Positions 1-35,041 of a stretch of 35,041 bases of DNA are shown one piece after another (positions within the stretch are counted from its first letter, which is position 1; every line of letters begins with the position of its first letter). Under the pieces are notes generated by a model. That model was not told the DNA's origin, ran no database searches, and worked only from the letters and a program-made list of their open reading frames with translations. The stretch is from a virus. Location: IMG/VR virus record IMGVR_UViG_3300025769_000393, positions 1-35,041 of that record; one strand, 5' to 3'. The translations under genes and the position numbers were made by a program.

Positions 1-136
1 ATCAATTGATGTCGGTCTACCTCCTGTGTCCACATCTTTTACTTTACGAACGTGAATCAAACTATACATCCATTCAGTAGGATGTTGTACATATCTATGT
101 ACTACTAAAAAATCATCCGCTCGGTTTACAAATTTA
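1..136. repeat. Terminal direct repeat, left copy
   Basis: These 136 bases occur again at 34906-35041 with one difference: T at 127 here, A at 35032 there. The repeat lies inside the helicase gene, and the reading frame stays open when the ends are joined. This shows that the sequence is a closed circle or a circularly permuted or redundant genome of 34,905 bp. The difference is a synonymous third-position change in a Val codon, which looks like population variation more than random error. Confidence 0.95.
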
Positions 137-810
137 CCTCCACCCTCTACATCACTTGCCATTGGCGGTATTGGGTGTCCAAAATATTCGTGTCTTTCTG
201 AGTGCTTTTTTCTTAATGCGTCTGTACTTGCGTGAGTATTTAACCAAATGGTTACTTGATTTTTTTTACAAAATATTCTCATTTCACTACAAGCAAAATA
301 ATCATATTCGTGACCGTTATGTGTTTTAGACAACCGTGTGTCTTTCATCATAGAATTATATGGGTCTATTAGTAACCCATCATAGTTCCAAGCATTTTTT
401 ACATTTTCAGCTAGTTCTAATATTTCTTTGTAACTATATAATTGTGTAGGGTCTATAAATTTAAAGTGTTCATTTATAAATTCACTTCTATTTTTAAAAT
501 GTTCTTCTTCTATTTTATTTATAACAATGCCTTCCATAAACTCTATTAGTTTTTTTATGAGAGTATAAGGTTCATTTTCACTACTAAATACTAACCATCT
601 TAAATTGTGTTTTATACTATACATTAGCATTAAATAAAGCACAACAGTTGTTTTTCCTGTGTTAGCGTGTCCAAGTATAACATTAAAATTTCCTGCTTTA
701 AATCTAAAATGTTCGTCTATTTCAGGAATATCTAGTTTAAGTCCTTCCTTAATTTGACCACTTCTTACTTGTTTAATTTTTTCTAAATGGCTGTTAAAAT
801 CTATAATCAT
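1..810 (-). CDS. DnaB-like replicative helicase, N-terminal part (gene split by the window ends)
   Basis: This RecA-fold, DnaB-family ATPase probably unwinds DNA at the phage fork and acts with host polymerase and primase. The start is the ATG at 810, behind an A-rich tract of AAAG repeats. Walker A is GHANTGKTT at about residues 47-55 and the Walker B-like LLIDP is at about 146-150. No N-terminal DnaB domain precedes the ATPase core, so it is a short form. Joined with 34801-34905, the protein is 304 residues. The gene follows a terminator at 832-864, so that terminator must be leaky or a promoter must lie nearby. Loader or recombination ATPases of the same fold are possible, but the DnaB-type core is the best match. 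Confidence 0.85.
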   Translation of the reverse strand, partial: MIIDFNSHLEKIKQVRSGQIKEGLKLDIPEIDEHFRFKAGNFNVILGHANTGKTTVVLYLMLMYSIKHNLRWLVFSSENEPYTLIKKLIEFMEGIVINKIEEEHFKNRSEFINEHFKFIDPTQLYSYKEILELAENVKNAWNYDGLLIDPYNSMMKDTRLSKTHNGHEYDYFACSEMRIFCKKNQVTIWLNTHASTDALRKKHSERHEYFGHPIPPMASDVEGGGKFVNRADDFLVVHRYVQHPTEWMYSLIHVRKVKDVDTGGRPTSID

Positions 811-831
811 ATTTCTTTCTTTCTTTAAATA

Positions 832-864
832 TAAAAAAAAGAGCAACAAAATAAATTGCTGCCC
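832..864 (-). terminator. Rho-independent terminator between the SSB-like and helicase genes
   Basis: Read on the minus strand, GGGCAGCAA (864-856) pairs with TTGTTGCTC (849-841). That gives nine pairs, two of them G-U, followed by a run of eight U residues. It sits between the stop of the 91-residue gene at 890 and the helicase start at 810. Confidence 0.75.
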
Positions 865-889
865 TTTTCCAATTAACTAAAACTCACTA

Positions 890-1165
890 TCAAAAAGGTA
901 AACTATCATCTCTATCAGGACTATGTTCTGTCGCTGACACTTGTTCTTTAGCTATTGGTTTAAAGTCATTTAATATTGCGTATAACTTTTGTCCATCTTT
1001 TGAGGTGCAAATATCAATATTTAAATAGCCTCTGTTTTTAGCAGCTACATCCTTAAGTCTAATAAGTTCTTTTGCAAATGTTTCTACATTTAAACCTATT
1101 GATACATTTTTCCATTCGACGTTACCTTTCTTGCAGTAAAGTCCATTTATTAATTTACTATCCAT
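890..1165 (-). CDS. Small protein with an SSB-like acidic C-terminal tip
   Basis: This 91-residue protein ends in DDSLPF, very close to the DDDIPF-type tip by which bacterial single-strand binding proteins recruit DNA repair and replication partners. The body (about residues 1-65) is short for an OB fold, but it alternates hydrophobic residues in a beta-rich way. It starts at the stop codon of the 128-residue gene upstream (1165) and is followed by a terminator and the helicase gene. I infer a phage ssDNA-binding protein. The fold cannot be confirmed by eye, so the assignment rests mainly on the tip and the context. Confidence 0.55.
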   Translation of the reverse strand: MDSKLINGLYCKKGNVEWKNVSIGLNVETFAKELIRLKDVAAKNRGYLNIDICTSKDGQKLYAILNDFKPIAKEQVSATEHSPDRDDSLPF

Positions 1166-1551
1166 TATAATTTATTTAAAATTTGTTTTAAAGCTATGAA
1201 ATCATTTTCAGTTTCTTGCAATACAAACTCTTTATTGTCTTTTGCAAATGCCTGCATATTTTCTTTGTAACATACTTGCAATAAAATACTATCGTTTGTA
1301 CTTGCAGTTCTATTACCACCATCGCTAAAATTTTGCTTTTGTTGATAAACGAAAGAAGCGTTTCTTGACGTTTCATTTTTAATTTCATACTCTACTTCAT
1401 CGCCTATCTGCTTTTTAAACTCTCCCTTTGCTAGAAATTTCCATTGCTGTCCATCTGCAAATGTTACTAAGAATCTATTCAATTGCATTCCTCTAATTTC
1501 TGCTTGACCATCAGGTTGGTAAGCTACAATTTTTCCTGTTTTAATACTCAT
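1165..1551 (-). CDS. Hypothetical replication-associated protein, possibly OB-like
   Basis: The function of this 128-residue protein is not recognised. The N-terminal two thirds look like a small beta barrel: 'GKIVAYQPDGQAEI', then 'NRFLVTFADGQQWKF', then 'GDEVEYEIKN'. That layout suggests an OB-type nucleic-acid binding domain. The C-terminal part (about 85-128) is helical. It overlaps the preceding small coiled-coil gene by 11 bases and touches the SSB-like gene at 1165, so the three are probably translated together. A role in ssDNA handling is inferred from fold appearance and context only. Confidence 0.6.
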   Translation of the reverse strand: MSIKTGKIVAYQPDGQAEIRGMQLNRFLVTFADGQQWKFLAKGEFKKQIGDEVEYEIKNETSRNASFVYQQKQNFSDGGNRTASTNDSILLQVCYKENMQAFAKDNKEFVLQETENDFIALKQILNKL

Positions 1552-1666
1552 AATTTTCTTTCTTTAAATTTGTTACTTCTAATTTTGCCTCTAGTTCCTC
1601 AACCTTATTTCTTAAGGTATCTACCTCGGCTTGTAATACTCTAATTAAGTCCTCGTTATACGTCAT
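1541..1666 (-). CDS. Small coiled-coil protein, 41 residues
   Basis: The ATG at 1666 opens a frame to a TAA at 1541-1543. Residues 8-36 form a continuous heptad-like, charged helix (LQAEVDTLRNKVEELEAKLE), so it probably dimerises. It overlaps the upstream gene by 11 bases and the downstream gene by 11 bases, the usual pattern of translational coupling in this genome. Function unknown. Confidence 0.6.
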   Translation of the reverse strand: MTYNEDLIRVLQAEVDTLRNKVEELEAKLEVTNLKKENYEY

Positions 1667-1799
1667 TGTTTTGTGTTTTTTTAGACTGACGTTTAATAAG
1701 TTCTTCTGTCGCTGCTTTTCTAGTAGCGTCTAATAAAGTGTCATTGTCTCGCAAATCAACTAAATCTTGGTCTGATAAAAATTCTACTAATGCTATCAT
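1656..1799 (-). CDS. Small hypothetical protein, 47 residues
   Basis: The ATG at 1799 runs to a TAA at 1656-1658. The product is mostly helical and charged (about LSDQDLVDLRDNDTLLDATR), with a basic tail. It is the first gene after the promoter-like element at 1815-1844 and the terminator at 1843-1874, so it probably heads the transcript that carries the SSB-like and helicase genes. Function not recognised. Confidence 0.6.
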   Translation of the reverse strand: MIALVEFLSDQDLVDLRDNDTLLDATRKAATEELIKRQSKKTQNNDV

Positions 1800-1814
1800 A
1801 TAAACTATTTTCCT

Positions 1815-1844
1815 TAAAGATATTAAAAATAATTAATAAAACAA
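1815..1844 (-). promoter_or_regulatory. Candidate Bacteroidota-type promoter
   Basis: Minus-strand TTG (1844-1842), a 19-base spacer and TATCTTTA (1822-1815) fit the flavobacterial pattern TTG...TAnnTTTG except for the last base. The ATG at 1799 lies 15 bases downstream. The TTG overlaps the U-tract of the terminator at 1843-1874. Twenty-six bases of this element (1815-1840) recur at 33284-33309 with two mismatches, and the same two boxes with the same spacer occur at 24766-24795. Confidence 0.6.
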
Positions 1845-1874
1845 AAAAAAGGGCAGTTAAATTAATAACTACCC
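1843..1874 (-). terminator. Rho-independent terminator after the NinG gene
   Basis: On the minus strand GGGTAGTTA (1874-1866) pairs with TAACTGCCC (1859-1851). It has nine pairs, one of them G-U, with a six-base loop, and is followed by eight U residues (1850-1843). It lies 35 bases after the NinG gene and abuts the promoter-like element. Confidence 0.8.
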
Positions 1875-1908
1875 TAAAAGAGCAATATACTCTAACAAAG
1901 AAAGAAAG

Positions 1909-2304
1909 TCAAATGTAATGTTTATTTAGGTTTTGTACAAGGTCATTGTAGTATTTTATCATATCTGACAATTCTACATTTGTGTATTTAATTGTTTTAT
2001 GACTTAAATTATGTAACTCATCGCTTAACTCTTTTCCTAAGTACAAAGAATATTTATACTGCTCACCATATCTAAACACATTACAGGCTTTACATTGAGG
2101 CTTAACATTGCGTTCATCCCAACGAATAGAATAATGTTTTCTACTCATAAAATGTCCTGCTTGAATTTCCTTCCAATAGATTTTCTTATTGCAAGTAACA
2201 CAAGTACAATATCCATTGTTGTCCGCATTGCTTAACCTAGTATATTGACTAAATACCACATCAAGTTTTTTTACTAAACTACTCCTTGTTGGTTTTTTAG
2301 CCAT
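1909..2304 (-). CDS. ninG: NinG/Rap-like recombination nuclease
   Basis: NinG (Rap) of lambda is a structure-specific endonuclease that cuts recombination intermediates. This 131-residue protein shows the family hallmarks: a basic start with 'LVKKLDVVFSQYTRL', a first Cys pair in CTCVTC (about 34-39), the core 'WKEIQAGHFMSRKHYSIRWD', and a second Cys pair in QCKACN (about 69-74), which together form a zinc-bound HNH-like fold. It lies apart from the RecE-like gene at 32 kb in linear view, but in the same replication region once the circle is closed. A terminator follows it. Confidence 0.88.
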   Translation of the reverse strand: MAKKPTRSSLVKKLDVVFSQYTRLSNADNNGYCTCVTCNKKIYWKEIQAGHFMSRKHYSIRWDERNVKPQCKACNVFRYGEQYKYSLYLGKELSDELHNLSHKTIKYTNVELSDMIKYYNDLVQNLNKHYI

Positions 2305-2346
2305 TAAATTTTGTTATTTAAAAAAGTTTGCTTTATTATACTAATA

Positions 2347-2400
2347 TAGTACTATGATACTATTATAGTTATATAATACTATTATACTATTATAGTACTA
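2347..2400. repeat. A+T repeat array framed by two palindromes
   Basis: The intergenic stretch before the NinG gene holds three copies of ATACTATTATA at 2357, 2376 and 2384. The last two share three bases. The 8-base palindrome TAGTACTA stands at each edge (2347-2354 and 2393-2400). The right palindrome includes the stop codon of the 79-residue gene. The block contains very few G or C bases. It could be an operator, a DNA-unwinding segment of an origin, or only low-complexity sequence. Confidence 0.55.
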
Positions 2401-2637
2401 ATCCATCGCAGTTATTAACTGCTCTCCTAATTTAGCATCAATAGTTTTTATTTGTTTGTAAATATATTTACTATCTGTTTTAACTTTATTTTTTTCAGAT
2501 TTACGACTATCTATTCCTAAGTTAGTGTATTGTATTGCATCTAACTGTAGTAAATCATCTGTTCTTTCTTTTACTGTTCTTTGAAAATCTTTAGCTATTT
2601 TTTCCGCAAGTAATCTGATAGTCATTTCGTCTGACAT
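2398..2637 (-). CDS. Hypothetical protein, 79 residues
   Basis: I take the ATG at 2637 as the start. A longer frame upstream to 2736 would add an isoleucine- and asparagine-rich tail and would overlap the holin gene. The product is helical and charged, with 'MTIRLLAEKIAKDFQ' at the start and 'DSKYIYKQIKTIDAKLGEQL' near the end. It looks like a small DNA-associated or regulatory protein, but no family is recognised. It lies between the holin gene and the repeat array at 2347-2400. Confidence 0.55.
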   Translation of the reverse strand: MSDEMTIRLLAEKIAKDFQRTVKERTDDLLQLDAIQYTNLGIDSRKSEKNKVKTDSKYIYKQIKTIDAKLGEQLITAMD

Positions 2638-2683
2638 ATTTATAAGTTTAAAAATTAATAAAAAGTAAATATAGGAAATTTTT

Positions 2684-2704
2684 ATATCGTTCCTGTTGCG
2701 ATAT
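2684..2704. other. Short hairpin behind the holin gene
   Basis: ATATCG (2684-2689) and CGATAT (2699-2704) form a six-pair stem with a nine-base loop just downstream of the holin stop. A T-run follows only on the plus strand, so as a terminator it would face the plus direction. On the transcribed strand it is at best an mRNA end structure. Confidence 0.3.
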
Positions 2705-2707
2705 TTT

Positions 2708-3130
2708 TTATTCGTTCTTATGCATTTTATTGCCAAAGACTTTCTCTACCCCTCTAGAGCCAAAGTAACCGCCTATAACTATGCTTAAAAGTCCTGTAAT
2801 AGAGTCTAAGGGATAACCTAAGTACCATCCTACTACATAGCTTACTGTTAAAAACACTAATGTTAATGGTCTTACGTTATTTGCTAACCAACTGCTTGAA
2901 CGAGCATCTGCTACCCACCTACGAGTTACTCCATCTATTTCTGCTCTCTCTAATTCAAGTTTCTTTAAGGCTAAGGACTTATCAGCTTCTGACATCTCAG
3001 AACCCCCTATAATGGCTTGTATTACGTTTCCTGCTAAACTATTACCTGCTACAGCCTGTACAACGTCTGGTATTTTATCTAAAAGAAATTTACCTACTTG
3101 GGTATCTTTAAACTTCTTTTTATCACTCAT
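2708..3130 (-). CDS. Holin, 3TM-type
   Basis: This 140-residue protein probably forms the inner-membrane lesion that releases the endolysin. The N-terminal half is soluble and helical. Residues about 82-135 carry 'WLANNVRPLTLVFLTVSYVV' and a second hydrophobic stretch 'ITGLLSIVIGGYFG', then the 'GSRGVEKVFG' tail typical of the 3TM holin family also seen in gene transfer agents. It starts by an ATGA overlap with the small basic gene and lies 105 bases after the endolysin gene. Confidence 0.8.
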   Translation of the reverse strand: MSDKKKFKDTQVGKFLLDKIPDVVQAVAGNSLAGNVIQAIIGGSEMSEADKSLALKKLELERAEIDGVTRRWVADARSSSWLANNVRPLTLVFLTVSYVVGWYLGYPLDSITGLLSIVIGGYFGSRGVEKVFGNKMHKNE

Positions 3131-3216
3131 TTCTTCTTAGCAGGTTTGTTTCTACCGTTCTTTTGCGCTCTTGTACAATGACTGTATTTACCTCTACGAT
3201 TTAATGCTTTACCCAT
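3127..3216 (-). CDS. Small basic protein, 29 residues
   Basis: The ATG at 3216 runs to a TGA at 3127-3129, which overlaps the holin ATG. The product begins MGKALNRRGKYSHCTRAQ and is very rich in Arg, Lys and Asn. The gene fills the gap between endolysin and holin, and the ATGA coupling supports translation. It may bind nucleic acid or membranes. No function is known to me. Confidence 0.5.
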   Translation of the reverse strand: MGKALNRRGKYSHCTRAQKNGRNKPAKKK

Positions 3217-3234
3217 AGCGTATTACCTACAGTA

Positions 3235-3585
3235 TTAGTAAGTCCAAACGGAGTTAGGTTTGTTAGGGTCGGTGTCACAATGGATGAAAGTCTTTGCAAC
3301 TCCAATGCGTTTAAATCCTGCTTTAAACAAAGCATTAAGGATAATGTATCTTTCACTTCCACTTGATACTGCAATGTCGGATGCAACTCCAATAAGATGT
3401 GAGGAATTAGCCACTCCACCGACTGCTTCGTTGTGTTCTTTTGTACGATAACCTGATGTGATTTTAAAGGGTACACCTGCAATCTCTCTTGCCTCTTCAA
3501 GTTTTGTAAGGAAGTTTGTGTCCATATTTTTACCTGAATTAGGCAAAGAAGGACAATCAAACTCATCAAGAGTAAAGTACTTCAT
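3235..3585 (-). CDS. Endolysin, peptidase M15 family
   Basis: This 116-residue zinc peptidase should cut the peptide stems of peptidoglycan at lysis. The M15 metal-site pattern is visible: 'SSHLIGVASDI' supplies His63 and Asp70, and 'FIHCD' supplies His102. 'SGYRTKEHN' at about 44-52 is the usual substrate-side loop. There is no signal peptide, so it depends on the holin. It starts by ATGA overlap with a small membrane protein gene. It is a bare catalytic domain with no cell wall binding module. Confidence 0.9.
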   Translation of the reverse strand: MKYFTLDEFDCPSLPNSGKNMDTNFLTKLEEAREIAGVPFKITSGYRTKEHNEAVGGVANSSHLIGVASDIAVSSGSERYIILNALFKAGFKRIGVAKTFIHCDTDPNKPNSVWTY

Positions 3586-3749
3586 TTTTTTAGTTTACTA
3601 ATTTCTTCTTTTAGTTCTTTAAACTTTGCCTCTAAAGCATCAGGAATACCATCCTTGTCTTTATCTGTGAAAAGTCCGTAAATAGTTAATCCCATCATAA
3701 TAACAACGGCAAATAACAAGATTGATAAAATAATAACTATCGTTTCCAT
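3582..3749 (-). CDS. Small membrane protein with a calcium-loop-like motif, 55 residues
   Basis: The ATG at 3749 runs to the TGA at 3582-3584. Residues about 3-27 form one transmembrane helix (IVIILSILLFAVVIMMGLTI). It is followed by 'DKDKDGIPDALEAK', which matches the Asp-rich loop of thrombospondin type 3 and dockerin-like calcium sites, and a Lys/Glu-rich coiled tail. It sits just before the endolysin, so a spanin-like or holin-modulating role is possible but not shown. Confidence 0.7.
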   Translation of the reverse strand: METIVIILSILLFAVVIMMGLTIYGLFTDKDKDGIPDALEAKFKELKEEISKLKK

Positions 3750-3774
3750 AAGTAATATATTTCCTATTAATATA

Positions 3775-3799
3775 CAAAAGTTGTCTTAAAGGGCAACTT
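3775..3799 (-). terminator. Weak hairpin at the end of the membrane/coiled-coil gene
   Basis: On the minus strand AAGTTG (3799-3794) pairs with CAACTT (3783-3778) around a ten-base loop, followed by only four U residues. The stem begins inside the stop codon of the gene at 3798. It is probably a weak or attenuating terminator within the lysis cassette. Confidence 0.35.
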
Positions 3800-4079
3800 A
3801 TTTCCTTTTATCTTTTTGAATCCACTCAAGGTCTTTCATAAAGTCTCTCATCTCTAACTTCATTGCCTTAACCTCATCTTCTAAGGCTCTTTGGTTTTTC
3901 CAAGTGTACTCCTTTTGATTATACTTTAACTTGCTAACCTCTTCCTCTGCAATAGTTATCCTATTAGATAGAGTATAGTAAGACCCTATAATAGAAGCAA
4001 ACATTGCAGCTATTGTAATTATTTGTGTAATGCTAATTGAAACATCAGCTTTTTTGTCTCCATCTAAATCTATATCCAT
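3798..4079 (-). CDS. Membrane protein with coiled coil, holin- or spanin-like
   Basis: This 93-residue protein has an Asp-rich start 'MDIDLDGDKKADVSIS', one transmembrane helix at about 17-35 (ITQIITIAAMFASIIGSYY), and a long charged coiled coil to the C-terminus. The start lies directly after the stop of the 46-residue membrane gene. The topology suggests a short cytoplasmic end, a membrane anchor and an extended helix, as in some holins and inner-membrane spanins of phages of Gram-negative bacteria. The exact role is unknown. Confidence 0.7.
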   Translation of the reverse strand: MDIDLDGDKKADVSISITQIITIAAMFASIIGSYYTLSNRITIAEEEVSKLKYNQKEYTWKNQRALEDEVKAMKLEMRDFMKDLEWIQKDKRK

Positions 4080-4220
4080 CTATTTAAGTTTATCTTTTAT
4101 TTGTAATATTGTCCATACTAAAGTTGCAACTAATACTAACGTACTTAATACCATATTTATATTTACAAGGCTAAATCCTACCGCTGCACTATTCACTAAC
4201 CAAAGTCTTAAATTTTCCAT
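4080..4220 (-). CDS. Small membrane protein, 46 residues
   Basis: TAATG joins the receptor-binding protein stop (4220-4222) to the ATG of this gene, which ends with TAG at 4080-4082. Almost the whole chain is hydrophobic: 'LWLVNSAAVGFSLVNINMVL' and then 'LVLVATLVWTILQI', ending in a Lys-rich tail. Two membrane passes are likely. Similar 'LRLWLVNS'-type small proteins are common in marine phages, from memory. Position suggests a class II-like holin or lysis accessory. Confidence 0.65.
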   Translation of the reverse strand: MENLRLWLVNSAAVGFSLVNINMVLSTLVLVATLVWTILQIKDKLK

Positions 4221-6628
4221 TATGCTATTGCTAAATAGATGTATTCAGAACCGCTACTATTGGTAAGTACATAATCTTTATTTAAAACAAATCCTGTTGA
4301 TGTGAATTGTATTCCCCTTATAGTATTGTCAGCTTGTTCTTGATATGAACTATTAGCTAATAAGATGGTGTAATTATCATAAGGAACAGTTCCTGTTTGT
4401 CTTAAATTATCATACATAACCCAACTTCCATTGCCTCCTGTTGCTCTTTTAATCAGAACAAATCTTGGTGAAAATCCTAATGTTACGGTTACATTTGTTG
4501 CTCCTAACCCACTATAACTCCCCACCTTCTGATACCCATCTACTGAATGGAAGCAGTAGGCGATGTAATCATCATTTAATTGTGTAGTATAATTTGACCT
4601 CATACTTATTACGCTATCAGTAAATGATTGTTGTCCCCATATTCTTGTGTCTTGGGTTAAATCACTTTCTGCAAAAGTCTCCTGTAGGTATAAATAATAT
4701 GATTCTTGACTTAAGTCTTTATGCCATACAAACCAAGTTGATGCAATATCTAATCCTTTTAGAATTACCATATCAGGTTTTTGTGAAAGTCCGTGACCAA
4801 TAGTGTAATTTTGCTCTGAAGATGGTACGGTATGTTTTACAATACTAAACCCTGCATCAGGATTTGCACTAACTTGACTTGTTATACTTCCATCTGTATT
4901 TGATACTGCTGCACCTCCTGCTTTCCAACACCAAGCAACATAATCTTCACCATTTTTATTTGTTTCATCAGGATATGCACCTTCAGCATTTACAGTAAAT
5001 CCATTACTATTAAAAGATGACATTCTATTAAAACCTGGATTATATTCTGCTTCACCGGTATCTGACCTTAATTGTTCATTTACACCTCTTATACTATCAT
5101 ATAAATAATGGCTTCTTGCTACATCTCTTGACTTTATCCAAACAAAATCAGGTTGGAATGCCATACCTAAAAAGTTTACGTTGGTAGGTGTTCCGTTGTA
5201 TTGTACTAAAGGAAACTCTGCAGGGTCTGTATAGGTTACTGATGTTGCAGTTCCATTATTGCTACCTTGAGAATCATTTGCATTTCCATCAAGTTTATAA
5301 TGAGCAACTAAATTAGCAGTAGGTACATTTGTTTCAGAGGCTAATGCTTCTACATTTGATGCTGATAAGGCTGATGAATATATTCTTAATTGGTCTATTT
5401 TTCCGTTCGTTTGTTGTTCAATAGGGTCTGATGTGCTATAATTTGCCGCACCTATTTGAACTACCCCTTGCGCGTGATAATCTACAGGGGTTGAATTTAC
5501 AGTTTGACTTGCTACCTCAATTCCATTAATATATATATATATTGAACCACCTGCTGCATAAGTTACACAAACGTGAGACCAATCATTTAAAGGAATTGTA
5601 TCAGTAGTTGTAAGACTATTAGTATCTCCAGAATCATTAGCATAAGAGAAAAAACCTATTGTTCTATTATTATTCATCCTAAAATTAAATCCCTTACTTA
5701 CCCCTATATAATCATAAGTATTTAATATTGATGAATATTGTGCTACAGTTGGAAAAATCCAAGCACTTACAGTAAATGTAGTATTTTGAAACGACCCATT
5801 AGGTAAATTTATTATACTACTACTCCCATTAAATACCGCACTCTGTCCACTATCTATTGCTCCTGTACCATAAGCATATCTTCCTGTATCATTAGCATCA
5901 TCATCTAACTCATATAAAGCAACACCTGAACCATTTCCAAAGAAATCCGTAACTGAATTTTCAGCATCTCCATATTCTTCATCCGCTAATTGTCCTATTT
6001 GCGTTGAGTTTAGTGCAGTATTAAATAACCTTACTTGGTCTATTTTGCCATTTAAGTGATATTCAACAGGATTTCCTGTATATTGAAACGCACCTAATTT
6101 ATATATCGTAGAGGAATGAAAATTAAAACCACTTGTAGAAACGGGACTTTCTTCAGAACCACCTATTGAAATAACTATATTTGATTGCGTATTTGTAACC
6201 GCTATATGTGTCCAAGTATTGTTAGTAATTGTACCGCTTGATGTTACTGTAGTAGCGGTGTTGTTATTATAATTTACTACTTGCACGTTGTTAGATGAAT
6301 TAATTCTTACCCCAAAACCCCTAGAGGTAGAGCCATTATATTCAAAAGCATCTAATAAAAAATTATAATTTTTAGAAGATGCTAAATTAACAAAACAACT
6401 GAAAGAATAACTTGTTAAAGTATTAAAAGTGTCTGTTCCTAAATCTATATAACTACTACTCCCATTAAAAGCAGCACCCTTTCTTATATACCCTGTTATC
6501 TTTTGTGTAGTAGCACCATTACCTGTATAGGTTACAGTTTCAAAGTTTTGTAAAGGGTCAAGTCCTGCGGCTGCAGGTTGAGAGGCTACAATACCTCCTG
6601 TTGTAAAGAATTTCTTATTAAAACTCAT
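4220..6628 (-). CDS. Receptor-binding/tail fibre protein with two LamG domains and a DUF7483-like end
   Basis: This 802-residue protein is probably exposed at the tail tip and binds host surface glycans. Two LamG/concanavalin-type jelly rolls are visible, each with a 'FNGSSS' start and a 'NGKIDQVRLF'/'NGKIDQLRIY' close (about residues 50-220 and 260-435). After a linker, residues about 480-802 carry repeated 'PDFVWIKSRD', 'PDMVILKG' and 'PRFVLIKRATG' strands that fit DUF7483 of marine phages. It follows the fibre-chaperone-like gene directly and precedes the lysis cassette. The two LamG units are paralogous. Confidence 0.8.
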   Translation of the reverse strand: MSFNKKFFTTGGIVASQPAAAGLDPLQNFETVTYTGNGATTQKITGYIRKGAAFNGSSSYIDLGTDTFNTLTSYSFSCFVNLASSKNYNFLLDAFEYNGSTSRGFGVRINSSNNVQVVNYNNNTATTVTSSGTITNNTWTHIAVTNTQSNIVISIGGSEESPVSTSGFNFHSSTIYKLGAFQYTGNPVEYHLNGKIDQVRLFNTALNSTQIGQLADEEYGDAENSVTDFFGNGSGVALYELDDDANDTGRYAYGTGAIDSGQSAVFNGSSSIINLPNGSFQNTTFTVSAWIFPTVAQYSSILNTYDYIGVSKGFNFRMNNNRTIGFFSYANDSGDTNSLTTTDTIPLNDWSHVCVTYAAGGSIYIYINGIEVASQTVNSTPVDYHAQGVVQIGAANYSTSDPIEQQTNGKIDQLRIYSSALSASNVEALASETNVPTANLVAHYKLDGNANDSQGSNNGTATSVTYTDPAEFPLVQYNGTPTNVNFLGMAFQPDFVWIKSRDVARSHYLYDSIRGVNEQLRSDTGEAEYNPGFNRMSSFNSNGFTVNAEGAYPDETNKNGEDYVAWCWKAGGAAVSNTDGSITSQVSANPDAGFSIVKHTVPSSEQNYTIGHGLSQKPDMVILKGLDIASTWFVWHKDLSQESYYLYLQETFAESDLTQDTRIWGQQSFTDSVISMRSNYTTQLNDDYIAYCFHSVDGYQKVGSYSGLGATNVTVTLGFSPRFVLIKRATGGNGSWVMYDNLRQTGTVPYDNYTILLANSSYQEQADNTIRGIQFTSTGFVLNKDYVLTNSSGSEYIYLAIA

Positions 6629-7099
6629 TTAGTCAAGGTTTGGTAAAGAATAAGAAACTACCGCTGCTTTAGTTGTAAGTGCGTTAATCTCCCCTTCTTT
6701 AGTTCCACATTCAGTTCTTAATGCTGCTCTATCGTCTAATATAGATTGAGGTGCTGCCGTTCCGCCTTCTGCCTCTCTTACAATATACCAATCTGTTTCA
6801 GATAGTTTTCTATTGTAGATAGCTTTTAGGTTTGCAATCTTTGCCTCTTTAAGTTCAGCTACTGTTTGTGTCCAAGTTCTATTTATTACAGGATAAGTAA
6901 AAGTACTACTATCGGCATCCCACTCTAAGTCTCCTAAGTATTGAGTCGCAGAATCATAACTAGGAGTAACTACGTCATAAAATCCTGCTGCCTCCCATTC
7001 GGTAGAAGATAGTAAATTAAATCCTGCTATTACACTACCCCACGCTTTAGGGATTGTAGTATATCTTTTTATTGCTCCATTTATTTGTATTGCCTTCAT
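6629..7099 (-). CDS. Tail fibre accessory or assembly protein
   Basis: I take the ATG at 7099 (MKAIQINGAIKRYTTIPKAW), because the longer frame to 7141 would overlap the upstream fibre gene. The product has 156 residues, a beta-like N-terminal half ending in 'YLGDLEWDADSSTFTYPV', and a helical C-terminal half with 'VAELKEAKIANLKAIYNRKL'. That layout is like tail fibre assembly chaperones, whose 'K...Y...L..TDWYIVR' segment is seen here too. It lies between two fibre genes, which supports that role. Confidence 0.6.
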   Translation of the reverse strand: MKAIQINGAIKRYTTIPKAWGSVIAGFNLLSSTEWEAAGFYDVVTPSYDSATQYLGDLEWDADSSTFTYPVINRTWTQTVAELKEAKIANLKAIYNRKLSETDWYIVREAEGGTAAPQSILDDRAALRTECGTKEGEINALTTKAAVVSYSLPNLD

Positions 7100-7101
7100 A
7101 A

Positions 7102-7731
7102 TTATGCGCTTGTATCGGTTGTATAAGTTGCTACTGCCCAAGTTAAAATAGCGTCTGTGTCTGTATCGTCTACGCAGAGTACTTGGATTAAATTAGTTCC
7201 TGTAGTGTCTAAGTCGTTACTTCCTACTTTATTAATAGCTGAAGTAGTAAAATCGTCTGCTAAAGTTAATACAGCACTTGACAAAGTACCTGAAAGTAAG
7301 ATATCTATTACTTGGCCTGTTTTTATGCCTTGTATATTTAAAGTAGCAGTAGTCAAATTTCCTGTAAGATTAAACGCAGCATAAGAAGATGCATCAAGAT
7401 TAATAGTTCCACTTGTTGTTGCAATATCTTGTACTTCAGTATATCTCCCATCTAAATTATCGTGGTCCACTACATCGTTTGCAATAGTTAATGTAGTTGA
7501 ACCTGTAACATCACCCGTATGTGTTTGGTTGTAAAGATTTGTTGAACCTTGAGAAATGTCGTCCGAATCCAATACAACTACTCCAGTTGCACCGTTTACC
7601 GAATTAACATCTGCGGCATCGTCTGAATACAGTTCGTCAAAGTTTGCGTTTACTTTTATAAAAGCATCTCGTATAAAATCACCTGTGTTGTCATTTGGTG
7701 CTGAACCTACTCCGATTGTTTGCTTTGCCAT
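7102..7731 (-). CDS. Phage fibre protein
   Basis: This 209-residue protein starts 'MAKQTIGVGSAPNDNTGD' and continues 'IRDAFIKVNANFDELY', the N-terminal motif found in many tail and base-plate fibres of marine phages. The rest is low in charge and rich in Thr, Ser, Asp and Gly, with short alternating strands typical of trimeric beta fibres. It lies between a small conserved gene and the fibre-chaperone-like gene. I infer a tail fibre or short spike. Receptor specificity cannot be read from the sequence. Confidence 0.7.
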   Translation of the reverse strand: MAKQTIGVGSAPNDNTGDFIRDAFIKVNANFDELYSDDAADVNSVNGATGVVVLDSDDISQGSTNLYNQTHTGDVTGSTTLTIANDVVDHDNLDGRYTEVQDIATTSGTINLDASSYAAFNLTGNLTTATLNIQGIKTGQVIDILLSGTLSSAVLTLADDFTTSAINKVGSNDLDTTGTNLIQVLCVDDTDTDAILTWAVATYTTDTSA

Positions 7732-7743
7732 AATTAATTAGTT

Positions 7744-7959
7744 TTATTTTTGTGTTGCGTCTGCTCTATAATTTATTGTATCTGCTCTAAATGGTGTTCC
7801 TGAGATTTGTGTTAAATCTGCTCTTAACTCAAAAGTGTCCCAACAGCTTGGTGCTGAAATGTCAGGAATAAAATTAGTAGAAAATGCAGTATCGCTACCA
7901 AAGCCATCTTTAGCAACCATTTCGCAGTATATTTTTCCCCAATTTATGTTATTTGCCAT
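7744..7959 (-). CDS. Conserved small virion-region protein, 71 residues
   Basis: The chain begins 'MANNINWGKIYCEMV' and includes 'FSTNFIPDISAPSCWDTF', a pattern I associate with small proteins near fibres of marine phages. It has two Cys residues and ends with two similar turns (ELRADLT and NYRADAT). It overlaps the stop of the 31-residue gene upstream. It is probably structural. No function is established. Confidence 0.6.
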   Translation of the reverse strand: MANNINWGKIYCEMVAKDGFGSDTAFSTNFIPDISAPSCWDTFELRADLTQISGTPFRADTINYRADATQK

Positions 7960-8044
7960 TCTTTACTTTTTCTATTTTAGCTAAGAAATTTTTTAACTTA
8001 ACTATATTTACTTGTTTTGGTTTGTACTTTTTTATAATACCCAT
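7949..8044 (-). CDS. Very small basic peptide, 31 residues
   Basis: The ATG at 8044, inside the end of the connector gene, opens a frame ending with TAA at 7949-7951, inside the next gene. The product (MGIIKKYKPKQVNIVKLKNF...) is very Lys-rich and would fill the otherwise empty 70-base gap with overlaps at both ends. That is the pattern of real coupled genes here, but a chance frame of this length is possible. Confidence 0.4.
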   Translation of the reverse strand: MGIIKKYKPKQVNIVKLKNFLAKIEKVKNGK

Positions 8045-8532
8045 CCGTTAAATAAGCTGTCTTTGTCAGGATATACATCCTCGTTATTATTTGTATTGTA
8101 CTCAGGAAAACTGCTTATATTATATGTAACGTAATCAATCATCCTTCTTGTGTAATATTCTGCAAATTCTCTTTCCTTATTTACTAAATAATCTACTTCA
8201 TTTTTACTTACACTTTCTGCATTTTCACTTATATGCTTAAATACACCACCATTTTTTACTTGATATGCTGCAAAAGGCAAATAATCAACCATAGCATAAT
8301 GTATCAACATAGGCTGCACATATGTGTTTACTAATGTAAGATACGCACCTGCTAAATCATCGTCTAATATATCTGCACTAATTTTGTCGTATAGTTTACT
8401 ACCAAGAAAGTTTCTTATATGTATTTCCTGTGCAATTTTTATAAACTGTATAAATTTATCAGTATCAACATTACCATCTAAAATAGTGTTTTTTACTAAA
8501 TCTGTTCTTGATATAAATAGTGCTGTTGCCAT
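8032..8532 (-). CDS. Head-tail connector, DUF6712-like
   Basis: This 166-residue protein resembles the DUF6712 family of Bacteroidota phages, thought to be the ring adaptor docked on the portal. Features are the start 'FISRTDLVKNTILDGNVDTD', a helix 'FIQFIKIAQEIHIRNFLGSKLYDKI', and a second helical part 'FAEYYTRRMIDYVTYN'. The gene begins at the final base of the portal gene (8532), as expected for partners in the same joint. Confidence 0.75.
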   Translation of the reverse strand: MATALFISRTDLVKNTILDGNVDTDKFIQFIKIAQEIHIRNFLGSKLYDKISADILDDDLAGAYLTLVNTYVQPMLIHYAMVDYLPFAAYQVKNGGVFKHISENAESVSKNEVDYLVNKEREFAEYYTRRMIDYVTYNISSFPEYNTNNNEDVYPDKDSLFNGWVL

Positions 8533-10313
8533 TAGTCAAATGCTTTGTCTTGTTTAGTAGTCCAATTTTTAGGCTCTAAGAAACCTCTTTTTTTCTCATC
8601 TAAGTCTCTAGGTCTTTTAGCTACCTCAGACTCATTTTTAGGTGGTTTTAAGCCTTTTTTCTTTGCTTCATTAACACTAACCTCAGCATTAGGATTTTTA
8701 ACATCAGGAGCAACGTCTACTGCCATATATGTTTTTCTCATCCAAAAATGCCTACACGAGCCTCCTCCTTTGTAGAGCCAAATATCATAGGTGTCTGCAC
8801 CTTCAGGACCCCAACCCTCATTTACAGGCATCTCACCCATTTTAATAATATCTTCTTTTCTGTATAGTTTTGCTTCTTTGACCATTCTAGAACAAAAATC
8901 TCTACTTTCCTCATCTGCTTTTAGTGGAGCATATTGATAACGCACTTTAAACTTCATATTATCAACACTAGTATCTTGCTCACTAGATGCGTTTGGTCTA
9001 GCTACTCCTGTAGATGCCAAGCCAATCATTTTATCTAATGTTTCTTCTTGGTCATAGTCTACCTCTCTTTCATCAACTAATACCCAATTTTCTAAATCTT
9101 CATCTTCGCCTAATTGAGTAAGTGCATCAAACACCTTGTCGCTTACAAAATTATACTTAGACATTTCTACACCTGTTTCTTCTTCTTTTTCTTCACTTGT
9201 TATATTAGTGCTATCTAATACTTCTTCATTAAATTCTAATGGCTGTAATGTTTCAAAATATAAGTTTAAACTAATGCCATTAAAAGCTAGTATTTGGTTA
9301 AAGCTATCTATAAGAAGTTCTTGAAAAGGCTTTATAACTACATTGTTGTTTAATATAGAAGCTGTTTGTAACTCTTCTGCGTTATTTCCTAAACCTGTAT
9401 TATCTTTTATGCCAAACAACATAGGAGATACTATCCTGTGACTTACTAGTATTTTTTTAGAGGACTCGTCAGAAAGAAACTGATATTGATTATGAGCATC
9501 GCTTAGTTGAACAGGTTCAAGCGTCGCACCCGATTCTGTATTGTCGTTAAAAGACAGGATAAATTTACCTGCAGCGCTGCTTCCACTGAACTTGTCATAT
9601 ATTCTACGTTCTATTAATTCTCTCTCTTCTTCATTAGGGATACCGTTGTTAAAGTTAATTAACATAGATGGAGCAAGTCCATTTTTAATGTTATTTAAAT
9701 GATAGTTCGCTATTTCCTCTTCCAGTTCTGCATATTGCAAACCACCTTGATAGTCAACAGGACTGTAATAATAAAATCCTGCTCTATATGGCTTAACACA
9801 AAGTATTTCTATTGCTTCATTAGAAGTACCAAAAGCAGGTATACGCTGAGGTTGGTCATTAGGCTTTACATTTAGCCAATCTGAATGATAGTAATAACCC
9901 TCTACTTGATTACTATTTTCGTTTACTTTTTCTGCTCTAATAGTTTCAACAGGTAAATGTTCTACTTGTGCAATCTTAGTTCTGTCCTTAGAATAAATAA
10001 CTTGAATTGCACATTGACCCATTAATTTTAAATCATAGCAAAATTTTCTAACTGTATCTTTTTTAAATAAAGAAATCATTTGTGCATATTCCTCAGGCTT
10101 TCTATCTGAATCAGTTGCGTTAAGTCCTTTACCAAATATCATTTCAGACAGTCCATTTACTATTGCATTGTTAGTAGGACTGCCATTATATCTGTCTATT
10201 AAATACTGATAATAATCATTGTCTTGACCGTAAGATACCCAATCTTTATTTCTAACTTCCTTAATTTCAGGAGAAGTATAGTTGCTTAAATTTACTATTC
10301 CAAATTGTTTCAT
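8532..10313 (-). CDS. Portal protein with a C-terminal MuF-like extension
   Basis: The portal is the dodecameric DNA gate of the capsid. Residues about 1-360 fit a portal: 'WVSYGQDNDYYQYLIDRY' near the start, a clip/stem region with 'GGLQYAELEEEIANYHLNN', and 'VSHRIVSPMLFGIKD'. The last 150 residues look different: 'VRYQYAPLKADEESRDFC', 'WGPEGADTYDIWLYKGGG' and 'SCRHFWMRKTY'. They resemble the Cys/His end of Mu gpF-type head morphogenesis proteins. No separate minor head gene was seen, so the two functions may be fused. It overlaps the previous gene by four bases. Confidence 0.85.
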   Translation of the reverse strand: MKQFGIVNLSNYTSPEIKEVRNKDWVSYGQDNDYYQYLIDRYNGSPTNNAIVNGLSEMIFGKGLNATDSDRKPEEYAQMISLFKKDTVRKFCYDLKLMGQCAIQVIYSKDRTKIAQVEHLPVETIRAEKVNENSNQVEGYYYHSDWLNVKPNDQPQRIPAFGTSNEAIEILCVKPYRAGFYYYSPVDYQGGLQYAELEEEIANYHLNNIKNGLAPSMLINFNNGIPNEEERELIERRIYDKFSGSSAAGKFILSFNDNTESGATLEPVQLSDAHNQYQFLSDESSKKILVSHRIVSPMLFGIKDNTGLGNNAEELQTASILNNNVVIKPFQELLIDSFNQILAFNGISLNLYFETLQPLEFNEEVLDSTNITSEEKEEETGVEMSKYNFVSDKVFDALTQLGEDEDLENWVLVDEREVDYDQEETLDKMIGLASTGVARPNASSEQDTSVDNMKFKVRYQYAPLKADEESRDFCSRMVKEAKLYRKEDIIKMGEMPVNEGWGPEGADTYDIWLYKGGGSCRHFWMRKTYMAVDVAPDVKNPNAEVSVNEAKKKGLKPPKNESEVAKRPRDLDEKKRGFLEPKNWTTKQDKAFD

Positions 10314-10675
10314 ATTATAATAAAGTCGTTATCAAAACTAGTATCTGATGTGTATGTTCCGCTATTAACAGTATATTCTTCGCTTGAAGTTTGGTCAATA
10401 GGTTGGTTAGTACAAAATATTTTATCCTTATAAATTATAGTACCATCACCTTTTTTAAGTACCATATCGTAAAACCTACCCTCTTTTAAAACAGGGTTAA
10501 AAGTAATAGCTACCTGCAAATGATTTTGGCTTTCAGTACCTGTTAAACTAGTATAATTAGTTGTAGTATTTGAACTGTCATCTCTTATGTCTGCACTCAA
10601 ACTAGTAACATACTCTCTTGGTATTACTTTGAATGTTTGCTCTGATGCACTTGTAGTTAGAACTTTCATATTCAT
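10310..10675 (-). CDS. Hypothetical virion-region protein, 121 residues
   Basis: The chain is beta-rich, rich in Thr and Ser, with 'TFKVIPREYVTSLSADIRDD', 'GRFYDMVLKKGDGTIIYKDK' and a free Cys. It ends with an Asp-rich tail just before the portal start (ATGA-type overlap at 10310-10313). Proteins of this look often occur between capsid and portal genes in flavobacterial phages and may be head fibres or connectors. No defined family is recognised. An in-frame ATG two codons in is an alternative start. Confidence 0.6.
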   Translation of the reverse strand: MNMKVLTTSASEQTFKVIPREYVTSLSADIRDDSSNTTTNYTSLTGTESQNHLQVAITFNPVLKEGRFYDMVLKKGDGTIIYKDKIFCTNQPIDQTSSEEYTVNSGTYTSDTSFDNDFIII

Positions 10676-10701
10676 ATAACGAAAGTAACTAATAATATTG
10701 C

Positions 10702-10730
10702 AAAAAAAAAGGGTAACATTTCTGCTACCC
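10702..10730 (-). terminator. Terminator with a GAAA tetraloop after the tail tube gene
   Basis: Minus strand GGGTAGCA (10730-10723) pairs with TGTTACCC (10718-10711) across a GAAA loop, with eight pairs including one G-U. Nine U residues follow (10710-10702). It lies between the tail tube stop at 10754 and the gene starting at 10675. It is the strongest terminator in the window. Confidence 0.88.
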
Positions 10731-10753
10731 CTCTTTTACCAAATGAAAAACAA

Positions 10754-11302
10754 TTATGAGTTTGTTCCTACTGTTATAGTTACAGTTGCACTAGTCATAC
10801 CATCATATGGGTCAGCAGCAGTTGGATTAGCAACAAAGTTCGCAGGTTTTAACTCCTGTCCTGTCAATGTTAAAGTATAACCACTAAGGTCTCCCATAGC
10901 TGCTCCTGTTACGATAGTACCACCCGAAACATCTGCTCCGTGTTCTAATCCCATAACAAAAACATTACCATTATAGTCCTCAACTGCAACGTGAGGTCTT
11001 CCAAAAGCAAGTAACTTAATTTCAGCGTGGTCCTCTTTACTTAATTTGTGTAAAGTAAGATTTAATGTTTGCTCAAAAAAAGTTGTGCCATTTTCTCTTG
11101 AAGAAGTAATAGTTTGCTCGAAACTACTATTCCCTTTCACTTCATATTTAAAAGCAGTAAATGTACCTGACATATTAGTAATTTCGTCGCCTGTTTGTGT
11201 TACTGTTCCGAAATCTCCGAAATCAGTAAAGTAAACTGCTCTTAAACCACCTACTACGTCCTTACACGGTTCTTTACGCCCTCTAGTTAAATCACAAGCC
11301 AT
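10754..11302 (-). CDS. Major tail tube protein (probable)
   Basis: This 182-residue protein has a Cys-containing start 'MACDLTRGRKEPCKDVVGG', a strand pair around 'NMSGTFTAFKYEVKGNSSFE' and 'TTFFEQTLNLTLHKLSKED', and a C-terminal part with 'LSGYTLTLTGQELKPANFV'. Its size and beta-sandwich look fit phage tail tube proteins. It stands alone between two strong terminators (11322-11359 and 10702-10730), directly after the capsid gene, which suggests expression at its own level. A head decoration protein is a less likely alternative. Confidence 0.65.
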   Translation of the reverse strand: MACDLTRGRKEPCKDVVGGLRAVYFTDFGDFGTVTQTGDEITNMSGTFTAFKYEVKGNSSFEQTITSSRENGTTFFEQTLNLTLHKLSKEDHAEIKLLAFGRPHVAVEDYNGNVFVMGLEHGADVSGGTIVTGAAMGDLSGYTLTLTGQELKPANFVANPTAADPYDGMTSATVTITVGTNS

Positions 11303-11321
11303 ATTATATATTTTTAAAATT

Positions 11322-11359
11322 AAAAAAGGGCAGGTAGGCTCTTATTGGCTCACCCACCC
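11322..11359 (-). terminator. Terminator after the major capsid gene
   Basis: On the minus strand GGGTGGGT pairs with ACCTGCCC, with further imperfect pairing (GAGC with GCCT) inside. Six U residues follow at 11327-11322. It is placed 20 bases after the capsid stop and before the tail tube start at 11302. Confidence 0.72.
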
Positions 11360-11380
11360 TTAATTTATTGGTTAATCTAA

Positions 11381-12307
11381 TTATACTGAGTAAAGAACAA
11401 TATCGCTACCGATTCCGTACTGTACACCTGCTGTATATCTCATTACAATTCTCACATTTTGAGAACCATCAATATCAGCCATATCAATTACTTTCACTTC
11501 ATTTTGGTCAGACATTAAGCCTGTACCGAAGAAAAGGTTGCTTTTTTCAGCAGCTACCATAGTGTTGTTAGCAAGTCCATTTGCAGTAAACAATCTTACA
11601 CCATCAAAAGAAAGTGTTCCGTTTGTGTACCACTGAGTACCTTGTGCATCAATACCTGATGCTCCTACGTTAGTTGCGAAACCTCCTAATGCTCTTACAT
11701 ACGCTTTTGCAACGTTTTGAGAAACATAGATAGTTAAGTCATCACTACCATAAAGGCTAGATGGAATAGCATCTACTACTTTTCCTAATTCAGCGATAAC
11801 ATCTCCTGAATCAACAGCAGTACCTGATACGTCGATAACATCAGAATCAGCTAACATTAATTCTTTGAATCCACCAAACTCTCCTGCTGTTGCAGCGGCT
11901 CCATTCCAAATAGTTTGCTCAGTCTTTTGTGCTACTTTTGCAGCTACGTGACCTAATAAAAAGTCGCTGAATAAAGGAGGTAGGCTATCGTGTGCGCTGT
12001 ATCCCATTTGAGCAGCTTCCCAATCAGAGTGAAAATCTTTTTTACAAAGCTGTAAGTTAACTTGTAACTCAGTTGGTTGTAAGATTCTTTCTTCTAAGGT
12101 TACTGTACTTGTAGGGTCAAAATCACAAGTAGCGTCTTTTACTAAGGAATCAGTACTAATTTTCTTGATTACCTCTTTAAATTTAACATTAGGCTTAATA
12201 GTGATACCACCATTTTCTAATGTGTTACCAGATAAAAGTGCTGCTGAGATATATTCACCTGCAAATTCACCTGCGTAAGTTGTAGTTATTGAAGTTGTTG
12301 TTGCCAT
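11381..12307 (-). CDS. Major capsid protein
   Basis: This 308-residue protein is the best candidate for the HK97-fold capsid subunit. Signs are the long central segment 'GHVAAKVAQKTEQTIWNGAA' (spine-helix-like), a middle part with 'DDLTIYVSQNVAKAYVRALG', 'LFTANGLANNTMVAAEKSN', and a C-terminal strand 'NVRIVMRYTAGVQYGIGSDI' that fits the P-domain end. It follows acidic scaffold and decoration genes and is followed by a terminator. No obvious N-terminal delta domain is fused. The separate acidic gene at 12737 may serve as scaffold. Confidence 0.85.
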   Translation of the reverse strand: MATTTSITTTYAGEFAGEYISAALLSGNTLENGGITIKPNVKFKEVIKKISTDSLVKDATCDFDPTSTVTLEERILQPTELQVNLQLCKKDFHSDWEAAQMGYSAHDSLPPLFSDFLLGHVAAKVAQKTEQTIWNGAAATAGEFGGFKELMLADSDVIDVSGTAVDSGDVIAELGKVVDAIPSSLYGSDDLTIYVSQNVAKAYVRALGGFATNVGASGIDAQGTQWYTNGTLSFDGVRLFTANGLANNTMVAAEKSNLFFGTGLMSDQNEVKVIDMADIDGSQNVRIVMRYTAGVQYGIGSDIVLYSV

Positions 12308-12330
12308 TATCTATTTATTATAAGTTTATA

Positions 12331-12735
12331 TTATGCTTCTGATGCCCAAACGCCATCTCCTCCTGTTAAATACCAATCAGTAAGTGCTACTGCTTTGATA
12401 GTACACCAGTCGCCTTTATTAGCTGTTGCCTTAGTGTTAATCCAATCTTTATTATCAACACCACCTGATTGTACTGCTCCTACTGTACCGTGTATAGCAT
12501 CTGAAGAAGCAGGACTTAGTGTGATAATATTGTTCGCATCTGCACCTGTATTTCTAAAAGTAAATTCCATACCTAGGTTTTCAGAAGTAATAGCAGGTAA
12601 TGTAATAGTTAATGCATCTGTTGCGATGTTAAACTCTTGTCCTGCTTGATTGTCTTTAATAGTTGTATCAGCCGAGATTGTGTTTTGTTTTGCTCTCGCT
12701 CTTAATACGTCATTTGAAGTAGTAATTGTTGCCAT
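12331..12735 (-). CDS. Capsid decoration or head fibre-like protein
   Basis: The 134 residues form a Thr-, Ala- and Gly-rich beta protein: 'NIATDALTITLPAITSENLG', 'FTFRNTGADANNIITLSP' and a C-terminal 'GDWCTIKAVALTDWYLTGGD'. Such chains occur as outer capsid decoration or fibre-tip domains. Its place between scaffold-like and capsid genes favours a head-surface role. It starts one base past the neighbouring gene boundary at 12737. Confidence 0.6.
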   Translation of the reverse strand: MATITTSNDVLRARAKQNTISADTTIKDNQAGQEFNIATDALTITLPAITSENLGMEFTFRNTGADANNIITLSPASSDAIHGTVGAVQSGGVDNKDWINTKATANKGDWCTIKAVALTDWYLTGGDGVWASEA

Positions 12736-12736
12736 T

Positions 12737-13327
12737 TTATTTATTTAAGATTTTATTCATTACAATGTCTAAAGTGTTTACAGGTCTCTTTTGAGAGTAA
12801 AGCACTTTTTTTCTTTTAGTTTGAGCCTCAGGATTATGTTTGATAGGTTGTGCTGCAGGTTTAGAAAGTTCTTGTTTCAACTCTTCAGCTTCTTCCATTT
12901 CTTTTTCATCATCCTTATCTCCATACGCTCCCATTTCTTCTTTTATAGACATTACCATTTCCTTAAGAGCATCAAATTCTTCTCTTGTAGGATATTGAGT
13001 TTCGTCTAGTTCTGCTTCATCTTCTTCAGGCATTTCTTCAGGTGCTTCTTCAGCTTTAACTTCTACTGAATTAATAACACCATCTTCTATGACCTCTAAA
13101 GTTCTGCCATCTTCAAGTTGATACTCGCCTTTAGGTAGTGCTACTCTTTCATCTTCAGTTAGGATAAAAACATCCTTACCTGCTGAGAAATCGTCTGCTT
13201 CTAAGACAGTACCATTGTCTAATTTTAATTGTGCTAAAACTACCTGTGGTTCTGTTTGAACTTGTTCAGATAATTCTACGCCCAATAGGTTTTTAATTTC
13301 TTTTAACATTTCTACTGGATTTTTCAT
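12737..13327 (-). CDS. Probable scaffolding protein
   Basis: This 196-residue protein is very acidic in the middle ('EEAPEEMPEEDEAELDE') and helical after that ('TREEFDALKEMVMSIKEEMG'), with a basic C-terminal tail 'KRKKVLYSQKRPVNTLDIV'. An acidic helical rod with a basic end next to the capsid gene is the usual layout of phage scaffolds, where the basic tail binds the capsid subunit. A beta-rich segment ('LKLDNGTVLEADDFSAGKDV') precedes it. It lies two genes upstream of the capsid and two downstream of the protease. Confidence 0.7.
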   Translation of the reverse strand: MKNPVEMLKEIKNLLGVELSEQVQTEPQVVLAQLKLDNGTVLEADDFSAGKDVFILTEDERVALPKGEYQLEDGRTLEVIEDGVINSVEVKAEEAPEEMPEEDEAELDETQYPTREEFDALKEMVMSIKEEMGAYGDKDDEKEMEEAEELKQELSKPAAQPIKHNPEAQTKRKKVLYSQKRPVNTLDIVMNKILNK

Positions 13328-13366
13328 ATTTATATTACGTTATTGGTTATTTATTTTGCATTTTCA

Positions 13367-13738
13367 TTAGTTATCTGCTTGACAAGTAGCACAATCATCA
13401 TATAAGCTAGATGCAGAATCTATGTGTATGCCCTCGCCTCCTGATTCTTGTATAATAGTATAACACTCATTGTGATTATTTTCTAGTTCCAAATAATATA
13501 CCTTACCTACTGTTAAAGGTGTTGTATGTATATGTGCGTGGTGTCTATGGCTATCGCTACAAGATTCTATAATATATTTGTAAATAACATCTGTTATACC
13601 TTCGCCTGTTACATTTCCTATTCCTTGTGCAAAGTAATCTCCATCACAACAATCTCTAGAATAACTTCCATCCCTACATAAACAGGCTCTTCTATTATTT
13701 CTAGGAGAAGAATATCTACCTTTATAGTGTCTGCTCAT
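13367..13738 (-). CDS. Cys- and His-rich virion-region protein
   Basis: The 123 residues start with a basic, Cys-dense segment 'RRACLCRDGSYSRDCCDGDY', then 'FAQGIGNVTGEG', a His cluster 'SDSHRHHAHIHT', and a beta-rich end 'VGKVYYLELENNHNECYTII'. The Cys block recurs in Bacteroidota phages as I remember them. The Cys and His clusters could bind a metal such as zinc. It shares one base with the protease gene (13738). Its role is unknown, and a minor capsid component is likely from position. Confidence 0.6.
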   Translation of the reverse strand: MSRHYKGRYSSPRNNRRACLCRDGSYSRDCCDGDYFAQGIGNVTGEGITDVIYKYIIESCSDSHRHHAHIHTTPLTVGKVYYLELENNHNECYTIIQESGGEGIHIDSASSLYDDCATCQADN

Positions 13739-14433
13739 TATTTAATTTTTACACAATTAGGTACTTTTTTGCCATCTAGCATTTTATATCCTATCATTTC
13801 ATAACCTTCCCAACAAGGGTCGTCATCTTCTTTAAACAAGTCTTTCAGTTTGTCTATTAAAACTTGTGCTTCCTCTTGCTCACTTAGACTGTCTTTTATT
13901 CCTTTTTCTTGTGGAGACTCAGCTTTGTCAGCAAAGTAACCTTCAATACTAAATCCTTTTACCTTACCTGTCTTAACATATTCATTCCAAATTTCATCAT
14001 TGTCAACCTTAACTGTACCCATCCAAGTTCCCACAGGTACTTCCATACCATATTTAACTGACTTATCGTGTACCATATCTTCTTTAATCCAAGATTCAAC
14101 TAGTGTCAAACCCTGTATGTTCATTTGATGTTCTAAAGTGCTATTTTTTTGATTACCGCTTTTAAGGTACTTTTGAGAGGCTCTAAGCACAGTATCACGA
14201 CTAAAATATATATAGTACTCTTCTTCGCCATTACGTCTGTATATAGGCTTATTAGGTATCAATAAAGCACCTATTAGTATCTTTTTGTCGGAGTCTATTT
14301 CTGCTAATTTAATTTCTTCTTGCCTTTTTAATGCAACAAAATCTTCTTCTATTGCAGGATTTTCGACTATACTAATGGCTTCTACTCCATTAAACTCGTC
14401 GTTTTCGTCTATTATAAGTTCTACTATTTTCAT
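13738..14433 (-). CDS. Prohead protease, XkdF-like
   Basis: The 231-residue protein fits the XkdF-like putative serine protease family of phage heads. It starts 'MKIVELIIDENDEFNGVEAI', then 'SIVENPAIEEDFVALK'. His102 in 'STLEHQM' and Ser114 in 'VESWI' are the probable catalytic pair, and 'VPVGTWMGTVKV' follows. The C-terminal 'DDPCWEGYEMIGYKMLDGKK' end is the usual extension. It would cleave scaffold and capsid during maturation. It sits upstream of the scaffold-like and capsid genes. Confidence 0.8.
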   Translation of the reverse strand: MKIVELIIDENDEFNGVEAISIVENPAIEEDFVALKRQEEIKLAEIDSDKKILIGALLIPNKPIYRRNGEEEYYIYFSRDTVLRASQKYLKSGNQKNSTLEHQMNIQGLTLVESWIKEDMVHDKSVKYGMEVPVGTWMGTVKVDNDEIWNEYVKTGKVKGFSIEGYFADKAESPQEKGIKDSLSEQEEAQVLIDKLKDLFKEDDDPCWEGYEMIGYKMLDGKKVPNCVKIK

Positions 14434-14456
14434 AATTTATTTCTATTTTAAATAAC

Positions 14457-16439
14457 TTATCCTATTGATGCTCCTTGCTCTATATTACGTTCTAATGCTT
14501 GTGCGTTTGTTATTTCGTTAGTTACTACAAATGCCTTTACAGGTTTTTGTTCTTGTTCGCCTATTGCTTGTGCAAGTTGATTTTCAGGTGCTGCGCCTAC
14601 TACATTAAATGCAGGTACATTAGATTGTCCTCTGCCTCCTTTAATATCTCCCCCTTTAGGTGCACCGCCTCCTCCTAATGCTTGTAATCCTTTAACAGTA
14701 GCTGCTATATTAGCCGCTATACCTATTCCTGCAGATATATTATTTGCAGCTACTATACCTGTTGCTGCTGCAACAGATGCACCTGCGGTTGGTATTGCCA
14801 ATGCTGCACCTTGGGCAGTTGCTGTTGCATTTGCTGCTTGTGTTTCGATTACAGTCTTTGCTATGCCTGCAGCACTTTGTCCAATTAATGCAACCGCTTG
14901 TAATTTTTTATTTTTACCTGCTAATTGAGAAAGTAAAGCAAATCCTGCTCCAATGTTATCTATATTCTGTTTTTGAATTTGTGCTTCGGCTTCTGCTACT
15001 TGTTTTTTTGCATCTATTTCTTTTTGAGCATCTGCTTGTCTTGCCTCATCTTTTAAAGAATAGTAATAATCTATTACTTGTTGTTTAGCTTCCTCACTAG
15101 CATTAAGAGCCTCTAGTTCTGCTAATTTATTAGCTTCTTCTAACTCTACTTTTTGAAGTTCAGTAACAGCTTTTTTCTCTAACTCTAATTGTGTGTACTC
15201 ATCTCTAATTTCTTGTAAAGCATCTAGCCTATCTTGTTCTTTAGCTTGTTCTTCCGCTATTCTTTTATCTTCCTCAGCTTTTTGTTTTCTTAATAACATT
15301 TGTCGCTGATTCTGTACCTCTCTTTGTCTGTTTATTTTTTTAGCTTCTAACTCAAATACTTTCTTTTCAAGTTCAGCTTGTTCATCAAGGTCTTCTTTTC
15401 TAGCTAAGGAAGTCATATCATTTTCCTTCTTCTTAGCCTCAAACCTTAATCTTGCAGCTTCTATTTCTTTATTAGTAATACCATCTTCGATAGTAATAGC
15501 CTCTTCTAAAAATTTTATTCTTTCTTCTGCGTTATATTTTTCTGTGTTATATGCTTTTGTTCTTAGTTCATTAACCTTAGCATTTGCCTTTTGTCTCTCT
15601 ACTATTAACTTTCTATCTATCTTATCTGCTTTAGCAATAGCATCAGACAATTCTCCTGCTGCTTTAATATCTTCTTTGATGTCTTTACTAAAGTTGCTGA
15701 CCTTTTCGCTTACAGTATCAAAAGTATCGCTTACAGCTTCTCCTATGTCTTTTATACTTCCTTTACCTGTTAAGAAATTACCTATTGCAGAAAATGTGTT
15801 TGTTATACCATTTCCTAATTTTGAAAACAATTCAATAGTATTAGCAATAATAGCTTTGCCTTGATTAAGTGCTTTTGTTAATTTATTCTGTCCTTCTTCA
15901 CTTCCTTGAAAAGCTGCTATTAAAGACCCTAATGCAACTACTAAAGCACCTACACCTGTTCCAATTAAAGCTACCTTAAATAACTTCATACCTTGTGTAG
16001 CTGCTCTTAGACCTTGTGCTAGTCCTGTAAACTTACTAAAGAGTCCTCCTGTTGCTCTATCTAATACTGAAGTACCTCCTATAGTTTTAGTTATGCCTTT
16101 AGATACTTCATTGTGAGCCTTAGCTTGTTCTTTTAGTTTTTTATTAAACTTAGCATTTTCATTATTAAGTTGTGTCTTAGCCTTTTTACTTTGTTTTAGT
16201 GCTAGGTTTTCCTGTTTAATAAGATTTTTAGTTTTTTCTATCTTATCATTTAATTGTTTTCTTCTCGCTAACTCTTTACCTGAACCTCCTAATTTACTAA
16301 GTTCAGCTTCCATTTTAAGAAGTTCCCTTTGAGCATCTGCTACATTATCTTCAAGTTTTACTATTTCCTCATCAAGAGTTCGTATCTGAGTAATAGCTTC
16401 TTTTGCGTTTAATTTTAGGTCAATTATTTTCTCTGCCAT
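14457..16439 (-). CDS. Tape measure protein
   Basis: This 660-residue protein sets tail length and is released during infection. Long heptad repeats cover about 1-115 and about 265-480, with hydrophobic segments near 145-180 ('ALIGTGVGALVVALGSLIAA') and an Ala/Gly-rich region at about 495-590 that may cross the host membrane. At roughly 1.5 angstrom per residue the tail would be near 100 nm. It starts inside the small gene at 16424-16576. No lysozyme or peptidase domain was seen. Confidence 0.82.
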   Translation of the reverse strand: MAEKIIDLKLNAKEAITQIRTLDEEIVKLEDNVADAQRELLKMEAELSKLGGSGKELARRKQLNDKIEKTKNLIKQENLALKQSKKAKTQLNNENAKFNKKLKEQAKAHNEVSKGITKTIGGTSVLDRATGGLFSKFTGLAQGLRAATQGMKLFKVALIGTGVGALVVALGSLIAAFQGSEEGQNKLTKALNQGKAIIANTIELFSKLGNGITNTFSAIGNFLTGKGSIKDIGEAVSDTFDTVSEKVSNFSKDIKEDIKAAGELSDAIAKADKIDRKLIVERQKANAKVNELRTKAYNTEKYNAEERIKFLEEAITIEDGITNKEIEAARLRFEAKKKENDMTSLARKEDLDEQAELEKKVFELEAKKINRQREVQNQRQMLLRKQKAEEDKRIAEEQAKEQDRLDALQEIRDEYTQLELEKKAVTELQKVELEEANKLAELEALNASEEAKQQVIDYYYSLKDEARQADAQKEIDAKKQVAEAEAQIQKQNIDNIGAGFALLSQLAGKNKKLQAVALIGQSAAGIAKTVIETQAANATATAQGAALAIPTAGASVAAATGIVAANNISAGIGIAANIAATVKGLQALGGGGAPKGGDIKGGRGQSNVPAFNVVGAAPENQLAQAIGEQEQKPVKAFVVTNEITNAQALERNIEQGASIG

Positions 16440-16576
16440 AACTCTTGTTTTAACATTTTATATCCCTCTTTTATAGTTTCAGGGTATTTATTTTTGCCTA
16501 AAGCTATTTCAACATACTCTCCTGTAAGTTGATTTTGCTTTGCTATTTCTAATAAGTCTAATATGTTTTGTATCAT
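16424..16576 (-). CDS. Small protein before the tape measure, 50 residues
   Basis: The ATG at 16576 overlaps the stop of the 886-residue tail gene in an ATGA, and the frame ends with TAA at 16424-16426, inside the tape measure gene. The product is 'MIQNILDLLEIAKQNQLTGE' followed by a helical 'YPETIKEGYKMLKQELWQ'. The couplings on both sides support real translation. The function is unknown. A small chaperone or a tail-tip factor is possible from position alone. Confidence 0.6.
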   Translation of the reverse strand: MIQNILDLLEIAKQNQLTGEYVEIALGKNKYPETIKEGYKMLKQELWQRK

Positions 16577-19233
16577 AATAGTGTTGTAGTATTTCTTAAT
16601 TCAGATAATGTATCTGCAAATGCGTAGTTGCTTGATGTGTTAGTTCTAGCGTAAAATTTAAAATATATAATAGTACCACTAGAAACACTTGTTACTTGAT
16701 AATTTACAATATTTGGATTTACATTCTTATTTTGTTGTGTTGTTGTAAACGCAGCTACATCAATTCCTGCTTTTGCTTTCAAGTCATCGATATTTTGTGT
16801 ATCGAAATTTGCAGCGTCTGTTGTATATAAAAATCCATATTCATCAATATTAGGTGTGTTTGAAATCGTACCTAGACTATTTATTTTATGTGATAAATAA
16901 ACAGAATTAGATGTGCTATCTTTTGAACCAACTGCACTAATTGATGCTTTTGTAACAATAACAGGTTCATCTATTAAAGTCTGTACAGGCTCGTTATGTG
17001 GATAAACCGTATCAGGGATTGGTTCGTTTGTAGAGGTAACATCTACACCATCGTAGAAACAAGAAGCATCTACTCTTAATGTTGCACTATCTGAATAAAT
17101 AGTAGTAGAATCAACAGTAATACAAGTTCTAACAGGCACGAATCTATCAGGTACTATAGGGTCTACTTCTATGACTGCTCCTGCATCCTCTTTTTTGTTT
17201 ATTAACTCTAACTTAGATTTTAATGTTTCAAAGTTTGTTGTTATTTTATTTATTCTGTAAAGGTTGTCAAATATTCTTATATCATCTGCTAACGATAAAT
17301 TCATTAACATAGACAAAGGTAGATATGCACTTACAGATGTTAATCTTCTTTGTGGGTCAAATATCTCTTGTACGTAGTTTTTGTAATAAGTATCAAATAA
17401 CGTTTGATTGTAAGGAACTAAACCAAACTCATTTATCTCTGCATTAAAGTTTAAGTTTTTAGAATCTGTAAGACTTACAGAATTAGATGGTACAAACACA
17501 CCTGTGTGTGATACTAAATCTCCATCACTTTCTATTACACCTATTGTTTCATTTTGTTGTATAGGATAAAATAGTAAAGGCTTACCAAGATTTGGTTCTT
17601 GCTTTACATCTGCACTCCATCCCCATTGCAAATCTGTGAATGTGCCTCCATTAATATCTTTTAACTTTTCGTACTTAAAATGTTCTAAAGGTACTGTAAT
17701 AGTATATGACTGCCCTTCAAACTTATCTGCTGCTCTGTATTGTAATGTACCCCACTCTTGATTAAATAGTTCGCTATGGTTTTTTGCAAAGAAGTTATCT
17801 TGTCCATCGTATCTTAGATTGACTTGCTTATAGGGTAATACGGAATCTACACTTGATTCGGTTTTATCCAAGTCCTTTGTTATATCGTGGATTACAGAAC
17901 TACTAGCATAGAAATCATCTAATGTTTTGACTTCTATTGTACCTGCATCGTTTTGGAAAGATGTAAGATTAAACATCTTAAACAAAGAAGTTAAAAAGTC
18001 TAAAACCTTAATATCAGGTAATTGATTTGCAGGTCTAAATTGTACATCTGTTAGCACCTCTGCATCCGCAGTAAAGAAAACATCATCCGTACCAAAACCA
18101 TCTCTTTCTATATATATTCTAAAGTCGTAGGTGCTGGGTGTATCTGATTCTATTGCAAAAGTATAGTTTCCTGCCTCTAATACAAGTTGTCTAATATCCC
18201 TGTACTCTAGCGTTGTGGCATCCCTTGAAATATTATCATACCTTTCATATACTTCTCCATTTTTATATATAATGAAGTTAAATTCATCAGCAACGGAAGG
18301 CACAATAGTTATATCCATCCTGCGTTCTTTTCTTCCTGCTACTGTTCCAACTTGGTCTGCTTGTGGTGTATCAAAATTGTTTGAAAATAAATCTATTGTA
18401 GAACCGTTAACATATCCTAAACTAAAGTTTCCTACGGGTGTTACATTACCTTCATTTTCAAAGAGACCTCCTGTTTTATTATGCAGCCACAAATAAAGAT
18501 TGTAGAAAGGTTCATTTGTAGTATTAAAGAAATCAGTACTAAACGTAATTCCGTATTGTTCCTCAATAGCTTTTATTATTGGATATATCCTAAGTGCAGG
18601 TTTTAATTGAGATAGTTGTAGTCCGTGTGTGCTTCCTGCTTCGTATGCTATGTTATTTTGAGTATCTGTATTGTCATAAGCTGAACCACTTGCAGAATCG
18701 TAAACAAGTCTTTTAGTGTGCGTTATAAGAGGAAACAAAATAGCATCTGTGTACGTAACACCTGAATGTGTAATATCCAAACCCCCACTCATATAAGACC
18801 TAATATTAGCATCTGAATATGTAAACTTAAACGCATCGTCTTTCAGCATTGCAAGTGCATCTAGTTTATCTTCTCCTAATAGGTCTTTTAAATTTATACC
18901 ATTACCAAAGAATGTAAGTTTGTAAGTGTGTGCTTTGTTGTCTCTTCTTGATGCACCTTCTAATTTTACTTTTCCTTTCTTAAATAGTTTGTAGTTTAAG
19001 TATAGTTCTGCTTCTTTTTTTTTACGTGCGTCAAATCCTATAATATGGTAATCATAGAAGTGTTGAAATATCTTGTTATTTGTTTTAGATGCAGGTACAC
19101 TAAACGACCTAGAAAAGTCCGTAAAAACCTTCTCTATGTCTTTTACATCCTGTAGGGTTTGTGTAAGTGTAACTGATTCATCTTGAAATAAATCTACTTC
19201 CTGACCTTCTATATATAGTTGTAGGTTTAGCAT
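16573..19233 (-). CDS. Large tail or base-plate protein
   Basis: The 886-residue protein starts 'MLNLQLYIEGQEVDLFQDES', then 'VEKVFTDFSRSFSVPASKTN'-like text, the N-terminal form seen in flavobacterial phage tail proteins from memory. The middle ('FRPANQLPDIKVLDFLTSLF' and 'YRINKITTNFETLKSKLELI') looks like hub domains. The last 170 residues are Thr/Ser-rich, with 'GFLYTTDAANFDTQNIDDLK' and a fibronectin-like 'NYQVTSVSSGTIIYFKFYA'. It is probably the distal tail or hub component that meets the tape measure. It starts by TAATG overlap. Confidence 0.7.
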   Translation of the reverse strand: MLNLQLYIEGQEVDLFQDESVTLTQTLQDVKDIEKVFTDFSRSFSVPASKTNNKIFQHFYDYHIIGFDARKKKEAELYLNYKLFKKGKVKLEGASRRDNKAHTYKLTFFGNGINLKDLLGEDKLDALAMLKDDAFKFTYSDANIRSYMSGGLDITHSGVTYTDAILFPLITHTKRLVYDSASGSAYDNTDTQNNIAYEAGSTHGLQLSQLKPALRIYPIIKAIEEQYGITFSTDFFNTTNEPFYNLYLWLHNKTGGLFENEGNVTPVGNFSLGYVNGSTIDLFSNNFDTPQADQVGTVAGRKERRMDITIVPSVADEFNFIIYKNGEVYERYDNISRDATTLEYRDIRQLVLEAGNYTFAIESDTPSTYDFRIYIERDGFGTDDVFFTADAEVLTDVQFRPANQLPDIKVLDFLTSLFKMFNLTSFQNDAGTIEVKTLDDFYASSSVIHDITKDLDKTESSVDSVLPYKQVNLRYDGQDNFFAKNHSELFNQEWGTLQYRAADKFEGQSYTITVPLEHFKYEKLKDINGGTFTDLQWGWSADVKQEPNLGKPLLFYPIQQNETIGVIESDGDLVSHTGVFVPSNSVSLTDSKNLNFNAEINEFGLVPYNQTLFDTYYKNYVQEIFDPQRRLTSVSAYLPLSMLMNLSLADDIRIFDNLYRINKITTNFETLKSKLELINKKEDAGAVIEVDPIVPDRFVPVRTCITVDSTTIYSDSATLRVDASCFYDGVDVTSTNEPIPDTVYPHNEPVQTLIDEPVIVTKASISAVGSKDSTSNSVYLSHKINSLGTISNTPNIDEYGFLYTTDAANFDTQNIDDLKAKAGIDVAAFTTTQQNKNVNPNIVNYQVTSVSSGTIIYFKFYARTNTSSNYAFADTLSELRNTTTLL

Positions 19234-20219
19234 TATCGTACATTGTTTATCTTATTAAACGCAAATTCAAAATCTATTGTGTAGTTTGCTAATTTGTCAT
19301 TTACTGATGTTTTTAATGTTAGTGATTTGCTTGTAGGTACTATAGGAAGTGTACTACTATCTTGTCTTATCCATACGCTTTCTGATAAAAACAGTTCTTC
19401 TATTGTACTATTACTATCTTCATTTATAAACCCTGTGTTTAAAGAAATGCTTTTTCTTGCGTTGGTGTTGTACCTTTCTTCTTGACCACCGTATTTCGGA
19501 TATGTGACTGTCGCGTTTTCAATCGTGTTTCGTTTAAACTTTTCGTCCGTTACATTGAATGATTCAGTTGATTTCTTAAAAAAATATAAATCTTGGAACG
19601 CTCCATACTTGTTTATAAAAGTAACTTTGTAAGGAGTGAATTTTGGTTCGCACACATTATTTACGTTTATAGTTTTAAGTAGTGTTGTATCGTCTGTATC
19701 GTAAACTTGTATAGTGCTACTATCTGCAGGTATTGTAACGTATTGTATTTTTTGGTTTGTATTACCACTATCTGTTATTTCTGTATCTGTTGAATCTATT
19801 GTAACCTTACCAACTCCTTCGGCAAATATTGGTAGTTTTCCTGCAACACCTTCAGGTAAGTATATTGTGTTTGCAGTCATTAATGCGTGTCTTTGTAGTT
19901 CAGGATTTATTTCATCTTCAAAATACCCAAACCCATTTACTGCTAAATAGTTATCACTTACAGGAGAACCATAAGTATATACAATATCGTTTTCATCTAA
20001 GATTGTAGCTACTGTTGTAACCCATACCGCTTGACTTAGATAGTCATTGTTAAAATCTGTTTTAAGATAATCACGTACAAGTTCTGCAATCTCAAATACT
20101 ACATTAGTATCTCCTGTCAAGATTTCTTTTTGTATTTCATATTTAAGGTCAGTTGTTACATACGACCCTACTGTACCTTCGTATATATATATTTTTAAAT
20201 CTACTGTCTTGATTGCCAT
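19233..20219 (-). CDS. Minor tail protein
   Basis: The 328-residue chain is beta-rich and opens 'MAIKTVDLKIYIYEGTVGSY', with 'FEIAELVRDYLKTDFNNDYL', then a midsection with 'KVTFINKYGAFQDLYFFKKS' and an end 'NYTIDFEFAFNKINNVR'. That matches tail-associated proteins that lie before the large tail gene in Bacteroidota phages. The start is at the stop region of the adhesin-like gene and the end overlaps the next start by a TAATG. Its precise place in the tail is not clear. Confidence 0.65.
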   Translation of the reverse strand: MAIKTVDLKIYIYEGTVGSYVTTDLKYEIQKEILTGDTNVVFEIAELVRDYLKTDFNNDYLSQAVWVTTVATILDENDIVYTYGSPVSDNYLAVNGFGYFEDEINPELQRHALMTANTIYLPEGVAGKLPIFAEGVGKVTIDSTDTEITDSGNTNQKIQYVTIPADSSTIQVYDTDDTTLLKTINVNNVCEPKFTPYKVTFINKYGAFQDLYFFKKSTESFNVTDEKFKRNTIENATVTYPKYGGQEERYNTNARKSISLNTGFINEDSNSTIEELFLSESVWIRQDSSTLPIVPTSKSLTLKTSVNDKLANYTIDFEFAFNKINNVR

Positions 20220-20221
20220 AA

Positions 20222-21826
20222 TTAGGTTAAATTATCTATTCGTCTAAACCTTCCAAGTTCCCATTCTACAAACCAGATTTCGCTTATAACACCATTTGTT
20301 TCTTGTTTTATATAATAAGATTCTACAACGTTTTTTGGTAATGGTGGTGCTATACCTTCGTTCTGTCTTGTTACCCTGTAGTATCTACCTCCTGATGGGT
20401 TCTGTGAGTTTGTTCTCCGTACATTGATTTGCGTTGTAGCATCATCGTGCCCTATACAGACTGGTTTATTAATGTTTTGTTCTATATAGATGGAATGTAA
20501 TGATACTTGCTGATTAGCATTACTAGCAAAAGTAGCATTATTACTTGTTCCGTATGTATTGTATCTTGCTTCAACACTTAAAGCTACATTATTCCAATAA
20601 GCAGGGTATCCTAAAGGAAAAGCTGCCTCTACTTGGTCTACTGTCATAAAATCTTGTCCAGTATCTATATACCAATTTGCATCTCCACAACTTAGAACTG
20701 CGACTGATGGAGGTTGGGTCATTGTTACACTACAAGTTATCTTTGCGCTATTGTTATTGTAACCACTAGATGGTGCAGTAACTTCAAAGTTTACTGTTCT
20801 TTCTGTACTAGATGATACTGTATCAAATTTTATAGGACTTAGGTTTGTAATAAAACCATTTCTTGCTCGACCTACTGAAATAATACCTGTAGATGTTATT
20901 GCTTGTCCTGATAAACCTGCTACCTCACAATCAAAAGTTGGTAATGCACTACTAGGTTGACTAAATGTCTTAGAACATATTACCTCTGCTCCTGCATTAG
21001 AATATCCTGCAGGTACTGTTATATCAAAGAATAATGTAACATCTCTCGCACTCCCTGTGTTGTTTGCACTATATGAAGTGATATGCGCACCTCCACTTGT
21101 TAAACTTTTAGACGCTACTGTTCCATTAACATCAGGGTCTGTTATAGTTCCATCTTGTGCTATAGTACCACCTGATAAATATGAATCATCACAGTCGTAT
21201 GTTTCTTGTGCAGTTGTCGTTACTTGTATTGATTGTGTTGCGTTACAAGTTAAATCATCTCCATCAGAAGCAGTTACATATAAGTTTTTAACTCCTGCTC
21301 TATAACCTCCTATTATCTCTAAATCATTCCCTGTTAGTATAGTAGTAAAAAAGTCAGGATAGTTGTTTAGTATGTTATAACTCTGTATTGGGTCAGTACC
21401 TTGTGTAAAGTAAGAACTTAAATCTATTGTTACTGTATCTCCTTGAGTGTCTATTGATTGATTAGGTATAGAACCATTTGTTGTTACACCTCCTGTACAA
21501 GTAAACACAGGTTGCGTTGCAGTTGCAGTACAATCTATAGTATCATCTGATGCATTACTAAAGTTAGGCGGAATAGAAATAGTAAAGGTTACTGTTCTAC
21601 TTGTTGCAGTTCCTACTGTTGAAAATCTACCATCACTAAAATCTCCATCCGTAGAAGTGTAGGATAGTATCGTTCCATAAGTTGTATTAGGTAATGTTAG
21701 TTCCCCAAATTGGTCTACACTAAAATTATTTAAGTTAATTAACGCACAGGTAAGTTCTACACTCGGTTCTGTAGGTTCTGAATAACTTAAATAGAATGGA
21801 CTTCTAACATTAATTTTTGTACTCAT
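20222..21826 (-). CDS. Repeat-containing virion adhesin-like protein
   Basis: This 534-residue protein has at least three related units of about 95-120 residues, each ending in a P-x-x-(Y/F)-x-N stretch, then I-x-C-x-x-T, then TQP or SQP and a further Cys: compare 'IPPNFSNASDDTIDCTATAT', 'VPAGYSNAGAEVICSKTFSQ' and 'APSSGYNNNSAKITCSVTMT'. The pattern is that of Ig-like surface domains. The C-terminal 140 residues are different (ending in 'ISEIWFVEWELGRFRR'). It probably decorates the tail and binds carbohydrate. No enzyme motif was seen. Confidence 0.7.
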   Translation of the reverse strand: MSTKINVRSPFYLSYSEPTEPSVELTCALINLNNFSVDQFGELTLPNTTYGTILSYTSTDGDFSDGRFSTVGTATSRTVTFTISIPPNFSNASDDTIDCTATATQPVFTCTGGVTTNGSIPNQSIDTQGDTVTIDLSSYFTQGTDPIQSYNILNNYPDFFTTILTGNDLEIIGGYRAGVKNLYVTASDGDDLTCNATQSIQVTTTAQETYDCDDSYLSGGTIAQDGTITDPDVNGTVASKSLTSGGAHITSYSANNTGSARDVTLFFDITVPAGYSNAGAEVICSKTFSQPSSALPTFDCEVAGLSGQAITSTGIISVGRARNGFITNLSPIKFDTVSSSTERTVNFEVTAPSSGYNNNSAKITCSVTMTQPPSVAVLSCGDANWYIDTGQDFMTVDQVEAAFPLGYPAYWNNVALSVEARYNTYGTSNNATFASNANQQVSLHSIYIEQNINKPVCIGHDDATTQINVRRTNSQNPSGGRYYRVTRQNEGIAPPLPKNVVESYYIKQETNGVISEIWFVEWELGRFRRIDNLT

Positions 21827-22371
21827 TTCTTAAATACTTTATCTATTGATACTTCAAATTCGTTGAACAATTGTTTTTCTAAGTTCTTTAAATGCTTTTC
21901 AAATGGTTTGGTAAAAAATAAACTAGCTTTTAATCCTTTGCTATAAATACTTCTTGCTACTAAAAATTGTATAGACTTTTCAAATCCTACTGTGCTAATC
22001 TTTCTGCCTGTAAACTTACCTTTTTGTCTTGGTGCTAGTCCTTTTCTTACTATCCATTTATCTAACTTACTAGGTGGTGGCATTTTATCTGTGTAAGCAT
22101 ATACAGTTTTTTTATCGTATGGTTGTTTCGCTGCATCTTTACCACCATAAGGTTTTACCGCTCCTTTTACACCTTTGTCTACATACTTACCATACTGTAA
22201 TCCTAAGAAGTTTAAGATAAATGTTTGTTCATCCTCTCCTAACTTAGCTTCTAAAGAATTGCCAAGATTACCTGTAACGTCTTTTCCTTGCGTTTTAAGT
22301 TCTTTTTTAGCTTCAAGTATAACTAAGTCCCCAAACTTTCTTAAAGTCTCTCTAACGTCCTCTAATCGCAT
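21823..22371 (-). CDS. HK97 gp10-like head-tail joining or tail completion protein
   Basis: The 182 residues fit the HK97 gp10-like family: 'LRKFGDLVILEAKKELK', 'DVTGNLGNSLEAKLGED', 'FLGLQYGKYVDKGVKGAVKP' and an arginine/lysine-rich 'KGLAPRQKGKFTGRKI'. Proteins of this family join the tail to the head connector. Neighbours are a tail-terminator-like gene upstream (10-base overlap) and the adhesin-like gene downstream (4-base overlap). Confidence 0.78.
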   Translation of the reverse strand: MRLEDVRETLRKFGDLVILEAKKELKTQGKDVTGNLGNSLEAKLGEDEQTFILNFLGLQYGKYVDKGVKGAVKPYGGKDAAKQPYDKKTVYAYTDKMPPPSKLDKWIVRKGLAPRQKGKFTGRKISTVGFEKSIQFLVARSIYSKGLKASLFFTKPFEKHLKNLEKQLFNEFEVSIDKVFKK

Positions 22372-22835
22372 ATACTGATGTCATTAGAAGTTATTATATC
22401 AAAAGTAAGTGCCCAACCTGCTACTAAATGTTCGAACCTATCTGTAAAAGGCTCACAACTAGCAACACCCTCTAATTGGTATTGGCTTGTAAATAAGTCA
22501 CCTCTTTTTAGTTCTATCATTAATCTATTCTGAACAGCTAACTGCGTATTAAGTATATCTTGTTCGTTATTATTGCCTCTAAATATATCTACAACTTCCT
22601 CTTTGCTTTGGTCTACTATGTCCATAGACAAGACTGATATATTAAAACTAACTGTGTTATTAGGAAAAGAAACATTGTTAACTACTATGTGTGAAAGAGG
22701 AAACATAGTTTGTTTACTTAAATCTATATCAGTAATGTTGCCAAAAGTAACTGTGTTGACATTAACATCCTCTAACAATTGGTTTTTTATTGTTTCAGTT
22801 ATTTGATAAAATGCTCTTGTTCCCTGCTGACTCAT
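22362..22835 (-). CDS. Tail terminator-like protein
   Basis: This 157-residue protein has the size and pattern of tail terminator/completion factors that cap the tail tube. It shows an N-terminal helix 'FYQITETIKNQLLEDV', mixed strands 'TMFPLSHIVVNNVSF' and 'NTVSFNISVLSMDIVDQSK', a helix 'NTQLAVQNRLMIELKRG', and a closing strand 'GWALTFDIITSNDISICD'. The neighbouring gp10-like gene makes this assignment likely. Confidence 0.68.
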   Translation of the reverse strand: MSQQGTRAFYQITETIKNQLLEDVNVNTVTFGNITDIDLSKQTMFPLSHIVVNNVSFPNNTVSFNISVLSMDIVDQSKEEVVDIFRGNNNEQDILNTQLAVQNRLMIELKRGDLFTSQYQLEGVASCEPFTDRFEHLVAGWALTFDIITSNDISICD

Positions 22836-23092
22836 TTATATTCTTTTGCTATTCTTTTTAATTGATTGTATCGCTTCTCTGTGTAGCTATTGTCTGAATT
22901 AAACACTCTGCCATATATGTAACCTAATTCTTCCGCAGGTGTTGTATTAGTATTAATAGAATCAAACTCAGCTTCTGTTAAGCAATTAGGTAAATGATAA
23001 GGAAAGATATTAGCAAGTGTTTTTTTAGTGTCACAGTTGCACTTACCACCTTTGCAAAACTTAATTTCTTTTACTTGTTTCTTTTTTTTCAT
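22832..23092 (-). CDS. Small Cys-containing protein, 86 residues
   Basis: A Lys-rich start is followed by 'FCKGGKCNCDTKK', a possible metal-binding knot, and then a helical part 'LTEAEFDSINTNTTPAEELG' and 'EKRYNQLKRIAKEYK'. It lies between the chaperone-like gene (4-base overlap) and the tail-terminator-like gene (4-base overlap). It may be a small tail-assembly factor. No family is recognised. Confidence 0.6.
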   Translation of the reverse strand: MKKKKQVKEIKFCKGGKCNCDTKKTLANIFPYHLPNCLTEAEFDSINTNTTPAEELGYIYGRVFNSDNSYTEKRYNQLKRIAKEYK

Positions 23093-23349
23093 TTATATAT
23101 TTTTTTTATCTGCTGTGCTTCTAGTTCGTTTTTCTCTTTCATAAAAGCTAACATAGTTAAACATTTTAAAGCCGAAAGTTTTGTGATATTTTCAAATCGT
23201 TCAATATCTCCGTTAGCGAGTGCAAAGACTGATTGATACCAACCCCATTTACTTCCAAAGTTTGCAACTGCTCCGAGGTCAGATTCTCCCCCAACTCCTT
23301 CCGAGTATAATTCAGGGAAAGACTCAGTAGTTCGCTTCTTAAATTCCAA
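23089..23349 (-). CDS. Frameshifted C-terminal part of the tail assembly chaperone-like protein
   Basis: This frame lies -1 relative to the 223-residue gene and has no convincing start of its own: the first codon is a TTG inside the slippery run. Its 86 residues begin 'EFKKRTTESFPELYSEGVGG' and include 'FGSKWGWYQSVFALANGDIE' and 'LTMLAFMKEKNELEAQQIKK', the T-type domain of phage tail chaperones. A -1 slip at 23348-23356 would join it to residues 1-163, giving a 249-residue product. It overlaps the other frame by 184 bases, which supports frameshifting over independent translation. Confidence 0.65.
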   Translation of the reverse strand: MEFKKRTTESFPELYSEGVGGESDLGAVANFGSKWGWYQSVFALANGDIERFENITKLSALKCLTMLAFMKEKNELEAQQIKKIYK

Positions 23350-23837
23350 AAAAAAACCATAGCACCTAAAGGAATATTTAAAGGCACATCTAGCATTTTG
23401 TCTGCATTGTCTGTACCATTGTAATCTTCTATAATATATCTATCGCCTTTTCTGTACTCAATAGGTCTATATAAAATACTCATAGCCTTGTGCATATTTT
23501 TCCAAGAGCCTAAATAAGTGTCAAGGTCAATATACTCTCCTAATGTTATGTCGTCTAGCTTAGGTATAAAACCATACTCTCTGTCATCTAATTTAAACAC
23601 ACTAACTAAATCTGTGTCTTGTTCTAGCAAACTATAAATATGATTTGTAATATCTCTAAGGTCGTTGAATTTAATTTGTAATGTAAGTTCTAAATCTACC
23701 TTGCAAAATATTTCTACTGTCTTTTGCATAAGAAAGGTACTGTCTTGATTGCTTTCAATATTTACCTTTTCAAACTCCATATACTGTTTAAGAGTAATAT
23801 CTTCTATGGTGTCAGGTATTTGCAAATGTAACTTCAT
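23166..23837 (-). CDS. Tail assembly chaperone-like protein (short, unshifted form)
   Basis: The 223-residue product starts 'MKLHLQIPDTIEDITLKQYM' and includes 'LDDITLGEYIDLDTYLGSWK' and 'NIPLGAMVFFWNLRSELLSL'. It is a common protein of flavobacterial phages, by memory, with no firm family name. After residue 163 the reading frame meets a run of nine T residues, where -1 slippage would switch to the frame ending at 23089. The arrangement matches lambda G/GT logic. The start at 23837 follows a terminator (23869-23898), so it begins a new unit. Confidence 0.7.
   Translation of the reverse strand: MKLHLQIPDTIEDITLKQYMEFEKVNIESNQDSTFLMQKTVEIFCKVDLELTLQIKFNDLRDITNHIYSLLEQDTDLVSVFKLDDREYGFIPKLDDITLGEYIDLDTYLGSWKNMHKAMSILYRPIEYRKGDRYIIEDYNGTDNADKMLDVPLNIPLGAMVFFWNLRSELLSLSLNYTRKELGENLTSEQLQTLEVNGVGINQSLHSLTEILNDLKISQNFRL
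23348..23357 (-). promoter_or_regulatory. Candidate -1 ribosomal frameshift site
   Basis: On the minus strand nine T residues (23356-23348) follow G at 23357. Codons GTT TTT TTT TGG in frame 0 can re-pair as TTT TTT TTG in the -1 frame. T TTT TTT is a classical slippery heptamer. The two frames overlap by 184 bases, which is long for normal gene overlap here, where 1-25 bases is usual. Confidence 0.68.
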
Positions 23838-23868
23838 ACTTGTATAACGTATTTAAAAAAAGTTTTAT

Positions 23869-23898
23869 AAAAAAAGAGCAGCCTATTAAAGCTGCCCC
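23869..23898 (-). terminator. Rho-independent terminator before the virion gene block
   Basis: Minus-strand GGGCAGC (23897-23891) pairs with GCTGCTC (23882-23876) around an eight-base loop, with seven pairs including one G-U, and seven U residues follow. It separates the small accessory genes (ending at 23926) from the chaperone-like gene at 23837. Confidence 0.8.
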
Positions 23899-23925
23899 AA
23901 GTTAAACAAAAAAAACAAATGAAAC

Positions 23926-24288
23926 TTAGCCTTTTGGATGGTCGGCTAATAACCAATATTCTTTCTCACATTTTTCGGAGCAGAAACTTTTCATATATCG
24001 CTCGTCTATTCTTTCGTTGCAATTATCACAACAATAGTTTTCTTTATATGTGTCTATAATATGTTCTGCTATCTCTGACCAATTAACATCATTGATAAAT
24101 GCTAAGGCATAGCTTTCTGCTAAATCATTCTTTGACTCTAACATTTGTTCTACATATTCTTTTAGACATTGACCAAACTCATATTTACTTAAGTTGTCTA
24201 TATCCTCTGCCCAATTATCAGAATCTATATTGTCAAATATTTCTAAGTTTATTCTCCAAGTAGCGTAATTTGTCCAACCGTTATGCAT
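23926..24288 (-). CDS. DUF7249-like protein with a zinc-ribbon-type end
   Basis: The 120 residues open 'MHNGWTNYATWRINLEIFD', the signature of a small family (DUF7249-like) found in phages and plasmids. The middle is helical. The end carries CCDNC and CSEKC (about residues 86-110), so four Cys residues in two CxxC/CxxxC pairs could bind zinc. The role is unknown. It sits after the terminase genes and just before a terminator, which suggests an accessory or anti-host function. Confidence 0.7.
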   Translation of the reverse strand: MHNGWTNYATWRINLEIFDNIDSDNWAEDIDNLSKYEFGQCLKEYVEQMLESKNDLAESYALAFINDVNWSEIAEHIIDTYKENYCCDNCNERIDERYMKSFCSEKCEKEYWLLADHPKG

Positions 24289-24571
24289 TTTTCCAGGCTT
24301 TAGAGTTTCTAAATAATTCTACTTTTCTTTCGTGGCTACCTAATACCTTACCACATAATCTAATAGCTTCAGTATAATACCTGCTACCTTTCTTAATAGT
24401 CTTAACCTTGCCCATTGCATTGGTAAGTTGAAAACTATCCTCAGCAATATAATACTGTCTGCTGTCATAACCAAAGCTAGTAGGCTCTTGGTCTGTCTTG
24501 ATGCTGCCGATATACTTACCATCGACATAATACTCTAGTGAGTAACCTAAATGTTCAAATACTTGTGTCAT
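24281..24571 (-). CDS. Hypothetical protein, 96 residues
   Basis: I prefer the ATG at 24571 (MTQVFEHLGYSLEYYVDGKY) to the one at 24628, which would add a hydrophobic tail overlapping the small membrane gene. The chain has a beta part ('DSRQYYIAEDSFQLTNAMGK') and a basic helix ('RYYTEAIRLCGKVLGSHERK'). It overlaps the next gene by 8 bases. No family is recognised. Confidence 0.6.
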   Translation of the reverse strand: MTQVFEHLGYSLEYYVDGKYIGSIKTDQEPTSFGYDSRQYYIAEDSFQLTNAMGKVKTIKKGSRYYTEAIRLCGKVLGSHERKVELFRNSKAWKNA

Positions 24572-24596
24572 AATTTCTATTCTTTGTTTCTTAAAT

Positions 24597-24743
24597 TTAT
24601 AAAAAAATATTGAAGAAGGCAAATACATAAAGCCAAATATATATATTAGCTACCATACCTATGCCTAATAAAATGGATTGCAACCATCTTTTCGGTGTCA
24701 TAAACTCCCACCAATCTTTTAATATTTCAAAATCTGTTTTCAT
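24597..24743 (-). CDS. Small membrane protein, 48 residues
   Basis: The ATG at 24743 opens a frame that ends with TAA at 24597-24599. It starts 'MKTDFEILKDWWEFMTPKRW', continues into a single hydrophobic helix of about 25 residues, and ends in 'FFNIFL'. Two Trp pairs stand near the membrane face. It follows a promoter-like element at 24766-24795. It may be a superinfection-exclusion or envelope-targeted peptide. That is inference from topology only. Confidence 0.6.
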   Translation of the reverse strand: MKTDFEILKDWWEFMTPKRWLQSILLGIGMVANIYIWLYVFAFFNIFL

Positions 24744-24765
24744 AATATTGCTTTAAAATTATACT

Positions 24766-24795
24766 TAAAGATAAGACCTTTTTCTGAGTTATCAA
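24766..24795 (-). promoter_or_regulatory. Candidate promoter after the terminase gene
   Basis: Minus-strand TTG (24795-24793), a 19-base spacer, then TATCTTTA (24773-24766), 22 bases before the ATG at 24743. The boxes and the spacer length equal those at 1815-1844. The region 24744-24813 is one of the few intergenic stretches in this part of the genome. Confidence 0.55.
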
Positions 24796-24813
24796 AATAT
24801 TTTAATAACTATT

Positions 24814-25980
24814 TTATCTTATAACGTATTTACCAAAGTTAGGTTTGCTTAAAATACTATAAGTTCCATAGCGTAAAGCATCAATCAAGTGATTGTGTCT
24901 GTCTATTGGTTTATTTATTGTCTTACCACTTCTGTCCTCATCCCACTTATAGTTTCTAAACTCTTGTATGGCATTGTTGCTGTCTTGTGTTAAGTGTATT
25001 TTGTATCGCTTTAATAAGTCTATACCTGCATTAATACTATCTCTACCTTTTATACTAGGTCTAATATTCCAACCCATCCTTCTTAGTTCGTCTATTAAAC
25101 GCACTTCGGCTGAGTCTGCCCATATCATTTCCCTATCTATATTTAAGCTACTAAGAAATTTATTTATATCAGTAGTGGTCATCATAGTGCGATACAGAAA
25201 CTCTTTAGCATAAAGATTATAACCATCTATCCAAATACCTATTAAGGTTGTAGGGTCATTAGTATATCCAAAGTCCATACCATAAGAAAGAAACTTAGCT
25301 GTTTCAGGTATGTAATTAACTTCAACGTATCTGAATATAGTCGACTTGCTTACCCCTTTAATACCTAAGCCATATATCTGCCAATACTGTTCGTCTGTTT
25401 CTCTTAGCCTTTGAATCTCCTGCTTGATGCTATCTCCTAAGAATGGATTGTCTAAATAGGTAGTTATAAAAAAATCACAGTCCTCTCTAGGTATTACCTT
25501 GTCATAAATCCAATGGTATTCATCTGAGGGATTGTAATCTATTATTACCTTTTCCTTTGTTCTAAATAAAAGCTGTTGCCAATCTTCCCAAAATAATTCA
25601 TTAGCCTCATTAATAAATAGTAAGTCTCTTTTTCTACCTCTTACCTTTTGTGGTTGGTCTAAAGAAATAAATTCCACTAGGTTACCATATAAAACGTACT
25701 CACTACTAGACTTATTGTGTGACTCTTCACTATACATTTGATACTGCTGTAATATCTGTATAAAATCTCGCATCACAGAGGCTCTAAGTGAGGGAAAAGT
25801 TTTGCGACATATAGTTATAGTCTTGCCTCTATTCTCAGGGCAGTAATAAAATATAATCCAAATAAGTATGTTATATGTTTTGCCCGAGCGTGTACCACCT
25901 TGCTCTACTATTATTTTTTTGTCAGAGTTTAGTAGATGCTTACATACAACATTTGTATCAATCGTGGATTGTTTCACCAC
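24814..25980 (-). CDS. terL: Terminase large subunit
   Basis: This 388-residue motor packages DNA and cuts the concatemer. Walker A is GGTRSGKT at 28-35 and the Walker B/catalytic Glu is in LLFINEAN (Glu125). The RNase H-like nuclease shows Asp236 in 'YGMDFGYTNDP', Asp289 in 'IWADSAE' and Asp367 in 'HLIDALRYG'. It is at the short end for the family. The start is GTG, inside the small terminase gene (23-base overlap). The phage-encoded base modification genes run straight into this pair. Confidence 0.93.
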   Translation of the reverse strand: MVKQSTIDTNVVCKHLLNSDKKIIVEQGGTRSGKTYNILIWIIFYYCPENRGKTITICRKTFPSLRASVMRDFIQILQQYQMYSEESHNKSSSEYVLYGNLVEFISLDQPQKVRGRKRDLLFINEANELFWEDWQQLLFRTKEKVIIDYNPSDEYHWIYDKVIPREDCDFFITTYLDNPFLGDSIKQEIQRLRETDEQYWQIYGLGIKGVSKSTIFRYVEVNYIPETAKFLSYGMDFGYTNDPTTLIGIWIDGYNLYAKEFLYRTMMTTTDINKFLSSLNIDREMIWADSAEVRLIDELRRMGWNIRPSIKGRDSINAGIDLLKRYKIHLTQDSNNAIQEFRNYKWDEDRSGKTINKPIDRHNHLIDALRYGTYSILSKPNFGKYVIR

Positions 25981-26314
25981 TTTCTATAATATTGATTCTA
26001 ATATCGTTAGGCAGACCCTCAGCACCTGTTATTTCTTGTCGTTCTACATAGCCTCTCCTTTTGCCTTTAGTCTTTAAATAAAATATAGTTGCAGCAGTAT
26101 TGCCTCCTTTAATTTGTTGATGCAGTTGACTCTCAGCAAAATCAAGAGCAATGTCTTGTATTGAATCTACCTCAGCTTTAAACTCAGGGTCTTTTAACCA
26201 CTCATAAAATTGTGTCCTACCTATACCAACTTGCTTACAAGCTGTGGTAACTACCCCTAAGGATTTTTCTAAGGCTTCTATTACTGCCTTTTTATGTTGT
26301 TCGGTTTTGTTCAT
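25958..26314 (-). CDS. terS: Terminase small subunit
   Basis: The 118-residue DNA-binding partner recognises the packaging site. A helix-turn-helix is visible in 'GVVTTACKQVGIGRTQFYEW' (about 20-39), followed by a helical oligomerisation part and the 'TKGKRRGYVERQEITGAEG' tail typical of small terminases. It starts by ATGA overlap with the folE fusion and ends inside terL. Confidence 0.82.
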   Translation of the reverse strand: MNKTEQHKKAVIEALEKSLGVVTTACKQVGIGRTQFYEWLKDPEFKAEVDSIQDIALDFAESQLHQQIKGGNTAATIFYLKTKGKRRGYVERQEITGAEGLPNDIRINIIESGETIHD

Positions 26315-27159
26315 TTCTTAATTGAGTTAAAAAATTCTAATCTAGCTTCATTACTATCTTTGAACGCTCCTATTAGTTTAGTAGTTGTTGTCCAAGTGTC
26401 GTGCTTTTTTACTCCTCTCATTTCCATACACATATGTTTAGCAGATAATGATACTGCTACTCCTTTGGCTTCTAATTTGTCTTGCAAAAATTCAGCTACC
26501 TGTGTAGTTATTCTTTCTTGGTTCTGTAACCTATGAGCAAACAAATCTAATGTTCTAGCTAATTTACTTAGTCCTACTATCTTATCTTTTGGTATGTAAG
26601 CTATATGACCATAACCAAAAAAAGGTGCTATGTGGTGTTCGCATAATGAGTAAAAAGGTATATTAGTTTGAACTATCATTTCATCATATCCCTCACTACT
26701 AAATGTGGTAAAGTTCCAATCAGGTATAGTTAAAAACTGTTTAAAAAACTTAACATATCTCTTAGGTGTTTCTTGTAGTCCTTCTCTAGTGACATCCTCT
26801 CCAAAGTATTGCAATAGCCTTGTGACATTATCTTCTACATTACCATTATGATTCTCCCAAGGAAATACTATCCACTCTCCTTTATACTCTTGTCTTTTAT
26901 CTATTAATGCTGCAAATGGTTTATTGTATTTTTTGTATTGTTTTAGTGTCGCTCCACTATCAATTAAATCATCTACTATTACATCAGCTTGTTCTATTGT
27001 GTCTACTGCATTACCTAACATACCTGCTATTATTTGTCCACCTCTAGGTACACCATAGTATTTTGTGTTAGGCTCGTAAGCAGATTTTAGATAACTGAGT
27101 CTGTTATATATTTCTTTCCAACTTATATTAGTTTTTAAACTCCTGTTTTCTTGTTCCAT
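26311..27159 (-). CDS. folE: Phosphoribosyltransferase fused to GTP cyclohydrolase I (FolE)
   Basis: FolE turns GTP into dihydroneopterin triphosphate, the first step to 7-deazaguanine bases. Residues about 105-282 hold the FolE core: 'PFYSLCEHHIAPFFGYGHIA' with Cys173 and His176, and Cys244 in 'KHMCMEMRG' as zinc ligands. Residues about 1-100 are a second domain with VPRGG (37-41) and the PRPP loop VIVDDLIDSGATL (60-72), a type I phosphoribosyltransferase. Free FolE is usually near 200 residues, so this is a true extension. The transferase could salvage guanine. It overlaps queE by 25 bases and terS by 4. Confidence 0.9.
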   Translation of the reverse strand: MEQENRSLKTNISWKEIYNRLSYLKSAYEPNTKYYGVPRGGQIIAGMLGNAVDTIEQADVIVDDLIDSGATLKQYKKYNKPFAALIDKRQEYKGEWIVFPWENHNGNVEDNVTRLLQYFGEDVTREGLQETPKRYVKFFKQFLTIPDWNFTTFSSEGYDEMIVQTNIPFYSLCEHHIAPFFGYGHIAYIPKDKIVGLSKLARTLDLFAHRLQNQERITTQVAEFLQDKLEAKGVAVSLSAKHMCMEMRGVKKHDTWTTTTKLIGAFKDSNEARLEFFNSIKK

Positions 27160-27863
27160 ATTTCTATATGTAATCTAGTTGTAAAATTTAAATGATTCTT
27201 CTTTGCTAGTTCTACAACTGTCTCTTTGTTTTCATTAAGCAGTTCTTGATTCTCACCTGCAGGCATTAAATATACTTTTTTCTTATCTACTAAGAATAAG
27301 TAATCGTCTTTTATTTCTTGCCATTCCTTTTCAGAGTTGACTACAAACTTAAAAATAGTGTTATGCTTGTTTAGTTCTTTTATTACATCAGGTTTGTATG
27401 TTATGCTTTTGTCGTTTCCGCTGTTAGTTAGTTTCGGACTACAATTCCAAAGACCGATATTATTTAATAAAAAATCACTAGGCATTATTGTGCCATTTGT
27501 TTCTACTTCAAAAAACGCATCTACATTTAAACTAAACTTTACATACTTAATAAATTCCTCTAATGCCGGTTGTTGCATTGTAGGCTCTCCACCTGTTAAA
27601 ATAATATGTGCGCCATTTTTTATAGCTTCTATACATTCCTCATCTAAAACATCCTGCATCTCTTTGCTCTGTGCTTTCATCCACACCTCAACTGTATCAC
27701 ATCTCCACTCAGCATCATTGTGTAACTCTCCATCAAATTGAGTACCCATTCCTCCACACATTAAATTACAGCCTCCTAGTCTAACAAATACACTTGGCAC
27801 TCCTACTGTTTTGCCTTCCCCTTGTATGGAGTAGAACACTTCGCTAATTGCTAACTTCTTCAT
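27135..27863 (-). CDS. queE: 7-carboxy-7-deazaguanine synthase (QueE)
   Basis: This radical SAM enzyme rearranges carboxytetrahydropterin to 7-carboxy-7-deazaguanine. The 242-residue protein opens 'ISEVFYSIQGEGKTVGVPSV', the standard QueE start, and has the iron-sulfur cysteines at 32, 36 and 55 (CNLMC, then WRCDT). The gap between the second and third Cys is much longer than in the usual CX3CX2C, a variant seen in some QueE. 'HIILTGGEPTMQ' (about 90-101) binds SAM. It lies between queD and folE, with overlaps of 20 and 25 bases. Confidence 0.92.
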   Translation of the reverse strand: MKKLAISEVFYSIQGEGKTVGVPSVFVRLGGCNLMCGGMGTQFDGELHNDAEWRCDTVEVWMKAQSKEMQDVLDEECIEAIKNGAHIILTGGEPTMQQPALEEFIKYVKFSLNVDAFFEVETNGTIMPSDFLLNNIGLWNCSPKLTNSGNDKSITYKPDVIKELNKHNTIFKFVVNSEKEWQEIKDDYLFLVDKKKVYLMPAGENQELLNENKETVVELAKKNHLNFTTRLHIEIWNKKTGV

Positions 27864-28251
27864 ATATAATTGTGCTTGATTTTGTTTCGGCTAATTCTAT
27901 TCTAGTTATAGGTAATTTGCCTTCGTTTTTTATTCTATTGAATATCCATATAGCCATATTCTCTGCACTTGTTTCAAATGGTACAGATATAAATGGCTCG
28001 TCTGCTAATCTAAATACATCTACTAATGGGTCTTCTTCAAATAAAATAAAGTAGTGGTCATATTTTTTTATAATAGGTTCGGCTATATTATCTATATCTG
28101 AAAACAACATAGTGACACCATCTTTCATTTCGGTAAACTTAAACTCACATACTACATCATAGGTGTGTCCGTGTAACCTGCCACATTTTTCTCCTGCATT
28201 TTTATTTCTATGCCCTGCGTAAAAGTGATATTTTTTTCTGATTTTAATCAT
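27844..28251 (-). CDS. queD: 6-carboxytetrahydropterin synthase (QueD)
   Basis: QueD converts dihydroneopterin triphosphate to 6-carboxytetrahydropterin. The T-fold protein has 135 residues. The zinc ligands His14, His27 and His29 lie in 'YHFYAGHRN' and 'LHGHTYDV', and Cys23 in 'EKCGRLHGH' is the catalytic nucleophile. 'KYDHYFILFEED' and 'ELAETKSSTIIYEE' match further active-site strands. It overlaps the glycosyltransferase gene by 8 bases. Confidence 0.92.
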   Translation of the reverse strand: MIKIRKKYHFYAGHRNKNAGEKCGRLHGHTYDVVCEFKFTEMKDGVTMLFSDIDNIAEPIIKKYDHYFILFEEDPLVDVFRLADEPFISVPFETSAENMAIWIFNRIKNEGKLPITRIELAETKSSTIIYEEVSN

Positions 28252-29395
28252 TTATAATCCTTTTAATATATTCATACTCGTGCCAAATATTTAATTCAGC
28301 ACCATCATAATCATTACTAACTATGTGTGCTTCTAATCTTCTACCCCAATCTGATAATATAGCTAGTTCTACTTTATTTTTATCATTTTTATCTTTTGAT
28401 TTATTTAAAGCCTTAACTGCAGAATCAATGCTAAATGGTGTGTATTTATTTTTTAAATGATACATTTCTTCAAAACTTCTAAAGTTAGGATAAACTAAAT
28501 TACATCTAAACGCATCTGCTTCTAATGCTGTCCAACTAACATAGTCTTGTAGAGAACAATTAAATTGTATTTTTGCCTCACTCAATTCGTAGTAATATTC
28601 TTGTTTAGTTAAATTTTTCTTTAGAACAAATCTTTTGTTTTGTTTGGCATAATTTTCTAAATCTTCTACTACTCCTTTTACACTACTTCTAAAATTTGTT
28701 CCACTTGTTGTTAATATAAAATTCCAATCTTGATTTTGTTTTAGAAACTTTTTTGCAACCTCAAGTAAGAAGTAAGGATTTTTTTCCTTATCTAATCTGC
28801 TAGTATATATAACGTTGTTTTTTTTAATTCTAATATCAGGAGCAGTTTTAAGAACATCTTGTACGTCTAAAGGTAAACTAACAACGTGTATTGGTGCTTT
28901 AAATCCTGCTGCTCTTAGTTGCTCTTTATGTATGGTGCTACCAACAAATATACCTGTCATTCTATTATCAAGACCTAGTTCATAAAACCTCATCCAATCT
29001 TTCATCACATAGGTAAAATCATACTCATCTACTGACTGTGCGTGTAACATTGCATACACCTTTATATTTTTATAACCATAGGAATCTAAAGCATAAAAAA
29101 TAGAATCAATACCTGATGTCCAATAGTCTTGTAAAAAAATAACATCTCCATCTTTTACTTTTGATGTCCTAATTTTATCTAGGAAGTTATTGCATTGACT
29201 CAAACTATATTGCCCTCTACCTACTGCATCTAACACAGCACCTACCCTAATTTCTTTTCCTGTTTGAAGTTCTCCCTTGACAGGTATAAAATTAACATCA
29301 TACTTTTCAAATGCTTTTGGCATCCAAATATTAGATAATTGATAAGTGTATCTTTCTTTTAGTGGCTCTAAGCCAAAATACCATATGTTTTTCAT
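28244..29395 (-). CDS. GT-B glycosyltransferase in the deazaguanine operon
   Basis: The 383-residue protein fits GT-B glycosyltransferases (GT4/GT1-like). The C-terminal lobe starts at 'VIYTSRLDKEKNPYFLLEVA' (about 195-214) with the nucleotide-sugar binding strand and helix, and ends with 'SWTALEADAF' (about 287-296), close to the donor-binding EX7E region. The N-terminal lobe opens 'MKNIWYFGLEPLKERYTYQL'. The gene is locked between the dpdA-side genes and queD by 4- and 8-base overlaps, so it belongs to the modification operon. I infer a sugar transfer to the modified DNA base. A capsid glycosyltransferase is the alternative. Confidence 0.78.
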   Translation of the reverse strand: MKNIWYFGLEPLKERYTYQLSNIWMPKAFEKYDVNFIPVKGELQTGKEIRVGAVLDAVGRGQYSLSQCNNFLDKIRTSKVKDGDVIFLQDYWTSGIDSIFYALDSYGYKNIKVYAMLHAQSVDEYDFTYVMKDWMRFYELGLDNRMTGIFVGSTIHKEQLRAAGFKAPIHVVSLPLDVQDVLKTAPDIRIKKNNVIYTSRLDKEKNPYFLLEVAKKFLKQNQDWNFILTTSGTNFRSSVKGVVEDLENYAKQNKRFVLKKNLTKQEYYYELSEAKIQFNCSLQDYVSWTALEADAFRCNLVYPNFRSFEEMYHLKNKYTPFSIDSAVKALNKSKDKNDKNKVELAILSDWGRRLEAHIVSNDYDGAELNIWHEYEYIKRIIND

Positions 29396-29736
29396 AATAC
29401 TATTGCTCCATTTTCGTTGTCTTCTAATACCTCAACTGAATAACAGTCAAACTCTTTGTATATTATTTTTGCTATTTGTTCGCAACTTAACAATTGGAAG
29501 TCTAGCAATTGCATTTCTAAATTCCAAAACCTTTTGTGTAAGTAGTTTATTATTTGTTTTTTAAACTTTATTATTTCTATATCTCTATCATCGTGGCTTA
29601 CCTCTTTTTTTACATTGATATAAAAGTTATGCCTGTGTAAGTTTAAAAGATATTCTACTTCTTTAATGTCACAATCTTTCCATTGATGCACACCTTCAGC
29701 TATAATATTAACTACTATTAGTGTTTTTGCTTCCAT
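29392..29736 (-). CDS. Unknown small protein of the deazaguanine operon
   Basis: The 114 residues open 'MEAKTLIVVNIIAEGVHQWK', then 'EVEYLLNLHRHNFYINVKKE', 'VSHDDRDIEIIKFKKQIINY'. The spaced His/Arg/Asp cluster and the E-I-I-K-F-K strand/helix look like a reduced T-fold of the QueD type, without the QueD Cys. It overlaps dpdA by 19 bases and the glycosyltransferase by 4. It is probably an operon partner: an accessory subunit or a further pterin/deazaguanine enzyme. No family name is claimed. Confidence 0.6.
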   Translation of the reverse strand: MEAKTLIVVNIIAEGVHQWKDCDIKEVEYLLNLHRHNFYINVKKEVSHDDRDIEIIKFKKQIINYLHKRFWNLEMQLLDFQLLSCEQIAKIIYKEFDCYSVEVLEDNENGAIVL

Positions 29737-30602
29737 TGATTATAATTTATGTTGTCTAAGTTATTATTTATATAAAGTAGCACATTTAATTGATGTGTAT
29801 TTGCTATTGCTAAAAATAAATTCAATCCTAACCTTTTAGCATATTGTTGATACTTTGTATATGCAACAGCGTTTAACATTGTTCCTATACTTCTTGCTCC
29901 CTTATGGTTGTCTAAATCACTAAAGTCCTTAGGCGTTACCTTTAGTTCTTCTAAGGCTTGTTTTAAACCTATTGGCATTTTCTTTTTTTTAGTTAAAATG
30001 TCTATGTATCTAACGGACTTAATTTTATCTTCAAACCAATTTAATATACCATACACCTCACTTGATTGCAACCAACTACTGCTGTCTACAGAATGTAAAG
30101 GCAATCTAAATATATCATTGTATTGTACAAATCCTAAAGCGTGTATATCTGCTTTGCTATTTTTGTACACATCTTGATACCTTTTTAACATCCAATCTCC
30201 TCTATTTGTAACACCACCTGCGACACATAAATGTTTTTGATTTTGTACTGCTTCATTAAGAAACTCCCAATCATTATCATACTCAGTAAAAACATACATA
30301 GGATTAAATCCTCTGTCTAACATTGTGTGATAATTTTGTCTTGTCTTTTGTTCGTTTTTAATAACATCAAGCATTACATATTTTTCTACCTTATGTGCGT
30401 TTGTTTCTAAATAAGTACAATAACTATCAAGGTTTAGCTTAGACACTTTTTTTGCATTGTATATAGTAAAAGCACCGCTATCAATCATTACATTGGCATT
30501 ACCCTTTACGCTTTCATTCATTACAGCATCATTGAACTTTGGTGCTTTACCTGTATAAGCGTAGCTAACTAATATGTTAAAGTGTGTGTTATTTGACTTC
30601 AC
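29718..30602 (-). CDS. dpdA: DpdA-like DNA-guanine transglycosylase
   Basis: DpdA enzymes, relatives of tRNA-guanine transglycosylases, exchange guanine in DNA for a 7-deazaguanine base. This 294-residue protein shows 'NVMIDSGAFTIYN' (Asp41), 'KYVMLDVIKN' (Asp79), 'LCVAGGVTNRG' and 'FRLPLHSVDSSSWL' (Asp173), with 'ARSIGTMLNAVAYTKY' later. The acid residues in these loops are the likely nucleophile and base. Size fits phage members. It shares 14 bases with the ParB gene. The downstream QueD, QueE and FolE genes make the assignment strong. Confidence 0.85.
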   Translation of the reverse strand: MKSNNTHFNILVSYAYTGKAPKFNDAVMNESVKGNANVMIDSGAFTIYNAKKVSKLNLDSYCTYLETNAHKVEKYVMLDVIKNEQKTRQNYHTMLDRGFNPMYVFTEYDNDWEFLNEAVQNQKHLCVAGGVTNRGDWMLKRYQDVYKNSKADIHALGFVQYNDIFRLPLHSVDSSSWLQSSEVYGILNWFEDKIKSVRYIDILTKKKKMPIGLKQALEELKVTPKDFSDLDNHKGARSIGTMLNAVAYTKYQQYAKRLGLNLFLAIANTHQLNVLLYINNNLDNINYNQWKQKH

Positions 30603-31113
30603 ATCCTTTAAAATTTTCTTCTAACCAAATAGTAATCTTTTCAGTTATCTCAGATTTTTTTTCTTTATTAGTCTCATCAAGAACTATAACAACTCTTTCA
30701 TTAGCATCATCTTTCTTTTCTGCCTCTTCAATATAATCTAAATTATCCCAATCAAACTTTACTCCATCTAATCCCCACTTTTCTAACAGTAAGTTGTCCC
30801 AATCATTTGCTAATATATCCCAATCCCATTCACCGAAGCCTACATTATCTTTAATGATAAATTCTTGCTTCTGCTGTTCTGTCCAACCTTTTGCTATTAA
30901 TATATCTACTTCTTTTAATCCTGCTTCTTGACAAGCCTTAAGCCTCATATTACCTCCAAGCACTATCATATCTTCATCTACTACAATAGGTCTTTTCTCT
31001 AACATTTCAGGAAACTCCTTTATGCTGTCAACTAGTTTTTTAAACTTATAGTCCTTTATTAACCTAGGATTATTTTGATTAGGTTTTATTTCATTTATTT
31101 TAACTTTCATCAT
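30589..31113 (-). CDS. ParB-domain protein
   Basis: The 174-residue protein has the ParB/sulfiredoxin nucleotide-binding fold in the first 100 residues: 'VKINEIKPNQNNPRLIKDY' and 'MIVLGGNMRLKACQEAG', which equals the conserved GG-x-R-x-x-A box. 'EQQKQEFIIKDNVGFGEWDW' follows, and the C-terminal third is charged. Phage proteins of this kind often go with DNA modification enzymes. Here the gene is coupled to dpdA by a 14-base overlap. It lacks the helix-turn-helix of chromosomal ParB, so plasmid-type partition is unlikely. Confidence 0.8.
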   Translation of the reverse strand: MMKVKINEIKPNQNNPRLIKDYKFKKLVDSIKEFPEMLEKRPIVVDEDMIVLGGNMRLKACQEAGLKEVDILIAKGWTEQQKQEFIIKDNVGFGEWDWDILANDWDNLLLEKWGLDGVKFDWDNLDYIEEAEKKDDANERVVIVLDETNKEKKSEITEKITIWLEENFKGCEVK

Positions 31114-31465
31114 ATAAATATTTAATTGGCAAAACTACTCCTTCACTTGTATTGTTGTCTCCCCCTGCTTTGATTTTACCTTTTGTTTTACATATTTGTT
31201 TTAATTTTTGTGTCTTAATAAATATTATAACTTTTTCAGACAACACAAAAGCATACCAATCAGATTTTGTGATTGACAAACCACTTAACTTGCCTCTACT
31301 TTTATATTCAACATATACGTTTCCTGTTTTTAATGCTAAAAAATCTCTTTTTACTTCTATGGAACTATAGTCGAATAACTGTCCTAAATCCCTTTCAGCA
31401 ATTTGACCTATTTTTAAATCGTATTTAAAGTCATTGTTGTAGTTCATCAATTGTATTTTTTTCAC
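31100..31465 (-). CDS. Small PD-(D/E)XK nuclease
   Basis: The 121 residues contain 'EVKRDFLALKTGNVYVEYKS', where Asp41 and Glu53-x-Lys55 form the metal-binding nuclease core, followed by 'GKLSGLSITKSDWYAFVL' as in a known group of small phage nucleases. It may resolve recombination junctions or trim DNA ends. It overlaps the DnaA-like gene by 35 bases and the ParB gene by 14. A repair or resolvase role is inferred. Confidence 0.68.
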   Translation of the reverse strand: MKKIQLMNYNNDFKYDLKIGQIAERDLGQLFDYSSIEVKRDFLALKTGNVYVEYKSRGKLSGLSITKSDWYAFVLSEKVIIFIKTQKLKQICKTKGKIKAGGDNNTSEGVVLPIKYLYDES

Positions 31466-31892
31466 ACATATAAATAAATAATTCTGCTATTGCAGGGTCA
31501 TTTTGGTCTATAATATTTTTTGCTTTTTGTTTTCTAATTTTCTCTGTAGTAGATGCATCAAGCAACTTATTAAAATACTCGTCTAATTTTTTATTGTAAC
31601 GTGAATAGATAGGATAGTTTACATAAGAATGTAATGCTGTTGCGTGGTCCATTTTCCTACCTTTTTTAATAAAATAATTTTTAATTGATTCATATGTCAT
31701 TCCCTCAATATCTCTCATTATGTATATAAGCAAAGACCTTATTTCTATTACCTCTCGTTTTCTTGTGTTTTGAAAAGGATTAATATTACTTATTTCTTTT
31801 ATAAAAGTTGATATATTATTTATGTAATCATAGTTAAGGTCTTTCTTAGTTTTATTGTATTTTTTCTTTTTAGATTTTATAGCGTCTCCCAT
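31431..31892 (-). CDS. Stand-alone DnaA domain IV-like protein
   Basis: DnaA domain IV is the helix-turn-helix that binds DnaA boxes at origins. This 153-residue protein has 'KREVIEIRSLLIYIMRDIEG', then 'MTYESIKNYFIKKGRKMDHA' and 'TALHSYVNY' (residues 45-93). This follows the domain IV plan, in which 'GGRDHSTVLHA' is the contact signature, here 'RKMDHATALHS'. The AAA+ and DnaB-binding domains are missing. The C-terminal 60 residues are helical. It may mark the phage origin for the phage helicase or compete with host DnaA. Confidence 0.7.
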   Translation of the reverse strand: MGDAIKSKKKKYNKTKKDLNYDYINNISTFIKEISNINPFQNTRKREVIEIRSLLIYIMRDIEGMTYESIKNYFIKKGRKMDHATALHSYVNYPIYSRYNKKLDEYFNKLLDASTTEKIRKQKAKNIIDQNDPAIAELFIYMCEKNTIDELQQ

Positions 31893-32665
31893 AGTGTATA
31901 TTCATTTAAATCTTGTTTTACGTTATTTATATACTCTTCTATTGCTTGTTCACACTTTCTTTCTCCATCGTAATAAAACTCCTCACTTACCTCACATACT
32001 TTTGGTACTAATGAGTCTTTATCTATTGCAATGAATAAAAAGTCTTTATAGCTTACGTTAAATAAGTTGCAGTAAATGTAACATTGTAGGTCATAGGAAT
32101 AGTTTCGTGCTGAGTGTTTAAAGTTTCTAATATTGGTAGTAGTTTTTAAATCTATAATACCACCATCTTTAGTTATTATATCAGCTTTTCCTCTAAATGG
32201 CATATCCATAACCTCTCCTGCTATTGGCACTTCAAATTGTGCTTTGTTTAAATATGAAACTAACTTACTATTTTTTAAAAATGCATCTGCTAATCTTTCC
32301 GCTGACTCTCTTTCTTTAAATGTAAAAGCCTTGCCATTTTCTTCTACCGCTAATTTATATGCCTTTGATGCTTTGCTTTGTACATCTACAAATACTTGTG
32401 ATTCAAAAACTTTTGGCTCTAATATGGCTGTGTGAAACAACCAACCATCTCTTAAAGCCTGTGATTCTGATTGTCCATACTTAGTTATAAAGTAATATTT
32501 TTTATAAGAATCTAATAATAGTTTAGCACTAGAACTACTGAGCATATTTTTACCACATAGCTTATAGTAAAACTCATCATTGTCCATATTGTGTATTAGT
32601 TCTTCTTTGCTCCAAATAGAACCATCTAAAAGTTTTATAGTATTAGCGTCGCTCATCCCAATCAT
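31877..32665 (-). CDS. RecE-like PD-(D/E)XK exonuclease
   Basis: The 262-residue protein fits the exodeoxyribonuclease VIII/RecE-type family. The nuclease core is 'MPFRGKADIITKDGGIIDLK', with Asp162, Asp172 and Lys174, followed by 'TTTNIRNFKHSARNYSYDLQ' with its Gln for DNA-end binding. Upstream 'LRDGWLFHTAILEP' supplies the conserved His. An alternative start is Met4 at 32656. It would make single strands for recombination. No Redbeta/RecT annealase is recognised, so the SSB-like protein or an unknown gene may serve. Confidence 0.82.
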   Translation of the reverse strand: MIGMSDANTIKLLDGSIWSKEELIHNMDNDEFYYKLCGKNMLSSSSAKLLLDSYKKYYFITKYGQSESQALRDGWLFHTAILEPKVFESQVFVDVQSKASKAYKLAVEENGKAFTFKERESAERLADAFLKNSKLVSYLNKAQFEVPIAGEVMDMPFRGKADIITKDGGIIDLKTTTNIRNFKHSARNYSYDLQCYIYCNLFNVSYKDFLFIAIDKDSLVPKVCEVSEEFYYDGERKCEQAIEEYINNVKQDLNEYTLWETL

Positions 32666-32975
32666 TTTTAATTAGTATTTCACTTTCAACTAAACTATCG
32701 TAATCTTGATAGGCAGCCATCAACGAATGTTCTAAGTCTTTTACTTCATCCCATCTACATCCGTGTGGATTATCTTCCCAAGTAAAATTTAATTCCTGTA
32801 CCTGTTTTTTATTTTTGTAAATGGTTATTTTATACTCACCACTCATATCTAGTTTCCATTCTGTACGTCTGTTGCTTTTATCGAAATCTTCTAGCTTAGT
32901 AATTAGTTCTGCTTTGGTGCATTTCTCTAATACTTTGTAATAATCTTCGTGGAAGTGTCTTTCTTTTTTGCTCAT
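32643..32975 (-). CDS. Hypothetical protein, 110 residues
   Basis: The chain is charged, with a helical start 'YYKVLEKCTKAELITKLEDF', a strand pair 'KLDMSGEYKITIYKNKKQVQ' and a C-terminal helix 'LEHSLMAAYQDYDSLVESE'. It overlaps the exonuclease gene by 23 bases and the upstream gene by 4, and so belongs to the recombination unit. No family is recognised. Confidence 0.6.
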   Translation of the reverse strand: MSKKERHFHEDYYKVLEKCTKAELITKLEDFDKSNRRTEWKLDMSGEYKITIYKNKKQVQELNFTWEDNPHGCRWDEVKDLEHSLMAAYQDYDSLVESEILIKNDWDERR

Positions 32976-33280
32976 AATTTTAGTTTTTCTCTGTATTTAA
33001 GTAATTCTTGTTCTGCTCTTCTTGCTCTTTCTATTGCCCTAAGTTTATCTGCTCTATACTCTTCTATAGTTTTGTAGTACAAACTTTTCTCATAACTTAA
33101 CTTATTGCTTATTTGTGTTATTTTCAGTACTGCATCTTTTAATAGTTTTAAATCTAAATTATCAGGTCTAGCTTTATACCATTTTGCAGTTATTTCTTGG
33201 ATAATAAGTAAATTAGTATTTAACTCAACATCTTCTAAAGCATTAAATTTTTTATACATATTAAGTTTATTTAATTCCAT
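32972..33280 (-). CDS. Helical coiled-coil protein, 102 residues
   Basis: The protein is almost all helix, with a Leu/Ile-spaced middle part 'NLDLKLLKDAVLKITQISNK' and an Arg/Ala/Glu-rich end 'EYRADKLRAIERARRAEQEL'. The promoter-like element at 33284-33309 stands only three bases before the first ATG (33280). A second ATG, seven codons in (33259), would leave a leader of normal length, so it may be the true start. Function unknown. Confidence 0.6.
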   Translation of the reverse strand: MELNKLNMYKKFNALEDVELNTNLLIIQEITAKWYKARPDNLDLKLLKDAVLKITQISNKLSYEKSLYYKTIEEYRADKLRAIERARRAEQELLKYREKLKL

Positions 33281-33283
33281 ATC

Positions 33284-33309
33284 TAAAGATATTAAAAAAT
33301 ATTAATAAA
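33284..33309 (-). promoter_or_regulatory. Promoter-like repeat element
   Basis: Twenty-six bases match 1815-1840 at 24 positions and end in the same TATCTTTA box (33291-33284 on the minus strand). They fill the whole gap between two genes. The upstream TTG at the usual distance is not present here (CTA instead), so the element may be a weaker promoter or a binding site of a phage regulator. Confidence 0.5.
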
Positions 33310-33726
33310 CTAGCCATCATTACAATTAATTATACTAGCAAAATTTTCATTAATTAAATAACAAGGTTTTTTTACCTTTTTGCTGCTCCATAAAGTTGTA
33401 TCAGGACACCACATATCAACAGGCTCAGGCATCTCTAAATCATTAAGCCAAAATAAACAATTTACCTTAGGGTCATTTATAAAATAAAGTTTTACAATAC
33501 TATCATCCATTTTCATTAATTGGTCATACTTATATTTTTCCAACATTTTATCTTCGTAGTATTTGTTTCTAAACTTCATCTCTACTACACAATCAAAACC
33601 TTTAGGTGTTTTACCTTTTGCATCATAGTGCTCATATCCACCACCACACCACTCAAGTTCCCATCCATCAAAATTTAATAAGATAATAACCGCTTGTTCC
33701 CATTTGTGTACATCATCAATACTCAA
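33310..33726 (-). CDS. Possible PD-(D/E)XK-type nuclease, 138 residues
   Basis: 'GFDCVVEMKFRNKYYEDKML' (about 43-62) has the D-x3-E-x-K order (Asp45, Glu49, Lys51) of small nuclease cores, with Glu33 as a possible further ligand. The rest has many Trp residues and two Cys-Trp pairs. The start is TTG, overlapping the stop of the previous gene, and no ATG lies near. The fold cannot be confirmed by eye. A non-enzymatic DNA-binding protein is possible. Confidence 0.55.
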   Translation of the reverse strand: MSIDDVHKWEQAVIILLNFDGWELEWCGGGYEHYDAKGKTPKGFDCVVEMKFRNKYYEDKMLEKYKYDQLMKMDDSIVKLYFINDPKVNCLFWLNDLEMPEPVDMWCPDTTLWSSKKVKKPCYLINENFASIINCNDG

Positions 33727-33935
33727 TCTAAACCGTTTTTATATATTTCATTTAACTGACTAATCCAAGCGTTATAAGTTTTTGAACTACAAGTACAAGG
33801 TAAATAGTAACTGTGTTTAAAATAATATGAATGTAAATTAGCAAGTAATTCTTGCTCTTCTTTTGTCATAGTGTTTTTACTATTTGCTAAAAACTCTGTC
33901 CAAGCATTGTAATGTATCTTATTCATTTTAAGCAT
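33723..33935 (-). CDS. Small Cys-containing protein, 70 residues
   Basis: The 70 residues (Met4 at 33926 is an alternative start) end with 'LPCTCSSKTYNAWISQLNEI', a Cys-x-Cys-Ser motif before a helix, and have 'MTKEEQELLANLHSYYFKHS' in the middle. The upstream 51-residue gene ends in a related Cys motif, so the two may act as a pair. They follow the sigma factor in the same transcript. The function is not known to me. Confidence 0.6.
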   Translation of the reverse strand: MLKMNKIHYNAWTEFLANSKNTMTKEEQELLANLHSYYFKHSYYLPCTCSSKTYNAWISQLNEIYKNGLD

Positions 33936-34083
33936 CGCGTCTAATTTTAAGATTGTTTAATTTTTCTTTTCTATCGTTACAACCACAGCTTTCGTACTTT
34001 AAAATGTCAAACCATATTTTGTTATGCAGCCATTTTATTCCTGTTAGTTTAAAGATTTTTTCTACTAAGTCTCCTAATTTCAT
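33928..34083 (-). CDS. Small CGC-motif protein, 51 residues
   Basis: The ATG at 34083 overlaps the sigma-factor stop (ATGA) and the frame ends with TAA at 33928-33930. The chain starts 'MKLGDLVEKIFKLTGIKWLH' and ends 'YESCGCNDRKEKLNNLKIRR'. From memory, miniproteins with this 'GDLVEKI...CGCxxRKEKLN' plan are common in flavobacterial phages near neck or regulatory genes. Its job is unknown. The Cys-Gly-Cys may bind metal. Confidence 0.7.
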   Translation of the reverse strand: MKLGDLVEKIFKLTGIKWLHNKIWFDILKYESCGCNDRKEKLNNLKIRRDA

Positions 34084-34613
34084 TTTTCAAATATTTTATT
34101 AGACAAAAATTGTTTTACTTTATTGTAAGTATTGTATATAGAATAATAACTTATATTGGTTTTATCAGATAAACTTTTTATACTTTCGCCTTCTTGTATG
34201 TAATCGTATATTTTTTTATCATACCAATGCATCTTATTTAATTCTTTATTTACTTTATTTTGATATTCTTCTATGTTGTCAAATTCAGTAAAGGGATTAA
34301 TATGTAATTTGTCAAATATGTTTACTATGTCTTCATCGCTAAAATCCTCAGTATTTTCTATTGGTATAAAACTTACTTTAGATTGTTTTCTAGTTAAGTC
34401 TATAAACATTGTTCTTAATGTCCTAAAAACATAAAAGTGATTAATTTCTGTATCATTGTACATTATATCTCCACCTTTTTTTATAATATAGTGAATCTTA
34501 ATATACATTTCTTGCACCAAGTCTTCTGATGTTTCTGAATTACAGCCAAAACTTTTGACTATTCTTAACCAATCTTCGTGCTTATCTGCTAATAATTCTA
34601 AAATAGTTTTCAT
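34080..34613 (-). CDS. Phage sigma-70-family factor
   Basis: The 177-residue protein has a sigma region 2-like N-terminal half ('SETSEDLVQEMYIKIHYIIK' at about 27-46 and 'FRTLRTMFIDLTRKQ') and a region 4-like helix-turn-helix near the C-terminus ('DYIQEGESIKSLSDKTNISY' at about 133-152). It would redirect host RNA polymerase to phage promoters, the TTG-N19-TATCTTTA elements being candidates. It overlaps the small genes on both sides by 4 bases. An anti-sigma or non-functional relative is less likely, as both key regions are present. Confidence 0.82.
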   Translation of the reverse strand: MKTILELLADKHEDWLRIVKSFGCNSETSEDLVQEMYIKIHYIIKKGGDIMYNDTEINHFYVFRTLRTMFIDLTRKQSKVSFIPIENTEDFSDEDIVNIFDKLHINPFTEFDNIEEYQNKVNKELNKMHWYDKKIYDYIQEGESIKSLSDKTNISYYSIYNTYNKVKQFLSNKIFEK

Positions 34614-34804
34614 ATTTTAAACCAAGTTATATGAAATCCGAAAAACAATAACATAATAGTTATCTGTTCAAAGTAATCTTCTTCATCAACATTATCTAAA
34701 TCAGGCTCAAGGTTAGGATTGTAATATAAAAAGCCAAAAGCAGTACCATAAATTGGTATTATTTGTATGTTTACGCCTGTATTATTTATGTTAAATTGTA
34801 TCAA
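34610..34804 (-). CDS. Small hydrophobic protein, 64 residues
   Basis: The start is TTG at 34804, overlapping the helicase stop (34801-34803). The chain has a beta-like front 'FNINNTGVNIQIIPIYGTAF', an acidic middle 'PDLDNVDEEDYFEQ', and a hydrophobic end 'ITIMLLFFGFHITWF' that could be membrane-associated. The function is unknown. No ATG lies at a suitable place, which makes the start less sure. Confidence 0.55.
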   Translation of the reverse strand: MIQFNINNTGVNIQIIPIYGTAFGFLYYNPNLEPDLDNVDEEDYFEQITIMLLFFGFHITWFKI

Positions 34805-35041
34805 AATGGTAAATTTACTTGCACTCGCTTTGGTAAATCTAACAAATTTTTTCCATTTATTTCAAATCCAACGTTATTTAAGACACTTTTTAGCCTTATA
34901 GGAGCATCAATTGATGTCGGTCTACCTCCTGTGTCCACATCTTTTACTTTACGAACGTGAATCAAACTATACATCCATTCAGTAGGATGTTGTACATATC
35001 TATGTACTACTAAAAAATCATCCGCTCGGTTAACAAATTTA
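34801..35041 (-). CDS. DnaB-like helicase, C-terminal part (continues at the left end)
   Basis: This is the other end of the helicase gene at 1-810. Bases 34906-35041 repeat its codons 225-270 and bases 34801-34905 add the last 34 residues and the TGA stop. The final residues are 'PKRVQVNLPF', an end that recalls the LPF tip of the SSB-like protein. The frame is intact across the junction. Confidence 0.88.
   Translation of the reverse strand, partial: KFVNRADDFLVVHRYVQHPTEWMYSLIHVRKVKDVDTGGRPTSIDAPIRLKSVLNNVGFEINGKNLLDLPKRVQVNLPF
34906..35041. repeat. Terminal direct repeat, right copy
   Basis: This is the same 136 bases as 1-136 apart from A instead of T at 35032. The substitution alters gta to gtt in the helicase (both Val). 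The unit genome therefore ends at 34905 and the copy is redundant. Confidence 0.95.

What the first reader, a model, noticed from the sequence alone, without database searches (positions are those of the whole stretch)
23089..23837. Programmed -1 frameshift in a tail assembly chaperone-like gene
Nine T residues at 23356-23348 form a slippery run where codons GTT TTT TTT re-pair in the -1 frame. The second frame lacks an own start beyond the TTG in the run, overlaps the first by 184 bases and has the typical chaperone T domain. The fusion product has 249 residues, the unshifted one 223. This phage class is rarely annotated with it.
Basis: partly seen in the sequence, partly recalled or inferred. 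Interest (0 to 1): 0.74.

Follow-up and report, generated by a model that had tools for sequence, protein, structure and literature searches.

The report
Tail-gene frameshift by RNA-polymerase slippage
A gene in a marine Bacteroidota phage encodes two proteins that share a front half and differ in their tails, through a run of nine identical DNA letters kept at nine or ten in every one of about 180 relatives, which suggests that the copying enzyme (RNA polymerase) slips there rather than the ribosome, as textbook tail-chaperone genes would have it.

Summary
In detail: ORF1 (223 aa), a -1 frame with no useful start of its own, T9 at 23356-23348, a 249-aa fusion. It is not chance or a sequencing error: 178 related loci plus the window keep the second part in the -1 frame with T9 (158) or T10 (21) at the junction, never 7 or 8. 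A ribosomal -1 slip needs only T_TTT_TTT; here nine or more T's are kept in all three codon registers, with no stimulatory RNA structure or SD-like element. Nine is the published threshold for transcriptional slippage at A/T runs in many bacteria. A second, unrelated chaperone family of Bacteroidota phages (11b type) shows A9/A10 in 78 of 78 complete loci, whereas 12 Bacillota chaperones with a weakly similar T part use ordinary heptamers or none, without long runs. Best reading: two products made by RNA-polymerase slippage, working like lambda gpG/gpGT. Unexpected: the unshifted product keeps a conserved overlapping ~55-codon tail (dual coding), and one distant clade uses two separate genes. 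No RNA or protein data exist.

The parts
23166..23837 (-). ORF1, unshifted product, 223 aa: N domain (residues 1-163) plus zero-frame tail
   Evidence: N part matches phrog_32199, unknown function
23348..23356 (-). T9 slippage run; zero frame ATG GTT TTT TTT TGG
   Evidence: T9/T10 at all 179 two-frame junctions
23089..23349 (-). -1-frame C part (86 codons + stop, TTG GAA TTT AAG ...), fused to residue 163 of ORF1
   Evidence: phrog_38404, unknown function, is matched by 7 members of the family alignment
23166..23348 (-). dual-coding overlap: zero-frame tail of 60 codons kept open
22832..23092 (-). 86-aa ORF whose ATG overlaps the stop of the fusion frame; no family match
22362..22835 (-). 157-aa morphogenesis gene, perhaps tail terminator (phrog_30964, unknown function; role by inspection)
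21823..22371 (-). 182-aa tail-completion/Neck1-like gene (phrog_29822; the 130-aa L093 protein hits both this PHROG and Neck1 PHROGs)
14457..16439 (-). likely tape measure protein, 660 aa
   Evidence: PHROG tape measure hits, E 7e-8
24814..25980 (-). terminase large subunit

Best explanation
One gene makes two proteins with a shared N domain. While transcribing the T9 run, host RNA polymerase realigns on the homopolymer, so part of the mRNA carries an extra U. U9 mRNA gives the 223-aa product; U10 mRNA, read by ordinary translation, gives the 249-aa fusion; U8 mRNA would stop within a few codons. The two products most likely act like gpG and gpGT, as tape-measure chaperone and as linker to the tail tube. 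Shown at sequence level: the frame relation, conservation of a run of 9 or more, absence of starts in the second frame in many relatives, constraint on both frames. Inferred: that the polymerase rather than the ribosome slips, the product ratio, and the chaperone role.
For: (1) 179/179 two-frame junctions have T9 or T10, none 7-8; 100 clusters at 90% identity, 73 at 70%. (2) The run occurs in all three codon phases with at least 12 label changes on the tree, and flanking residues change (VFFY, FFFL, AFFF, GFFL, NFFF, SFFF, IFFL), so neither register nor protein sequence alone explains length 9. (3) Background chance of 9 or more given 7 or more is 31/314. (4) RNA folding z about 0 on both sides; SD-like 4-mers in only 6 of 73. 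(5) Nine nt is the length at which selection against A/T runs appears in many bacteria (PMC1088944); slippage on 9 A/T is established, and U_UUU_UUU shifts far less than A_AAA_AAG on E. coli ribosomes (PMC5009743). (6) Unrelated 11b-type chaperone family, MTP-G-T-TMP order: A9 (50) or A10 (28), -1 frame, in 78 of 78 complete viral loci. (7) 12 Bacillota chaperones, longest homopolymer 7, eleven with classical heptamers in register. (8) A clade with separate N-only-like and N+C genes and no run suggests both products are needed.
Against: No RNA or protein data. Every run also contains T_TTT_TTT in register, so ribosomal slippage is not excluded; some phage ribosomal shifts need no stimulators (PMC5009743), and a longer run might help the ribosome. 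Part of the nine T's may be held by the V/I/L-F-F-Y/W residues. The slippage threshold of Bacteroidota RNA polymerase is not known to me. The link of the Bacillota controls to the 11b type is weak (E about 5e-3).
Confidence: 0.68

Rival explanations
1. Programmed -1 ribosomal frameshifting on the U run, with two tRNA-Phe re-pairing on U_UUU_UUU.
For: Heptamer in register at all T-run junctions; -1 direction; it is the known mechanism for lambda-type G/GT (PMC5009743).
Against: Seven U's would suffice, but 9 or more are always kept in every register; U_UUU_UUU shifts weakly on E. coli ribosomes; no structure or SD-like element; the 11b family uses A9/A10 while Bacillota chaperones use short heptamers.
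Confidence: 0.25
2. Two separate genes, the second started inside or near the run (TTG).
For: A TTG lies in the run in the window and some relatives; P12024L is annotated as two ORFs; a distant clade has two genes.
Against: Many relatives have no start codon in the -1 frame before its conserved part; the alignment of fusions continues through the junction.
Confidence: 0.03
3. Phase variation or sequencing error: the run toggles between in-frame and out-of-frame lengths in DNA.
For: Homopolymers are error-prone and mutable; small length differences occur among isolates of other families.
Against: No in-frame version among 179 junctions of this family; T10 genomes keep the -1 relation by a changed codon register.
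Confidence: 0.02
4. Two-product recoding is right, but the protein is another morphogenesis factor, not a tail-assembly chaperone.
For: No similarity to known chaperones; gene sits between terminase and neck genes, away from the tape measure.
Against: Architecture and size resemble G/GT; it lies in the morphogenesis module near tail-completion-like genes.
Confidence: 0.2

Closest known systems
Phage lambda gpG/gpGT tail assembly chaperones and their counterparts in other long-tailed phages
   Same: two products with a common N part, C part in the -1 frame, a phage morphogenesis gene
   Different: homopolymer T9/T10 instead of a heptamer such as G_GGA_AAG; ~55-codon conserved zero-frame tail; order terminase-chaperone-neck-...-tape measure; no sequence similarity found
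Programmed transcriptional slippage on 9A/9T (Thermus dnaX, IS elements, Shigella type III secretion genes)
   Same: A/T run of 9 or more at a conserved frame junction
   Different: a phage gene; a tail chaperone expressed this way was not found in the papers searched
11b-type tail chaperone of Flavobacterium/Cellulophaga phages (L191, L197, L203-L282)
   Same: run of 9-10 identical bases, -1 frame, Bacteroidota phages
   Different: A instead of T, unrelated sequence, canonical position just before the tape measure, short overlap

Membership tests
Tail assembly chaperone (lambda G/GT type) | two proteins from one gene through a frame junction | tested here: met
   sequence level only:
Tail assembly chaperone (lambda G/GT type) | directly upstream of the tape measure gene | tested here: not met
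   six genes lie between
Tail assembly chaperone (lambda G/GT type) | sequence profile match to a known chaperone family | tested here: not met
Tail assembly chaperone (lambda G/GT type) | chaperone fold | not testable with these tools
Tail assembly chaperone (lambda G/GT type) | binds tape measure and tube protein, absent from the virion | not testable with these tools
   bench work
Programmed transcriptional slippage | conserved A/T run of about 9 or more at the junction | tested here: met
Programmed transcriptional slippage | run length kept irrespective of codon register | tested here: met
Programmed transcriptional slippage | mRNA of mixed run length | not testable with these tools
   needs RNA sequencing
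Programmed -1 ribosomal frameshifting | X_XXY_YYZ heptamer in register | tested here: met
   T_TTT_TTT
Programmed -1 ribosomal frameshifting | stimulatory structure or SD-like element (not always needed) | tested here: not met

The most novel reading that the evidence does not exclude
Bacteroidota phages, in at least two unrelated tail-chaperone lineages, have replaced ribosomal frameshifting by RNA-polymerase slippage on runs of 9-10 A or T to set the ratio of two chaperone products; in the window's lineage the unshifted product also has its own conserved C-terminal tail, so 183 bases code in two frames.
Probability: 0.6. Interest if true: 0.75.

Novelty: new variant of a known kind. Interest (0 to 1): 0.6.

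Why it matters
The G/GT ratio in tail assembly is a textbook case of ribosomal frameshifting. If a large phage group sets it at transcription instead, the ratio depends on host RNA polymerase, not ribosomes; gene finders and heptamer-based frameshift tools will misjudge these genes (P12024L and PHROGs list the halves as separate unknowns); and a paired comparison, A/T run of 9 or more against a heptamer, becomes available to ask why host phyla differ. RNA sequencing of one infected culture can test it.

Tried and rejected
Structure prediction (closed), so no fold search. Pfam, NCBIfam and PDB profile searches gave nothing. A structure stimulating a ribosomal shift: none. Chance, sequencing error and phase variation: rejected by 179/179 junctions with no in-frame version. 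The +1 frame closes within 7 codons in all 179 loci: fits slippage, but may follow from dual coding, so not weighed. Opposite shift directions at homologous runs (phi17:1 A10/-1 against phi18:2 A9/+1; P2559S A8/+1 against L202 A9/-1) would be decisive if real, but could be homopolymer sequencing errors, so not counted. The L093 upstream ORF as a G-like paralogue rests on a weak profile match (10 bits). Prophage survey: 3 of 397 genomes of one family match, so the gene is mainly viral.

Full report
On the minus strand ORF1 runs 23837-23166 (223 aa). T9 sits at 23356-23348 in ATG GTT TTT TTT TGG. The -1 frame is open 23439-23089. The fusion has 249 residues. The window is a 35,041-base virus record.

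Relatives. A scan of viral contigs with the fusion gave 80 loci. The search patterns did not include the run. In 179 of 180 sequences, the window included, the C part is in the -1 frame of the N part, and the longest run at the junction is T9 (158) or T10 (21). Two further loci from whole genomes also have T9. Redundancy is high, but 100 clusters remain at 90% identity, 73 at 70% and 46 at 60%.

Why polymerase rather than ribosome. A ribosomal -1 slip needs seven T's in one register. The family shows six run arrangements (T9 and T10, phases 0, 1, 2) with at least 12 changes on the tree, always 9 or more. Flanking residues vary with them. Elsewhere in the loci only 31 of 314 T runs of 7 or more reach 9. 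Folding of 60-100 bases downstream and 60 upstream gives mean z about 0, and SD-like 4-mers are rare; this is weak evidence, since some phage shifts lack stimulators (PMC5009743). Published work puts the onset of selection against A/T runs at nine in many bacteria (PMC1088944), reports slippage on 9 A or T, and ranks U_UUU_UUU well below A_AAA_AAG on E. coli ribosomes (PMC5009743).

A second family. Scanning other Bacteroidota phages for homopolymers at frame junctions pointed to Flavobacterium phage 11b: G-like ORF 17864-18202, A9 at 18173, -1-frame T part, then a gene similar to annotated tape measures. Its T part is 46% identical to that of Cellulophaga phi10:1 and weakly similar (E about 5e-3) to annotated tail chaperones of Lactobacillus and Enterococcus phages. 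In viral contigs 78 of 78 complete loci have A9 (50) or A10 (28) and the -1 frame; two truncated loci could not be read. phi10:1 reads A8 with +1. Twelve Bacillota chaperones of the LfeSau/EH-TP1 type are all -1; eleven have classical heptamers in register, one none that I found, and no homopolymer exceeds 7.

Dual coding. In this family the zero frame stays open a median of 56 codons past the run, against 5 when -1-frame codons are resampled synonymously; 157 of 179 loci have p below 0.05 (loci are not independent). Substitutions in the overlap spread over codon positions between the patterns of the two single-frame regions. The Nonlabens clade keeps only about 15-24 codons.

A natural two-gene version. 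L093 and three viral relatives (L188-L190) encode an N+C protein in one frame with no run, preceded by an overlapping ORF of about 182-186 aa that weakly matches the N domain. This suggests that both products are needed; the weak match is the caveat.

Function. The gene lies between terminase genes and a tail-completion/Neck1-like gene, in a genome where a 660-aa gene is the likely tape measure. No library names either part.

Prior art. No paper found in the held library reports transcriptional slippage for tail chaperones or this feature in Bacteroidota phages; subscription literature was not searchable.

Noticed in passing
window 19015-19023: A second run in a coding gene: A9 on the coding strand of the 886-aa tail gene (16573-19233), phase 0; the other two frames close within 8 and 13 codons, so probably not programmed.
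   Followed up: partly
window 26311-30602: Queuosine-type genes: GTP cyclohydrolase, QueE-like, QueD-like and a queuine tRNA-ribosyltransferase-like gene, suggesting 7-deazaguanine modification.
   Followed up: no
window 8532-25980: Unusual module order: terminase, chaperone-like gene, neck and tail genes, tape measure, protease-like gene, capsid-type gene, portal.
   Followed up: no
L285 1483 and L286 1484: Cellulophaga phi17:1 has A10 (T part in -1) and phi18:2, about 96% identical, has A9 (T part in +1): real length variation or sequencing error.
   Followed up: partly
L195 14747 and L202 2492: Croceibacter P2559S has A8 (+1) while its close relative L202 has A9 (-1) at the same junction before the tape measure.
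   Followed up: partly
L093 5220-6504: The two chaperone-like genes lie on the strand opposite to the surrounding head and tail genes.
   Followed up: no
L088: A family member on a contig labelled Epsilonproteobacteria MAG, nested among Bacteroidota sequences; probably misbinned.
   Followed up: no

Follow-up and report, generated by a model that had tools for sequence, protein, structure and literature searches.

Why should an operon that appears to be built for exchanging a base in phage DNA also contain a glycosyltransferase? Phage 7-deazaguanine DNA modification is known to involve DpdA together with FolE, QueD and QueE (Hutinet et al. 2019, PMC6884629). The stretch analysed here, a viral sequence of 35,041 nucleotides (IMG/VR record IMGVR_UViG_3300025769_000393; hereafter the window), encodes predicted counterparts of all four and, in their midst, a predicted glycosyltransferase. 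We know of no 7-deazaguanine derivative in DNA that carries a sugar, and the sugar-decorated DNA bases known to us are derivatives of pyrimidines (5-hydroxymethylcytosine, 5-hydroxymethyluracil). A literature search, whose reach did not extend to Cui et al. 2023, found no report of a glycosylated deazaguanine in DNA.

A compact operon with a predicted deazaguanine route

Six overlapping genes on the minus strand (26311-30602) encode, in order, DpdA, a small protein, the glycosyltransferase, QueD, QueE and a FolE fusion, with successive overlaps of 19, 4, 8, 20 and 25 bases. The operon is flanked by a ParB-like gene (30589-31113) on one side and by the terminase small (25958-26314) and large (24814-25980) subunit genes on the other. 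Four more contigs from this phage group carry the six-gene set, with protein identities of 54-100%, so the reading frames have not come together by accident; the gene order is retained in L003-L006. The original prediction, made from the letters and reading frames alone, had proposed just such a set of six, with 4- and 8-base overlaps around the glycosyltransferase and visible active sites in QueD, QueE and FolE. Reading-frame coordinates and family assignments confirm the layout and the overlaps, and the active-site residues could be located in each of the three enzymes.

DpdA (29718-30602, 294 aa, GTG start) is assigned as a TGT-like DNA guanine transglycosylase. It matches phrog_887, 'queuine tRNA-ribosyltransferase' (E=1.7e-30), and its tblastn matches are DpdAs of Nonagvirus and Pseudomonas phages. 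D41 (in DSG), HxLG at 154-157 and D173 are invariant in comparison with DpdAs of other phages bearing the glycosyltransferase, so that the protein qualifies as a DpdA-type transglycosylase with the catalytic aspartates of TGT; a profile search against PDB sequences did not find a TGT match. QueD, the putative 6-carboxy-tetrahydropterin synthase (27844-28251, 135 aa; PTPS Pfam E=2.3e-24), has a complete active site with C23, H14, H27 and H29 (HGH 27-29), D65-H66 (YDH 64-66) and the Glu of AETK. QueE, the putative radical SAM 7-carboxy-7-deazaguanine synthase (27135-27863, 242 aa; phrog_2076 E=1e-55), retains C32, C36, C55 and TGGEP. The last gene (26311-27159, 282 aa) joins two parts: a GTP cyclohydrolase I (FolE) domain at residues 109-280 (26320-26835; PF01227 E=3.8e-62) with C173 and H175/H176 (CEHH 173) and C244, and an N-terminal mini phosphoribosyltransferase-like segment at residues about 1-105 (26845-27159; phrog_8995, phosphoribosyl transferase, E=2.2e-5) with YGVPRGG at 35 and VDDLIDSG at 62. 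In the homologous cluster of Synechococcus phage BUCT-ZZ01 a phosphoribosyltransferase has a gene of its own. FolE, QueD and QueE thus all meet the expectation of intact active sites.

How far would this route lead? QueC, which is required only for preQ0-derived bases, was not found in the window record, and a QueC match exceeded the cut-off in only one of 12 records bearing the glycosyltransferase or the small protein. We infer from the lack of QueC that the enzymes encoded by the phage lead no further than 7-carboxy-7-deazaguanine (CDG), and on the same grounds set a preQ0-derived base aside as a candidate; CDG-level products, or use of a host QueC, remain possible.

A QueD-fold protein without the catalytic cysteine

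The small protein (29392-29736, 114 aa; 'sPTPS'), which the original prediction listed as unknown, need no longer be called so: profile and Foldseek matches resolve it as a QueD-fold paralogue. Its PTPS Pfam match is under the cut-off (E=0.0029), but a profile match to a PTPS structure (PDB 2dj6, E=3.8e-4) and a confident AF2 model (pLDDT 96.9), for which E. coli QueD is the best Foldseek match (E=5e-6), support the fold. The zinc-binding His triad (H17/H34/H36) is present in 43 of 43 paralogue sequences, E105 is retained and S84-C85-E86 is conserved. In the same 43 sequences, however, L30 stands in place of the catalytic Cys, and no Asp-His dyad of QueD aligned in the small protein. PTPS fold and zinc triad are therefore met, catalytic Cys and dyad are not, and a second functional QueD or PTPS can be rejected. 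The paralogue is found also in pathway phages without this glycosyltransferase, so that its role is not specific to the sugar.

In four loci the paralogue is fused to a domain with PHxDDE and DxHxxH motifs. The top Pfam match of this domain is PIG-L, below cut-off (E=0.006-0.05), and a PDB profile search gave no match; we therefore call it no more than PIG-L-like.

The glycosyltransferase is predicted to be a GT4-type enzyme

By sequence alone the window glycosyltransferase (28244-29395, 383 aa) is recognised only weakly (Glycos_transf_1, E=5e-5), its PF00534 score of 23.3 bits lying below the cut-off of 26.4, which its homologue in L042 exceeds (29.2 bits). Structure prediction of residues 1-383 was a check suggested from the outset: the AF2 model is confident (pLDDT 93.4, pTM 0.91), conforms to the GT-B double Rossmann fold and has 369 PDB matches at E<=0.001, the best being MshA (4e-13) and BshA (1e-12). 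Thirteen residues are invariant across 59 homologues. Among the motifs, LEPxxxRYT (9-17), R200/K205 and D284-x7-E292, both R200 and K205 are found in 59 of 59 homologues, as are an acidic residue (D/E) at 284 and E292, so that the diphosphate R/K pair and the E-x7-E motif are both accounted for. The window clade has Asp rather than Glu at position 284, a substitution common to 22 of the 59. On the evidence of these residues and the modelled fold, the protein is a predicted GT4-type enzyme with its catalytic motifs intact.

The original prediction had likened the proposed decoration to the sugar on hydroxymethylcytosine in T4 or on queuosine in tRNA. The T4 analogy is one of function only: the T4 alpha- and beta-glucosyltransferases are not named among the best 50 of the 369 PDB matches. 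Membership of a T4-like DNA glycosyltransferase group is not supported, the nearest folds being MshA and BshA.

The glycosyltransferase family travels with deazaguanine genes

If the glycosyltransferase belongs to the pathway, its relatives should keep the same company elsewhere. We searched IMG/VR with a peptide motif of the glycosyltransferase alone, a procedure that is blind to neighbouring genes. A first scan returned 411 related contigs and a second, which included distant members, 76; in cellular genomes, the gene was found in four MAG contigs among 84,980 species genomes. Across 166 loci, DpdA lies within about 7-8 kb of the glycosyltransferase in 137, the QueD paralogue in 138, FolE in 125 and QueE in 119, and only two loci have no pathway gene within that distance. 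One seemingly pathway-free locus, L137, has a DpdA about 29 kb from the glycosyltransferase in the same record; the record of another, L139, is a 10.8 kb fragment.

Clustering at 70% identity leaves 82 divergent clusters, with many gene orders and from phages of wholly different backbones. In 80 of these the glycosyltransferase sits beside DpdA, the QueD paralogue, QueD, QueE or FolE, a neighbourhood search that bears out the proposed link to the pathway, and every core gene (608/608) lies on the glycosyltransferase strand. The commonest direct neighbour is the QueD paralogue, not a tail or capsid gene. Isolated phages with the glycosyltransferase represent five lineages, all five with DpdA; among 35 large viral records, one profile detects DpdA in 29 and locus profiles in five more. 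This family of glycosyltransferases thus belongs stably to the deazaguanine pathway.

Neighbouring genes also hint at the donor. A GalE-type UDP-glucose 4-epimerase gene directly adjoins the glycosyltransferase in 24 loci, and in other clades phosphomannomutase, UDP-glucose/GDP-mannose dehydrogenase and cytidylyltransferase genes are present; in the window itself we saw neither an epimerase nor another sugar-nucleotide gene. Given the abutting epimerases, the predicted donor is likely a UDP-hexose.

Alternative explanations

Might the glycosyltransferase merely hitch-hike with the operon, its target being a virion protein, a polysaccharide of the host surface or some other base in DNA? Many phage GT4-type enzymes do have other roles, and in the window terminase genes adjoin the operon. 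A passenger, however, would hardly keep its association over so many divergent clusters, gene orders and unrelated backbones, or mostly adjoin the QueD paralogue instead of tail and capsid genes, and we consider this account very unlikely. Since 80 of the 82 clusters link the enzyme to deazaguanine genes, virion or surface glycosylation in particular is improbable, and together with the GT4 residues, the GT-B fold and the 24 epimerase loci this linkage supports the role in base decoration that was originally proposed, although the chemistry is still inference. The same neighbours could also be read as a pterin glycoside pathway, in which FolE and a second PTPS-fold protein, both of which do neighbour the glycosyltransferase, make a tetrahydropterin that is then glycosylated, the deazaguanine genes being a separate function of the cluster. 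Cyanobacterial biopterin glucosides provide a precedent, and the tetrahydrobiopterin glucosyltransferase PsBGluT (9v0l) appears at rank 35 of the GT-B fold matches. Yet MshA and BshA are nearer, the SDR genes adjoining the glycosyltransferase are UDP-glucose 4-epimerases and not sepiapterin reductases, most clusters pair it with DpdA and QueE, and the PTPS-fold protein lacks its catalytic cysteine throughout; very unlikely indeed, in our estimate.

A different acceptor is conceivable in tRNA, where the phage might place a glycosylated queuosine-like base at wobble positions: animal tRNA carries mannosyl- and galactosyl-queuosine, and DpdA is TGT-like. Against this highly improbable reading, QueC was not found and no QueF, QueA or QueG genes were noticed in the window, and the window transglycosylase matches phage DpdAs whose relatives modify DNA (PMC6884629). 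Finally, the base may be an unsugared deazaguanine and the glycosyltransferase of this phage inactive or drifted to a structural role, as its score below the curated Pfam cut-off and the Asp at the first E-x7-E position might suggest. We find this barely credible: that Asp is shared by over a third of the homologues (22/59), the remaining motif positions are invariant and every close relative keeps an unbroken reading frame.

A model for sugar-decorated deazaguanine DNA

Although there are no chemical data, we think that the operon probably supplies phage DNA with a 7-deazaguanine that carries a sugar. To judge by their intact active sites, FolE, QueD and QueE would convert GTP to CDG; the QueD paralogue would probably act on CDG or a CDG product, decarboxylation of CDG being one option. 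DpdA, as its family suggests, would remove guanine from DNA and put the deaza base in its place, and the guanine so freed might, speculatively, be salvaged by the phosphoribosyltransferase-like segment of the FolE fusion. With a nucleotide sugar as donor, a UDP-sugar being the likeliest, the glycosyltransferase would attach a hexose or N-acetylhexosamine to a substituent located at C7 or close to it, either before the base is inserted or afterwards; that the sugar goes to a 7-deazaguanine base or DNA at all is inferred only from synteny, fold and sugar-nucleotide neighbours. Several points count against the model. It requires either that DpdA accepts a glycosylated base or that the glycosyltransferase acts on DNA; the PIG-L match is under the Pfam cut-off, the paralogue is not confined to phages with this glycosyltransferase, and no sugar-nucleotide gene was seen in the window. 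CDG offers only its carboxylate as an acceptor and the decarboxylated base only C7, neither of which is, to our knowledge, usual for GT4 enzymes, so that the attachment atom is unexplained.

A bolder formulation is that these loci represent a large undescribed class of phage DNA hypermodification, in which position 7 of 7-deazaguanine carries a hexose or an amino sugar, possibly as a C-glycoside or acyl glycoside, installed by a GT4 enzyme and a zinc-binding QueD-like partner and elaborated in some phages by a second glycosyltransferase and PIG-L-type deacetylation; its chances we would put at about even. The expected benefit would be to shield phage DNA against nucleases of the host. If true, DNA chemistry would be extended to a glycosylated purine analogue, a hypothetical phage protein family in over 400 viral contigs would be accounted for, and nuclease-resistant DNA would be predicted for laboratory phages including Paride, the killer of dormant cells, and its relative PA5oct. 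Term searches in the papers on MIJ3, Paride and Callisto turned up no experiment that probes the DNA of these phages for restriction or modification. New DNA-modifying glycosyltransferases would also be useful as tools for DNA labelling.

Comparison with known systems

Cui et al. 2023 reportedly predicted a CDG decarboxylase, 'DpdL'. The QueD paralogue, which occurs in CDG-pathway phages such as Cellulophaga phiST, is a candidate for this enzyme. With QueD and 6-pyruvoyl-tetrahydropterin synthase it shares the fold and the zinc His triad; unlike QueD it is without the catalytic Cys, canonical QueD being encoded separately in the same operon.

MshA and BshA are GT4 enzymes that serve in making mycothiol and bacillithiol, use UDP-GlcNAc as donor and act upstream of PIG-L-type deacetylases. 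Although they are the closest structural matches, identity is only 11-16%, and the phage proteins differ in their deazaguanine context and in an N-terminal motif of their own, LEPxExRYT; the logic of a GT4 enzyme followed by a PIG-L deacetylase is seen again in the loci whose paralogue bears the fused PIG-L-like domain. Like the alpha- and beta-glucosyltransferases of the T4 type and the TET-associated DNA glycosyltransferases (Pyle et al. 2024, cited in PMC13216743), the present enzymes are phage GT-B proteins that would sugar a modified DNA base, but their acceptor would be a deazaguanine rather than a hydroxymethylpyrimidine, and it is with QueE and DpdA, instead of hydroxymethylases, that their genes are associated. 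With the known phage deazaguanine systems, finally, the operon has in common the DpdA transglycosylase and the FolE-QueD-QueE route; what is added here is a dedicated glycosyltransferase of the GT4 type together with the QueD-fold paralogue that lacks the Cys; sugar-nucleotide genes often accompany them, and QueC is usually missing.

Results

Six minus-strand genes occupy 30602 to 26311 of this 35,041-base viral record: first DpdA, then a small protein, a glycosyltransferase (GT), QueD, QueE and finally a FolE fusion. Each overlaps the next, by 19, 4, 8, 20 and 25 bases, so that the 4- and 8-base overlaps originally reported around the GT are borne out. A ParB-like gene lies on one side of the operon and terminase genes on the other; other large window genes tested are mostly structural genes of tailed phages. 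DpdA matches phrog_887 (E=1.7e-30), QueE phrog_2076 (E=1e-55), QueD Pfam PTPS (E=2.3e-24) and FolE Pfam GTP cyclohydrolase I (E=3.8e-62), and inspection of the sequence finds the active-site residues intact, those of QueD, QueE and FolE having previously been described as visible. The N-terminal segment encoded at 26845-27159, fused to FolE, resembles a shortened phosphoribosyltransferase (PRTase; phrog_8995, E=2.2e-5; motifs YGVPRGG and VDDLIDSG), which may salvage guanine set free by DpdA; a stand-alone PRTase gene is present in 50 of 166 GT loci, and a separate one lies at L008:3093-3554.

Structure prediction, which the original prediction had proposed for the GT, yields an AF2 model (pLDDT 93.4, pTM 0.91) whose closest solved structures are MshA (4e-13) and BshA (1e-12), GT4 enzymes with UDP-GlcNAc as donor; by sequence, the nearest PDB entry is the GT4 mannosyltransferase WbaZ-1 (1.7e-7). 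R200, K205, E292 and D/E284 (E-x7-E) are retained in 59/59 aligned homologues, as are the family-specific residues E10, R15 and Y16 at the N-terminus, D90, D126 and E139.

The small protein, rightly singled out as a separate gene of the operon, can no longer be called unknown. Its match to Pfam PTPS stays under the cut-off (E=0.0029), yet a 43-member profile matches the PTPS structure 2dj6 (E=3.8e-4), its AF2 model (mean pLDDT 96.9) has its top PDB structural matches among QueD chains from E. coli (E=5e-6), and the zinc histidines H17, H34 and H36 and the substrate-side glutamate E105 are kept in 43/43 homologues: it is a QueD-fold paralogue. It is not a second QueD, because the position of the catalytic cysteine is an invariant leucine across these homologues. 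S84-C85-E86, nearly invariant, may be a piece of a new active site. Since the paralogue also occurs in phages without this GT (Cellulophaga phiST, Chryseobacterium MA9V-3, Vibrio D479, Aeromonas Ahp1 and others), it is probably a base-level enzyme. Cui et al. in 2023 reportedly predicted a CDG (7-carboxy-7-deazaguanine) decarboxylase, DpdL, in phages; that the paralogue is DpdL is only a possibility. Near the paralogue, four of these GT-less phages encode another transglycosylase-like family, marked by DN(S/G) and HxLG motifs (L014:7807-8586, L012:7821-8615, L015:7692-8549, L019:7426-8298; phrog_20335 in phiST and MA9V-3), which looks like another DpdA subfamily.

By tblastn, GT homologues occur in Synechococcus phage BUCT-ZZ01, Xanthomonas phage X1, Sinorhizobium phage Phosso and Acidovorax phage ACP17, and in Pseudomonas phage Paride the homologue adjoins the QueD paralogue. 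In 5/5 isolated GT phages the GT sits within a deazaguanine gene cluster, beside or close to the paralogue, and all five carry DpdA, at a distance of ~170 kb from the GT in Phosso and close to it in the other four. Two IMG/VR scans, which used GT peptide motifs alone, returned 411 and 76 relatives; a genome-collection scan returned only 4 MAG contigs. Within the fetched flanks of 166 GT loci we find the QueD paralogue in 138, DpdA in 137, FolE in 125, QueE in 119 and QueD in 82. Note that these flanks are fragments, so that absence of a gene at a single locus means little. A 70% identity threshold yields 82 clusters, 80 of which have at least one pathway gene (DpdA in 67, the paralogue in 65), the outcome of the neighbourhood search that the original prediction had called for. 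Gene order around the GT varies widely between clusters; core genes share the GT's strand in 608/608 cases. DpdA is detected in 29 of 35 large records by one profile and in 5 of the remaining 6 by locus profiles. As a rough background to this census, which has no matched control from an unrelated phage GT family, the window's DpdA matches 188 of 50,697 phage records, itself an undercount.

Sugar-nucleotide genes also accompany the GT. A UDP-glucose 4-epimerase does so in 31 loci, abutting or overlapping it in 24 (two epimerases tested match PDB GalE at 1e-58 to 9e-70); other clades have, within ~6.5 kb, genes for a phosphomannomutase (11 loci), a UDP-glucose/GDP-mannose dehydrogenase-like protein (15) or a cytidylyltransferase (16). 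A second glycosyltransferase (GT2), found in 31 loci (447 aa at L008:5010-6353, in cyanophage-type clusters), could extend the sugar. In four GT clusters a PHxDDE-containing, PIG-L-like domain is fused to the paralogue (L163:4791-5531, L166:4535-5278, L168:4449-5207, L171:5651-6562), with a Pfam match to PIG-L in 4/4, under the cut-off; X1 and L174 have a stand-alone PIG-L-like protein. The fusion suggests that an N-acetylated sugar is deacetylated.

Small proteins starting 'G.E(V/I)E...G..T.F' repeatedly adjoin the GT in several clades, the largest group spanning 44 loci (examples at L005:9145-9570, L006:9143-9544, L009:7519-7950 and L080:5812-6336); four tested had no Pfam match. The gene is absent from the window but present in the closely related L005 and L006. 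The X1 cluster also encodes a PAPS-reductase-like ATP pyrophosphatase (L009:6338-6871), a possible QueC substitute.

Discussion

Gene content, active sites, predicted folds and conserved gene association are observed here; the enzymatic steps are inferred. FolE, QueD and QueE would make CDG, no QueC being encoded in the window; the QueD paralogue would change CDG or a derivative of it, DpdA would put the base into DNA, and the GT would attach a sugar, with a UDP-sugar as the likely donor, either ahead of insertion or after it. Because the substrates of MshA and BshA are small molecules, the GT could glycosylate the free base, a route we consider just as open as sugar transfer at the DNA level, as in T4. 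The weakest point of the glycosylation proposal is the acceptor atom: if the sugar went onto the carboxylate of CDG the product would be an acyl glycoside, and with a decarboxylated base it would have to be a C-glycoside at C7.

Pseudomonas phage PA5oct (NC_071039.1) is a close relative of Paride, which has the GT, the QueD paralogue and DpdA. The PA5oct genome measured ~375 kbp by PFGE (PMC3936114), against a sequenced length of 286,783 bp, a gap that could arise if base modification changes how the DNA migrates, or from terminal redundancy.

In the literature searched we found no report of a glycosylated deazaguanine in DNA; priority is nevertheless not certain, because bioRxiv, Cui et al. 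2023 and the bulk of subscription papers lay outside that literature. We regard the operon as a variation on known deazaguanine modification systems, and it is realistic that its product belongs to a chemical class not yet seen among DNA bases.
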